Assembly (NCBI GenBank): GCA_963169875.1
Contig: CAUJEL010000176.1
Span: 1-49,619 of the forward strand
Source of the DNA: Candidatus Zhuqueibacterota bacterium
Lineage (GTDB): Bacteria; Zhuqueibacterota; Zhuqueibacteria; Residuimicrobiales; Residuimicrobiaceae
DNA length: 49,619 nucleotides
Reading direction: 5' to 3'
Shown here: positions 1-49,619 of the stretch, one piece after another
Position numbering within the stretch: position 1 is the stretch's first letter
Layout of the letters: each line of letters starts with the position of its first letter
Made by a program: the position numbers and the translations under genes
The notes under the pieces: model-generated
What the model saw: the letters and a program-made list of their open reading frames with translations, nothing else
Database searches by the model: none
Told to the model about the DNA's origin: nothing

Positions 1-59
1 ACGATGGCATACATTGCTTGCGTGCGTTCGGCTGGGTTTTTCGATTCTGTACTGTTCAT
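1..59 (-). CDS. Unidentified protein, N-terminal 19 residues only
   Basis: A leftward reading frame starts with ATG at 59-57 and runs off the left edge of the window. The 19 residues seen (beginning MNSTESKNPAERT) are hydrophilic with no signal peptide. A good ribosome binding site, AGGAGACAGG on the minus strand (61-70), sits at normal spacing and is the main reason to believe the start. Too little protein is present to assign a family. It points away from the transposase gene, so it is probably host or island cargo. Confidence 0.5.
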   Translation of the reverse strand, partial: MNSTESKNPAERTQAMYAI

Positions 60-116
60 TCCTGTCTCCTTTTTGTTTTGACAGGAACAATATAATCAAC
101 CCGGGCTAATTCATGA

Positions 117-1417
117 ATATGTACTTGGCCGAACGGTTACAAATATTCAGCCGATCTGGAATCTGTTCTCAAAGATGGAGCGAGAACTTTGCTGCAGCTG
201 GCAATCGAAGCCGAAGTGGCTGAATACTTGGAAAACCACAAGGACGATCGGGACAGCTCTGGACGTCGGCTTGTTGTTCGTAATGGTCATCATAAAGAAC
301 GCGACATTCTTACATCTCTTGGCCCTGTGCACATCAAGCAACCGCGGGTTGATGACCGTAAATTGGGACTTGTGGGTTGCGAAAGATTCACCAGCCAGCT
401 ATTGCCACGCTATATGAGAAAGGCGCCATCGATCGAGAATCTACTGCCCATACTGTACTTGAAGGGCATTTCTACTCAGGATTTTCCAACTGCGTTGGCA
501 GCGATCCTGGGAGATAGTGCCAAGGGATTGTCTGCCACTACTGTTGTGCGTCTTAAAGAACAGTGGATGGATCAATACAATCAATGGAGTAAGCGAGACC
601 TGAGCAGCAAGAGATACATTTACATCTGGGCAGACGGTGTATATTTCAATGTTCGACTCAATGATTCAAAGCCTTGTATTTTAACAATTATAGGCGCTGA
701 CGAACAAGGCAATAAAGAACTTTTGGCCATAGTTGACGGTGAGCGCGAAAGCGAAATAAGCTGGACCGCTCTATTGGTCGATCTAAAAAGCCGGGGACTT
801 ACGATGCCTCCCAGCCTGGCTATTGCAGATGGCGCACTTGGGTTCTGGGCGGCTTTGGATAAAATCTACCCCGGCACAGCGCAACAAAGGTGCTGGGTAC
901 ACAAAACCAGAAACGTCCTGGACAAACTGCCGAAGAAGCTCCATAGTCAAGCCAAAGAAATGATTGTCAATATGTACATGGCCGCCGGATATGCAGAAGC
1001 GGTTTCGGCCTATAAACAGTTTGGCGTTGTCTTTGGCGATAAATATCCCAAGGCCTTTGAATGCCTGGAAAAGGACTTTGATCAATTATTCACTTTTTAT
1101 AGTTATCCAGCCATTCACTGGATCCATATTCGCACAACCAATCCCATTGAATCAACTTTTGCAACAGTCCGTTTGAGAGCCCGCCGGACCAAGGGATGCG
1201 GCTCGCGTGATGCTACTTTAACAATGGTTTTCCAATTATGCCGCGAGGCGCAAAAACGGTGGAAAAGATTAAAAGGTGCTGAGTGGTTGCATTTTGTCGC
1301 TGCTGGCGAACAATTCATAGATGGCCAATTGGCCGATGCCGACAACTCAGCAAAAAATGTTGCCTAAAATCATCGGATAACGCTTTTTTCTGATCCACAA
1401 CTATTGACAATATCTCC
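117..1417 (+). mobile_element. IS256-family insertion sequence, left end not identified
   Basis: The element is defined by its transposase and by a right end at about 1395-1417 (CCACAACTATTGACAATATC...), which resembles the terminal repeat typical of IS256-family elements. I could not find a matching inverted copy left of the transposase, so the left terminus is diverged, lost or outside the open frame. The boundaries are therefore approximate. The element lies inside the right end of the tRNA-Phe-associated island. Confidence 0.5.
189..1367 (+). CDS. IS256-family (Mutator-type) transposase
   Basis: DDE transposase that cuts and rejoins IS ends. The 392-residue frame has the IS256 hallmarks: first Asp in IWADGVYF (residue 149), second Asp in IADGALGF (214), the C-x2-H of RCWVHK (235-238) and the Glu of NPIESTF (321), followed by the Arg-rich RLRARRTKGCGSR tail. 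The assigned start is TTG. The same frame stays open upstream to 117 and encodes further family sequence (SADLESVLKDGART), so the protein is probably about 410 residues with a non-ATG start. Alternatively, a one-base frameshift may have separated it from ATG codons at 113 or 119, which are in another frame. Catalytic residues are intact, so activity is possible if the left end exists. Confidence 0.9.
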   Translation: MLQLAIEAEVAEYLENHKDDRDSSGRRLVVRNGHHKERDILTSLGPVHIKQPRVDDRKLGLVGCERFTSQLLPRYMRKAPSIENLLPILYLKGISTQDFPTALAAILGDSAKGLSATTVVRLKEQWMDQYNQWSKRDLSSKRYIYIWADGVYFNVRLNDSKPCILTIIGADEQGNKELLAIVDGERESEISWTALLVDLKSRGLTMPPSLAIADGALGFWAALDKIYPGTAQQRCWVHKTRNVLDKLPKKLHSQAKEMIVNMYMAAGYAEAVSAYKQFGVVFGDKYPKAFECLEKDFDQLFTFYSYPAIHWIHIRTTNPIESTFATVRLRARRTKGCGSRDATLTMVFQLCREAQKRWKRLKGAEWLHFVAAGEQFIDGQLADADNSAKNVA

Positions 1418-1453
1418 GCAGAGAGCCTGCCGAGGTAAAGGCGGCCTAGCTTG

Positions 1454-1480
1454 AAAGCCCCTGTTAACAGCAGGGGCTTT
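1454..1480. terminator. Rho-independent terminator-like hairpin
   Basis: A perfect 10-bp stem, AAAGCCCCTG (1454-1463) and CAGGGGCTTT (1471-1480), encloses a 7-base loop. The terminal A/T tracts make it plausible on both strands. It separates the transposase from the integrase. Confidence 0.6.
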
Positions 1481-1524
1481 ACTTTATCGGTATAAGAATA
1501 TAGTATAAAACTGGGAGGAAGCCA

Positions 1525-2697
1525 ATGGCATCATTAGTGACCCTGTACACCTACAAGAATGGGACGACTGCCTGGATGCTTGATTATAGGATCGAAGGCT
1601 ATCGTCTGCGAAAGTTCTATGCCAATATGAGCAAACAATCGGCGGAAATCGAGGCAAAGAAAGCCATCTTAAAATTCACAGAAAACCTTAAAAAGGCTAG
1701 GGGGGAAAACTTGACGCTTGACGATCTAGCCGTAAAGTACCTGGAACATGTAAAGTCATACAAGCGCGCCTGGGATCGTGACGCACTCTCGATCAAAATA
1801 TTTACCAATATAGTCATCAGAGGCAAGCGTTTCGGCGAGTATCTCCTGAATGAAATCGACAGCAAAGTCGTCAACGAATATCGATTGGCGCGGAAAAGGC
1901 AGTTCGATGATCGCTATGATCAAAATGGGGTACATGCGGATGATCGCAAATACACTTCGATTAATCGGGAGCTGGCTTGCATGAAGTACATGTTCACTCT
2001 GGCTGTCGATTGGGATTATTGCGACAGAAATCCGGTCAAGTCCAAAACCATCAAGTTCTTCCAGGAGCAGTCCAGGACCCGTTACCTGTTGGAGGAGGAG
2101 ATCCCTGTTCTGTTTGCTGAATTGCAGGGAGACTTGCGCGATATTACCCTCGTTGCCTTGAACACGGGCATGCGTATTGGCGAGATACTTTCCCAAAAAT
2201 GGGTGAACCTGGATTTCACCAAAGGCAGCATCACACTTGCCAAAACAAAAAATGGCGATCCGAGGATCATCCCGATGAATGCTGTGGTGGCAGTGGTACT
2301 TTCAGCGCGACCGCGCTCGTCTGAATGGGTTTTCGAGAATCGATCGAACAAGGGGCGCTGCAAGGGCAGACCAATCACAACGATCCGGAAGGGATTCGGG
2401 AATGCGTTGAAGCGCGCCGGCATTGAAGGCTTTCGTTTCCACGATATCCGCCACACGTTCGCGACCTACCTCACCATGGAGGGCGTGGATGAGATCACGC
2501 GGGCCGAGATCCTCGGACACCGAAAATATACTATGACCAGCCGGTATTCACACTCTACCTGGGAGAAGAAAGTGGAGGCGATGCAGATCATGGCCCGGCA
2601 TAGCCAATTTTTGGTCAGTTCAACGGAGAATGAGGAGACTGGAGAAGGTGTTAACCCCGATAATGTAATACCGTTTACGTCAGCGAGTGGCTGGTAA
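1525..2697 (+). CDS. Tyrosine recombinase (phage/island integrase)
   Basis: Site-specific recombinase of 390 residues that integrates and excises a mobile island. It has an N-terminal beta-rich arm-binding region (about 1-60), a SAM-like core-binding domain (about 65-175) and a C-terminal catalytic domain. The catalytic set is visible: Arg217 (NTGMRIGE), a Lys in the following beta-hairpin (TKNG), His306 and Arg309 (FHDIRHTF), His332 (LGHRKY) and the nucleophile Tyr341 (SRYSHS). The start is ATG with GGGAGG eight to twelve bases upstream. The stop codon is only 9 bases from a tRNA-Phe 3' fragment at 2707-2748, the usual arrangement for an integrase beside its att site. It appears intact and is the strongest sign that positions 1-2750 are the end of an island. 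Confidence 0.93.
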   Translation: MASLVTLYTYKNGTTAWMLDYRIEGYRLRKFYANMSKQSAEIEAKKAILKFTENLKKARGENLTLDDLAVKYLEHVKSYKRAWDRDALSIKIFTNIVIRGKRFGEYLLNEIDSKVVNEYRLARKRQFDDRYDQNGVHADDRKYTSINRELACMKYMFTLAVDWDYCDRNPVKSKTIKFFQEQSRTRYLLEEEIPVLFAELQGDLRDITLVALNTGMRIGEILSQKWVNLDFTKGSITLAKTKNGDPRIIPMNAVVAVVLSARPRSSEWVFENRSNKGRCKGRPITTIRKGFGNALKRAGIEGFRFHDIRHTFATYLTMEGVDEITRAEILGHRKYTMTSRYSHSTWEKKVEAMQIMARHSQFLVSSTENEETGEGVNPDNVIPFTSASGW

Positions 2698-2706
2698 TCG
2701 GGTAGC

Positions 2707-2748
2707 CTGAAAATCCGTGTGTCCCCAGTTCGATTCTGGGAGGCGCCA
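2707..2748 (+). other. att site: 3' fragment of tRNA-Phe (displaced end)
   Basis: The 42 bases equal the 3' half of a bacterial tRNA-Phe: anticodon loop CTGAAAA with the GAA anticodon, 3' side of the anticodon stem TCCG, T-arm CCCAG-TTCGATT-CTGGG, acceptor strand AGGCGCC and A. No D-arm, 5' anticodon strand or 5' acceptor strand lies upstream; identity begins inside the anticodon loop. That is the classic crossover region for tyrosine recombinases. Orientation implies the island lies to the left, with the intact tRNA-Phe beyond position 1. Confidence 0.8.
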
Positions 2749-2756
2749 CTGTAAAT

Positions 2757-2789
2757 AACCCCTGGATCTGCGGATTCAGGGGTTTTTTT
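2757..2789 (+). terminator. Rho-independent terminator of the original tRNA-Phe locus
   Basis: Stem AACCCCTG (2757-2764) with CAGGGGTT (2777-2784) followed by a run of seven T (2783-2789). It immediately follows the tRNA 3' fragment and was probably the terminator of the tRNA gene before insertion. Between 2790 and about 3100 I see no gene. Confidence 0.75.
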
Positions 2790-3103
2790 ATTTTTGGGGG
2801 TGTCGCTAGGCTGTTTTTCAACAATGAATTGGGTACAGAATTTGCGCGTCATGGAGGATTGTAGCGCCGCGGGAGTTTGTTGGAAAGGGGAAAATGGCCT
2901 GACCATTTTACTATTCCGGAATATATTCCGAAAAAGTTAAACTAAATTGGAATATGTTACAGAAGTAAATTTTTCTCTGCTTTCTGGCCGCTTTATATGT
3001 GCCTGCTGCACTACTGCCCCCGTTCCTAACCCTCACCACAATTAGTATCACTCATGCCAGGCACGATTCCACAGAATAAATTTGCATAAAAGACTTGATT
3101 ATT

Positions 3104-3146
3104 ATCCTAATTAGGTTAAATTAGGATAGTATAGTATCCTAATTTA
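3104..3146. promoter_or_regulatory. Palindromic operator candidate upstream of the DUF4143 ATPase
   Basis: The 9-mer ATCCTAATT occurs three times in alternating orientation (3104-3112 forward, 3119-3127 reverse, 3136-3144 forward). The last two form a perfect 12-bp inverted repeat, TAAATTAGGATA (3117-3128) and TATCCTAATTTA (3135-3146), with a 6-bp centre. It lies 20 bases before the ATG at 3166, overlapping the likely AT-rich promoter, so repressor binding is the simplest reading. The regulator is unknown. Confidence 0.55.
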
Positions 3147-3165
3147 TATAAATTGAGATAATAGA

Positions 3166-4311
3166 ATGATCAAGAGAGAGATTCAAGGCAGGATTAAAAG
3201 CCGCTTGTTCGCTGGCAAAGTGATTATCATCTATGGTGCACGCCAGGTGGGCAAAACCACGCTCATCCGTGCGATCGGCAATGCGCTTAATCAAGAGGAA
3301 ACGCTTTTTTTAAACTGTGATGAGCCGGATATCAGGAGTCTTCTTACCGATGCCACTTCCACACAACTCAAAGCCCTTATTGGCGCGAATAAGATCATTT
3401 TTATCGACGAGGCACAAAGGGTAAAAAACATCGGTCTGACGCTGAAATTGTTTGCCGACACCATGCCGGAACGGCAGATTATAGCGACGGGATCCTCGTC
3501 TCTTGATTTAACCAATGCTATCGTTGAGCCCCTTACTGGCAGAAAATACGAATTTCTGCTGTATCCACTTTCATTGCGTGAATTGACGGACCGGTACACC
3601 GCGCTTGATCTGCAACGGTTGTTGGAGCAATGGTTGATCTATGGTCTCTATCCTGAAGTGGTCACCAAAATGGACCAGGCCTCAAGCCTGTTGCCCGAAC
3701 TGGCCAGCAGCTATCTTTACAAGGATGTGCTGCAATTTCAGGATATCCGCAAACCCGAGCTTCTGGAACGGCTGTTGCAGTTACTGGCCTTGCAGATAGG
3801 TTCCGAAGTTTCTTACAATGAGCTGGCCACGACCCTGCACGTGGGTAAAGAAACGATAGCCCACTATGTAGAATTGCTGGAAAAGAGTTTTGTGATATTT
3901 CGACTGCCACCGTTTAGCCGGAATCTGCGTAACGAATTGACAAAAATGAGAAAAATCTATTTTTATGATTTGGGGATACGCAATGCTTTGATCAGAAATT
4001 TTAATCCCCTTCATTTACGTGCAGATGTGGGCGCTCTGTGGGAGAATTTTCTGATCTGTGAACGGCTGAAAAAGAATGCAAACGATGGGGCTTTTTTAAA
4101 CAGCTATTTCTGGCGCACGCATCAGCAGCAGGAGATAGATTACCTGGAAGAAACTGCCGGCAAGCTTGCGGCTTTCGAATTCAAGTGGAAATCCGCTAAC
4201 TGGCAGCTTCCAAAGGTATTTTCCACGGCCTATCCGGATAGTACAGGTTTGGCCGTCCAGCAAAATAATTTTTTAGAGTTTTTAGGCATCAGGCCGAGTA
4301 AAGGAAAATGA
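3166..4311 (+). CDS. AAA_14/DUF4143 ATPase
   Basis: The 381-residue protein has an N-terminal P-loop domain with Walker A GARQVGKTT (24-32), Walker B IIFIDEAQ (77-84) and a sensor-like IIATGSSSL (105-113). A winged-helix-like middle segment and a C-terminal DUF4143 domain follow. The C-terminus contains EIDYLEE ... FEFKWK, which fits the PD-(D/E)xK-like core often predicted for DUF4143. Such proteins are common in accessory regions of bacteria and archaea; their cellular role is not established. The gene stands alone after an AT-rich leader with a strong palindrome and appears full length. No function beyond ATP binding can be claimed. Confidence 0.9.
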   Translation: MIKREIQGRIKSRLFAGKVIIIYGARQVGKTTLIRAIGNALNQEETLFLNCDEPDIRSLLTDATSTQLKALIGANKIIFIDEAQRVKNIGLTLKLFADTMPERQIIATGSSSLDLTNAIVEPLTGRKYEFLLYPLSLRELTDRYTALDLQRLLEQWLIYGLYPEVVTKMDQASSLLPELASSYLYKDVLQFQDIRKPELLERLLQLLALQIGSEVSYNELATTLHVGKETIAHYVELLEKSFVIFRLPPFSRNLRNELTKMRKIYFYDLGIRNALIRNFNPLHLRADVGALWENFLICERLKKNANDGAFLNSYFWRTHQQQEIDYLEETAGKLAAFEFKWKSANWQLPKVFSTAYPDSTGLAVQQNNFLEFLGIRPSKGK

Positions 4312-4898
4312 ATGACCGGAATGCGCTATTTTGAGAAACCAAAGGCGTCGATAACGGCCATTCTGGTACGGCGGCACCGCGTCCAAAGTCGGCTGGGGCG
4401 TCTTTCCCTCGACCCTCCTTAAGTGCCCGCTGACACATGTAAGCGATGCCACTTTGCCGTAGTATTTACTTGGCACTGCCAGCTGGCCTCATTCCTTAAA
4501 CATCGTGGCGATCCTGCGTGCGCCGTGATATGGTTAAGCGCCCTCTCCCAAAAGATCAATGGCTTTTCTCACCTTTTTGCTTGAAATTATTGACCGGATG
4601 CACTACATTGAATCAAGCAGTGTACTCATCATCGTGAGGGGTCACCATGAAAAATGTCGTGCTCCTGTTTCCAATCAAGCAACAGTTCAATAAAATCAAA
4701 CCAACCAATTCAATGAAAATAATAAGTTTATATCTTGACAGAATGGCTCGGTCGCCTTTTCAGTCAAACAACTATCAAATAACCATCAAATAAAAATGAG
4801 TTGTATAATAAACTGAAATTATTATGGTTATAATTTTTAAAACAGTCGTCAGCTGCTTCCCATCAAATGACCATCAAATAAGAACTGCCCAGCGATCA
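4312..4898. other. 587-bp intergenic stretch with short direct repeats
   Basis: No convincing long gene. A possible 48-codon frame (4647-4793, plus strand, starting MKNVVLLFPIK, with GAGGGG at normal spacing) is the only small candidate and is weak. The 11-mer TTATTTGATGG (read on the minus strand) occurs as a tandem pair at 4773-4793 and, slightly altered, again at 4861-4881. The 4312-4600 part is more GC-rich than its surroundings and may be a decayed gene that I cannot identify. Confidence 0.4.
4773..4881 (-). repeat. Two tandem pairs of an 11-bp direct repeat
   Basis: On the minus strand, TTATTTGATGG followed by TTATTTGATAG occupies 4773-4793, and TTATTTGATGG followed by TCATTTGATGG occupies 4861-4881. 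The period of 11 bp is about one helical turn and is not a multiple of three. The second pair sits 17 bases after the stop codon of the AlbA_2-domain gene. Confidence 0.5.
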
Positions 4899-6365
4899 TT
4901 AAACCCATCCTGGCACGTATTTCATATATTTTTTTGATGAAGCTTCATCATAGGCTCGAATCCTTTTTGCATCCAAGGCTTCTTTAATAATTCGCGAAGC
5001 GGTGGCACTATTTTTTTCCTTAATACCAAACCGCTCACGCAAAGTGGTATTGGTCATAAAATCGCGCTGAACATACCGGAGGCAGGCATGTAAATAGCAG
5101 GCGCGAATACGGTCTTCCTTGTCCATATCCCTTAATTCTCGATATGCAAATAATATCGTACGGGTATGCTCAGCGGTGGTTTCAAATACCGGTGCAGGGA
5201 GCTGGTAAAATTCAGTTTGAGAAACGACTTTATCAATCCCGCTTCCGCGCTCTTCGCAAACACCAATCCTGCGCATAAAGGAAGCTAACGCTTCGTTGCG
5301 TGATTTGGGCGGACTGTCAAGAAATCGGTCCACCTTGACGAGTGGCAAACCTGGATTGGTAATTTCCATTCGACTGGCAAAAATTTCAATCATCGGCCCT
5401 GTACCGGTCACATGGAAATCCTGGTGAATAATTGCGTTGGCTACAAGCTCCCGGATGGCCAAATCAGGGAACATGGGTACCTTGCGGCGTAAGGCCTGAC
5501 CGATAACCTCATTTTCCGGTAAAAGCCCAACGATATAATTAATCATGCCTTCAAAGCCATTTGCATAGCCTTTTGCACCCTCTTGCTCTCGTATCGTTTC
5601 TACTCTGTTTTCACCCTTGTATAGGATGACACGAATGGCTTTCCGTTTATGCGTCCTGAAATCTGTGAGCTTTTTTGCGAACAAAACGGCGCCAAGATTG
5701 GTAATATCCCATTTTCCGCCTTTGCCCGGTACAATCAATTCATCGGCCAGCAATCCAGCCAGAACGCCATCACGGGTTTCCGGCAGGGGCAGTGTTAAAA
5801 GTTCGAAATAGGCGGGATAATCCAGCAGCCGAAGAACGTCTTCAGATGCCATGTTTTCAGCCGCGATTTCCCTTTCAAACGGTGTGTTATCAAAGATGCG
5901 CCACAGCTCGCTTTCTTTTTCAGGATAATCCTTCAACTTTTTTTTGTATGATCCGATGCGGATATATTCGATGGTTTTGAATTGAACAGGATGACGATAG
6001 GCAGCGCCAATTTCAAGCAGAACAACCGGCTTTTCCTCAATCAAGACTTTATAAAAACGAAAATTTATTTTGGGCGCAAGCAAATGCAATAACCAGTTTT
6101 CCAGTTCTTCATTGCCGATTGTGCAGGCAGCCGGATTAAAAGTTGTGCCAAGAATGGCATGCGATTGGCTATCCACACCCCAGACTATGTAGACTTTAAC
6201 TTTTCCCAATAACGCAGCGGAGTTTGATAGCGCAGAAATGTATTCGCCGATTTCGTCAGGATTGTCATTATTGTACTTGAACTCAACCCATTCTGTTTCT
6301 CTGGGGATATTGACAAGTTCGTGAATGAGGCCGACAATATATTCGATGGGCCGGTCAACGGTCAT
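4899..6365 (-). CDS. AlbA_2/HATPase_c_4 domain putative transcriptional regulator
   Basis: The 488-residue protein matches the COG2865 group (often misnamed RecG-like helicase). The N-terminal AlbA_2 (Schlafen AAA_4) domain is at about 15-150, with the family motif EWVEFKYNN and GVDSQSHAILG. The C-terminal GHKL-like ATPase part (about 290-380) has FPDLAIRELVANAIIHQDF, split here as DLAIRELVANA and IIHQDF, plus CEERGSGIDKVV. A winged-helix tail (about 415-488) ends in KYVPGWV, typical of the family. The GGGAGG site on the minus strand just before the ATG supports the start. These proteins are frequent in genomic islands; DNA binding is predicted from domains, and the target is unknown. It is intact, unlike its upstream neighbours. 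Confidence 0.88.
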   Translation of the reverse strand: MTVDRPIEYIVGLIHELVNIPRETEWVEFKYNNDNPDEIGEYISALSNSAALLGKVKVYIVWGVDSQSHAILGTTFNPAACTIGNEELENWLLHLLAPKINFRFYKVLIEEKPVVLLEIGAAYRHPVQFKTIEYIRIGSYKKKLKDYPEKESELWRIFDNTPFEREIAAENMASEDVLRLLDYPAYFELLTLPLPETRDGVLAGLLADELIVPGKGGKWDITNLGAVLFAKKLTDFRTHKRKAIRVILYKGENRVETIREQEGAKGYANGFEGMINYIVGLLPENEVIGQALRRKVPMFPDLAIRELVANAIIHQDFHVTGTGPMIEIFASRMEITNPGLPLVKVDRFLDSPPKSRNEALASFMRRIGVCEERGSGIDKVVSQTEFYQLPAPVFETTAEHTRTILFAYRELRDMDKEDRIRACYLHACLRYVQRDFMTNTTLRERFGIKEKNSATASRIIKEALDAKRIRAYDEASSKKYMKYVPGWV

Positions 6366-6468
6366 TCTTCACCTCCCAACTTACAGCCAGGATCTTTCAA
6401 AGGGGTAGCATGTCGCGATGTTCACTAAAGATGATGATTTTTCGCATCTTTCCGCTCACATCATACAT

Positions 6469-6747
6469 CTACGGTTCGTTCTGAAGGGGGCGGAAAAGTT
6501 CATCCCATTTTCGATCCTTGCCCGAAGCGACCAAGTTTTTGGCTTGTTGTTCAAGAACATGCAAGATACTTATTTCATCGGAGAGTTCTGCGATGGCGCT
6601 TGAAGCTGATGACTGATCAATTAATGTTTCTTCCAGCGCTTCTTGTTCTTCGGCGTTGAGGTCCTCGTCATCCACTGGCAGATCGGCAAGGTTTTCCGCG
6701 ATAATTTGCCTGCCGCGGATCCCCATCTGTTCCTCGCGGAGGCGGCG
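6469..6747 (-). pseudogene. C-terminal tail of a larger protein, possibly an SNF2-type helicase
   Basis: The frame is open from 6747 to 6469 without a credible start of its own. It encodes an acidic segment (about residues LPVDDEDLNAEEQEALEE) and a tail with ASGKDRKWDELFRPLQ. Acidic linkers ending in a D-x-KW-x-EL motif occur at the end of some SNF2/DEAD-type helicases, so a deleted helicase is my best guess, from memory and not verified. It begins where HicA homology stops, implying a deletion junction near 6750. Confidence 0.35.
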
Positions 6748-6860
6748 TTAGTCTGCCTTCCGTCAGGGTGAAGCAGAATGACATGAGACCCCGATAGTCG
6801 TTTTATCTCGAAACCGGCTTTTTTGAGTTTTGCCAGCACTTCTGCGGATTTAAATGGCAT
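6621..6860 (-). pseudogene. hicA: Truncated hicA-like toxin gene
   Basis: The first 37 codons look like HicA, a small RNase toxin with a double-stranded-RNA-binding fold: KSAEVLAKLKKAGFEIKRLS then GSHVILLHPDGRQT, including the catalytic-type His of the GSH motif. After GRQT the remaining family sequence (usually a VP-x-H strand and a C-terminal helix) is missing and the frame continues in unrelated Arg/Lys/Trp-rich sequence, which is the out-of-frame version of the adjacent helicase-like remnant. Toxin activity is probably lost. The start overlaps hicB by 11 bases, the normal arrangement for hicB-hicA pairs. Confidence 0.6.
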
Positions 6861-7083
6861 CGCTCAATTCCAGAGTCGAGACGAGTATCTCCGGATTCGC
6901 TAATACTTCATTATTTGCATTTTTTTCAGCGATCCAAAGTCGCAGTAAATCATTCGCTGCTTGACGAGCACCTTCGATCCCTTTGCCGTGAGTGGTTAAT
7001 CCAAGAGCGGGTATATGCGCATAATAAAAGTCCGGCTGGAATGAATCGTCCACGATTTTTTCAAAGACAACCAGATAGCTCAT
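6850..7083 (-). CDS. hicB: HicB-family antitoxin
   Basis: A 77-residue protein with the HicB fold signature: MSYLVVFEK, an Asp/Pro-rich turn, DFYYAHIPALGLTTHGKG, then EGARQAANDLLRLWI. In this family it neutralises HicA and may autoregulate. The ATG is preceded by GGGAGTG on the minus strand. The gene looks complete, whereas its partner hicA is truncated, so the antitoxin is probably orphaned. The nearby promoter region (7084-7220) is AT-rich. Confidence 0.75.
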   Translation of the reverse strand: MSYLVVFEKIVDDSFQPDFYYAHIPALGLTTHGKGIEGARQAANDLLRLWIAEKNANNEVLANPEILVSTLELSDAI

Positions 7084-7229
7084 AAATCACTCCCACGAAA
7101 ACACAAAGGATGATAGTGAATTTGACTGTATTTGTCAAGACAATAAAAACAGGTCAACGGGATGCAAAGTCGGGCACGAAATCTTGATAGATGCGTTGGG
7201 CGGGGTTTAAATGGAAAAGAGATTAATTC

Positions 7230-7313
7230 GGGGTCGGACCAAATTACTTCTCAACAAAACAAAGAGATAGACATAAAAAAGCTAATAAACAGGCCCTGGA
7301 ACACATTTTTTAA
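7230..7313 (+). repeat. Partial copy of the GGGGTCGGACC-bounded element
   Basis: Positions 7230-7244 (GGGGTCGGACCAAAT) are identical to the left terminus of the complete element at 13855-14022. Downstream, CCCTGGAACACATT at about 7294-7307 resembles the first arm of the central hairpin of that element. The right terminus is missing. It lies just beyond the 3' end of the response-regulator gene. Confidence 0.55.
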
Positions 7314-7352
7314 GGTGTAATAGGCATCCTGAGGCCTTTTTCATGAAAAGTA

Positions 7353-8069
7353 TTATTTTTCCGCAAACATATACCCGGCGCCGCGGACGCTTTTGAAATA
7401 GACCGGATGCGCCGGGTCGGCCTCAAAATAGCGCCGCAGCCGCACCATGAAATTATCAATGGTGCGCGTCTCACTCTCCGCAGGCACATGCCAGACATTC
7501 TCCAGCAGTTCCTTGCGCGACACGATCGCACCGGCATGGGCGATGAGATAACGCAAGGTCTCCGCCTCCTGCGGCGTGATGCGAAACTTGCGCCGCCCCG
7601 CCCGGCAGGATAAATTGTCAAAATTGATCTCATTGCGGCCAAACTGAAAAATACCCGGCACGGCCTCCAGCGGACGATACCACGCTTTGCGCCGCAGCAT
7701 GCCCTGAATCCGTAGCAGTAACTCATCCAGATGAAATGGCTTGGTCATATAATCATCAGCGCCGAGCTGCAGGCCGTGTATTCGGTCTTGCGCTTCCTTG
7801 CGCGCGGTGAGAAAGAGAATGGGCAATTGCGGCGATGTGGTCCGCATCTGCCGAGCCACTTCATACCCGTCCAGATACGGCAGCATGATGTCGAGTATCA
7901 CCAGATCGATTTCCTGCTGTGCAAATTTCTCCAGGGCCTCGCGTCCGTTCACCGCGCGCTCCACGGCGTACCCTTCCCTGGTCAAATTGAATTCCAAGCC
8001 GATTGCCAGCGACTCTTCATCCTCGACAACCAGAATGCGGCTCCCCGCGAATTCATTCTGCGCCATCAT
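7353..8069 (-). CDS. OmpR/PhoB-family response regulator
   Basis: DNA-binding regulator of 238 residues. The receiver domain (about 10-125) has acidic pocket residues in VVEDEE, phospho-acceptor Asp60 (LVILDIML), Thr88 and Lys110 (YMTKPF). The winged-helix domain (about 140-236) ends in the usual SVRGAGYMF. It overlaps the upstream histidine kinase by 17 bases, so the two are translated as a pair. An alternative ATG lies one codon downstream. Its target genes cannot be deduced; no recognised regulon member lies beside it. Confidence 0.93.
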   Translation of the reverse strand: MMAQNEFAGSRILVVEDEESLAIGLEFNLTREGYAVERAVNGREALEKFAQQEIDLVILDIMLPYLDGYEVARQMRTTSPQLPILFLTARKEAQDRIHGLQLGADDYMTKPFHLDELLLRIQGMLRRKAWYRPLEAVPGIFQFGRNEINFDNLSCRAGRRKFRITPQEAETLRYLIAHAGAIVSRKELLENVWHVPAESETRTIDNFMVRLRRYFEADPAHPVYFKSVRGAGYMFAEK

Positions 8070-9087
8070 CGCTGGCCTCTCCCTGTTTGTTCCGCTGCGA
8101 CCGTTCCAGTAATTTGGCGAGATAGCCCCTGCGAGCCTCGCGGTAGACGGGCAGACGGATATGGAAAATCGCGCCGCTGTTGTTTTCCGTACTCATGAGC
8201 GAGATCGATCCGCCATGATACTGGATGATTTCTTTGACCCAATATAATCCCAGCCCGGTTCCTTTGACACTGGGACTGTTGGGGGTGACAATGCGGTAGA
8301 ATTTTTTAAACACTTTGTTCTTTTCATAGAAAGGAATGCCGATACCTTGGTCACGAATGATGAGCGATATCTTTTTGGCATCAGAACTCAGCGTGATGGT
8401 CATGCGCAGGGGCGCCTGACTGTATTTGATGCTGTTATCAATGAGATTGAAAAGCACGATGCGCATGGCCTCGGCGTCCACCACACAGGGAGCGTGCGAC
8501 TCGCCTTTAATCTGAATGGCCTCACTGGGCAATTTGAATTGATCATTGGCATCTGCAACGATGCGCCGCACCAAGGCATCCATATCCTCAATCTCGAAAC
8601 GATGTGCGATCTGCTTATGCTCCAAAGCGGGCATTTCCAGGATGGAACTTATCAAATGATCCAGCCGTCCGGCATCCTTGAGCATCCGTCCGATGAATTC
8701 CTGCTGTTGATCGCGCGCAAGATCATGGCGTTTGAGGGTTTCGAGATAGAGCTGAATGGAGGCCAAAGGCGATTTCAGTTCATGCGTCACATTGGCGATG
8801 AATTTGTCATAGAGGTTCGTGAGATTGTATTGCAGGCTGAAGCGCCGGAACAGGATGGACATGCCGACTGAAATGGCCACCAGCAGGATGAGCCCGCTCA
8901 CCAGGACGAATACATTGCGGCCCTCTTCTGCGATCTGCGGCGACAGCTTGTCGCCAACCTGACTGAAAATGATATAATTGGAGACATACCAGTAAATCCA
9001 CAGGGACACCAGGGTCAGCCAGGCCAACTGCGCGATGATAAAAATCAAAAACGGATAAAAATAGGATTGCCAGCGTTTCATGGTCAT
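8053..9087 (-). CDS. Membrane sensor histidine kinase
   Basis: The 344-residue kinase has two membrane segments (about 10-35 and 58-80) enclosing only a short periplasmic stretch of about 20 residues, so the stimulus is probably membrane-borne or intramembrane. The H-box VTHELKSPLAS places the phosphorylated His at 102; N-box NLIDNSIKYS, G1 DQGIGIP and G2 GTGLGLYWVKEI are all intact. No HAMP domain is evident. It is the upstream partner of the OmpR-type regulator. The start could be codon 1 or Met3; no strong ribosome site separates them. Confidence 0.92.
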   Translation of the reverse strand: MTMKRWQSYFYPFLIFIIAQLAWLTLVSLWIYWYVSNYIIFSQVGDKLSPQIAEEGRNVFVLVSGLILLVAISVGMSILFRRFSLQYNLTNLYDKFIANVTHELKSPLASIQLYLETLKRHDLARDQQQEFIGRMLKDAGRLDHLISSILEMPALEHKQIAHRFEIEDMDALVRRIVADANDQFKLPSEAIQIKGESHAPCVVDAEAMRIVLFNLIDNSIKYSQAPLRMTITLSSDAKKISLIIRDQGIGIPFYEKNKVFKKFYRIVTPNSPSVKGTGLGLYWVKEIIQYHGGSISLMSTENNSGAIFHIRLPVYREARRGYLAKLLERSQRNKQGEASDDGAE

Positions 9088-9195
9088 GAATAAAGTTTTA
9101 CCGTACTTTTACAATAGTTGATTTTTTTACCCTGTATATTACAGGCGATACAGATTTTTATTTGCGCCGAAGCTGCAGGTTGCCAATCGGTCATT

Positions 9196-9475
9196 AATCG
9201 CAGCGTGGTCGCTTGCCAGCGAGGCTTTCATCGGCAAATGCTCCACAGAATAGACGTTGAATGGCTGCGAGCCCCAATAATTTCAGAGGCAAATTCGGCA
9301 GATAACAGACTTGGAGTGAGCGCAAGCCCACGAGGATTTCACCGGGAAATTCTCGACAAAACAGACGTTGAATGGGCGCGAGCCCACAAGAATTTCAGTG
9401 GCAAATCCTTGATAAAACAGACGTGAGGTGGGCGCCAGCCCACAGGATCGTCAAAAAAAGATACTTGATAAAGAA
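9196..9475. repeat. Tandem array of about five 56-bp units, each with a hairpin
   Basis: Units begin at about 9196, 9253, 9308, 9364 and 9420, with lengths of 55-57 bp and decreasing similarity towards the left end. Units 2-5 begin with GAC(G)TT/TG and contain a GGGCGCGAGCCC-like stem: TGGGC-GCGA-GCCCA in unit 4, GTGGGC-GCCA-GCCCAC in unit 5, GGCT-GCG-AGCC in unit 2, GAGC-GCAA-GCCC in unit 3. The period is not divisible by three, so an open frame across it is accidental. It occupies most of the gap between the divergent kinase and flavoprotein genes. Confidence 0.75.
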
Positions 9476-9563
9476 GTATACGAATTTTCCGCGGCAGTGT
9501 AAAGCATTATTTGGCCGCTAAATGAAGTGACGCAAAGGTTAGTGTGTAAGAAAGGAGCTTTAT

Positions 9564-10700
9564 ATGAGCTGGAATTCCATGCCTTCTTTAAAACTGGGCG
9601 ATCTGGAAGCCCGCGTTCCCATTGTGCAAGGGGGTATGGGGGTGGGCATTTCCGGCGCCGGTCTGGCGAGCGCGGTGGCGAACGCCGGCGGCATCGGCGT
9701 CATCGCCTCGGTTGGATTGGACCTGATGCTCGGCCAGAGCAGGGGTCGCAAAAAGGGCGCCAGCGTCCTTGGCCTGCAACAGGAGATAGCCAAAGCGCGC
9801 AAACAGACGCGCGGCATTCTGGGGGTCAATATCATGGTCGCCATCACCGATTTCACCCAGTTGGTGGATGCGGCGGTCGACGCGGAAGTCGATGTGCTTT
9901 TTATGGGCGCGGGATTACCCTTGCATTTTTCCGAGAATCTGCCCGCCGAACGTCTCAAGCATATGCACAGCAAAGTGGTGCCCATTGTTTCATCCGGCCG
10001 GGCGGCCGAACTCATCTTTCAATATTGGGCGAATAAATTCGGTCGCGTGCCCGATGGCGTGGTCGTCGAAGGCCCCAAAGCGGGTGGCCATCTTGGGTTC
10101 AAGAAGGAACAAATTTTTAACCCCGAGTACGCCCTGGAAAAATTGATCCCGCAGGTGGTGCGGGCCGTGCGTCCCTTCGCCGATACTTTTGACAAACAGA
10201 TTCCAGTCATTGCCGCGGGCGGTATTTTCACCGGCAAGGATATTTATGATATCATGCAGCTCGGCGCTTCGGGCGTGCAGATGGCCACGCGTTTCATCGC
10301 CACCCACGAGTGCGATGCTGATCTGGCCTTTAAACAAGCCATCATCGCGGCGGAAGAAAAAGACGTTATGATCATCGACAGCCCGGTCGGTCTGCCCGGA
10401 CGCGCGGTGCGTAACCGCTTCCTCGAAGATGTCGAAGCTGGCACAAAAATGCCATTTACGTGTCCCTACAAATGCCTGAAATCCTGTGATTTTCGCAGCG
10501 CGCCCTATTGCATTGCCTCTGCCCTGACCAATGCGCAACACGGCCGCCTCGAGGACGGTTTCGCTTTCACCGGCGCCAATGCACATCGCGTGAAAAAAAT
10601 AGTCTCTGTGGCGGAACTGATGACAGAGCTTGAACAGGAATATGGTGCAGCGTGTGAGCGCATTCTCGAACCCTCTTTGGTAGAAGAAGCCTGTCTCTGA
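9564..10700 (+). CDS. Nitronate monooxygenase / 2-nitropropane dioxygenase-like flavoprotein
   Basis: TIM-barrel FMN enzyme of 378 residues related to nitronate monooxygenase and FabK-type enoyl-ACP reductase. Visible family features are PIVQGGMGVGIS at the N-terminus, the phosphate-binding AAGGIFTGKD, and VVVEGPKAGGHLG with the His used in this family. A C-terminal cysteine-containing segment (CPYKCLKSCDFRSAPYC) is characteristic of a subgroup and could bind metal. The start ATG follows GAAAGGAG (9550-9556). The substrate cannot be told from sequence; oxidation of nitronates or a reductase role are both possible. It is monocistronic and is followed by a hairpin with eight T. Confidence 0.87.
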   Translation: MSWNSMPSLKLGDLEARVPIVQGGMGVGISGAGLASAVANAGGIGVIASVGLDLMLGQSRGRKKGASVLGLQQEIAKARKQTRGILGVNIMVAITDFTQLVDAAVDAEVDVLFMGAGLPLHFSENLPAERLKHMHSKVVPIVSSGRAAELIFQYWANKFGRVPDGVVVEGPKAGGHLGFKKEQIFNPEYALEKLIPQVVRAVRPFADTFDKQIPVIAAGGIFTGKDIYDIMQLGASGVQMATRFIATHECDADLAFKQAIIAAEEKDVMIIDSPVGLPGRAVRNRFLEDVEAGTKMPFTCPYKCLKSCDFRSAPYCIASALTNAQHGRLEDGFAFTGANAHRVKKIVSVAELMTELEQEYGAACERILEPSLVEEACL

Positions 10701-10773
10701 TGAAAAGGCTGGGCTCGCGCTAAATTTGCTTGCTATCACACTGGTGCTTTTGCACGAAAAAGCAGCTTACCAT

Positions 10774-10825
10774 GGCTTGGAATGCATTTATTGGGGAAAG
10801 AATGCGTTCCAAGGCTGTTTTTTTT
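10774..10825 (+). terminator. Terminator-like hairpin, also a member of the GGAATGCATT repeat family
   Basis: GGCTTGGAATGCATT (10774-10788) pairs with AATGCGTTCCAAGGC (10801-10815), and eight T follow (10818-10825). It can end the transcript of the flavoprotein gene. The stem is nearly the same as the central hairpin of the element at 13855-14022. A degenerate right terminus (ACCCGACCTCTTTTT, 10945-10959) suggests the whole 10774-10959 stretch is an old copy of that element. Confidence 0.65.
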
Positions 10826-11073
10826 GATGATGTAATTGATTTAATCGCGGCGCTGAGCAGGAGCCCCAGCAGGGGCCGTGTCTGCTCGAAGCCTGGTGTG
10901 AGAAATTTATTGCTGTGCCCAATAATAAACGGTGAAATTATTTTACCCGACCTCTTTTTCAATGCATAATACTGCGTCCGGCAAGGAGAGCGGATAATAT
11001 TATTTGAAATTTCTTTCCAGTTGGCTATGTTATTTAGTTATAAGTCACAAGTGGTTCAACCTTACATTTTGTT

Positions 11074-11490
11074 ATGATCACAAATATCACAAAAAAATAT
11101 CTTGTCCTGTTCTTTACTCTGGTTCACGTGGTGAGTTCGATCGGCTTCTCTGCGGTCAGCCATTACTGCCACCGGAGTCATCAACAGGCCATTACTACTG
11201 AAGCATGCTGCTGCGTGGATGTGCACATGGAATCCGAAACAACCGCCTGTACAGTCCCGCACAGCAAGCACTTGCCGTATGTAAATCTGCGCAATCCTTC
11301 TTGCTGTGAAGTGATCAGCCATTTTCACAAGATGGAAAATACCGCTCCGGTCACCACAGGTATGCCCATCTTGACGATGGCACAACCTGCTGCATTGTTA
11401 CCTACCGAAAAAAATATCCATCCGGTCATCGTTGGGCTGTTGCACCAACCTGATCCCCCTTTACAACGAATCTGCCCTCTTTTAATTTGA
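11074..11490 (+). CDS. HYC_CC_PP-type small secreted protein
   Basis: A 138-residue protein with an N-terminal signal peptide or membrane segment (ITKKYLVLFFTLVHVVSSIG). It has the three short motifs that give this Bacteroidota/FCB family its name: SHYCHRS, paired cysteines (EACCCVDVHME and PSCCEVI) and a C-terminal PDPP. His and Cys richness suggests metal handling in the periplasm or outer membrane, but the function is not established. It directly precedes a TonB-dependent receptor that also has a CC motif in its plug, as in other genomes. No strong ribosome site is visible, so the start is uncertain by a few codons. Confidence 0.7.
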   Translation: MITNITKKYLVLFFTLVHVVSSIGFSAVSHYCHRSHQQAITTEACCCVDVHMESETTACTVPHSKHLPYVNLRNPSCCEVISHFHKMENTAPVTTGMPILTMAQPAALLPTEKNIHPVIVGLLHQPDPPLQRICPLLI

Positions 11491-11520
11491 TTCCCGGACA
11501 AATCTCTCTTTTATCTATAG

Positions 11521-11546
11521 GCTGGTGAAATCCTCACCGCTTTTTT
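11521..11546 (+). terminator. Weak terminator or attenuator between HYC_CC_PP gene and TonB receptor
   Basis: GC-T-GGTGA (11521-11528) pairs with TCACC-GC (11534-11540) and is followed by six T (11541-11546). The stem is short, so partial read-through into the receptor gene is likely. It could set the ratio of the small protein to the receptor. Confidence 0.45.
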
Positions 11547-11581
11547 CATCTATTACTCTTTTTACCTGAGAGAGGTATGTC

Positions 11582-13798
11582 ATGAAGAAAATATTCTTTC
11601 TATTTATGCTTGGCGCCATCATGGTGCCCGCGCTATTCGCGCAGAAAATGGACACCTGGACCTGTGGTCACGTCTATGGCATCGAATTCCGTACGGACCA
11701 ACAGGACACCATTCCCCTTGTTCATGCCAATGTATACTGGGCGCAAACAACCCTTGGCAGCGTGACCGACGAGGATGGCTTTTTCCGCCTCGATTTGACG
11801 CCGGAGAGCCGCCGCCTCGTGGCTGGTTTTGTCGGTTATAAAAGTGATACCCTCACAGTGCAGCCGGGCACGCATGGTCTGGCTTTTTTCCTGCTGCCGG
11901 ACAAACGGCATGAGGAGATGGACATCAAAGCGCAACGGCCCAATACCCTGCACCTGCAGGAAGCAAAGATCAACACGCAATCGATCACCCAGCAGGGGCT
12001 GCGCACACTGGCCTGCTGCAATCTGGCGGAGAGCTTTGAAAACAATATTTCCGTCGATGTGGAACAAAGCGACGCAGTCAGCGGCGCAAAACGGATCAAG
12101 ATGCTGGGGCTGGCGGGTTTTTATACGCAAATTCTCGTTGAAAAGAATCCCCTGATGCGGGGGCTGATCTCGCCGTTTGGTCTGGAATATATTCCCGGAT
12201 TCTGGATCGATGCCATTGACATCTCCAAGGGCACGGCTTCGGTTGCTACCGGTTACGAGTCGATCACCGGTCAGATCAACGTTGAACTGATCAAACCTGA
12301 AAAGGGCGCACCGCTGGCCGTCAATGCCTTTCAAAACAGCATGGGACGCTCTGAGCTGACAGTGACAGGCGCGACCAGGCTGAGCCCGAAGCTTTCCACG
12401 ATGCTGCTCACCTATGCCAGCTATAACCGCAAGCGCTGGGATGACGACGGTGACACGTTTATCGATATGCCGCTGGTCAGCCATCTCAGTCTGATGAACC
12501 GCTGGCGCTACCATGGACAAGATCACGACGGTCAGATCGGGTTTAAAATCCTGCGGGACACCCGCGACGGCGGCCAGACGGATTTTGATTTTGGCCGGCC
12601 GCACACCGGTAACACGGCCTATGGGTCGCGCAACCGCATTCACCGTTACGAGTTCTTTTCCAAGGCGGGTACTCTGTTTGGCAACGGCAACAGCATTGGT
12701 TTGATCCTCTCCGGCTTCATACACCGTCAGGAAGCTTTCTGGGGACAAAAAAACTATGCAGGGGATGAAAACAGCCTCTATGCCAATCTGGTCTATGAGA
12801 AAAACGCGGGTGTCCATCTTCTGTCGTCGGGCTTGTCCTATACGCTGGATCAACGCGACGAAACCTATCTGGAGAGCCTTTACATCACCAGGGAGCGGGT
12901 CCCCGGAATTTTTGCCGAGTATACCTGGAAGCCGAACGGCCGCTTGAGCGCCATGGCTGGATTCCGCTATGACCGCCATAATCTCTTCGGACCCCTGTAT
13001 ACGCCGCGCATGCATCTCCGCTTTCAGGCGGATGCCTTGACCACCCTGCGGCTCTCCGCCGGCAAGGGTTATCGCGTGCCTCATTATTTCATGGACAATC
13101 CCGCCATTCTGGCGAGTTCACGGCAGTTGACAATCCGTGAAGCGCTCGATGTGGAAGAGGCGTGGAATGCCGGTCTGCAGGTCACGCGTGATTTTTCACT
13201 GGGCCCTGAGCGGCCAGGCACCGTGGTGGCAGATCTTTACCGCACCGAGTTCGTGCGCCAGGTGGTTGTCGACCTTGATCAGGATCCGCACAAGATCCTG
13301 CTCTACAACCTGGATGGCCGCTCCTATTCCAACAGCGCCCAAATCGAGGTCAGCGCCACCGCGATGCGGGGATTGGATCTGACGCTCGCCTATCGTTTCA
13401 ACGATGTGCGCATGACCTATGGCGGGCTGTTGCAGGATCTGCCGCTCAATCCGCGTCATAAGGGACTGGCCGTTCTTTCCTGGAGCCTGCCGAACCGCAA
13501 ATGGCAATTCGATGTCACTGCGCAATATAACGGCCGGACGCGGCTGCCGGACACCGCCCTCAATCCAGCGCCTTACCGGTTGGGCGGTAATTCCCCTGCC
13601 TTTGCCCAGCTCTTTGCGCAGATAACCCGCCGCTTGGGTGAAATCGAGGTCTATGTCGGGGGGGAAAACCTGACCGGATTCCGTCAGGAACAGCCCATTC
13701 TGGGATGGAACGATCCTTTCAGTCCCTGGTTCGATTCTTCCATGATATGGGGTCCTACAGCAGGTCGACGGTTTTACATGGGAATACGTTTGAATTAG
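11582..13798 (+). CDS. TonB-dependent outer-membrane receptor with carboxypeptidase-like N-domain
   Basis: A 738-residue outer-membrane transporter. A signal peptide (1-20, cut after ALFAQ) is followed by a carboxypeptidase-regulatory-like beta-sandwich (about 28-110), a plug domain (about 125-245) and a 22-strand barrel. The plug carries LACCNLAESFENN and SVDVEQSDAVSGAK, a conserved set in the FCB receptors that accompany HYC_CC_PP proteins; the adjacent cysteines may contact metal. Ribosome site GAGAGG (11571-11576). The substrate is probably a metal or metal complex, inferred from the neighbour only. No inner-membrane transporter or TonB gene is nearby. Confidence 0.9.
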   Translation: MKKIFFLFMLGAIMVPALFAQKMDTWTCGHVYGIEFRTDQQDTIPLVHANVYWAQTTLGSVTDEDGFFRLDLTPESRRLVAGFVGYKSDTLTVQPGTHGLAFFLLPDKRHEEMDIKAQRPNTLHLQEAKINTQSITQQGLRTLACCNLAESFENNISVDVEQSDAVSGAKRIKMLGLAGFYTQILVEKNPLMRGLISPFGLEYIPGFWIDAIDISKGTASVATGYESITGQINVELIKPEKGAPLAVNAFQNSMGRSELTVTGATRLSPKLSTMLLTYASYNRKRWDDDGDTFIDMPLVSHLSLMNRWRYHGQDHDGQIGFKILRDTRDGGQTDFDFGRPHTGNTAYGSRNRIHRYEFFSKAGTLFGNGNSIGLILSGFIHRQEAFWGQKNYAGDENSLYANLVYEKNAGVHLLSSGLSYTLDQRDETYLESLYITRERVPGIFAEYTWKPNGRLSAMAGFRYDRHNLFGPLYTPRMHLRFQADALTTLRLSAGKGYRVPHYFMDNPAILASSRQLTIREALDVEEAWNAGLQVTRDFSLGPERPGTVVADLYRTEFVRQVVVDLDQDPHKILLYNLDGRSYSNSAQIEVSATAMRGLDLTLAYRFNDVRMTYGGLLQDLPLNPRHKGLAVLSWSLPNRKWQFDVTAQYNGRTRLPDTALNPAPYRLGGNSPAFAQLFAQITRRLGEIEVYVGGENLTGFRQEQPILGWNDPFSPWFDSSMIWGPTAGRRFYMGIRLN

Positions 13799-13854
13799 GG
13801 ATTACTGGAAAGGACGGCTGCCCATAATGGTTTGCAGGGTAAGAACCTCAATCC

Positions 13855-14022
13855 GGGGTCGGACCAAATCAACTATGAACCAAGCAAGTTCAGGGACACG
13901 AGAAACGCCTGCAAATAGACCTTGGAATGCATTATGGAAGGCAAAAATGCATTCCATGGCGCTTTTGGGGCAAAAAAGGGTTTAATATTAAAATAAACAA
14001 TTAAATAATATGGTCCGACCCC
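13855..14022. repeat. 168-bp MITE/REP-like element with terminal inverted repeats and central hairpin
   Basis: The ends are GGGGTCGGACCAAAT (13855-13869) and, inverted, ATATGGTCCGACCCC (14008-14022), matching at 14 of 15 positions. Inside is a perfect stem GGAATGCATT (13924-13933) / AATGCATTCC (13946-13955). It has no coding capacity. Related partial copies lie at 7230 and 10774-10959. Elements with GGGGTC-GACC ends are often spread by REP-associated (Y1) transposases; none is in this window. Confidence 0.75.
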
Positions 14023-14039
14023 TTTTAAACTGCACCACC

Positions 14040-14348
14040 TCAAGAAACCCATTCTTGCGATGTGGTTAACGGTTTTTTGTATCCGAAAAACCACAAATAA
14101 TAAGACGTATGCCCTGCGCCGGCAAGGGGGGCTATCTGCACACCGTGTTTCACCTTGATGAGAAAAATCAACGGCGTAGATTCTGCGTGGACATAGAACG
14201 AGGGATAGCCAGGATCCCAGTTGTGGCGCTTATCCTTCCACGCGAGGAATTCCTGCGTCATGGCATGTTCAATATCCCAGGTGCCAACGAAGGTCGTAAG
14301 CACATAAAGGACGCAGTAGGTGATGCAGGCGATCTTGAAGGCTTTCAT
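14040..14348 (-). CDS. Hypothetical small exported or membrane-anchored protein
   Basis: A 102-residue frame starting MKAFKIACITYCVLYVLTTF, which can serve as a signal anchor. The remainder is aromatic-rich and soluble (Trp, Tyr and His in WKDKRHNWDPGYPSFYVHAE). A GTGAGAG sequence on the minus strand lies upstream of the ATG at a workable distance. No family is recognised. It ends 17 bases from the MITE-like element, which could therefore have inserted just beyond its 3' end. Confidence 0.55.
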   Translation of the reverse strand: MKAFKIACITYCVLYVLTTFVGTWDIEHAMTQEFLAWKDKRHNWDPGYPSFYVHAESTPLIFLIKVKHGVQIAPLAGAGHTSYYLWFFGYKKPLTTSQEWVS

Positions 14349-14625
14349 GGTTGACTCTCACGATGCACAAGTCATTAATAGAAATCTGAAATGAGTTGTT
14401 TTCATTGCTTCAGGCCCCGGTTTGAGGTGTGGGTATCTATCTAATAGAATATGATTTGCAGGGCAGAAAGTCAAGCTAAATGAATTCTGCCGAGATTTGC
14501 TGCATCAGGGTGTTTCACCGTGATTCTGCTCAATCCGATTGGAATAGCATTTTGGCTGAATTCGTTATCTTAGCATAGCTCATTCACCACTCAGCAGTGG
14601 ATGTACATCAGATTGGAGTACGATC

Positions 14626-15063
14626 ATGGCAACCGTCAGTACCTACCTCAATTTTTCCCGCAACACGGAAGAAGCTTTCAATTTTTATAAATCCATTTTT
14701 GGCGGCGAGTTCAGCGGCGGTGGCATCGCACGGTTCAAGGATGTTCCGCCCGCCGAAGACATGCCACCCTTGGCCGAAGAGGACAAACATCTGGTCATGC
14801 ACATACAACTCCCCCTGTTGGGTGGTCACCTGCTAATGGGATCCGATGCACCAGAGTCGATGGGATTCCAGATCAAATCAGGCAATAACACGCACATCAT
14901 GCTGAGTCCGGATACCAGAGCTGAAACCAAACGACTTTTTGAGGCGTTGTCGGCAGGCGGTAAAGTCACCATGGAGCTGCAGGAGATGTTCTGGGGCGAT
15001 TATTACGGCAGCTGTACGGATCAATTCGGTGTGCAGTGGATGTTCAATTGCGGTGAAAAATAA
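14626..15063 (+). CDS. PhnB-like VOC/glyoxalase-fold protein
   Basis: A 145-residue protein of the PhnB/DUF899-like branch of the vicinal-oxygen-chelate superfamily. Features are a first beta-alpha module STYLNFSRNTEEAFNFYKSI-F, the central LVMHIQLPLLGGHLLMGSD and the C-terminal FWGDYYGSCTDQFGVQW, typical of this family. These proteins usually act as dimers and bind metal, but most PhnB members have no proven reaction. The start is supported by GGAG eight bases upstream. It is followed after 8 bases by a second, shortened gene of the same fold, suggesting a small tandem group. Confidence 0.85.
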   Translation: MATVSTYLNFSRNTEEAFNFYKSIFGGEFSGGGIARFKDVPPAEDMPPLAEEDKHLVMHIQLPLLGGHLLMGSDAPESMGFQIKSGNNTHIMLSPDTRAETKRLFEALSAGGKVTMELQEMFWGDYYGSCTDQFGVQWMFNCGEK

Positions 15064-15071
15064 TCAGGAAG

Positions 15072-15278
15072 ATGAATATGTCCCATCCAATTACGCCCTG
15101 TCTCTGGTTCGACGGCCAGGCAGAGGAAGCGGCCCGTTTCTATGTATCGATTTTCAAGAATTCGAAGATCGGTCCTGTCAGCCGCTTTGGCAAAGACGCG
15201 GAGGACAACCACTTTGGCATAATGCAGGATGTTCTCCGCGCAGTTCGACAGATCAAGGCTGAAGATGCTCCCCTCTGA
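15072..15278 (+). pseudogene. Truncated VOC-fold (3-demethylubiquinone methyltransferase-like) gene
   Basis: The first 42 codons (ITPCLWFDGQAEEAARFYVS then IFKNSKIGPVSRFGKDAED) are a clear start of the PhnB/3-dmu-9_3-mt domain, which usually runs to about 150 residues. The homology then breaks off and the frame ends after 68 residues in an unrelated QDVLRAVRQIKAEDAPL. A deletion of the middle and C-terminal part is the simplest explanation. It probably has no VOC activity. Confidence 0.65.
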
Positions 15279-15320
15279 TCACTCGGAGAATATTTTGCCT
15301 TGGCGCAATAAACGAGACCC

Positions 15321-17243
15321 TCACCCCTTGCGAAACTCCCGCAATGTATCCAGATAATAATCCGGCAGACCGATGTCGAAACGTTTCCCGTTGATGATCA
15401 AACCATTGAATCCATCCTGACGCCGCAGGCGGTCGAGCGCCGAGGTGAGCTGGAACTCGCCGCGCTCGCGCACGTTGTTGGCGATGTGCTCTTCGAGGAA
15501 ATCGAACAGCTGCGGCCGGATAATGTACTGTCCAAAGACCGTCAAATACTCATCCTCTTTCAATCCCGGTATCTGCAGATTGGTGCGCGCATAATCGAGC
15601 GTCGGCTTTTCGGCGAATTCCGTGACATTCAGGAGACGGTTATCCTCGATCCAGTTGCCGCCCACAGTGCCAAAATTGCCGATCATCTCCTGAGGCGTCC
15701 GGCGCAGGCCTACCACGCTGACGCCGTGCTGCTCGTAGGCATCGAGGAGCTGGCGCGCGCAGGAACGCTCGCCCTCGGAGCGGTAGAGGTGATCGCCCAG
15801 CATGAGCAGGAAGGGTTCGTTGCCGATGGCTTCCCGCGCGCAATAAACCGCGTGGCCAAAACCTTCCTGCGTGGTTTGAAAGACAAAGCGGATGCGGCGG
15901 CCCATCTCTAAAATGCGCTGCGAATAGTCCTGAAAATGCCGCGGCAATTTGTTATAGTTCTCAATCGATATCTGCACATTGAACAAGTTTTGGAAATCAT
16001 CGAGATCGTCCTCCTGGACGATGATGATGACTTCTTCGATGCCCGCCTCCAGGGCCTCCTCGACGATGAGCAGGATTGCCGGTTTGGCGATGCCGTCGCG
16101 ATCGACGATGGGGAAGAGCTCCTTCTTGGTGGCTTTGCTGGCCGGGAAGAGACGCGTGCCGAATCCGGCCGCGGGGATAAGCGCCTTGCGCACTTTTTGG
16201 CCCGGCCGGATCGAGAGCTTGAGCGTCGACATGCCGAGATCGCGTTCGAGGATCTCGACGATGGCCTGCTGATCCGTTTCGCTGCGGGCGATGAACTGAG
16301 CGGTGCCGTCGCCTTGCGAACCCACGCCTTTGCCACCCCAGATGTGCGGTTTCAGGGGTTCATAATTCAACACCCGGTGCAGCACGGGCGCGGTGAGTTC
16401 TTCGGGACAGGCTGGCGTGGCGTAGCGGTCGAAAAAGCCCTGCGCTTCGATCATCAGCGCCCCGAGGCGTTGGGCATCGGCCTGCTGAATCGCCTCGATC
16501 GCCTGGTGGGTGACGCGCTTGTTGATCGGACCCAAAAGTTCCTGCACGCCCTTTTCCAGGGTGGTTTCCGGAAAGGGATAGCAGCGGTTGAGGCGTTTGA
16601 GGATTTCCATGGTGTCTTTTTGCGCCTGGAGATCAACGATGACAAAATAGAGTTCGCCGCCCACTTTCAATTCACTCGTCTCGAGGAGGTCGCCGTCGTA
16701 GGTCATCAAGACCGGGCGGTTGCCGAAGGCGCAGCCCTGATCCATGCGGCCGCAGCGCGAGGGCGTGGTGATTTCGCCCTGGTAGGCCAGTTCCATTTCG
16801 CCGCGGGTGGTCATTTTGAGATCGTAGACGCGGTTGAAGGCGCGGGCGGCCAGCACACTGATGGCCGCACTGGAGGAGAGCCCTTTTTTGATGGGCAGGT
16901 CGGTTTTAAAATTGTCGATGACCAGTCCCCGGACATGGTAGTGGGTGAGCACCTGATACGCCACGCCGGCGATATAGCTCCAGAAGCCGCCGCGCTGCGC
17001 TTCCGCGTGCAGGGCGGAGAGTTCCATGGGAATTTCGTAGGGACCGACGCGCTCGCCCGCGGGTGTGGTGGAGGAGAGCACCAGCGAGGTGGGGTGCGGC
17101 TCGATCTCGGCATGGATACCCTGGTCGGTGCCGGTGATGATGGTGTAGCCTTTTTCGATATTGGCATTGATGCGGCGGTAACTGCCGGCCCAGTCGGAGT
17201 GTTCGCCGAAGAGACAGATGCGGCCTGGAACGAAGATTTTCAC
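15321..17243 (-). CDS. Fused GHMP sugar kinase and UTP-glucose-1-P uridylyltransferase-like enzyme
   Basis: A single 640-residue frame joins two catalytic domains. Residues 1-340 are a GHMP kinase: motif 1 PGRICLFGEHSDWAG (6-20), the ATP-binding PIKKGLSSSAAIS (117-129) and motif 3 GGKGVGSQGDG (303-313). Residues 352-640 are a GalU-like nucleotidyltransferase: PAAGFGTRLFPASKATKKEL, the metal Asp in MLGDHLY (481-487), VTEFAEKPT and a C-terminal GLPDYYLDTLREF. The expected reaction is phosphorylation of a free sugar at C1 followed by transfer of UMP (or another nucleotide), giving a nucleotide sugar in one protein, like the plant fucokinase/GDP-fucose fusion. The sugar is unknown; galactose-like or glucuronic acid are candidates. 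Both active sites look intact. Confidence 0.88.
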   Translation of the reverse strand: MKIFVPGRICLFGEHSDWAGSYRRINANIEKGYTIITGTDQGIHAEIEPHPTSLVLSSTTPAGERVGPYEIPMELSALHAEAQRGGFWSYIAGVAYQVLTHYHVRGLVIDNFKTDLPIKKGLSSSAAISVLAARAFNRVYDLKMTTRGEMELAYQGEITTPSRCGRMDQGCAFGNRPVLMTYDGDLLETSELKVGGELYFVIVDLQAQKDTMEILKRLNRCYPFPETTLEKGVQELLGPINKRVTHQAIEAIQQADAQRLGALMIEAQGFFDRYATPACPEELTAPVLHRVLNYEPLKPHIWGGKGVGSQGDGTAQFIARSETDQQAIVEILERDLGMSTLKLSIRPGQKVRKALIPAAGFGTRLFPASKATKKELFPIVDRDGIAKPAILLIVEEALEAGIEEVIIIVQEDDLDDFQNLFNVQISIENYNKLPRHFQDYSQRILEMGRRIRFVFQTTQEGFGHAVYCAREAIGNEPFLLMLGDHLYRSEGERSCARQLLDAYEQHGVSVVGLRRTPQEMIGNFGTVGGNWIEDNRLLNVTEFAEKPTLDYARTNLQIPGLKEDEYLTVFGQYIIRPQLFDFLEEHIANNVRERGEFQLTSALDRLRRQDGFNGLIINGKRFDIGLPDYYLDTLREFRKG

Positions 17244-17616
17244 GGGAGCGTCCTATCGTATTGAGTATGATATGTATGAAATGTTATTGTAAGATTCCGC
17301 CGTCAGGTGCAGCGGCTGATGAAACCTAAGGAAACATGGCAGGCCCGCAAGCCCCGCTGCAGGGGAGCGCCTGCCCGATGCCATCCTTGCGCGTGCCCTG
17401 TCGCGCCGGCTTTTTGCCATGGCACGCATTCAGCCGAAATTGCCACGGGTCCGCCTGCGCGGAGCGAGGTGCCAGGCACTCGGGGCTCGCGCTGCGATTC
17501 CGCCCGAATGGCGTCAAGGCAGAGCCGCAGGATCCTTGCATTTTTTTTTTTTGCTGGAGCCGTTCCCGGCCATGATCGGATCGCCTGCGGTTCATGCCCC
17601 GGCGCGCAACCCGTCC
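17244..17616. other. 373-bp gap without recognised gene
   Basis: GC-rich non-coding stretch between two leftward genes. It contains a long imperfect hairpin, GGCAGG (17338-17343) to CCTGCC (17370-17375) with an inner CCCC/GGGG stem, and a run of 12 T (17541-17552). On the plus strand, GCAGGATCCTTGCA and the T-run resemble a terminator, but no rightward gene precedes it. The promoter of the kinase fusion should lie at its left edge. Confidence 0.4.
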
Positions 17617-19083
17617 TCAGTTAGCGGTCATGGGATCTTTAAGCGCGATCACCGTGATCTTGCCGAAATCCTCCAGTTTGCCCGGATGTTTGTCGTCGCC
17701 AGCCTTGCACTTTTCGATATCGCCGACGATGAAAAGCGACATCTCGCCGGGCTTGATATATTTTTGTGCGACGCGCTGGATATCCTGTTTGGTCACGGCG
17801 TTGTACTTGTCGCGCCAGGTGTCGTAATAATTCCCCGGGAAGCCGTCATATTCCAGGGTCGCGAGGGTGGTCATGGCGCTGATGGCGGTGGAGAAGCGGT
17901 CCGGAAAGCTGTCGAGGAAAAAGTTTTTCGCCGTCGCCATCTCGGCGTCGGAGACGGGCTCGGTGCGGATGCGTTTGAATTCGTTGAGGATCAGCGTCGT
18001 GGCATAGGGCACGGTCGCCGATTTGGTTTGCACATAGCCCATGAAGAGCCCGGGGACGTCGCGCTGGTTTTCGAATCGCGAGCCGGTGTTGTAGGCCAGT
18101 CCCTCGTCGGAACGCACCTTGGTGGTGATGCGGCTGGTGAAGCTGCCGCCGCCGAGGATAAAGTTCATGAGATTGATGGCGAAGAGATCGGGGTTGCTCT
18201 CCTTGATGCCAAAATGCCCGATATTGATATAGCCCTGGTTGATCTCCTTTTGCACCATGAAGACGCCGGGACGGTTTTTGGCGGCGACGTCCGGGATTTT
18301 CGGCAGATCGATTTTCTTTTTCGCCCAGCCGGCAAACGCCGCGTTCAGTTTTTCGATCAGTTCGGTTTTGTCGAAATCGCCGGCCACGGCGAGGATGATG
18401 TTGTTCGGAGCGAAACAGGTTTGATGAAAGGCCAGCAAATCCTGGCGGGTGATGGATTCGATGCCCGATTTGCTCTCTGTGCGCACCAGCGGATGGTCGC
18501 CGTAGAGCAGTTTGCGGAATTCGCGATCCAGCACCGTGCGCGGGTTGTCGTTGCTGTTTTTGAGCGCATCGATGGCCCTATCCTTGTAGATTTTGATCTT
18601 GGCCTCTTCGAAAGCCGGATTCATGAGGAGATCCGCGAACAGCTTCAATCCCTCATCGATGTCTTTTTTGAGCACGGAGAGGGTGACCCGCCCCGATGTT
18701 TTTTCCATGCTGGAGTAGATCGAGCCGCCGAGGAAGTCGAGCCGTTCGTCGAGATCGTCTCCGCTGATGGTGGTGGTGCCGCCGCTGCGCAGGACGGCGC
18801 CGGTCATCGCCGCCACGCCGATTTTATCCGCGGGATCGTAGACGGTTCCCGTGCGGATGATGGCGGTCGCATCAAACAGGGGCAGCGAATGGTCTTCCTG
18901 TATATAGACGATCATGCCGTTGGCGAGTTCGAGACGATGGTCGGCGGCTTTGGGCGGCTGGTAGGTCAGTTCTTCATAAGAGAGCTCTTTGGGATGCGCC
19001 GGGATTTGCCCGATGCCGCTCTGTACCGCCAGGAGCAGTATCAGCACCAGGCAGGGAATGTATGTTTTCAGGGTATTGAACAT
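17617..19083 (-). CDS. M16-family peptidase subunit lacking the zinc motif (R/Y-type partner)
   Basis: A 488-residue exported protein with a signal peptide (about 1-26, ending SGIGQ) and two M16 domains. The place where HxxEH should be reads DKIGVAAMTGAVLRSGG, so no zinc site exists. The C-terminal domain keeps VRSDEGLAYNTGS, the Arg/Tyr pair that contacts substrate in two-subunit M16B proteases. It should therefore work only together with the upstream gene product, which has the opposite set of residues. The two genes are 59 bases apart in the same direction. Confidence 0.88.
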   Translation of the reverse strand: MFNTLKTYIPCLVLILLLAVQSGIGQIPAHPKELSYEELTYQPPKAADHRLELANGMIVYIQEDHSLPLFDATAIIRTGTVYDPADKIGVAAMTGAVLRSGGTTTISGDDLDERLDFLGGSIYSSMEKTSGRVTLSVLKKDIDEGLKLFADLLMNPAFEEAKIKIYKDRAIDALKNSNDNPRTVLDREFRKLLYGDHPLVRTESKSGIESITRQDLLAFHQTCFAPNNIILAVAGDFDKTELIEKLNAAFAGWAKKKIDLPKIPDVAAKNRPGVFMVQKEINQGYINIGHFGIKESNPDLFAINLMNFILGGGSFTSRITTKVRSDEGLAYNTGSRFENQRDVPGLFMGYVQTKSATVPYATTLILNEFKRIRTEPVSDAEMATAKNFFLDSFPDRFSTAISAMTTLATLEYDGFPGNYYDTWRDKYNAVTKQDIQRVAQKYIKPGEMSLFIVGDIEKCKAGDDKHPGKLEDFGKITVIALKDPMTAN

Positions 19084-19142
19084 GATGGGTTCCTCCGAGA
19101 TCGGTCGTTTATTCCATGGTGACTGTGCGAACGGGGTGGCGG

Positions 19143-20633
19143 TTATTGTTTGCGCACGAGAATGCCCACGGTGCGATTGTCCTTGACGAAGTAGAGCTGC
19201 GCCACGCGCATGACATCCTCGGCGCTGACCGTTTTGAGACGCTGCAGGGAGGCGGGGATGTCGCGCCAGCCCAGACCGAGTTCGCTGCGTCCCAATTGCG
19301 CGGCGAGGCGCATGCTGGAACTCAGCCCGCGGATCAAGAAGGCTTCGGTGCGGTTTTTGACTTTTTGCAGCTCATAATCGGGGACCGGGGTATTTTTCAG
19401 GTCTTCGAGTTCTTCATAAATGGCCTGTTCCAGTTCTTCGGGCGTGTGGCCGGCGGCCGCCTTGGGACGGCCGCCCACCGCAAAGCGCCCCGCATAGGCC
19501 ATGCCGCCGCCGTAGCCATAGGCATCCACGGCAATGCCTTTTTCCTTGACGAGTTTCTTGTAGAGCCGGCCGGTGTTGCCGTTGAGGAGACCGCTGATCA
19601 CGCGGATGACGGCGTCATCCGGATGTCCTTCGGGCGGGACGTGGTAGTAGATGCTGACCGAGGGCGGCGCATCGGCTTCGCCGTAGAGCCGCTTTTCGCA
19701 GTACTGTTTCGGTTCCGTGGTGCGCACCGGCTCGGGGTCCGGGCCTTTGGGGATGCGGCCAAAGTACTTTTGGGCCATGGCGATGATCTCCGCGGGCTGG
19801 ATGTCGCCGACGTAGACGGCGACGGCGTTATTGGGGATGTACCAGGTTTTGTTGAACGTGTACATGTCCTGGCGGGTCACTTTTTGCAAGTCGACATCCC
19901 AGCCGATGACGCCCCAGGAGTAGGGCGATGCGGCAAAGAAGGAGGCATTGAGCTGCTCCTGAAAGAGCCAGCCGGGACGATTTTCGCTCAGACGGCGTTC
20001 CTCGCGCACCACCTCTTTTTCGGAGTAGAATTCGCGAAAACAGGGGTTCATCAGGCGGTCTGATTCCAGCCACATCTGCAATTCGACCTTGTTGCTGGGC
20101 AGGGTGACGTAATAGCCGGTGATCTCCTGTCCGGTGGAGGCGTTGAGTCCGGTGCCGCCGTTTTTCATGTAGAATTCCCAGAGATCGTCCTTGATGATGG
20201 TCTCTTTTTCAGCGCGCATCAGACTGTCGGCCTGTGCCTGCCAGATTTTTATTTTTTCCGGATCCGTATTTTTGGACCAGAATTTTTCGCGGTAGATTTT
20301 ATCCATCACTTCATCGATTTGACGGTTGATGGCATCGTTCTTTTCAAAGTCACTGGTACCCATGGTGCGGGTGCCCTTGAACATCATGTGCTCGTGGAAG
20401 TGGGAGATGCCGGTGATGCCGGGACGTTCGTAAACGCCGCCGACGCGATAATAGATGTGGCAGACCACCCGCGGCGCCTCGTGCCGTTCCACCATGAGCA
20501 GTTTCATGCCGTTGTCCAGGGTGTACTCGATGACCTGCGATTCCAGGTCGAGGGTTTGGGCAAACAGTGCCAGGGGTGAACAGAGGATTAACAGCAGGGC
20601 TGGCAGGGAAATGCCGGTCTTGAATCGATTCAT
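19143..20633 (-). CDS. M16-family zinc peptidase subunit (HxxEH-type)
   Basis: I place the start at 20633 (MNRFKTGISLPALLLILCSP...), giving 496 residues with a signal peptide cut after LALFAQ. AGAGG on the minus strand precedes this ATG. The frame stays open upstream to 21041 but would then overlap a clearly real gene on the other strand. The zinc motif is HFHEH in GITGISHFHEHMMFKGT. In the C-terminal domain, LVKEKGIAVDAYGYG replaces the usual R-x-E-x-G-L-A-Y, so the substrate-contacting Arg is missing. It complements the downstream partner, as in known heterodimeric periplasmic M16B peptidases. Confidence 0.9.
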   Translation of the reverse strand: MNRFKTGISLPALLLILCSPLALFAQTLDLESQVIEYTLDNGMKLLMVERHEAPRVVCHIYYRVGGVYERPGITGISHFHEHMMFKGTRTMGTSDFEKNDAINRQIDEVMDKIYREKFWSKNTDPEKIKIWQAQADSLMRAEKETIIKDDLWEFYMKNGGTGLNASTGQEITGYYVTLPSNKVELQMWLESDRLMNPCFREFYSEKEVVREERRLSENRPGWLFQEQLNASFFAASPYSWGVIGWDVDLQKVTRQDMYTFNKTWYIPNNAVAVYVGDIQPAEIIAMAQKYFGRIPKGPDPEPVRTTEPKQYCEKRLYGEADAPPSVSIYYHVPPEGHPDDAVIRVISGLLNGNTGRLYKKLVKEKGIAVDAYGYGGGMAYAGRFAVGGRPKAAAGHTPEELEQAIYEELEDLKNTPVPDYELQKVKNRTEAFLIRGLSSSMRLAAQLGRSELGLGWRDIPASLQRLKTVSAEDVMRVAQLYFVKDNRTVGILVRKQ

Positions 20634-20849
20634 AACGCACCTCTTTTTCGGTGAACGGGTCGTGGTACAATCTGCGATGCTGAGCCTGAAGCTTTTTGCT
20701 GCGGGTAAATTAACCAATCGGGAGAGGAATTCCAAGAAATTATTCAACGGGCGGCGCAGGGCGGGGAAAATCCCTGCTCGCGCTTGACTTGAAGGATGGA
20801 TTTTCATACATTGAAACAAGTATCCCATCTCATAGAGGAAAGGCTCGCG

Positions 20850-21743
20850 ATGAAAATAGCGATAACGGGCGCCACCGGACTGGTGGGCAGGGGACTGGTG
20901 CGCCATCTGGAGCATTCGGGTCACGAAATCCATGCGCTGGTGCGGCGCAAAGACCGGGCAACCGCACAGGAAATCTACTGGAATCCCGCGGCTGGCGAGA
21001 TCGACGGTGCCGCGCTGGAGGGAGTGGATGCGGTCATCCATCTGGCCGGCGAGAATCTCGCCGGTTACTGGACGCGCGCCAAAAAGGAGCGCATCCTGTC
21101 GAGCCGCCGCGACGGCACACGGTTGCTGAGCACCGCCCTGGCGGGTTTGAAGAAGCCGCCGCGGGTGTTCATCAGCACTTCAGCGACGGGATTTTACGGA
21201 GACCGCGGCGATGCGGAACTGGACGAGTCGGCGCCGCGCGGCCGCGGCTTTCTCGCCGGGGTTTGCGCTGAATGGGAAGCAGCCGCGGAACCGGCGCGTC
21301 AGGCCGGCATCCGTGTGGTGCATCCCCGCTTCGGCATCATTCTTGACAAAAACGGAGGGGCACTGGGTAAATTGCTGCCGCTGTTGCGTTGGGGGCTGGG
21401 CGGGAAATTGGGCAGCGGCCGTCAATATTGGAGCTGGATCACGATGCAGGATGTCCACCGCGGCCTGGCTTTTGTTCTGGAACAGCCGCAGCTCTCTGGC
21501 GCCTTAAACTTTACGGCGCCGGACCCGGTCAGCAATGCTGTTTTTACGAAAAGAGCGGCGCGACGCTTGCACCGGCCCGCGTTCTTTGCCGTGCCCGCCT
21601 TTGTCTTGCGTACGGTCATGGGAGAGATGGCGCAGGAGATGCTGCTCAACAGCGCCCGGGTCGTGCCCGGGAGATTGCTGGAGGCTGGATTTCAGTTCAA
21701 ACACCCCGATTTGGGGACGGCGCTGGAAGAGATTCTACCTTGA
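20850..21743 (+). CDS. TIGR01777-family NAD(P)-dependent epimerase (SDR39U1-like)
   Basis: A 297-residue extended short-chain dehydrogenase-like protein. MKIAITGATGLVGRGLVRHL is the Rossmann nucleotide loop, FISTSATGFYGDRGD holds the Y-containing active-site region of the family, and the C-terminal DUF1731 domain begins at about VSNAVFTKRAARRL. I chose the ATG at 20850 because AGAGGAAAGG (20833-20842) precedes it and the conserved protein begins there; an ATG 54 bases upstream is in frame but lacks support. The function is unknown in most bacteria. It is divergent from the M16 genes. Confidence 0.88.
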   Translation: MKIAITGATGLVGRGLVRHLEHSGHEIHALVRRKDRATAQEIYWNPAAGEIDGAALEGVDAVIHLAGENLAGYWTRAKKERILSSRRDGTRLLSTALAGLKKPPRVFISTSATGFYGDRGDAELDESAPRGRGFLAGVCAEWEAAAEPARQAGIRVVHPRFGIILDKNGGALGKLLPLLRWGLGGKLGSGRQYWSWITMQDVHRGLAFVLEQPQLSGALNFTAPDPVSNAVFTKRAARRLHRPAFFAVPAFVLRTVMGEMAQEMLLNSARVVPGRLLEAGFQFKHPDLGTALEEILP

Positions 21744-21919
21744 AAGTATTTTAATGCGGTCTGAAAGGTTTTTTAATAAGGATTGCCCGCCGATGCGGTG
21801 TCCTTCGGCCTTGACGATTGCGGCATTGCTCTGAGCTTCGTGCACGCTGAAGAGTTTGATCGGCCGATGGTCTGCCGCGCCCCGTTATTCTGCTAATCGC
21901 CCCCAAAATGCAATAACAA

Positions 21920-21958
21920 AAAATCCCGGTTTCACTTTGGTTGTGAAACCGGGATTTT
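21920..21958. terminator. Bidirectional rho-independent terminator
   Basis: AAAATCCCGGTTTCAC (21920-21935) and GTGAAACCGGGATTTT (21943-21958) form a perfect 16-bp stem with a 7-base loop. It lies between the convergent epimerase and TonB-receptor genes and can serve both. The rest of 21744-22049 shows nothing else recognisable. Confidence 0.85.
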
Positions 21959-22049
21959 AATTTAAAAAAAAATGAATTGAGTGATCCGTGCTCAATAGAT
22001 GTTTAACATGGAAGGTGGAAACACCACGATCGCTCAGTTCAGAAGCAAA

Positions 22050-24335
22050 TTAAAACTCGGCGCTGATGCCGATGGAGGGCAGGATGCCGATGCTGGAGCT
22101 GTCGTCGAGTTCCTGCTTGTATTCATTCCAGCGCGGCACATCGCTAAAAGAGCGGTTGTAGATGTTCTGGATGTCGATGTATGTGATGAGATACATCGAA
22201 CCCAGGCTCCAGCGCCGGTCCACGCGCACGTCCAGCGAGTGATTGACATCAATGCGGCTCGAATTGTAGTTATCGGCCGACTTGCTGTAATCGGCGTTAT
22301 AGGGCGTATAGGGCCGGCCGGTGGCGAGGCGGAAGCGGGCGCTGAACTCCCAGCGGCTGTTGGGCACATAACCGCCGCCGAAATTGACGATCCACCTTTG
22401 ATCGAAGCTGCTGGGGCGCAGCACGCCGTCAAGTCCCTTGAATTTCGATTCATTATAGCTGATACTGAGCAGGGCGTAATGCGGCACGCGCGCCATGCGT
22501 TTCTGCAAAAAGAGTTCGATGCCGCGCGCCCAGCCGCTGCCTTCGCTCACCAGGGGATCGAGGCCGAAGGAGGCGAAACCCTCTTCGGCGCCGCCGAAAC
22601 CCGCGCCGGTGTTGGCCATGACCAGCCACGGCTGCAGCGTGCTGGCCGGATAGCGGCTGTATTTTTTATAATAGCTTTCCACATTGAGCTTGACGTCGTC
22701 CTTGAGCAGCTGCTGGACGCCGAGGATATACTGTTCCACCTGGATGTGTTTGAGGGTGCGGTTGGCGGGATTGGCGACCAGCCAGATATAGGCGGGCGCC
22801 TGGTGATAGCGGCCGGCGCTGAGGCTGAATTTGGTCAGTACGCCCCAGTCGTATTCCACGGAGACCCGTGGTGAAAACGCGGCGCCTTGTTCGATCAGAT
22901 TGAAATAGTCCATGCGGCCGCCGGCCGTCAGGGTGAAGGGACCGCTCTTTTGCACCCATTGCAGCCACGCCGCGCCCTTGATGGCGGTGGTGTCGACTAT
23001 CGCATCCACATTGAGGGTCTGGCCAAAGGGCGTCGTGAAGGTTGGCAATTTGACTTCGCTGTCAAAGAGCACGGCGCGCGCCTGACCGCCAAAGGTCACT
23101 TCCGTGCGTTTGGCCGGCTTCCAAACCAGGTTGGCGGTGAGGAGCGTTTCGCGTTCCAGCGAGTTGTTGACAAAGATGGCATTTTGCGACGTATCGGATT
23201 GCATCAGATCGTAGCGATAGATATTATTGCTGAGCGCGACCGTGGTATAGCCCGATGAAAAGAGATGCCGCCAGGTCAATCCGGCCACGGCCTGATATTG
23301 GTCGCTTTTGATGACGCGGGAATTGTCGTAGCGTTTTTCAGCGGTGTCGTTAAAGAGTTTGACGTCATCGATGGCCGAAATGGCGGTGAACGAGAGCTGG
23401 TCCCTGGGTCCGAGTTTGTATTCGCTCTTGATGAGAAAGTCCCAGTATTCCGGTACAAAGGCGAATCCGGCGGCCTTGAAGATGAAATCGAGATAACTGC
23501 GCCGCGCGGAAAAAACCAGGGTGCCCTGTTGGGAGAGCGGGCCTTCGAGATTGAGTCCGAATTGCGAGGCGGAGATGGTGGCTTTACCGCCCCAGCGGTC
23601 CGAGCGTCCTTCGCGCAGTTCGATGTTGGTCACCGAAGATAGGCGGTCGCCATAGCGCACGCCGAAGCCGCCGGTGGAAAAGGTGGTATTAGCGACGTAA
23701 TCGAGATTGACAAAGCTGAGGGGGCCGCCGGTGGCGCCCTGGGTGCCGAAATGGTTGATGTTGGGCACCTCCACGCCGTCGATGACGTAGAGATTCTCCG
23801 AGGGTGCGCCGCCGCGGACGATGAGATCATTGCGGCCGTTCTGCGCCTGGGCCACGCCGGGCAGAATCGAGATGGCGCGCACCACGTCTTCGAGTCCGCC
23901 GGGCAGACGGCGGATTTCGGCGTAGGTTTGCGTCTGTACGCTCAACGGCTTGTCCGTTACCGCCTCAAAGTAATTGGGTCTGATGGTGACATCGGCGCCC
24001 TGGATGACCGTCTGGTTCAAGGGGATTTTAACCTCCAGCGGTTTGATGCTGCTCAGCATCAGTTCGGGCTCGATGACCGGCTTGTATCCGACCATGGAGA
24101 TGCGCAGCGTCACCGCGCCTTCGGGGACGCGGTCGAGGGTGAAAGCACCTTCGACGTTGGAGATCGCGCCCAGGGTCGAACCGACGACCTGGATGTTGGC
24201 GCCGATCAAAGCTTCTTTGGTGACGGCATCGAAGACATGGCCGGTGATTTTGCCATACCGCTGGGCCGATGCCGAATTAGCCAGCAGCATGCTTGCCAAG
24301 ATCAATATTAATGAAAGATGGAAACATTTTTTCAT
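22050..24335 (-). CDS. TonB-dependent outer-membrane receptor with carboxypeptidase-like N-domain
   Basis: A 761-residue receptor. After a signal peptide (1-24, ending SASAQ) come a carboxypeptidase-regulatory-like domain (about 28-112, ITGHVFDAVTKEALIGANIQ), a plug (about 120-235 with NDLIVRGGAPSENLYVIDGV) and a barrel ending in ISAEF, whose terminal Phe is the usual barrel signature. It lacks the CC motif of the receptor at 11582. No SusD partner or transporter is adjacent, so the substrate is open. Its expression probably ends at the hairpin 21920-21958. Confidence 0.9.
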   Translation of the reverse strand: MKKCFHLSLILILASMLLANSASAQRYGKITGHVFDAVTKEALIGANIQVVGSTLGAISNVEGAFTLDRVPEGAVTLRISMVGYKPVIEPELMLSSIKPLEVKIPLNQTVIQGADVTIRPNYFEAVTDKPLSVQTQTYAEIRRLPGGLEDVVRAISILPGVAQAQNGRNDLIVRGGAPSENLYVIDGVEVPNINHFGTQGATGGPLSFVNLDYVANTTFSTGGFGVRYGDRLSSVTNIELREGRSDRWGGKATISASQFGLNLEGPLSQQGTLVFSARRSYLDFIFKAAGFAFVPEYWDFLIKSEYKLGPRDQLSFTAISAIDDVKLFNDTAEKRYDNSRVIKSDQYQAVAGLTWRHLFSSGYTTVALSNNIYRYDLMQSDTSQNAIFVNNSLERETLLTANLVWKPAKRTEVTFGGQARAVLFDSEVKLPTFTTPFGQTLNVDAIVDTTAIKGAAWLQWVQKSGPFTLTAGGRMDYFNLIEQGAAFSPRVSVEYDWGVLTKFSLSAGRYHQAPAYIWLVANPANRTLKHIQVEQYILGVQQLLKDDVKLNVESYYKKYSRYPASTLQPWLVMANTGAGFGGAEEGFASFGLDPLVSEGSGWARGIELFLQKRMARVPHYALLSISYNESKFKGLDGVLRPSSFDQRWIVNFGGGYVPNSRWEFSARFRLATGRPYTPYNADYSKSADNYNSSRIDVNHSLDVRVDRRWSLGSMYLITYIDIQNIYNRSFSDVPRWNEYKQELDDSSSIGILPSIGISAEF

Positions 24336-24796
24336 GTGTTATCTCTTCTGTTTTGCAGTTACGCTTTTGTGTGAGATAACAGGAAAGGGAGAATAATTAT
24401 TTCAAAATCACCATCCGACAAATTGAATACGCGTGCCAACTCCGGGCCAGGAACAGCGGCCCGGGAGTGCGCAAGCCAGTGCGGAAAAAGCTTTGATGCC
24501 GGTGCAATGCGATAGCATAATTTTTGGATATCGTGTTCCAGGAAACAGGTGATGGTTGTTTTCACGCCTGCCGCGGGACCTAAAAGATGGTTACACCATG
24601 ACAGTTTTGTGCACACCCTCTTTAAACCACAATTATCTCCCTTGCATTGTCCACAGATTACTTTTATATTGGGTGTGAAAATATCAAGTTCCTGAATCCA
24701 GCGGTCAGTGCTGAGACCACCTTGCGAAGGTTATTCATTTTCGCCGGGCTGAAATAATCGCCCGGTTCAGGAAATTCTAACATGGGAGAGGATTAC
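24336..24796. other. 461-bp divergent intergenic region with palindromes
   Basis: Located between the leftward TonB receptor and the rightward thymidylate-synthase-like gene. It holds an imperfect GC-rich stem (ACTCCGGGCC 24439-24448 with GGCCCGGGAGT 24458-24468), a half-copy of the 48571-48965 repeat family at 24551-24604, and the palindrome ACCTTGCGAAGGTT at 24719-24732. I recognise no riboswitch. Confidence 0.4.
24551..24604 (+). repeat. Half-unit of the TGTCATCC-family repeat
   Basis: This stretch matches the second half of the units at 48571-48965, sharing GATGGTTGT, TTCAC, CTGCCGCGG and then CTAAAAGATGGTTACACCAT followed by GACAG. The left arm of the palindrome is absent. It shows that the family is dispersed and not only local to the right end. 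Confidence 0.7.
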
Positions 24797-25651
24797 ATGC
24801 AGGGTCACATACCGGTACTGTTCGTGGAAGGAAGTTGCCTGGCCGAGGCCTGGGAAAAATCGCTGATCAGCGTCTATCAAAACGGCTGCGACGTCAAGAC
24901 CGAATATGACAAAGCCGGCGATCCGCCCAGCAAGGATTGCACCATGACCATTGTGGTGCGCGATCCCGTGGCGGAGCCCATGATTCACCAGGACCTTCCC
25001 GGCGGTCTCGAGGATCTGCAGGAGTACGTCCTCGAAGTCCTCGACGGCATCAAGGATCACTGCGTGCGCGATGCGTCGGCCGGCGCGGAGGACACACGCT
25101 GGGAATACACCTATCATCAGCGCCTCTTCGGCTATACGGTGCCGGGCGTCGCGGAAACCTTCGATCAGATCGAAGGGATCGCGCAGAAACTGGCGAAAAC
25201 GCCGCACACGCGCCGCGCCCAGGCGATCACCTGGAAGGTGTGGGAGGACAACACCTGCTACGACCCCGCCTGTCTGCAGAGCATCTGGTGCCGCCTCATG
25301 CCGGGCGAGGATCAGACCTGGTACCTCAATACCAATGTGCGCTTCCGTTCCAATGACGCCTACAAGGCGGCTTTTATGAACATGTTCGCCCTGGTGCAGC
25401 TGCAACAGCGCATCGCGCAGCGCATCGCCGCGCTCTGCGGCCGCATCGTCCTCCCCGGCCGCTATGTCCATCAGGCCGACAGCTATCATATTTACGGATC
25501 CTATTTTCAGGAATTTCGGGCGAGATTTTTGAACGCTTTGGAGAAACGGACGTTTGCGGAGCGCACCTTCCGCTATGAGGATGTGCGCGCCTATATGGAG
25601 CAGGCCATCCCGGCCATCCAGGCCAAAGCGGCGGCGATGGGCCGGCAATAA
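24797..25651 (+). CDS. Thymidylate synthase-like protein
   Basis: A 284-residue protein resembling the ThyA superfamily, closest in layout to archaeal and uncharacterised members. The nucleophile region reads DPACLQSIWCRL, with Cys where the catalytic Cys of thymidylate synthase (PCH) sits, but Leu instead of the following His. The downstream RSNDAYKAAFMNMFALVQLQ matches the R-S-x-D phosphate-binding segment, and YVHQADSYHIYG matches the dUMP-binding D/S-x-HIY motif. It may methylate or hydroxymethylate a pyrimidine nucleotide. Start: the ATG at 24797 has GGGAGAGG five bases upstream; the ATG at 24782 overlaps that site and is less likely. Confidence 0.72.
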   Translation: MQGHIPVLFVEGSCLAEAWEKSLISVYQNGCDVKTEYDKAGDPPSKDCTMTIVVRDPVAEPMIHQDLPGGLEDLQEYVLEVLDGIKDHCVRDASAGAEDTRWEYTYHQRLFGYTVPGVAETFDQIEGIAQKLAKTPHTRRAQAITWKVWEDNTCYDPACLQSIWCRLMPGEDQTWYLNTNVRFRSNDAYKAAFMNMFALVQLQQRIAQRIAALCGRIVLPGRYVHQADSYHIYGSYFQEFRARFLNALEKRTFAERTFRYEDVRAYMEQAIPAIQAKAAAMGRQ

Positions 25652-25669
25652 TCGGGGGGAATGACCGTC

Positions 25670-26800
25670 ATGCGCAGAATGATCTTTGGCCTCGTGGCTC
25701 TCGTCTTTTTCAGCGCCGCGGCAGCCCGGGCCCAATCGGGCCGCTGGGCCCGGCCGGCGGAGGTGGATATCTATCATGAACGGGCCGGCGATTTCATGGA
25801 TATCGATCTTCGGGCCCTGACCGCCCGGGCGGATGCGCTGCTGCGGGAACAGCAGTACGAAGAGGCGGCGCGCCACTATCTTTATACGCTGCAGTTCGAT
25901 CCCGGCGATGCGCGTCTCATCTACAATCTCGCCTGTTGTTACGCCCGGCTCGGCAAAGCGGCGCTCGCCATGCGCTATCTGCGCCGCGCCCTGGATGGCG
26001 GTTTCAACGCCTATGACGTACTGGTGAGCGATCCCGATCTGGCGCCGCTGCGGGGCCATCCCGGGTTCGACACGCTGATGGTCGAGGCGCGGCGGATGAG
26101 CCGGAACAGCGGCGAGATCATTTACTTTAAGGGCGAAAAGGCGATGAAGTGCCGGGTGCGGCTGCCGGATAATTATCAGGCCGGGAAGAAATATCCGCTC
26201 CTCGTCGGCCTGCACGGAAACGGCGGCAATGCCGATGACATGATCACCCTCTATCGCGATTTTGCCGATCGCGACTTCATCTTCATCACGCCGGAAGGTC
26301 CTTATCCTTATCCGCAGAATGACAATGCCAGCATGAACCGCTATTCCTGGGCTGTTCAGATTAAAGACGAACAGGTGTGGGAGATGGCCGATCCGCTCAC
26401 GCTCGACTACATCGCCGCGGTGGTGCGCCAGGCCCGGGAGCGCTACAAGGTCTCGCAGGTCTATCTGCTGGGTTTTTCCCAGGGCGCCGCTTACGCCTGC
26501 CTGACGGGCCTGAAATATCCGCGGTTATTCAACGCCATCCTCTGTTTCGGCGGCGCCCTGCGGGTGGAAAATTTGCGCCCTGCCGGCATCACGGAACGGG
26601 ACATCGAAAAGGCGGCGGGATTGCGGGTCTTCATCGCGCACGGCCTCCAGGATCAGGCGATCGGCCATGAGGCGGCGCTGGATGCGCACGGCTGGCTGCA
26701 CGCGCGCGGCATGCGCGTCGAGCTGGTGAACTTTAGCGGTGGTCATGTAATACCGGCCAATGTGCTCAACCGCGGCCTGGCGTGGGCCAGCCTGCCATGA
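25670..26800 (+). CDS. Exported TPR plus alpha/beta-hydrolase protein
   Basis: A signal peptide (cut near ARAQ) precedes two TPR-like helices pairs (ADALLREQQYEEAARHYLYT, LIYNLACCYARLGKAALAMR), then a phospholipase/carboxylesterase-type hydrolase. The catalytic triad is visible: Ser in LLGFSQGAAYA, Asp in AHGLQDQAI and His in NFSGGHVIP; the oxyanion strand is LVGLHGNGGN. It probably hydrolyses an ester in the periplasm or at the surface. The start at 25670 suits the GGGGGGA at 25654-25660; the ATG at 25661 directly abuts that site. It lies 18 bases after the thymidylate-synthase-like gene and may be co-transcribed. It converges on the DUF4956 gene with 8 bases between. Confidence 0.83.
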   Translation: MRRMIFGLVALVFFSAAAARAQSGRWARPAEVDIYHERAGDFMDIDLRALTARADALLREQQYEEAARHYLYTLQFDPGDARLIYNLACCYARLGKAALAMRYLRRALDGGFNAYDVLVSDPDLAPLRGHPGFDTLMVEARRMSRNSGEIIYFKGEKAMKCRVRLPDNYQAGKKYPLLVGLHGNGGNADDMITLYRDFADRDFIFITPEGPYPYPQNDNASMNRYSWAVQIKDEQVWEMADPLTLDYIAAVVRQARERYKVSQVYLLGFSQGAAYACLTGLKYPRLFNAILCFGGALRVENLRPAGITERDIEKAAGLRVFIAHGLQDQAIGHEAALDAHGWLHARGMRVELVNFSGGHVIPANVLNRGLAWASLP

Positions 26801-26808
26801 TGTCGGCT

Positions 26809-27480
26809 TTATATGGCTTCTTCGTCGTAAAAGAGATTGACCCGCGACAACCCCGCCACGTTCTTCAACGCGCGCACCAGTTCGTAATGTTTTTGTTCGT
26901 CGCGCAGATCCACATAAAACGAGATCTCGAAGAGATTCTCCTCTTCTGTTTTGACATTGATCAATTTAAAGGTGCGGCAGTACTGCTTGAGGATGGTTTG
27001 ATAGGGCGCTGATTCCGGGGACTCGCTCTCCAGGGTGAACTGCAGCAAAAATTTTCGTCCCAACGGCATGATGGTATCGCTTTTGGCCAGGGCGATCATC
27101 ACAATACCGATGATCATGGTGGCGCCGATGGCAAGTTTATGCATGCCGACACCGGCCGCCATGCCGACGGCGAGGCTGAAAAAGATAAAGATGATATCCG
27201 CGGTATCCTTCACGGCGGTGCGGAAACGGATGATCGACATGGCGCCGACCAGTCCAAAGGCGCGGGCGAGATTGTTGCCGATGACCATGATGACCACCGC
27301 GGTGATCATGGCGAGATAGATCAGGGCATGCACATAACTGACGGAAAACCCCGGGCCGCGATAGGTCACACGGTAGATCCAGGAGATCGCCAGGCCGCAA
27401 AAGAGCGCGAAGGCGAGATTGAAGATCATCTGTTCGAAAGAGATGTTGGTGACGAATATGGTACTGAATTCCTGCATCAT
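26809..27480 (-). CDS. DUF4956 membrane protein (VTC partner)
   Basis: The 223-residue protein has about four membrane helices in its N-terminal 130 residues (IFNLAFALFCGLAISWIYRV, ALIYLAMITAVVIMVIG, DIIFIFFSLAVGMAAGVG, IGATMIIGIVMIALA). Between them is the family signature GLVGAMSIIRFRTAVKDTAD. A soluble alpha/beta domain of about 85 residues follows. DUF4956 genes often neighbour VTC-domain genes in bacteria, as here. I prefer ATG 27480; a GTG 27 bases upstream is in frame. It may form the membrane channel or scaffold for polyphosphate synthesis, which is inference. Confidence 0.85.
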   Translation of the reverse strand: MMQEFSTIFVTNISFEQMIFNLAFALFCGLAISWIYRVTYRGPGFSVSYVHALIYLAMITAVVIMVIGNNLARAFGLVGAMSIIRFRTAVKDTADIIFIFFSLAVGMAAGVGMHKLAIGATMIIGIVMIALAKSDTIMPLGRKFLLQFTLESESPESAPYQTILKQYCRTFKLINVKTEEENLFEISFYVDLRDEQKHYELVRALKNVAGLSRVNLFYDEEAI

Positions 27481-27624
27481 GATTCTGCGTTCTGCCTTCC
27501 TGATCACTGCACGGTGACAATTATATCAATGGAAAATTGGCCAAAGCAGCCGGACGAGCCGCCTGCCCGCCTCATACGATTCCGGTTTATCCGGGCTGGG
27601 TCCTGTACAGGTTCACCGGGTTCA

Positions 27625-28374
27625 TCAACCCATTCTTCTGATGCGCTGCTTTTGCGGTCTGAGTGCGCGCTCCAGCGACAGCGTGTACTTGGAAAACGAG
27701 CGGCGCTGTAACCCGAAATCCGTGAGAATATCCAGCATCCATTCCGGCAAACTGTCATGAAACTTTAACTCAAGGACAAAATGATCCGTGATCAACGGCA
27801 GCAGCGCTTCTTCTTCAAAAAGCGGTTCCATGGTTTGCGTGAGGCGGAAACGGATGTTCTTGTCAAAGGTGATGCGAATCCGGCGGTCGAAGGTGACATA
27901 AAAAGCTTCCCGTTCGTAGGTGACGAGAATGACCGGGCGCATGGCAGCGGAGATCACATGATAAAAAAACTGCCGGGCATCCGCTTTTGCATTTTCGAAT
28001 CCAGGCCCTGTCTGGATATGCTTCTCGATATCACGATTCGCCAGGAGTTCCTGTAAATCGGCCCAGCGCGCCGGCGCCCGGTTCTTGATGATGAAGGCGC
28101 CATATTTCCTCTTGATCTCCAAAAAGACCCTGTTCTCATCCCGGGTGGAGTAATCGTATCCGCGAATGCGGATCTTTTTACGCCGTTCGATGCCGTCCAC
28201 TTTTTCGTGATAATTTCGACTGGTTGCGGTGTCGAAATAGATGCTGCGCACCGTATACTGGTGTTGCGGCCGGATGTGCGCGAAACGGTCCTCTTCGACA
28301 AAGGGATCCAGCCGCTTGCGCAAGGCATCGTGCAGCGTATTGGGCACGAGATATTTGTACTCATATCTGAGCAT
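27625..28374 (-). CDS. VTC-domain polyphosphate polymerase-like protein
   Basis: A 249-residue VTC domain, the triphosphate-tunnel fold that in yeast Vtc4 makes polyphosphate from ATP. Tunnel strands with paired basic and acidic residues are visible: YEYKYLVP, VRSIYFDT, RRKKIRIRGY, VFLEIKRKYG, ILVTYEREAF, TFDRRIRITFD and FVLELKFH. Length is normal for a stand-alone bacterial VTC. It lies 6 bases after the HlyD-type gene and 144 bases before DUF4956, all leftward. SPX domains, which regulate eukaryotic VTC, are absent, so control must be transcriptional or by a partner. Confidence 0.88.
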   Translation of the reverse strand: MLRYEYKYLVPNTLHDALRKRLDPFVEEDRFAHIRPQHQYTVRSIYFDTATSRNYHEKVDGIERRKKIRIRGYDYSTRDENRVFLEIKRKYGAFIIKNRAPARWADLQELLANRDIEKHIQTGPGFENAKADARQFFYHVISAAMRPVILVTYEREAFYVTFDRRIRITFDKNIRFRLTQTMEPLFEEEALLPLITDHFVLELKFHDSLPEWMLDILTDFGLQRRSFSKYTLSLERALRPQKQRIRRMG

Positions 28375-28380
28375 GGCCTC

Positions 28381-29436
28381 TCACTGCAAAAATCGCCGCA
28401 GAAACTGCAATTTGCCCAGAGGCGGGCAGCGGATTTCGCACCGTGCAAAGAGTCCGGGAATCAGGCCGGAGGAGTGCTCTACTTTCGCCACAACCCAGAA
28501 AACCTGTTCGCCGTTCAAAAGCTGCAGCATGGGATTGATCGATACGATGCGGCCGTCGGCAAACGCCATGCGATCGCTGGAGCGGATACGAACCGTGTTG
28601 TCAAGGGATATCAGGGCGCGATCCGTCGCTTTCACCGGCATGGTGATGATGAAAGAGTCCCCTGCAGCGATGGTCACCAGCGTGTCGGAGGCATAATGTT
28701 GCATGCGAATGCCTGAAATCGGCGCCAGCAGCACATAGCCGGCGGCCTTTTTTTTCAGCACCCTGATCTCCTCTTGCAGATTCGCGATCTGCGCGCGGAT
28801 CACATTCACTTCTTCCGGCTTGACGCCGCTCTCGACACTCGCCAGTCTGGCGCGGGCCATGCCGATATTCGACTCATAGACGCGCTGCGTCGCCAGAGCC
28901 AGTTCATATTCCTGAATGGAGACCAGGTTGCGGGCGTGCAAATGTGCGAGACGGTCGGCGATCTTTTTTTGTTCCTCAGCCTCGAGGATGGCTTGTTCGA
29001 CCTGTTGCCGCGCTTCTGCCACCACAGGCGCCTTCTCACCGCTCAGCGCAACTTGCAGCGCGGCTGCGGCAGATGCCAGTTGGCCCTTTTTTTCGGTCAA
29101 CGCCTGAGACAGGTCGGGGGAGTCCAGCAGGGCGATCGTATCTCCCGCGGTAACGGCGGGGGCGTTGAGCACGGCGGAGTGGAGTTGAAAATTCACGGCA
29201 TCGCCGCGCTGCAATTGCGTCACCGTCACCCTCTCCGCCAGGCCCGATTGGTTGTTCCACAAATAAGTCGACAGCTGACCGTCCGAGGCCAGTACCACCG
29301 ACCACGAACGCACCGGGTGCACCCGGCCGATGGTTTTTATGGTACAGGGCATACGAAAAGGCAGAATCACGATCAGCAACAACACCGCAGCGAACAGCGT
29401 AATGCGAAGAAGGGATGTTTTGGCAACCTTGCGCAT
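28381..29436 (-). CDS. HlyD-family membrane-fusion (adaptor) protein
   Basis: A 351-residue adaptor with an N-terminal membrane anchor (about 9-29), a first lipoyl half, a long alpha-helical hairpin (about 115-235, rich in Ala, Glu, Gln: AEARQQVEQAILEAEEQKKI) and a beta-barrel part (YVLLAPISGIRMQHYAS, FIITMPVKATDRALI). Such proteins bridge an inner-membrane pump to an outer-membrane channel, yet no ABC, MFS or RND pump or TolC-like gene is beside it. It is instead the first gene of the VTC/DUF4956 operon. This invites the idea of exporting or positioning polyphosphate or another polymer. Confidence 0.85.
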   Translation of the reverse strand: MRKVAKTSLLRITLFAAVLLLIVILPFRMPCTIKTIGRVHPVRSWSVVLASDGQLSTYLWNNQSGLAERVTVTQLQRGDAVNFQLHSAVLNAPAVTAGDTIALLDSPDLSQALTEKKGQLASAAAALQVALSGEKAPVVAEARQQVEQAILEAEEQKKIADRLAHLHARNLVSIQEYELALATQRVYESNIGMARARLASVESGVKPEEVNVIRAQIANLQEEIRVLKKKAAGYVLLAPISGIRMQHYASDTLVTIAAGDSFIITMPVKATDRALISLDNTVRIRSSDRMAFADGRIVSINPMLQLLNGEQVFWVVAKVEHSSGLIPGLFARCEIRCPPLGKLQFLRRFLQ

Positions 29437-29853
29437 CTATTTTACCAGAATTTATTAGTTCGATGAAGGGACCACAATGAAACAGCGAATGGCGAATCTC
29501 CTGGCGTCATCGGGGTCAAGGCAGATTTTGCGGAGAAGACGTCTGCCTGTCTCATGGCCTGTAACGGTTGAAAAAAATCGCAACAGGCGCTATTAACACA
29601 ACGCACAAGGTATACGATTTGTTCTCATGATGGCCGATCGTCGATGAATTTCGCCGCTCACGGCGGTTGGTTCCGGCCCTGCGTCCATGACGGTTTATGG
29701 GTAGCCGCTGATCAGCGCATGCGCGCCGCAGCCACCTGCTGCGCCGGCAAGGCATCAGCGCTTGCACCGAGAGGCATCTGTGACAGGAGAAGCCTGTGGC
29801 ATGGCCACGGCGGTGCGCGGAACAGAGTTCGCTGCTGTTGAATGGCCGATATG
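29437..29853. other. 417-bp gap without recognised gene
   Basis: It lies between the end of the NtrC-like gene and the start of the HlyD/VTC operon, both leftward, so it must hold the operon promoter. I searched for GG-N10-GC sigma-54 sites on the minus strand and saw none convincing. An open frame on the minus strand here has unlike codon use and no ribosome site. Confidence 0.4.
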
Positions 29854-31212
29854 TTACGAGTGTTTTTGCCATTTCTCCAGTTTGCTCTGCAGGGTGGTGC
29901 GCGGCAGTTTGAGCAGCCGCGCGGCGGAACTGATATTGTTATTCGCCTGCTCCATGGCCCGGTCGATCAGTTCCTTCTCCCTGGCCAGGATGAGTTCATC
30001 AAAGGAGAGTCCGCCGTCGATCCCTTCTGCCGCGACTGTGCCAGGCACGTGCCTGGCGCGGGTGGAATCCACGGTCGCGGCAAAGTGCAAAAAATCCACA
30101 TCCCGGGGCAGGGCCAAAAATCGCTGCACGATATTCTCCAGTTCGCGCACATTGCCCGGCCAGTCGTAGTGCAGCAGTGTTTCCAGCTGTTGCGGTTTCA
30201 GCCGCGGGGGCGTGTCGCCGTGGTGGTGCTTTTTGATAAAGTAGTCGATGAGGATGGGCAGGTCTTCCTTGCGATCGCGCAGCGGCGGCACGGTCACGGT
30301 GATGATATTCAGCCGGTAGAAGAGATCCTCGCGAAATGTCCCCTTTTGCACCATTTTGTAGAGGTTCACCTTGGTGGCGCAGAGGACGCGGAAATTGACC
30401 TGGAGGGCTTCGCGCGCACCGACCGGTTGCACCTCGCGTTCCTGCAGCACGCGCAACAGTTTCACCTGCAGTTGCAGCGGCAGGTCATCGATGTCATCGA
30501 TGAAGAGGGTGCCGTCGTGGGCGCGTTCGATGTAGCCCTGATGGCGGCGGTGGGCGCCGGTGAAGGCCCCCTTCTCATGACCGAAGAGTTCGCTCTCCAG
30601 GAGTCCTTCCGGCAGTACGGCGCAGTTGACCGGCACGAAGGGACCTTTGCTGCGTTCGCTGAACTGGTGCAGAAACCGCGCGACGAGTTCCTTGCCGGTG
30701 CCGCTCTCCCCCTCGATGAGCACGGTGTGATCGGTGCCGGCCACCGAACGCAGGATGGCCACCAGCTTCTGCATGACCGGCGCATTGCCGATGATCTCGC
30801 GACTCTCGTAGCGGGTGATGCGTTTCTTGAGCTGCTGGTTTTCGCGAATGACGTCGTGGAACTGGGCGATGTTTTTCAACATGCTCAGCAGCTTGTCCGG
30901 TGAAAAGGGCTTTTCCAGATAGTCGTAGGCGCCGAGCTTCAGGGCGTTGACCGCGGTTTCCACGGTGCCGTAGCCGGTGATGACGATGACGGTGCCGTCC
31001 GGGTTGCGCTCCCTGGCGGCTTTGAGAATGTCGAGGCCGCTGGTGTCCGGCAGACGCAGATCAGTGATCACCACCTCAAAGGTTTCCTCCTCGAGCCATT
31101 CGAGCCCTTCGTGCCCCTTCTCGCAGGCCATCACCCGGTAGCCCTCCTTTTTTAGCGTGTCGGAAAGCGTGATGCGCGAGACTTTATCGTCTTCGACCAA
31201 CAGAATTTTCAT
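29854..31212 (-). CDS. NtrC-family sigma-54-dependent response regulator
   Basis: A 452-residue activator. The receiver domain (1-115) has Asp51 as phospho-acceptor (VVITDLRLPD) and Lys101 (YLEKPF). The AAA+ domain (about 138-375) has Walker A GESGTGKE (168-175), the sigma-54 contact loop GAFTGA (215-220), Walker B DGTLFIDDIDDL and the arginine-finger region. The Fis-type helix-turn-helix tail is NNISSAARLLKLPRTTLQSK. It overlaps the histidine kinase gene by the four bases of ATGA. Intact GAFTGA means it should activate sigma-54 promoters; the best local target is at 33793-33807. Confidence 0.95.
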   Translation of the reverse strand: MKILLVEDDKVSRITLSDTLKKEGYRVMACEKGHEGLEWLEEETFEVVITDLRLPDTSGLDILKAARERNPDGTVIVITGYGTVETAVNALKLGAYDYLEKPFSPDKLLSMLKNIAQFHDVIRENQQLKKRITRYESREIIGNAPVMQKLVAILRSVAGTDHTVLIEGESGTGKELVARFLHQFSERSKGPFVPVNCAVLPEGLLESELFGHEKGAFTGAHRRHQGYIERAHDGTLFIDDIDDLPLQLQVKLLRVLQEREVQPVGAREALQVNFRVLCATKVNLYKMVQKGTFREDLFYRLNIITVTVPPLRDRKEDLPILIDYFIKKHHHGDTPPRLKPQQLETLLHYDWPGNVRELENIVQRFLALPRDVDFLHFAATVDSTRARHVPGTVAAEGIDGGLSFDELILAREKELIDRAMEQANNNISSAARLLKLPRTTLQSKLEKWQKHS

Positions 31213-32666
31213 AGACCTCCCTGCAACGGCAGGATGACTTCAAAGGTGGTGCCCTCTCCTTCGCGGCTGGCCGCGGTGATCGTGCCGCCATGGGTTTCCA
31301 CGATGCCCAGGGCGACGGAGAGTCCCAGGCCCGTGCCTTTGCCCTCCTCTTTGGTGCTGAAGAAGGGGTCGAATATCCGGTCAAGATTTTGCTCGGGGAT
31401 GCCGCAACCGCTGTCCGAGACGGAGAGGCATACGGCGTTTGCCCGGACGGATGTGGCGATTTTCAGGACGCCGCCCTCCTCCATGCTGTCAAAGCTGTTG
31501 AGGAGCAGATTCATAATCACCTCCTGAATGAGATGGGTATCCGCCTCGATCGGCGGCAGCCGGTCATCCAGCTTTCGTTCGATGGTGATATCGGCTTTCT
31601 CGAGGCGGTAGGCGAGCAGGGAGAGGACTTTATCGATGGCGTCGTTGAGATCGACGCGGGTGATCTGTTTGGCGTGCTGTCTGGAGAACCCGAGGAGTTT
31701 TTGCACGATCACGGCGATGTGGTCGAGTCCCTCGTTGGCCAGGGCGAGATACGATTTGGTTTGCGCGTGGTTCGCCGGTTCTTTCTCGATGGCGAAGAGA
31801 CAGCTTTTCAGACCCTGCAGGGGGTTGTTGATTTCGTGGGCCACGCCGGAGGCGAGGCGGCCGATGGAGGCGAGCTTTTCGGCGTTGTGGATTTGTCTCT
31901 GGGCATCGATGAGCTGTTTGCGGGAGTGCGCGAGGCGCTGTTTCATCTTTTCAAAATTGGCGAGGAGGACGCCGACTTCATCCTCTTCGGCCTGGATCTC
32001 GACGGGCTGGATGTTCTCGAGATCGAAGCGGTTCATCTCGGCGACGAGCTGGCGCAGCGATTTGGTGAGCCGGTCGATGAGGAAGTAGATGACCGTGAGG
32101 ATGATCAGCGCCGTGATGATGGTAAAAGCCGACAACAGGAAAAACATCTCCTGCAATTTTTTACGCGTCGGTTCGATATCGAATCCGAGGCGCAAGGCGC
32201 CCCACGACCTGCTGTGAATCTGCAGCGGCAGGTTAACTTCGAGAATCCAGCCATGGAGATCGGAGTGGTAGATTTGCATTTCGCCATCCTGCCGGCCGGC
32301 GAGGAGAAAATGGCGCCAGTCGCTGCGGACGGATTCTTTTTCATCATAGCTGCTGCGCACCATGATCTGGCCGCGCTGGTCATGGATGGTGACAAATTTG
32401 ATTTGCGGATTCTTGTTGAGAAAATTGTGAATGTGGTTTTCGACAAAGCCCTCGTTCTGCATCAGGCCGCTCTCCTGATAGATGAGGGCGTCCAGTATCG
32501 AGACGGAAAGCGTCTGCGCCACCGCCAGGGCGTTTTGCCGTTGATTGGAGAGGATGAGAGAGCGCCACTGGAAAAGAACGCTGATGGAAATCAGCACCAT
32601 GAGCAGGGTGATGAGCACTCCGACGTAGACGAGCATGCGGGTTTTCAGACTTTTCAATCTGGTCAT
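31209..32666 (-). CDS. NtrB-like membrane sensor histidine kinase
   Basis: A 485-residue kinase. Two membrane helices (about 11-31 and 176-197) enclose a periplasmic domain of about 145 residues. A HAMP domain (about 198-250) and a HisKA box follow, with the phosphorylated His277 in SGVAHEINNPLQGLK. The catalytic domain has NLLLNSFDSME, DSGCGIPEQN and GTGLGLSVALGIVE. It is encoded between the PhnD-like protein and the NtrC-like regulator, overlapping each by 4 bases. Its periplasmic domain is the likely docking site for the binding protein. Confidence 0.94.
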   Translation of the reverse strand: MTRLKSLKTRMLVYVGVLITLLMVLISISVLFQWRSLILSNQRQNALAVAQTLSVSILDALIYQESGLMQNEGFVENHIHNFLNKNPQIKFVTIHDQRGQIMVRSSYDEKESVRSDWRHFLLAGRQDGEMQIYHSDLHGWILEVNLPLQIHSRSWGALRLGFDIEPTRKKLQEMFFLLSAFTIITALIILTVIYFLIDRLTKSLRQLVAEMNRFDLENIQPVEIQAEEDEVGVLLANFEKMKQRLAHSRKQLIDAQRQIHNAEKLASIGRLASGVAHEINNPLQGLKSCLFAIEKEPANHAQTKSYLALANEGLDHIAVIVQKLLGFSRQHAKQITRVDLNDAIDKVLSLLAYRLEKADITIERKLDDRLPPIEADTHLIQEVIMNLLLNSFDSMEEGGVLKIATSVRANAVCLSVSDSGCGIPEQNLDRIFDPFFSTKEEGKGTGLGLSVALGIVETHGGTITAASREGEGTTFEVILPLQGGL

Positions 32667-33589
32667 GGCACCGCCTCGATGGCGCCGATCTTTTTCTCGA
32701 TGTCATCGTAATCGCGATCATGCGCGGGGGCGAAGCCGAAGGCGAATTCCGGATCCCATGACCGCACTAGGTCACGATATTCTTCCTGATGCACATCGAT
32801 CTGCAGCAGCGCCGTCTGAATGGCACGGGTGATGGTGGTGTCCAGCGACTTTTTCACAATTATGGGGGAACCGGGAATGGGCTCCGAGGCGGCGAGGATG
32901 CGAATCCCCCGGTCGAGGAACTCCTCCGCGACGCGATCCTTGACGACCCCGGCGTCGAAATTGCCGCGCAGGACCTGATAAATGACGGTATGATGAAACC
33001 CGAAATGGTGGAGCGAGTCGAGGTCGCCGGTTTTCAGGCCGTGCTTCTGAAACTCATAGTGAATGACCCAATTGCCCGAGAAGGAGAGCGGGGAAGGGAG
33101 CGCCAGTCTCTTTCCGGCGAGATCGGCGATGGTGGCGATGGGGCTGTCGGAACGGGTGACGATGACGGAATGAAAGTGCGGCTTGAACTGGCTGTTGAGG
33201 GGCTTGAGGATGCACTGGATGGCGTGATCCTTACGGGCCTTGAGGTAGAGAAAGGTGCCGAGGAAGGCCGCCTGAATCTCGTCGCGCTCGATCTGGCTCA
33301 CGGTCTGTTCGTAGGAGCTGCTCAGCTTCAGGGTGAAATGATAGGGCGTGGTGCGGTTGAGATAATCGAGAATCGGCTGATAGCCCTCATAGAGAAGATT
33401 GGGGGAGAATCGCGAAATCACCCCCACGTGGACGGTATCCTGCCCGGACGGCGGCGGCCCCGTCCGGGTTGGCGGCGCGAGGGCCTGCCGCGGCGTGGTG
33501 ATATCCATCATGGAGCGATAGATGAAAATCGTCACCAGAATGCCGACAACGAGCAGGAGCAGCGCCAGGAATAGTCTGCCGGGTTTCAT
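32663..33589 (-). CDS. Membrane-anchored PhnD-like phosphate/phosphonate-binding protein
   Basis: A 308-residue type-II periplasmic binding protein of the PhnD family. The N-terminal hydrophobic segment (about 5-26) lacks a clear cleavage site and probably anchors it. A Pro-rich linker (about 33-50) precedes the binding lobes, with VGVISRFSPNLLYEGYQPIL, DEIQAAFLGTFLYL, GKRLALPSPLSFSGNW and FDAGVVKDRV typical of the family. PhnD proteins usually feed ABC importers for phosphonate, phosphite or phosphate, but no permease or ATPase is nearby. It is first in a tightly overlapping operon with a kinase and an NtrC-like regulator, so sensing is the likely job. Confidence 0.88.
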   Translation of the reverse strand: MKPGRLFLALLLLVVGILVTIFIYRSMMDITTPRQALAPPTRTGPPPSGQDTVHVGVISRFSPNLLYEGYQPILDYLNRTTPYHFTLKLSSSYEQTVSQIERDEIQAAFLGTFLYLKARKDHAIQCILKPLNSQFKPHFHSVIVTRSDSPIATIADLAGKRLALPSPLSFSGNWVIHYEFQKHGLKTGDLDSLHHFGFHHTVIYQVLRGNFDAGVVKDRVAEEFLDRGIRILAASEPIPGSPIIVKKSLDTTITRAIQTALLQIDVHQEEYRDLVRSWDPEFAFGFAPAHDRDYDDIEKKIGAIEAVP

Positions 33590-33622
33590 GATGGGATGGA
33601 CCTCCGCGCGCGTTAACAGGAA

Positions 33623-33638
33623 TCGACCCCGGGGTCGA
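33623..33638. promoter_or_regulatory. Perfect 16-bp palindrome in the leftward leader
   Basis: TCGACCCCGGGGTCGA lies 34 bases upstream of the PhnD-like start codon. It could be an operator of the leftward sensor operon, or part of a leader hairpin. No protein can be assigned. Confidence 0.4.
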
Positions 33639-33684
33639 ATGGATGCTGCAAGCTACAAAACAGGGAGGAGAAAAGCAAGCGGAT

Positions 33685-33741
33685 TGTCGAAAAATCGGCA
33701 CCGAAACGCCGAAAAATGGTTAAATTGACGATATTTCGGCA
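33685..33741. promoter_or_regulatory. Three candidate activator sites for the NtrC-like regulator
   Basis: TGTCGAAAAATCGGCA (33685-33700), CGCCGAAAAATGGTTA (33707-33722) and, on the minus strand, TGCCGAAATATCGTCA (33726-33741) share the pattern TGCCGAAAAATCGnCA. Their centres lie about 126, 104 and 85 bases upstream of the predicted sigma-54 start point, the usual distance for enhancer sites, and are spaced by about two helical turns. The NtrC-like protein encoded next door is the obvious binder. Confidence 0.55.
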
Positions 33742-33792
33742 TCCAGGGGGGCATCGACTGACGTTTTTGTGCTTGAAAAACGCCGCGGGGCC

Positions 33793-33807
33793 TGGCATGA
33801 AAGTTGC
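33793..33807 (+). promoter_or_regulatory. Sigma-54 promoter of the phosphate operon
   Basis: TGGCATGAAAGTTGC matches the -24/-12 consensus TGGCAC-N5-TTGC with exactly ten bases between the invariant GG and GC. Transcription would start near 33818-33820, leaving a leader of about 30 bases before the AGGAG and the ATG at 33850. Confidence 0.75.
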
Positions 33808-33849
33808 GTTGGTGATGCATAATTGTCTCACATCAGTACAGGAGAAAGT

Positions 33850-34476
33850 ATGCCCGAGATCAAACCCCGCTTTGAGTTTCGCGCCTTTGCGCAGAATTTC
33901 GGCATCGTCGAAGAGAAGATGCGCCAGTTGAGCGCGGTGGAGCAGATTCGCGAGAGTATGGAAATTTACATCATGTCCGCCGCCAACAACGAGAACAACA
34001 CCAAGATCCGCGACAATCTCATGGACATCAAGGTGTTTGTCCAGGCGCAGAAGGGTCTGGAGCAGTGGAATCCGCGCATGAAGGGGCAGTTCCCGATGAC
34101 GGCGGCGATGATTCGCGACGAGGTCTTTCCCGCCTTTGGCGTCGCGGTGCCGGCGTTCAAACGGGAGGTCTATACGCTGGAGCAGTACATCAACGAGATC
34201 ATCAAGCCGCATCCGGATCTCGCGGCGGTGAATATTTTCAAGCGCCGCACGGGTTTCACCATCAACGGCTGCATCGCCGAGCTGGCGGATGTCTATGTCA
34301 ACGGCGCCCGGATCATGACGGCCAATCTCGAATCTGTGGATGTCGAGGCCATCCTCGCAGCGAAAAAAATGGTCGGCCTCGATGGGTATGAAAATGTCAA
34401 CTATCTGCTCGCCATCAAACGCGTCATCGGCATGGCGCCGATGGCCGAAGATTCGCCGTACCGGGTCAAGTTATAG
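33850..34476 (+). CDS. Uncharacterised protein, first gene of the sigma-54 operon
   Basis: A 208-residue soluble protein with no signal peptide. I chose the ATG at 33850, preceded by AGGAG (33840-33844); an in-frame TTG upstream would lie almost on the transcription start. The N-terminal part is helical (EKMRQLSAVEQIRESMEIYI). The C-terminal 90 residues are a compact alpha/beta segment (FTINGCIAELADVYVNGARI, ENVNYLLAIKRVIG). I do not recognise the family. It precedes a CYTH gene by 13 bases, and the beta-rich C-terminal part could be a distant CYTH-like or phosphatase-associated fold, but nothing in the sequence proves this. It is probably dedicated to phosphate or polyphosphate metabolism by position. 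Confidence 0.8.
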   Translation: MPEIKPRFEFRAFAQNFGIVEEKMRQLSAVEQIRESMEIYIMSAANNENNTKIRDNLMDIKVFVQAQKGLEQWNPRMKGQFPMTAAMIRDEVFPAFGVAVPAFKREVYTLEQYINEIIKPHPDLAAVNIFKRRTGFTINGCIAELADVYVNGARIMTANLESVDVEAILAAKKMVGLDGYENVNYLLAIKRVIGMAPMAEDSPYRVKL

Positions 34477-34489
34477 GAGATTTTGGCGT

Positions 34490-34960
34490 ATGGGAAAAGA
34501 AGTCGAGCGCAAGTTTCTCGTCAAGGGTCCGTTCGCCCATCTGGCGCATAAGAAAACGCGCATTGTGCAGGGTTATCTCTGTTCCGTGCCCGAGCGCACG
34601 GTGCGGGTGCGCATCAAGGGTGACGCAGGGTATCTGACCATCAAGGGCATCGGCAACGCATCCGGCGCCAGCCGTTACGAGTGGGAGCGCGAGATCGGCG
34701 TCGACGAGGCCGAAGAGCTGCTGAAAATCTGCGAGCCGGGCGTCATCGACAAATATCGTTACCAGGTCAGGGCGGGGGAGCACACCTTCGAAGTGGACGA
34801 GTTTCATGGCGACAACGAGGGGTTGATTGTGGCCGAAGTCGAGTTGGCCAATGAGGAGGATGCCTTTGAAAAGCCGCAGTGGCTCGGCGAAGAGGTGACC
34901 GGCGATGTCCGCTACTACAATTCGATGCTGATGAAGACGCCCTATACAACCTGGAAATAG
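34490..34960 (+). CDS. CYTH-domain triphosphate tunnel metalloenzyme
   Basis: A 156-residue single CYTH domain. The diagnostic ExExK motif is at the N-terminus (KEVERKFLV, Glu4, Glu6, Lys8), followed by tunnel strands TVRVRIKG, YLTIKG, RYEWEREI, VIDKYRYQVRAG, TFEVDEFHG and IVAEVELANEED. Bacterial members of this size usually hydrolyse inorganic triphosphate, or sometimes thiamine triphosphate. It shares the tunnel fold with the VTC protein at 27625. The start ATG follows AGGAG (34475-34479), which overlaps the previous stop region, indicating coupled translation. Confidence 0.92.
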   Translation: MGKEVERKFLVKGPFAHLAHKKTRIVQGYLCSVPERTVRVRIKGDAGYLTIKGIGNASGASRYEWEREIGVDEAEELLKICEPGVIDKYRYQVRAGEHTFEVDEFHGDNEGLIVAEVELANEEDAFEKPQWLGEEVTGDVRYYNSMLMKTPYTTWK

Positions 34961-34997
34961 GGCCGGCGAATGATTGGTATCAAACGAGCAGGATGAT

Positions 34998-36593
34998 ATG
35001 AGCGCTTACGATCCTTTGGACATGCACAACTACCGCATCGAGAAACTGCCGAAGCGGGAAAAGTCGCGATTCGAAAAATATCTGGCCTGGTCGGGTCCCT
35101 TTCTGGCGCTGCTGGCCTGGTTGTTGTTTGCGTTCTGGATCAAGCTGCCGTTTTTGCAGGACATCGATGCGGCCAGTCTGGTTTCCAAAGAGGCCAGGGC
35201 CGCCTATGGGGCGCTGGGCGCGGCGGGATTCACGCGCAGCAATGAACTCATGCTCGCTTTTTTTGTGGCGAGTCTGATTCTGTGGATCACCGAGGCGATT
35301 CCCAATTACATGACTTCGCTCATCCTCATCGTCGGACTGGTCCTGAGCGGCGTTTTGACGGATAAAGTGGCCTATGCGCAGCTCGGGCATCCGGTGATGT
35401 GGTTGAACATCATGTCCTTCGTCCTGGCGAGCATGCTGGTGAAAACCGGCGTCGCCAAACGTTTTGCGCTGTGGTTCATCATCCGCTTCGGCAAGAACGC
35501 CGGTTATATCTTTCTCAGCTTCATCGTCATCAATCTGGTTTTATCCGCGTTCATTTCGGCAACGACGGCCAAGGCGGCCATTCTGCTGCCCATCTTCATG
35601 GTGATCGCCGCCATCTATGGCGCGCGCAGCGGCGAGGGGCACACCAATTTCGGCCGCAGCATCGTGCTGCAGAATCTCTTTCAAATCAACATCGGCGCGG
35701 CTTCCTTCATGACCGGATCCGGGGCGAATCTGCTCGCCGTGGCCCTGATCGGCGGCGCCATGGGCGGCAAGATCTTTTTCTCCGACTGGATGATTGCGAT
35801 GCTGCCGATTCAACTGGGCACGATGCTGCTCGGCATGCTGCTGGCGATGCGCCTCTTTTTTCCGCTCAAGCCGGAGGAGCGGCTGCCGCAGGTGGAAGGC
35901 GGCATGGAGCGGCTGCGGCAGGAGTATCAAAAACTCGGACCGCTGGCGTTTCAGGAGATTAAGTCGGTGGTCATCTTTCTCGCCATCCTCGCCTTGTGGG
36001 CGACTGACCGCCTGCACGGCATCGATCCGACCGCGGTGGCTTTTGTCGGGGCGATCATCGCGCTGCTGCCGCGCATCGGGGTGGTCGAGTGGAACGATGT
36101 CGATATTCCCTGGCACCTCATGCTCTTCTCCGCGGGGGCCTACACACTGGGCGCCGGTCTGGCCGTCACCGATCTGCCGTCGCTTTCGGTGAACGCATTG
36201 TTCGACCATCTCGGCATCGGGCAAGGTACGCCCTTCTGGGTGCTCTACCTGCTCCTGACGGGCGTCATGATTTTCAGCGCGCTGCTGTTTCAGTCCAAGA
36301 CCATGCGTACCATGATTTTTGTGCCCATCGCCATCGGTGTGGCGACGCGGTTTGGTTTCAACATTGTCAGCCTGGCGTTGCCGGTGGCGTTCATGATCGA
36401 ACACGTCTATGTGCTGCCCTTCAACAGCAAACCGGCTGCGCTGCTCTATGAGACCGATCGTTACAGTCTCTCGGACGCTTTCAAATTCGGCTTCACCATG
36501 ATGGTGATCGCCTGGGTGTTGATCATGATCGCCGGAGAGACGTGGTTCCGCTATCTGGGCATCACGCCCCAGGGGGTCTTTGGGATATTTTAA
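34998..36593 (+). CDS. DASS/SLC13-family anion transporter
   Basis: A 531-residue inner-membrane protein with about 12 helices and the divalent-anion symporter features: SNELMLAFFVASLILWITEA, the SNT-like SATTAKAAILLPIF, MTGSGANLLAV and FQSKTMRTMIFVPIAIGVAT. Members import dicarboxylates, sulfate or phosphate with sodium, or exchange them. Within this operon phosphate or a phosphorylated anion is the natural guess. A hydrophilic N-terminal tail of about 35 residues precedes the first helix. I start at 34998, since the frame upstream offers only TTG at 34974. Confidence 0.88.
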   Translation: MSAYDPLDMHNYRIEKLPKREKSRFEKYLAWSGPFLALLAWLLFAFWIKLPFLQDIDAASLVSKEARAAYGALGAAGFTRSNELMLAFFVASLILWITEAIPNYMTSLILIVGLVLSGVLTDKVAYAQLGHPVMWLNIMSFVLASMLVKTGVAKRFALWFIIRFGKNAGYIFLSFIVINLVLSAFISATTAKAAILLPIFMVIAAIYGARSGEGHTNFGRSIVLQNLFQINIGAASFMTGSGANLLAVALIGGAMGGKIFFSDWMIAMLPIQLGTMLLGMLLAMRLFFPLKPEERLPQVEGGMERLRQEYQKLGPLAFQEIKSVVIFLAILALWATDRLHGIDPTAVAFVGAIIALLPRIGVVEWNDVDIPWHLMLFSAGAYTLGAGLAVTDLPSLSVNALFDHLGIGQGTPFWVLYLLLTGVMIFSALLFQSKTMRTMIFVPIAIGVATRFGFNIVSLALPVAFMIEHVYVLPFNSKPAALLYETDRYSLSDAFKFGFTMMVIAWVLIMIAGETWFRYLGITPQGVFGIF

Positions 36594-36634
36594 GCGGGAC
36601 TCTGATCCACCACCTAACATCACTGAAGGTTGTT

Positions 36635-37279
36635 ATGACGGTATTATTCAGGAAACACAAACAGCTTGAAGCGCAGATCGACGAGTATCTCGATCTGGTC
36701 GTTCAGGGCGGCTTGCTGTTCAAGCAGGGTGTCAAACTCTATCTCCAGGGGCGGCTGGAGGAGTTTGAGACGCGGTTGCAGCAATTGCAGGAGATGGAAG
36801 AGAAGGGCGACGAACTGCGCCGGCACATCGAAACCAAACTCTATCTGCGCACGTTGATCCCGGAATCGCGGGGTGATGTGCTCGGTTTGCTGGAGAGTTC
36901 GGACAAGGTGCTCAACCGCATCACCGAAACATTGCTGCAGATATCGGTTGAAATCCCCGATATTCCGGATGATCTCGATCCGCTCTACAATGATCTGGCG
37001 GATTATGCCATCTCCACGGTGGAGGGCATGGTCAAGGCCATTCGCGCCTATTTCCGGGACCTGACCTCCGTGCGCGACAATATCAATCAGGTGTTGTTCT
37101 ACTGCAAGGAGACCAACAAAACGGCCGAGAATTTCAAACGGGCTGTGTTCCGTCGTGAGCTGCGTTTGAGCCATAAAATCCATTTGCGCTATTTCGCCTA
37201 TCACGCCGAGCTGATCGCGGAAGAAGCGGAAGATGTCTGCGACCGTCTTTCCATCGCGACCATCAAACGATATATCTGA
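36635..37279 (+). CDS. DUF47 (PhoU-like) phosphate transport regulator
   Basis: A 214-residue all-helical protein of the DUF47/YkaA family, related in fold to PhoU. Family features include EEKGDELRRHIETKLYL near residue 55 and DRITETLLQIS-like VLNRITETLLQIS after it. Such proteins are encoded beside PiT transporters and are needed for, or regulate, them. Here it lies 12 bases before the PiT gene. The ATG at 36635 has GAAGG upstream. Confidence 0.9.
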   Translation: MTVLFRKHKQLEAQIDEYLDLVVQGGLLFKQGVKLYLQGRLEEFETRLQQLQEMEEKGDELRRHIETKLYLRTLIPESRGDVLGLLESSDKVLNRITETLLQISVEIPDIPDDLDPLYNDLADYAISTVEGMVKAIRAYFRDLTSVRDNINQVLFYCKETNKTAENFKRAVFRRELRLSHKIHLRYFAYHAELIAEEAEDVCDRLSIATIKRYI

Positions 37280-37291
37280 GAATAGGGCGCG

Positions 37292-38590
37292 ATGATCTGG
37301 TTTTTCCTCATAAGCGGTCTTTTCCTGGGCTGGTCCCTGGGCGCCAACGATGCCGCCAATGTCTTCGGCACCGCGGTCGGGACGCGCATGGTGCGCTTCA
37401 AGGTAGCGGCGCTGATCTCCAGCGTGTTTGTGATACTCGGTGCGGTGACGGCCGGTTCGGGCACCACCGAGACGCTGGGCGCCCTCGGCGCCGTCGATGC
37501 CATTGCCGGTTCCTTCACGGTGGCCCTGATGGCGGCGATCACGGTCGCCTGGATGACGCGGACGGCGCTGCCGGTCTCCACGACGCAGGCGATCGTGGGC
37601 GCCATCATCGGCTGGGACTGTTTCACGCGATCGCCGATCAATTTTGGCGTGCTGGGCAAGATCGTCGGGTCGTGGATATTTTCACCGGTTCTGGCGGCGC
37701 TGCTGGCCATGGCGCTCTATTTCATTTTCAGATGCTGCCTGGACAAGGCCAAAATCCACATGCTGCGCCTGGATGCCTATACCCGCACCGGCCTGATCGT
37801 GGTCGGCGCTCTGGGCGCTTACAGTCTCGGCGCCAACAACATCGCCAACGTCATGGGCGTTTTTGTGCATGCTTCGCCTTTTGAGACGATCGATGTGTAC
37901 CAGCTCTTTTCGATTTCCGGAACGCAGCAGCTCTTTCTGCTGGGCGGATTGGCCATCGCCGTCGGCATCTACACCTATTCGCATCGCATGATGACGACCG
38001 TCGGCAATGACATCTTCAAGCTCACGCCGGTGCTCGCGCTCATCGTCGTTCTGGCGCAATCGCTGGTGTTGCTGATTTTCGCCTCCAAGAGTCTGCAGGG
38101 CGCCTTGATCGCGATCGGGCTGCCGCCAATCCCCCTGGTGCCGGTTTCCAGCTCCCAGGCGATCATCGGCGCCATCCTCGGGATCGGTCTTGTCAAGGGG
38201 GGCAGGGGACTGAATTACAGGATTTTGATAAAAATCTCCCTGGGATGGATTATCACGCCGGTCATGGCGGCGATGTTGAGCTTTTTCGCCCTCTTTTTTA
38301 TGCAAAACGTGTTCGAACTGGAAGTGATTCAGAAAGAGCCCGCGCATCCCGCTGTGCATCAGATCGAACGCATCGATGCGCCTGATGCGGAGGAAAGCGT
38401 CCGGCATGGCCAGACGGAGAGGAGCCTCGAACGGGCCCTGAACCCGGCCAATCCTGAGGGCGGGCGGCCGCAGAATCAGACGTTTGCCCCGGTGGAGCGG
38501 CGGGCGATGGCGGCGGCCGACAGTACGCACCCGGTTGTGATTGATACGACGGCAATGTCATACCCTGAAAATGAAGCGAATGAACCATAA
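37292..38590 (+). CDS. PiT-family inorganic phosphate transporter
   Basis: A 432-residue transporter with the duplicated PHO-4 signatures: GWSLGANDAANVFGTAVG (14-31) and GAYSLGANNIANVMG, plus LPVSTTQAIVGAIIG and VPVSSSQAIIGAILG. It imports metal-phosphate with protons or sodium. After the last helix (ending near FFMQNVFEL) there is an unusual hydrophilic tail of about 80 residues, rich in Glu, Arg, Pro and Asn; most PiT proteins end shortly after the last helix. The tail could bind DUF47. The order DUF47-PiT is standard. Confidence 0.93.
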   Translation: MIWFFLISGLFLGWSLGANDAANVFGTAVGTRMVRFKVAALISSVFVILGAVTAGSGTTETLGALGAVDAIAGSFTVALMAAITVAWMTRTALPVSTTQAIVGAIIGWDCFTRSPINFGVLGKIVGSWIFSPVLAALLAMALYFIFRCCLDKAKIHMLRLDAYTRTGLIVVGALGAYSLGANNIANVMGVFVHASPFETIDVYQLFSISGTQQLFLLGGLAIAVGIYTYSHRMMTTVGNDIFKLTPVLALIVVLAQSLVLLIFASKSLQGALIAIGLPPIPLVPVSSSQAIIGAILGIGLVKGGRGLNYRILIKISLGWIITPVMAAMLSFFALFFMQNVFELEVIQKEPAHPAVHQIERIDAPDAEESVRHGQTERSLERALNPANPEGGRPQNQTFAPVERRAMAAADSTHPVVIDTTAMSYPENEANEP

Positions 38591-38637
38591 CCGAGCAACC
38601 AACCAACAACGTCCACAAAACTAACAGAGGAGAGGAT

Positions 38638-39933
38638 ATGGACGCAATGAAAGTACAATGGCTTAAAAACGCGGCGACGCTGTGCATCGCGGTGCTGTTC
38701 TTCGCAGGAGAGGCGGGTTTGCTGGCACAGGGAGCCAAGGTGCCGGGCGGCACTTACAAGGTGCCGCTTGGTGCAGAGGTCCGCAATGGCAAGATGGTAT
38801 TTGAGACCGAGGACGGTGACTATCGCTGGTGGTTCGATTCCCGCGTCCAGTTTGACGGCGCCCACTTTTTTGAGAACAAGAACGACATGAGCAGCAGTTT
38901 CGTGTTGCGCCGTGTGACGTTTGCCATGAAGGCGCAACTGGCCAGGGACTGGGAGGCGGAGGTGGACGTCGATTTCGGCGAGGCGACCTACCCGGAAGCC
39001 AACCTCGATGCGCGCGATATGTGGATAAAATACAGCGTGCCCAACAGCGGCTTGTCGTTCATGGTCGGCAATTTCAAGGAGCCCTTCGGCATGGAACGCC
39101 TCAACAGCTCGCGCCTGCTGACCTTCCTGGAGCGTTCGGCGCCCACCAACGCCTTCGCCCTCGGCCGCCGCATCGGCGTCTCCGGGCGCTACTATAACCA
39201 GTACGGCCAGCTCACCCTGGCAGCCATGGGCCACGAGCTCTTCAACCGCGTCGACAAGGGTCAGCGCGATGACGGCATGTCCGGCAACCTCCGCATCAGC
39301 GCCGCGCCCGTCAACCAGCACGGCAAGAACCTGCACATCGGTTTCGGCTACTCTTCGAAAAACCCCGAGACCCTGCCCGATCTGGCCGAGAACACCATCG
39401 AGATCAGGACGAGAACCGAAAATTATATCTTCGATCCCAAGCAGCTCCACACCGGCGACATCAAGGATGTCAATTATTATACGCGCTACAACTATGAGCT
39501 GATGGGCATCAAGGGACCCTTCTACTTTCAGGCTGAGGCTTTCTCCACCGAGATTTTTCGCTGGTACGACAAGCCGGAGATCAACCTGCGCGGCGCCTAT
39601 GCGACCCTGGCCTGGACGCTGACCGGCGAGACCCGCTACTACTACATCGACGAGGGTGAAGTCGGTCCGGTCGAAAAGCCGAAGCACGATTGGGGCGCTC
39701 TGGAAGTGGCGGCGCGCGTCAGCTATACCGATCTCAACGACCTCGGCGCCGGCATTCACGGCGGTTCTTCCAGGCAACTGATGCTCGGCCTCAACTACTA
39801 TCCCAACACCAATATCCGGCTGATGTTCAATTACTCCATCGTCGATCTCGATGAGTATGCCACGCGCAAGGGCAATCTCTTCGGCGATGACGACCATTCT
39901 TTTGTACAAATGAGAATTCAGGCATCCCTGTAA
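38638..39933 (+). CDS. Phosphate-selective porin O/P (OprP/OprO-like)
   Basis: A 431-residue outer-membrane beta-barrel. Signal peptide cut near GLLAQ. The porin O/P pattern is clear: WWFDSRVQFDGAHFF, SFVLRRVTFAMKAQL, DWEAEVDVDFGE, the NLDARDMWIKY and SFMVGNFKEPFGMERLNSS segments, then many alternating strands to a C-terminal MRIQASL. OprP-type porins form trimers selective for phosphate or polyphosphate. It completes an outer-to-inner-membrane phosphate route with the preceding PiT gene. GAGGAGAGG lies just before the ATG. Confidence 0.9.
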   Translation: MDAMKVQWLKNAATLCIAVLFFAGEAGLLAQGAKVPGGTYKVPLGAEVRNGKMVFETEDGDYRWWFDSRVQFDGAHFFENKNDMSSSFVLRRVTFAMKAQLARDWEAEVDVDFGEATYPEANLDARDMWIKYSVPNSGLSFMVGNFKEPFGMERLNSSRLLTFLERSAPTNAFALGRRIGVSGRYYNQYGQLTLAAMGHELFNRVDKGQRDDGMSGNLRISAAPVNQHGKNLHIGFGYSSKNPETLPDLAENTIEIRTRTENYIFDPKQLHTGDIKDVNYYTRYNYELMGIKGPFYFQAEAFSTEIFRWYDKPEINLRGAYATLAWTLTGETRYYYIDEGEVGPVEKPKHDWGALEVAARVSYTDLNDLGAGIHGGSSRQLMLGLNYYPNTNIRLMFNYSIVDLDEYATRKGNLFGDDDHSFVQMRIQASL

Positions 39934-39951
39934 CCCATAGGAGAGTGAAAC

Positions 39952-40875
39952 ATGAAAAATCGCTCATTACTCATCGCGCTGCTGGTTTTCGCCGCCCTGC
40001 TGGTGATCTCCTGCTCGCGCGAAGCCCCGGTCCAACCGCCGCCTCCGCCGCCACCGGTCTATATCTCCCTGAATGAGATCTATTCACGCGGCACAGATGC
40101 GGAACCCGACTGGATTGAACTCTACAACTCTTCCGCCGAAGAGCAGGATGTCAGCGGCTATAAACTCTACGACAGCGGCGGCAAGGAGGGGACAAAGCCC
40201 AAACTGACCCTGCCCGCCGGCACCGTGATTCCCGCTCTCGGGCTGCTGGTGGTGGTCGTGGATGACACCACCGCCGCCGGTTTTGGCCTCTCCAGCGGCG
40301 GTGAAGAGGTCTGGCTGGAGGATGCAACCGGCAAGGTGATCGACAGCGTGGTTTTTCCCGCGCTCGAGGCGACCCAGTCCTACGGAAGGACTTTCGAGGG
40401 AAGCACGGCGTGGAAAGTATGGGATCAGGTCACCCGCGGTCTGGGCAACACCGGCAGCGAGGTGATCGTTCTGCCGGTCAAGATGAACGAGGCCTTCTCG
40501 CGCGGCGTTGAGGGCAATCTCGACTGGGTCGAGATTTACAATCCCTCCAATATCGCCGTCTCCCTGAGCGGTTACCAGATCTATGACACCGGCGGCAAGG
40601 CAGGGACCAAGCCCAAGTTGGTCTTCCCGGCCGGAGCCTCCGCGCCCGCCAAAGGCTTTTACGTCATCACCGTCGATGACACCTCGGCCGCCGGGTTCGG
40701 TCTCTCCAGCGGCGGCGACGAGATCTGGCTCGAGGATCCCGCCAGCGTGCTGATCGATAACATCAAGATTCCGGCCATGCCGGTGGATACGAGTTCCTAT
40801 GCCCGCATCCCCGATGGGGCGGACAACTGGCAGATTACCATGAACGCGACCAAGGGTGCGTCCAATAAACCATAA
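39952..40875 (+). CDS. Lipoprotein with two lamin-tail domains
   Basis: A 307-residue surface or periplasmic lipoprotein. The lipobox is LLVISCS with Cys21 as the acylated residue, followed by a proline run (PPPPPPP). Two lamin-tail (LTD) domains follow, each with SLNEIYSRGTDAEPDWIELYN-type starts (the second is MNEAFSRGVEGNLDWVEIYN) and SSGGEEVWLED / SSGGDEIWLED ends. LTDs are immunoglobulin-like folds often attached to secreted nucleases, phosphatases or adhesins. It lies 18 bases after the porin gene and so probably belongs to the phosphate operon. Confidence 0.85.
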   Translation: MKNRSLLIALLVFAALLVISCSREAPVQPPPPPPPVYISLNEIYSRGTDAEPDWIELYNSSAEEQDVSGYKLYDSGGKEGTKPKLTLPAGTVIPALGLLVVVVDDTTAAGFGLSSGGEEVWLEDATGKVIDSVVFPALEATQSYGRTFEGSTAWKVWDQVTRGLGNTGSEVIVLPVKMNEAFSRGVEGNLDWVEIYNPSNIAVSLSGYQIYDTGGKAGTKPKLVFPAGASAPAKGFYVITVDDTSAAGFGLSSGGDEIWLEDPASVLIDNIKIPAMPVDTSSYARIPDGADNWQITMNATKGASNKP

Positions 40876-40898
40876 TCCATGTATCTTCTTTGCAGTTG

Positions 40899-40930
40899 AT
40901 GGAGACCGTCTCGTGATGAGCGGTCTCCAT
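40899..40930 (+). promoter_or_regulatory. Perfect 10-bp hairpin between two lipoprotein genes
   Basis: ATGGAGACCG (40899-40908) and CGGTCTCCAT (40921-40930) enclose a 12-base loop. No T-run follows, so it is more likely an mRNA-processing or stability element, or a translational control hairpin ten bases before the next start, than a terminator. Confidence 0.5.
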
Positions 40931-40939
40931 TCCTACTAT

Positions 40940-41695
40940 ATGAGCCTTATGAAAAACATCTCTCTATTTGCCTGTATCCTCCTGCTGGCGGCGTGCTCCC
41001 GAAAGGATCCCGTGACCGCCACCCCCGGCGTGGAGGTCACGACCCTGAAGCCCATCGCCTCCATCGATCTGCTGCCCCACATCCCGGAACCCTCAGGGCT
41101 TGCCTACCATCCCGGTCACAATGCCTTGCTGGTGGTCTCGGATGCCAAATCCGATATCTTTGAAATCGGGCTCGATGGCGCCCTGATCCGTACCCTGGCG
41201 ACGACCAGTTCCGATCTGGAAGGGGTTGCCGTTTCCGCAGGCGGCGATACACTCTATGTGGCGGAGGAGCGCAACCAGCTGATCACCCTGTACTCAAGTG
41301 CGGGCGTCCGGCTGCATTCCCTGCCGGTGCGGGTGGCGACGCTGGACAACAACGCCCTGGAAGGCGTCGCCGTCGATCGCCAAAATCACCTCTGGGTGCT
41401 CAATGAGAAGAATCCGCGCCTGCTGCTGCAATTTCATAACGGGCAGGAGGTGAGCCGGGTGGAGATCACCCATGTCAACGATCTGTCCGACATCTGTTGC
41501 GATACGGTGGATGAAAGTTTATGGATTATCAGCGACGAATCGAGAAAGATCATAAAAATCGCCCGCAATGGAAATCTGCTGGGTGAATGGGCGCTTTCCT
41601 TTGACAAGGGAGAGGGTATCGCTTTCGCGGGTGACAAGATGTATGTCGTCAATGATCAGGATGGCAAACTCTATATTTTTTCCAGACCGCAATAA
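40940..41695 (+). CDS. SdiA-regulated/YjiK-like beta-propeller lipoprotein
   Basis: About 251 residues with a lipobox CILLLAACS and a beta-propeller built of repeated D/E-GVA-V units (SDLEGVAVSAGGDTLYVAEE, ALEGVAVDRQNHLWVLNE, LSDICCDTVDESLWIISDE, KGEGIAFAGDKMYVVND). This matches the SdiA-regulated domain family, which is phytase-like in fold. The ATG at 40940 or 40949 is the start; neither has a strong ribosome site. A phytase-like propeller fits the phosphate context, but canonical catalytic residues cannot be confirmed here. Confidence 0.8.
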   Translation: MSLMKNISLFACILLLAACSRKDPVTATPGVEVTTLKPIASIDLLPHIPEPSGLAYHPGHNALLVVSDAKSDIFEIGLDGALIRTLATTSSDLEGVAVSAGGDTLYVAEERNQLITLYSSAGVRLHSLPVRVATLDNNALEGVAVDRQNHLWVLNEKNPRLLLQFHNGQEVSRVEITHVNDLSDICCDTVDESLWIISDESRKIIKIARNGNLLGEWALSFDKGEGIAFAGDKMYVVNDQDGKLYIFSRPQ

Positions 41696-41771
41696 TCAAA
41701 TTTACATGAAATATCCTTGTGCCTTACGACCTGTTTTTGTAAATTGGATCAACATCAAATAGGAGGCGCGT

Positions 41772-43418
41772 ATGAAAAAAGCTACAAATATGATTAAAGT
41801 CCTGGTGATGGTGGCGATGGTCGCCTTCCTCGTCAGCGGCTGCTTGATCACGGAAGTGATTCAGTCCCTCATCGTGGCGGCCGGCGGTGAATTTGAGGCC
41901 ACGATCACGATAACGGACAAGACCGCGGATGCCAACGCCTACAAAGGGGTCCTGTGCATTCTGGCGCCGGATGACTGGGAGTTCGTCTCCGGCACCTATA
42001 ACTCACAAGTCGGTACCGGTGCGTTCGAACTGGATCCCACCACTCCCCCGACATACGGCGATATTGACGCCATACTGCCGCCTCCGGCGGGGATGAAATG
42101 GATCAGACTGTTGTCCGATGCCGCCTATACCAATGAGGCCAATGTCGTTCACGAGGCGACCGTCAAGCTCAAGGCCGGCGCCACGACCGGCACCTTTCCG
42201 ATCGGTTACCTCGTCACCAAGAACACGGTCGACATGTTGAACAGCATCAATGTGCTGGATGAAGACAATGACAACGCCTGGGCGGACACCTCGATGAACC
42301 ACATGGTGACGGTGACGGGCGCCGCGCCGGCCATTCTGTTGAACGAAGCGTACAGCCGCGGCACGGATGAGGCCCCGGACTGGGTCGAGCTCTACAACCA
42401 TTCCGACGCCGAAGTGGATATCAGCGGTTACCTGGTGTATGACAATGGCGGCCATGCGGGCACCAAGCCCAAAAAAGCCGTGCCCGCCGGCACCATTATC
42501 GCGCCGTGGGGATTTTACGTCATTGTGACCGATGATACCGGCGATCCTGCTGATTTTGGTTTGAGCAGCGGCGGCGACAAGGTCTGGCTGGAGAACACCA
42601 GCGGAGCTGTGCTGGATTCTCTGGAATTCGGCGCCATGGATCCGGCCGAGTCGTTCCAGCGCGTGCCGGACGGCATTGGCGAGGGCAAAATGACCAAACC
42701 GATCACGCGCGGCACCTCCAATGTCCCGGTGAAATTGAACGAGGCCTTCTCCAGGGGTACGGATGCCGCTCCGGACTGGGTCGAACTCTACAACAGCGCC
42801 GATGACACCCTCGATATCAGCGGCTGGCTGGTCTACGACAACGGCGGCCAGGCGGGCACCAAGCCCAAGAAGGCCATTCCCGATGGTACGCTGTTGTTGC
42901 CGAAAAGCTGGTATGTGGTTGTCACCGACAAGACCGGCGATCCTGCTGATTTCGGTCTCGGCAGCGGCGGCGACAAGGTGTGGCTGGAAGATGCCGCCGG
43001 CGCAGTAGTCGACTCGGTTGAATTTGGCGCCCTGCAGGATACTGAGTCCTACAGCCGCATCCCCGATGGCGGCGTCTGGCAGGTGGTGGCCAACGTCACC
43101 CGCGGCACGTCCAACGGCACCGGCACGGGCGTCGCCATGCAGCCGCAAATCATCGCGACCTGGCGGCTTGAGCAGAATTATCCCAATCCCTTCAACCCGA
43201 CGACGCAGATCAGCTTCTATCTGCCCAAAGCGGCGCAGGTCAACCTGACGGTGTACAATCTGCTCGGACAGGCGGTTCGGGAAGTGGTCAATGCGCGGTT
43301 AGCCGCCGGTGCGCACACGGTGACCGTCGATGCGGCTGATTTGAAGAGCGGCGTCTATTTCTACGCGATCAAGAGCGCGGAGTTCAACGCCACGCGGCGC
43401 ATGGTTTTGATCAAATAA
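41772..43418 (+). CDS. Lamin-tail-domain protein with C-terminal type-A sorting domain
   Basis: A 548-residue exported protein, start supported by AGGAGG five bases upstream. The N-terminus ends in a lipobox-like FLVSGCL (Cys24). Residues about 35-185 form a cohesin-like beta domain. Two LTDs follow (starting LNEAYSRGTDEAPDWVELYN and LNEAFSRGTDAAPDWVELYN), then a C-terminal sorting domain of about 80 residues with EQNYPNPFNPTTQISF, LTVYNLLGQAVREV and SGVYFYAI. Such domains direct type IX-like secretion or surface anchoring in FCB bacteria. Having both a lipobox and a sorting domain is unusual. The LTDs are close relatives of those in the gene at 39952. Confidence 0.87.
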   Translation: MKKATNMIKVLVMVAMVAFLVSGCLITEVIQSLIVAAGGEFEATITITDKTADANAYKGVLCILAPDDWEFVSGTYNSQVGTGAFELDPTTPPTYGDIDAILPPPAGMKWIRLLSDAAYTNEANVVHEATVKLKAGATTGTFPIGYLVTKNTVDMLNSINVLDEDNDNAWADTSMNHMVTVTGAAPAILLNEAYSRGTDEAPDWVELYNHSDAEVDISGYLVYDNGGHAGTKPKKAVPAGTIIAPWGFYVIVTDDTGDPADFGLSSGGDKVWLENTSGAVLDSLEFGAMDPAESFQRVPDGIGEGKMTKPITRGTSNVPVKLNEAFSRGTDAAPDWVELYNSADDTLDISGWLVYDNGGQAGTKPKKAIPDGTLLLPKSWYVVVTDKTGDPADFGLGSGGDKVWLEDAAGAVVDSVEFGALQDTESYSRIPDGGVWQVVANVTRGTSNGTGTGVAMQPQIIATWRLEQNYPNPFNPTTQISFYLPKAAQVNLTVYNLLGQAVREVVNARLAAGAHTVTVDAADLKSGVYFYAIKSAEFNATRRMVLIK

Positions 43419-43440
43419 ACAGATACAGCACCATGATTTG

Positions 43441-43478
43441 AAAAACCCCCTGGATGGACATCATCCAGGGGGTTTTTT
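43441..43478. terminator. Strong bidirectional terminator
   Basis: CCCCCTGGATG (43446-43456) pairs with CATCCAGGGGG (43462-43472); flanking A5 and T6 tracts extend the stem. It ends the rightward phosphate/lamin-tail operon and the leftward sulfatase transcript. Confidence 0.88.
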
Positions 43479-43503
43479 GTTGATGCATCGAATGGAAGTC
43501 GCG

Positions 43504-44991
43504 TCAAAAATTCCAGGTTGCGATCGGTGAGGAGGTCCGCTGTGACATTCTGGCGCGGATATCGGCGACGACATCGGGATGGCCGGCCGCCACATCGTAT
43601 TCTTCGCCGGGATCCTCGTTCAGGCGATACAATTCGCAACGCTCCCGTCCCGTTTTTCCGGGATGGATGCAGATCGCTTTCCAGTCGCCCATGCGCACAG
43701 CCTGTGATGGGCGGCTGTGATATTCCCAGTAAAGGTGATCAGGCGCTTTTTGACGGCCCCGGGCCAGCAGCGTCGGCTGGAAGCTGATGCCGTCACAGGG
43801 TTTTCTCCAGGGTACCCCGGCGATTTGGGCCAGGGTGGGCAGGAAATCCCAAAAGGCGCAGATATGGTCCGAGGAGGTATTGGCCGGAATATGGCCGGGC
43901 CAGCGGGTGATCAGCGGCACGCGGATGCCGCCTTCATAGAGATCGGTTTTGCCGCCGCGCAGCCGGGCGGCGCTGTGAAAGAACGCGGTGTCCGCGCCGC
44001 CGACGTCAAAGGTGGGGCCATTGTCGCTGGTGAAAATCAGCAACGTCTCCTCTTCGATGTGTAGTTCCTGCAGCAGTGCGATGATGCGGCCGACATAGCT
44101 GTCCATCCGCGTTATCATGCCTGCGTAGGCGGCGCGCGGCCAGCGCTGCGGCAAATAGCCCTTGTCGCCGCGGTAGGGCGCATCGGGAAAACGGCCGATG
44201 TATTCTTCCACAGAGTCGTACGGCGTCTGCAGGGCGAGGTGGGGAATGGCATAGGTGAGGAAAAGGGCGAATGGTCTTTTGTGGTGCTGGCGGATATAAC
44301 CCAAAGCCTCATCGGTCATCAGGTCGGGCGTATAGTGCGCGCCGCTGTAGAGCTGATAAGATTCGGGGTCATCGGGATCCGCCTCTGCGGGCAGCGGCTG
44401 ATGCGGCATCAGGCCGGGATTGCCCTCCAGTATGATTTTCTCGTCGTTGCGCCATAAATAAGCGGGATAGTAATTGTGGGCCAGGCGCTGGCACAGATAG
44501 CCATAAAAATAGTCAAAGCCCTGCAGGTTGGGATGACCGCTTGACGCCGGTCCTCCGAGTCCCCATTTGCCGATCAGGGCGGTGTGATAGCCCGCGGATT
44601 GCAGTATGTTCCCGAGGGTGGGCGTCCCGGCCGGCAGCGGTCTCTGGCCCTCCAGGGCGGGATCTCTCCAGACGTCACCCCGTCCCGACATTTCGTCGTT
44701 GTCGCGGATATAGCTGTGGCCGGTATGCAGGCCGGTGAACAAGGTGCAGCGCGACGGTGCGCACACCGGACTGCCGCTGTAGTGCTGCGTGAAGCGCATG
44801 CCCTCAGCCGCCATCCGGTCGAGATGGGGCGTGCGGATGATTTCCTGGCCGTAACAGCCCAGCTCACCATAGCCGAGATCGTCGGCGAGGATGAAGATGA
44901 TGTTGGGCGGGCGCACGCCGCAGTGCAACGGCAGCATGGCGGCAGCCCCCAGCGCAGCAGAGCCGGTTTTGATAAAGTCTCGTCGGTTCAT
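43504..44991 (-). CDS. Secreted sulfatase (formylglycine-dependent)
   Basis: A 495-residue type I sulfatase. A twin-arginine signal (NRRDFIKTGSAALGAAAML) is followed by metal ligands IIFILADDLGYGELG (Asp37, Asp38) and the formylglycine motif CAPSR (77-81) in SGSPVCAPSRCTLFTG. Further conserved parts are TSDNGPTFDVGG and GKTDLYEGGIRVPLI. It is expected to remove sulfate from a sulfated glycan or other ester after Cys77 is oxidised by a formylglycine-generating enzyme that is not in this window. Export folded by Tat is consistent with that modification in the cytoplasm. It stands alone. Confidence 0.9.
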   Translation of the reverse strand: MNRRDFIKTGSAALGAAAMLPLHCGVRPPNIIFILADDLGYGELGCYGQEIIRTPHLDRMAAEGMRFTQHYSGSPVCAPSRCTLFTGLHTGHSYIRDNDEMSGRGDVWRDPALEGQRPLPAGTPTLGNILQSAGYHTALIGKWGLGGPASSGHPNLQGFDYFYGYLCQRLAHNYYPAYLWRNDEKIILEGNPGLMPHQPLPAEADPDDPESYQLYSGAHYTPDLMTDEALGYIRQHHKRPFALFLTYAIPHLALQTPYDSVEEYIGRFPDAPYRGDKGYLPQRWPRAAYAGMITRMDSYVGRIIALLQELHIEEETLLIFTSDNGPTFDVGGADTAFFHSAARLRGGKTDLYEGGIRVPLITRWPGHIPANTSSDHICAFWDFLPTLAQIAGVPWRKPCDGISFQPTLLARGRQKAPDHLYWEYHSRPSQAVRMGDWKAICIHPGKTGRERCELYRLNEDPGEEYDVAAGHPDVVADIRARMSQRTSSPIATWNF

Positions 44992-45012
44992 GGTTTTACG
45001 TATATAATCCTA

Positions 45013-45089
45013 AACTGAGCGATTGCCTTAACCTTGTGAAGGTTCCCAACCTTCGCAAGGTTGCCTTTTGTGCACCAATCGCTCAAGTT
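45013..45089. repeat. 77-bp compound palindrome (REP-like)
   Basis: Outer arms AACTGAGCGATTG (45013-45025) and CAATCGCTCAAGTT (45076-45089) enclose two small palindromes, AACCTT-GTG-AAGGTT (45030-45044) and AACCTT-CGC-AAGGTT (45048-45062), which are also direct repeats of each other. A related ACCTTGCGAAGGTT lies at 24719-24732. It is non-coding, upstream of the sulfatase and beyond the end of the ABC permease gene. Confidence 0.7.
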
Positions 45090-45193
45090 AGCATATTTTT
45101 ATCAGGAAAAGTTAAATATATATCAGTATATGAAGCGGCAGTGAAAAATGCAAGCGGGATTTACTGATCCCGGCGTCCGCTCCGGTTGCCGGC

Positions 45194-46336
45194 TCAGTTG
45201 ACCGCCCGGCGCATCAATCGGGCGGAGAGCAAGGCAAAGCCTGTCAGAAAGGCACCGAGGCCGAGCAAATAGGGCCAGATCGCTTCCCAACCGTAGCCGT
45301 AGGAGATGAGGCGGTTCAGGGATTTGATCGCCAGTCCCGAGGGCAGGAAATTGGCGAAAAACTCGAACCACCGCGGGGTGATCTCCAGCGGAAACCAGCA
45401 GCCGCTCAATGCGGACATGCCAATGGTCACGATGATGGCGGTGGCGATCATTTTTTCTTCGTTGCGGATGAGCAGTCCCAGGGTGATGCCCATGCCGGAT
45501 ACGGTCAGAGAAAAGAGCAGAACCACGGCAGCAAGGGCCAGGGGATAGGAACCCAAATGGACGGCGAAGAAGAATCGTCCCATGAGGAGAATAATGGCGG
45601 TCTGCAACAGTCCGACGCAGGTGATGCCGGCCACCCGGCCCCAGAAGAGATAGTTGAACTGCAGCGGGGAGGTCAGCATGCGCCGCAGAAGACCGTTCTG
45701 GCGTTCCTCCACCAGTGTGGTGCCAGCATAGATGAACAGGGTGAGCATGGTGAACATGACGATGTTGGCGGGCACCTGTTGCGCAAAACCGCGGGGAATC
45801 ACTTTCGACTTTCCGGCATAACTGGTCTGTACCTGAATCAGTTTTTGCCGCTGATCCAGCTGTGAAAATGAGGGGTCCTGCACGGATTTCTCCTGAATGG
45901 CCAATTCGGTGAGATCGGCCAAGAGACGGTACTGCGCTTTTTTGACGGCCAGATCGGCCATGGCATTCGCCTCCATATCATTGCCCTTGCGCAGAACAAA
46001 TGAGATGCTGACCGGTTGGGATTGGCTGAGACGCCGCGAAAAACTGTCAGGAATCGTTACGCTGCGCAGTATGTCGGCGGCCGGCGCCGCGGTCAATGTA
46101 TCGACGCGGAGGTTTTCGCTTTTCAGGTGGTGCATGAAGCGCTGTCCCAGCTCGCCCTGGTCCTGGTTCCATACCGCGATGTAGGCGCGCGATTGCGCGG
46201 GATCGCTGCCGCCGCGGAAGGCGCTGCCAAAGACAAAGATGTAGACCAGCGGAATCACCACCATCCACAGGGCGGCCGTGCGGTCGCGCAGAACCTGCCG
46301 GATGCTTTGCCATGCCAGAATCAGGATGTATCTCAT
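45194..46336 (-). CDS. ABC-2-type transporter permease
   Basis: A 380-residue permease of the ABC2_membrane_3 type: one N-terminal helix (AALWMVVIPLVYIFVFGSAF), a large extracytoplasmic domain (about 40-195), then five to six helices (NIVMFTMLTLFIYAGTTLVE, GITCVGLLQTAIILLMGRFF and others) ending with WPYLLGLGAFLTGFALL. It overlaps the second permease gene by the four bases of ATGA. Together with the neighbouring permease and ATPase it forms a heterodimeric exporter. The substrate is unknown. Confidence 0.9.
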   Translation of the reverse strand: MRYILILAWQSIRQVLRDRTAALWMVVIPLVYIFVFGSAFRGGSDPAQSRAYIAVWNQDQGELGQRFMHHLKSENLRVDTLTAAPAADILRSVTIPDSFSRRLSQSQPVSISFVLRKGNDMEANAMADLAVKKAQYRLLADLTELAIQEKSVQDPSFSQLDQRQKLIQVQTSYAGKSKVIPRGFAQQVPANIVMFTMLTLFIYAGTTLVEERQNGLLRRMLTSPLQFNYLFWGRVAGITCVGLLQTAIILLMGRFFFAVHLGSYPLALAAVVLLFSLTVSGMGITLGLLIRNEEKMIATAIIVTIGMSALSGCWFPLEITPRWFEFFANFLPSGLAIKSLNRLISYGYGWEAIWPYLLGLGAFLTGFALLSARLMRRAVN

Positions 46337-47577
46337 TGTTGAGCCTTTCGTGCAAAAAAGAAAAAGGCGAGGCTGTTAAGTCCCAGTGTGAGAAGAATCA
46401 GCACCGCAAAATGGGTGGTCAGTTTGCTCAGGGTTGCCGTTTCAATGAGGATATTTTGCAGGCCATCGATGCACCAGTACACCGGCGAGAACTGCGCGGC
46501 GGATCTGATGGCGGCGGGCAGCGTATTGAGCGGAACCATGGCGCCGCCCAGCATGCTGAATACAATGATCACGGCCGGCAGAATGGCCGATGCCTGGGTG
46601 CGCGTCCGCGCCAGCGCATAGACCAGGGCGATGACGCCGGTCAGCGTCGCGGTGCACAGCGTCAAAAAGAGCAGAAAAAAGAGCGGTTGCGTCACAGGGA
46701 TCGAGAAAACGATCGCGCCCACAGCCCAGAGCAGGATCTGCGAAATCAGGCCGGTCAGGAGAATAAAAAGCAGTTTGGCACTCACATAGGTATTGGCCGT
46801 AACCGGCGTGGTCATGATGCGAAACCAGGTGCGGTTCTCGCGCTCGCGGAAGATGTCGCGCGCCAGGGTATCGAGGGTGAAGAGCAGCATCATCATGGAC
46901 ATGCCGGCGAGGAGATAGGCGAACAGGATCGAACTGGTCAGTGCATTTGCGCTGCCAGCAGCCGTGGTGTCGCTGACCACTTTTATCAAGGGTGGGGAGA
47001 AGAATCCTTTGCCCTTGTTGATCAGGCGGCTGAAACCGATGGAGATTTCGCCGATTTGAGATTCCGGCATGGCCGTGGATTGCTGCATACTGGCATGAAT
47101 CCGGCCGATGGGTTCGGAGGCGATGTGGACGAGCCGGCCGCCGGCTTCGGCCAGCAGCAGGATGGTCTCTTCGGCAATTTTCGGCGCAAAGGCCTGGCTG
47201 GGGTTTTTCACCAGCGTCAGGGTGGAGGGCTTTTGCGCCAGAAGGGAATCGCCGAATCCGGCCGGAATGATGAGCAGGGCTGAGGCGTCCCCCTTGTCCA
47301 TGCGTTGGCGGCCAGTGCCGGCGGCGATATTTTCCACCTGAAACATCTGCGCCATTTCGCCGCGGGAAAAGGCGCCGAGCAGAAATTGCGAAGCCATGCT
47401 GTTGTCATGGTCTTCGACCAGGAGGCTGATGCGCGGTTTGATGTTCTTTTCTTTGCCGGGTCCAAAGATGGAACCCAGCATCAGGGTGGCCAGCAGGGGG
47501 ATGAGGATGAGGATGAGAATGCCGCCCGGATTGCGCCAGCGCCTGAGCAGGTCTTTTGTCAGCAGAGTCCAGATCAA
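46333..47577 (-). CDS. ABC-2-type transporter permease
   Basis: A 414-residue permease related to its downstream neighbour. It has an N-terminal helix (ILILILIPLLATLMLGSIFG), a long extracytoplasmic domain (to about 205) and a C-terminal block of helices, with the cytoplasmic EREN-RTWFRIMTTPV segment after the first of them. The start codon is TTG at 47577, overlapping the ATPase stop as TTGA, so translation is coupled. No in-frame ATG gives a complete first helix. Confidence 0.9.
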   Translation of the reverse strand: MIWTLLTKDLLRRWRNPGGILILILIPLLATLMLGSIFGPGKEKNIKPRISLLVEDHDNSMASQFLLGAFSRGEMAQMFQVENIAAGTGRQRMDKGDASALLIIPAGFGDSLLAQKPSTLTLVKNPSQAFAPKIAEETILLLAEAGGRLVHIASEPIGRIHASMQQSTAMPESQIGEISIGFSRLINKGKGFFSPPLIKVVSDTTAAGSANALTSSILFAYLLAGMSMMMLLFTLDTLARDIFRERENRTWFRIMTTPVTANTYVSAKLLFILLTGLISQILLWAVGAIVFSIPVTQPLFFLLFLTLCTATLTGVIALVYALARTRTQASAILPAVIIVFSMLGGAMVPLNTLPAAIRSAAQFSPVYWCIDGLQNILIETATLSKLTTHFAVLILLTLGLNSLAFFFFARKAQQ

Positions 47578-48500
47578 TCGCGCAGCTCCCTTCCGGTCAA
47601 TTTTATGAACGCTGAATCGAGGCTGGGTTCCTTGATGGAGAGGTTGTCGATGCTGAAATCCGATTCGAGCATTTTTTCGATGAGCTGGCCCGTGCCGAGC
47701 TGCAGCGGCAGGCTGTAGACCACTTCACCCGGCTGCGAGGAGACCAGCGCGATTTGCGAGAGGCGCTGTGGCAGTGCCTGGGCCGCTTCGCTGGAGAACT
47801 GGCCGGTCACTTTGACGTAGCGGTTTTCGCCGACGATCTGGCTGATTTCGGCCTTGGTGCCTGTGGCGAGGATGCGGCCGTGATCGATGATGGCGAGGCG
47901 GTCGCACAGGGTTTCGGCTTCATCGAGATAGTGGGTGGTGTAGAGGATGGTGGTGCCTTCCCGGGCGGCCTGTTGTACCAGTTCCAGCAGGCTGTGGCGG
48001 CCCTGGGGATCGATGCCCACGGTGGGTTCATCGAGGAGCAGGAGTTTGGGTTGATGGATCATGCCGATGCCAAGATTGAGGCGCCGTTTCATGCCGCCGG
48101 AATAGGTCTTGATGCGATCTTTCGCTCTTTCACGCAGGCCGGTGATGTCCAGCAGGGCGTCGACGCGGTTTTCCAGGGTGCGGCCGCGTAAGCCGTAGAG
48201 TTTGCCCCAGAAGCGCAGGTTGTCGCGGGCGGAGATATCTTCGTAGAGCGCCACTTCCTGGGGCACAACGCCCAGTTGTTTGCGCCACGCGGGCGAGGCA
48301 TTGAAGATGTCGACGCCGTCGACAAAGATCTGACCGCTGTCCGGTTTGAGCAGCGAGCAGATGAGGTTGATGGTGGTGCTTTTGCCGGCGCCGTTGGGGC
48401 CGAGAAAACCAAAGATTTCGCCCGGGTTGACTGCAAAGGAGATGTGATCGACGGCGAGATGTCCGGCGAAGGATTTGCTCAGATTGACGATATTCAACAT
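47574..48500 (-). CDS. ABC transporter ATP-binding protein
   Basis: A 308-residue ATPase of the DRA/NatA-type exporter group. Walker A GPNGAGKST, Q-loop VVPQEVALYEDI, signature YSGGMKRRLNLG, Walker B LLLLDEPTVGID and the switch His in YTTHYLDEAE are intact, followed by a regulatory C-terminal domain of about 80 residues. I start at ATG 48500, which has AGGAG (48510-48514 on the minus strand) at good spacing; a TTG at 48518 is in frame but unlikely. It is the first gene of the three-gene exporter operon. Confidence 0.94.
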   Translation of the reverse strand: MLNIVNLSKSFAGHLAVDHISFAVNPGEIFGFLGPNGAGKSTTINLICSLLKPDSGQIFVDGVDIFNASPAWRKQLGVVPQEVALYEDISARDNLRFWGKLYGLRGRTLENRVDALLDITGLRERAKDRIKTYSGGMKRRLNLGIGMIHQPKLLLLDEPTVGIDPQGRHSLLELVQQAAREGTTILYTTHYLDEAETLCDRLAIIDHGRILATGTKAEISQIVGENRYVKVTGQFSSEAAQALPQRLSQIALVSSQPGEVVYSLPLQLGTGQLIEKMLESDFSIDNLSIKEPSLDSAFIKLTGRELRD

Positions 48501-48570
48501 GAAAGCGTACTCCTGCAAAGAGATGAATCGTTTTGGTTTATACGGAAAAAGCGGGGCTATTGTTTCTTAG

Positions 48571-48965
48571 TTGTCATCCTGAAAGGATCTTGTAGCATCA
48601 TCGCCGAAATGTGCCGCGGATGCTAAAAGATGGTTACACCATGACAGTGGGGCGTGGCTGTCCGGCTAAATGTGACCACGCTTGTCATCCTGAAAGGATC
48701 TTTTACACTACGCGGGATGATCGATGGTTGTATTCACCCCTGCCGCGGATGCTAAAAGATGGTTACACCATGACAGGGTGGCGTGGCTGTCCGGCCAGGT
48801 GTCCAGCACATTACTGTTCAAGCGCCTGTTTCTTCCGCGGCATTCATCAGCACGGCAGAAGAGGTGCTGTGCGTATTACCACGCTTGTCATCCTGAAAGG
48901 ATCTTTTACACTACGCGGGATGATCCATGGTTGTATTCACCCCTGCCGCGGAGCGAAAAGATGGT
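48571..48965 (+). repeat. Array of three imperfect-palindrome repeat units
   Basis: Units begin with TTGTCATCCTGAAAGGATCT at 48571, 48682 and 48885. The middle unit is most complete (48682-48776). Its two ends are inverted versions of each other: TGTCATCCTGAAAGGATCTT at the left, and at the right AAAGATGGTTACACCATGACA, split here as AAAGATGG and TTACACCATGACA. Unit 1 lacks part of the middle, and unit 3 ends early at about 48965. A common segment GTGGCGTGGCTGTCCGGC follows units 1 and 2. Similar GTCATCCTGA-x-GGATC repeats are widespread in other bacterial genomes. No gene is seen in 48519-49090. Confidence 0.8.
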
Positions 48966-49106
48966 TTCCGTAAATTTCTCTTTGAATCGCAAAAATATTT
49001 TTATTATATTTGTTTAAATTCGTTGGAACGGTTTAATTGTTCAGAAAATCTTTTCCATCATAGCGAATGTTCTTCATCAACCTCATGAACGAAAAAGGAG
49101 TTGCGC

Positions 49107-49619
49107 ATGTCGATTCTGCACAGTGTAGACTGGATCATCATCTTCAGCTACTTCGCTGTCATCCTGGGAGTGGCCTGGTGGGTCATGCAACGCCAGAAGA
49201 ATACCACCGATGGATATTTTCTCGCCGGCCGCTCCCTGGGCTGGTTCATCGTCGGGGCCTCCATCTTTGCTTCCAACATCGGCTCCGAGCACCTGGTTGG
49301 CCTGGCCGGCTCCGGCGCCACCGACGGCGTGGCCATGGCCCATTATGAACTGCATGCCTGGTGTCTGCTCGTGCTCGGCTGGGTCATGGTGCCTTTTTAC
49401 ATGCGCTCCAAAGTTTATACCATGCCGGAATTCCTGGAACGCCGCTTTTCTCCCTCCGCGCGCACCTTCCTCTCTGTCGTCTCGCTGGTTGCCTATGTTT
49501 TAACCAAAATTGCGGTCGGCATTTTTGCCGGCGGTGTGGTGTTCAGCGTGCTGCTCCCGGAATTGAATGTATTCGGCCTCGACAGCTTTTGGATCGGCTC
49601 GATTCTGGTCATTCTCATC
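49107..49619 (+). CDS. Sodium:solute symporter (SGLT-like), N-terminal part
   Basis: The gene starts at ATG 49107, seven bases after GAAAAAGGAG, and runs off the right edge after 171 codons. The visible part has the SSS-family start: first helix DWIIIFSYFAVILGVAWWVM, then TTDGYFLAGRSLGWFIVGAS, FASNIGSEHLVGLAGSGATD, a third helix and YTMPEFLERRFSPSARTFLS. The GRSLGW and SNIGSEHLVGLAG motifs are typical of sodium/sugar cotransporters. The substrate is probably a sugar, by family only. Confidence 0.92.
   Translation, partial: MSILHSVDWIIIFSYFAVILGVAWWVMQRQKNTTDGYFLAGRSLGWFIVGASIFASNIGSEHLVGLAGSGATDGVAMAHYELHAWCLLVLGWVMVPFYMRSKVYTMPEFLERRFSPSARTFLSVVSLVAYVLTKIAVGIFAGGVVFSVLLPELNVFGLDSFWIGSILVILI

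Follow-up and report, generated by a model that had tools for sequence, protein, structure and literature searches.

A stretch of DNA from a Candidatus Zhuqueibacterota bacterium raises the question of whether bacteria can synthesise polyphosphate and release it without an ordinary pump, as one operon in it joins a polymerase-type enzyme, a membrane protein and an export adaptor. The cassette is a specific gene set, conserved in several phyla. It is found in many uncultured bacteria and also in isolates (Belliella buryatensis, L126; Natronoflexus pectinivorans, L122; Alkalitalea saponilacus, L119), and with it two questions can be tested: how bacteria deliver polyphosphate to their surface or beyond, and what fuels extracellular kinases. 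The window, i.e. the whole stretch of DNA that was analyzed, is 49,619 nucleotides long, and the genes of the cassette are the following:

28381..29436, minus strand: HlyD-type periplasmic adaptor, 351 aa (NCBIfam, PDB profile search and fold search)
27625..28374, minus strand: VTC-domain protein of the triphosphate-tunnel polyphosphate polymerase family, 249 aa (PF09359, 9e-41; Vtc4, PDB 3g3q, 6e-18)
26809..27507, minus strand: DUF4956 membrane protein, 232 aa as called (PF16316, 1e-15)

An earlier note, made from the letters and their open reading frames, had placed these genes here, and all three frames are present at those positions on the minus strand; the 6-base gap that it gave between HlyD and VTC is likewise what the coordinates yield. 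DUF4956 probably starts at the ATG at 27480 (MMQEF...), which matches the start of its closest relative in the alignment, and the gap between VTC and DUF4956 is thus about 144 bases. No pump gene lies within the operon. Scans for an operon promoter or terminator gave no signal clearly above shuffled sequence. For the stretch from the response-regulator gene to HlyD, a sigma-54 promoter was also considered and rejected, as the consensus scan was empty there and the window-wide count was at chance level. The HlyD-VTC-DUF4956 gene unit is certainly real, and export is the role that we infer for it.

The VTC protein is soluble and consists of the VTC domain alone, with no SPX domain and no membrane part, and its match to PF09359 covers positions 2-231 of 235. 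In the alignment with Vtc4 (numbering offset by 3 relative to the PDB chain), R196, K200, R264, R266, E279, K281, K294, R296, R361, R373, D377, E426, K428, S457 and K458 are all present. Twelve of the Vtc4 tunnel or catalytic residues occur without exception in 103 VTC proteins drawn from all arrangements of the locus, and the remainder are nearly invariant. R264, R266 and E426, which are among those kept in 103/103 proteins, are the positions at which the triple change R264A/R266A/E426N inactivates yeast Vtc4 (PMC9911596). Loss of the basic tunnel residues had been named beforehand as an observation that would speak against the proposed synthesis and export unit; as these residues are kept in the window protein and are invariant or nearly so in the 103 proteins, this objection falls. 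Family and residues together suggest that the VTC protein is a polyphosphate polymerase that makes its chain from ATP. PPK1 was not detected in the genome of the window or in its five family relatives, and the genome has one PPK2. The idea that VTC stands in for PPK1 nonetheless found no support among 60 relatives, where PPK1 is found in 17/34 with VTC vs 6/26 without (Fisher p 0.06). A literature search that covered few subscription papers and preprints returned no report of a tested bacterial VTC protein.

DUF4956 scores above the curated cut-off of PF16316. Its model (pLDDT 75.7) presents five main helices followed by a C-terminal ACT-like domain, and in the fold search this domain matches ACT domains including that of MgtC (2lqj among the hits). 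The ACT-like domain is probably cytosolic, and such a predicted protein fits the membrane part that the earlier note had assigned to DUF4956. Apart from the ACT-like end, profile and fold searches gave no convincing match to solved structures for the membrane part. The most conserved stretch is NNLARAFGLVGAMSIIRFRT, which contains R94 and R96, both invariant among 99 proteins. If the ACT-like domain is cytosolic, the helix count would have this stretch end on a cytosolic loop, and there it could take up a polyanion from VTC.

The same features bring in a different possibility, namely that VTC senses or hydrolyses a phosphate polymer and is no polymerase, and that DUF4956 regulates phosphate or magnesium homeostasis in the manner of MgtC. 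DUF4956 does resemble MgtC weakly (NCBIfam, 5e-9; Pfam MgtC on a relative, 0.006; the ACT-like end), the CYTH relatives of VTC are hydrolases, and the membrane part may have a regulatory role such as that of MgtC, which counts against the export reading. The scores, however, lie below those expected for members of the MgtC/SapB family (36 bits vs a cut-off of 214 in NCBIfam; 17 bits vs 31 in Pfam, for a relative), and DUF4956 differs from that family in its core motif NNLARAFGLVGAMSIIRFRT and in being linked to VTC throughout the loci that were read. As the residues whose change inactivates Vtc4 are invariant and the VTC profile is matched over its full length, we consider a sensor or regulator very improbable.

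The HlyD protein has no Pfam match; it matches the NCBIfam HlyD and RND_mfp models (4e-12 and 3e-8), and a PDB profile search with it returns MacA and EmrA. Its predicted fold matches MacA, EmrA and AcrA (Foldseek, MacA at 1e-14), and VIA-align of the model with MacA gives Z 13.8 over 241 residues with an rmsd of 12.8, this high value being probably due to domain shifts. The model (pLDDT 82.5) has one N-terminal membrane helix, a barrel-sandwich/beta-barrel body and a long alpha-hairpin, so that the anchor, barrel-sandwich, beta-barrel and alpha-hairpin by which HlyD/MFP adaptors are defined are all predicted here. In MacA, AcrA and HlyD, binding to TolC needs an RxxxLxxxxxxS (RLS) motif at the hairpin tip, which reads RLT in HlyD (PMC3391258). 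The window protein has R162, L166 and S173 at these positions, with E176 as a further residue of the motif, and its relatives keep them as well (R in 82/82, L or M in 80/82 and S, T or A in 79/82). Motif and fold thus support an adaptor of the TolC-docking type, in agreement with the periplasmic conduit that had been proposed for it. Genes for TolC-type outer-membrane efflux proteins (OEP) are present elsewhere in the genome of the window, and no TolC-type or other outer-membrane channel gene is linked to a cassette of the window type. In its fold, inner-membrane anchor and RLS motif, the protein resembles the adaptors of MacAB-TolC, EmrAB-TolC, AcrAB-TolC and HlyBD-TolC. Unlike these systems, the cassette has no ABC, RND or MFS pump, and the inner-membrane partner of the adaptor appears to be DUF4956 with VTC.

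The VTC domain is found in 34/60 relatives, and HlyD-VTC-DUF4956 in 16 of the 35 neighbourhoods read (the window included), with outer neighbours that are mostly unrelated. GTDB genomes were then scanned for relatives of DUF4956, and the 80 loci nearest to the query were retained; in 66/80, the three genes share order and strand. This should be considered when referring to these shares, as the choice of the loci nearest to the query biases the HlyD frequencies upward and the shares are uninformative on DUF4956 genes as a whole. After two duplicates were removed, a count of the three genes, adjacent and on the same strand, came to 80 cassettes. Their gaps have medians of a few bases and are mostly below 20 bases. 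By phylum they fall into Bacteroidota (38), Ignavibacteriota (13), Fidelibacterota (5), Calditrichota (3) and Zixiibacteriota (2), the others coming mainly from the class of the window, which makes at least six phyla in all. An arrangement that recurs in 80 cassettes is far beyond chance. HlyD is thus conserved beside VTC in these 80 loci, where the earlier note had counted lack of such conservation against its own reading. The note had also seen HlyD as a striking addition to VTC-DUF4956; in the branch of the window it is no oddity but the usual arrangement. On the VTC tree, the HlyD label changes 5 times vs 22.5 when shuffled, and the pairwise distances of HlyD, VTC and DUF4956 correlate at 0.80 to 0.86 vs at most 0.14 when shuffled. 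Tree and distance data show joint inheritance of the three genes, to which the species tree by itself contributes a part. No fusions among VTC, DUF4956, HlyD and CotH were found in the loci checked.

An adaptor of this kind might simply share the operon while serving an ABC, MFS or RND pump encoded elsewhere, since pumps of these types are the normal partners of the MacA/EmrA/AcrA fold, and orphan adaptors are known. In 80 loci of several phyla, however, the three genes keep their order, lie close together and co-diverge, which argues for a tie to VTC and DUF4956, and no pump recurs near the cassettes. The 80 cassettes have 398 neighbours within four places, and an ABC signature was seen in only two of them; the many-helix neighbours are mostly sodium-solute symporter-like, as judged by eye; a rare pump could escape this count, as ABC proteins were judged by signature and other pumps by helix number. 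Pfam scans of 78 immediate same-strand neighbours revealed no recurrent pump family, with families of a single member partly hidden from such a scan. The absence of a pump gene noted earlier thus holds for the operon, no pump recurs around the 80 cassettes, and we regard an unlinked pump as improbable.

Six loci of the window's class (L053, L054, L056, L057, L058 and L022) present a sister arrangement, in which VTC follows an OEP gene of the TolC type. In the five of these with a longer contig, the OEP is preceded by a HlyD fused to a C-terminal propeller of the DUF6929 type. DUF4956 lies directly before the propeller-fused HlyD in two loci and a few genes upstream in one; the others are truncated at contig ends. 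The L057 order is CotH (with lamin-tail and T9SS domains), DUF4956, HlyD-propeller, OEP, VTC and a lamin-tail protein with a T9SS domain. The propeller-fused HlyD lacks the RLS pattern, yet has its own channel gene in the operon, a likeness to tripartite and type I systems, and no pump is found in this arrangement either. The earlier note had not anticipated a sister locus with a TolC-type channel, which in our view is the strongest hint at export.

In a third arrangement, found in some relatives and on Gram-positive plasmids, VTC-DUF4956 stands with CotH and there is no HlyD. HlyD was not detected in any of the eight loci of monoderm groups (two of Chloroflexota, six on plasmids of Bacillota and Actinomycetota). 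VTC-DUF4956 without HlyD is also found in some diderm loci (L070, L082, L087, L105 and at least ten in the window's class), and HlyD is therefore not always required. L039 (G041:C1:35001-55000), of another family, has VTC-DUF4956 directly after a Porin_O_P gene, with a TolB-like propeller next and DASS and PiT genes nearby. This propeller, a 353-aa protein after DUF4956, had been considered as a hidden HlyD; a 308-aa protein before VTC in Planococcus, considered likewise, has no HlyD match. In L082, L087 and L105, which are of the Caldifarciminota/Stahlbacteria type, a secreted CotH lies upstream of VTC-DUF4956, as does an arylsulfotransferase-like propeller, for which L082 and L105 were tested.

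These arrangements bear on how far the polymer might travel. It might stop in the periplasm without crossing the outer membrane, and HlyD would then scaffold or gate DUF4956; loci without HlyD, some of them in diderms, fit this idea, and so does the lack of an outer-membrane channel linked to cassettes of the window type. As the RLS docking motif is kept in nearly all HlyD proteins and the sister arrangement brings a TolC-type channel, we nonetheless find a route that ends in the periplasm rather unlikely.

The remaining evidence comes from the neighbours of the cassette. CotH is the commonest downstream partner on the same strand: of 39 such neighbours, 12 are CotH, nine have lamin-tail domains and five are SdiA-regulated/phytase-like propellers; upstream, CotH is found in 4/39. 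Where HlyD is present, the propeller-fused one counted, none of 22 CotH loci has a CotH anchored in the inner membrane (two are cut at a contig end), vs seven anchored and four secreted where HlyD is absent (Fisher p about 1e-4, a link that is confounded with lineage and has four exceptions). The anchored proteins, with an N-terminal anchor, belong to VTC-DUF4956 loci L045, L046, L048, L049, L051, L061 and L062. A secreted CotH together with HlyD fits the notion that HlyD extends delivery to the surface.

From these data comes the main rival of the export reading, in which VTC-DUF4956 would supply a CotH-type kinase on site with its phosphoryl donor, be it short polyphosphate or some other energy-rich phosphate, with HlyD lengthening the route when the kinase is secreted and polyphosphate being fuel rather than the end product. 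Both the frequency of CotH beside the cassette and its localisation speak for such a supply, and in Gram-positives, too, VTC and DUF4956 usually come with CotH (PMC7112168). The cassette of the window, on the other hand, has no CotH adjacent to it, though its genome has four, and the localisation link suffers from the confounding and exceptions given above. CotH kinases are known to use ATP, and polyphosphate is not an established donor for protein kinases. We thus hold a supply of phosphoryl donor to surface kinases to be unlikely, if less so than the other alternatives.

The best single reading of these genes remains a unit that both makes and exports polyphosphate or a closely related phosphate polymer. 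We give this reading a probability of about 45%; the earlier note, which had arrived at a similar interpretation, is partly supported. For such a unit, VTC would build the polyphosphate chain from ATP at the cytosolic face, as its family and residues suggest, and DUF4956, in the role of the Vtc membrane helices of yeast, would receive the chain from VTC and pass it across the inner membrane. HlyD, anchored in the inner membrane, would use its RLS tip to dock to a TolC-type channel whose gene lies elsewhere in the genome, a step to which the motif lends support, and may guide the polymer on to the surface. With chain growth itself as the driving force, the absence of a pump would be explained. 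Outside, judging from the neighbours in other genomes, the product may be used by secreted CotH kinases or beta-propeller proteins, or serve as a surface polyanion. In this complete form, a pump-less, envelope-spanning secretion in which chain growth by VTC drives the polymer through DUF4956 and a HlyD-TolC conduit to feed secreted kinases or coat the cell, the proposal is tentative and rather doubtful. If true, polymer synthesis would take the place of a pump in powering this secretion route.

Parts of this scheme have precedents. Polymerisation and membrane passage of polyphosphate have been proposed as coupled in yeast (PMC9911596). With the yeast VTC complex (Vtc1/Vtc3/Vtc4; vacuolar translocation), the cassette has in common a tunnel polymerase of the Vtc4 kind, with R264, R266, E426, K281, R361, K428 and K458, and a putative pairing of this polymerase with a small membrane protein. 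It differs in having no SPX domain, in the added envelope adaptor and in a membrane part that is a separate gene, DUF4956, with no detected likeness to helices of the Vtc1 type. The window VTC may thus work like the eukaryotic complex but, as SPX and Vtc1-type helices are absent, it is not a member. That VTC and DUF4956 form a known neighbourhood, as the earlier note had stated, is borne out by published Gram-positive pel clusters (PMC7112168) and by NELoc-2 of Clostridium perfringens (PMC2879425), where VTC adjoins DUF4956, often with CotH. Those hosts are Gram-positive, however, and no HlyD adaptor or TolC-type channel is reported there. Our literature search, with few subscription papers and preprints covered, found no report of a HlyD- or TolC-linked VTC-DUF4956, and HlyD-VTC-DUF4956 is apparently a widespread, undescribed version of the known neighbourhood.

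The surroundings of the cassette in the window are rich in phosphate-related genes, a setting that we count in favour of the export reading and that the independent VTC-DUF4956 locus L039 shares. Within about 12 kb, the plus strand holds CYTH, a DASS-type transporter, PhoU-like, PiT, Porin_O_P, lamin-tail and SdiA/phytase-like propeller genes, and the minus strand a PhnD-like binding protein, a histidine kinase and an NtrC-type regulator. Two of these had been taken as adding weight to export:

About 5 kb from the cassette, opposite strand: CYTH (PF01928; Pfam)
About 9 kb from the cassette, opposite strand: Porin_O_P (PF07396; Pfam)

Both genes exist and fit a phosphate-rich neighbourhood; as members of the unit they do not stand, being on the other strand, 5-9 kb off and outside the operon. 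They belong to a plus-strand series at 34340-43418: CYTH, DASS, PhoU-like DUF47, PiT (PHO4), Porin_O_P, lamin-tail, SdiA/phytase-like propeller and a lamin-tail protein with a T9SS tail. Propeller and lamin-tail proteins of the same kinds adjoin the cassette in other genomes. The PhnD-like phosph(on)ate-binding protein, the histidine kinase and the NtrC-type regulator come from a tight minus-strand set at 29854-33589, which lies immediately upstream of HlyD-VTC-DUF4956 and is compatible with phosphate sensing. The sensor-kinase and response-regulator genes were considered as a conserved part of the cassette and rejected, as they are absent beside it in relatives. Elsewhere, the window encodes a protein that resembles thymidylate synthase (24782-25651, plus strand; the Pfam match is weak, 1e-8), and an AlbA_2/Schlafen-type protein with a RecG-like C-terminal domain at 4899-6365 on the minus strand.
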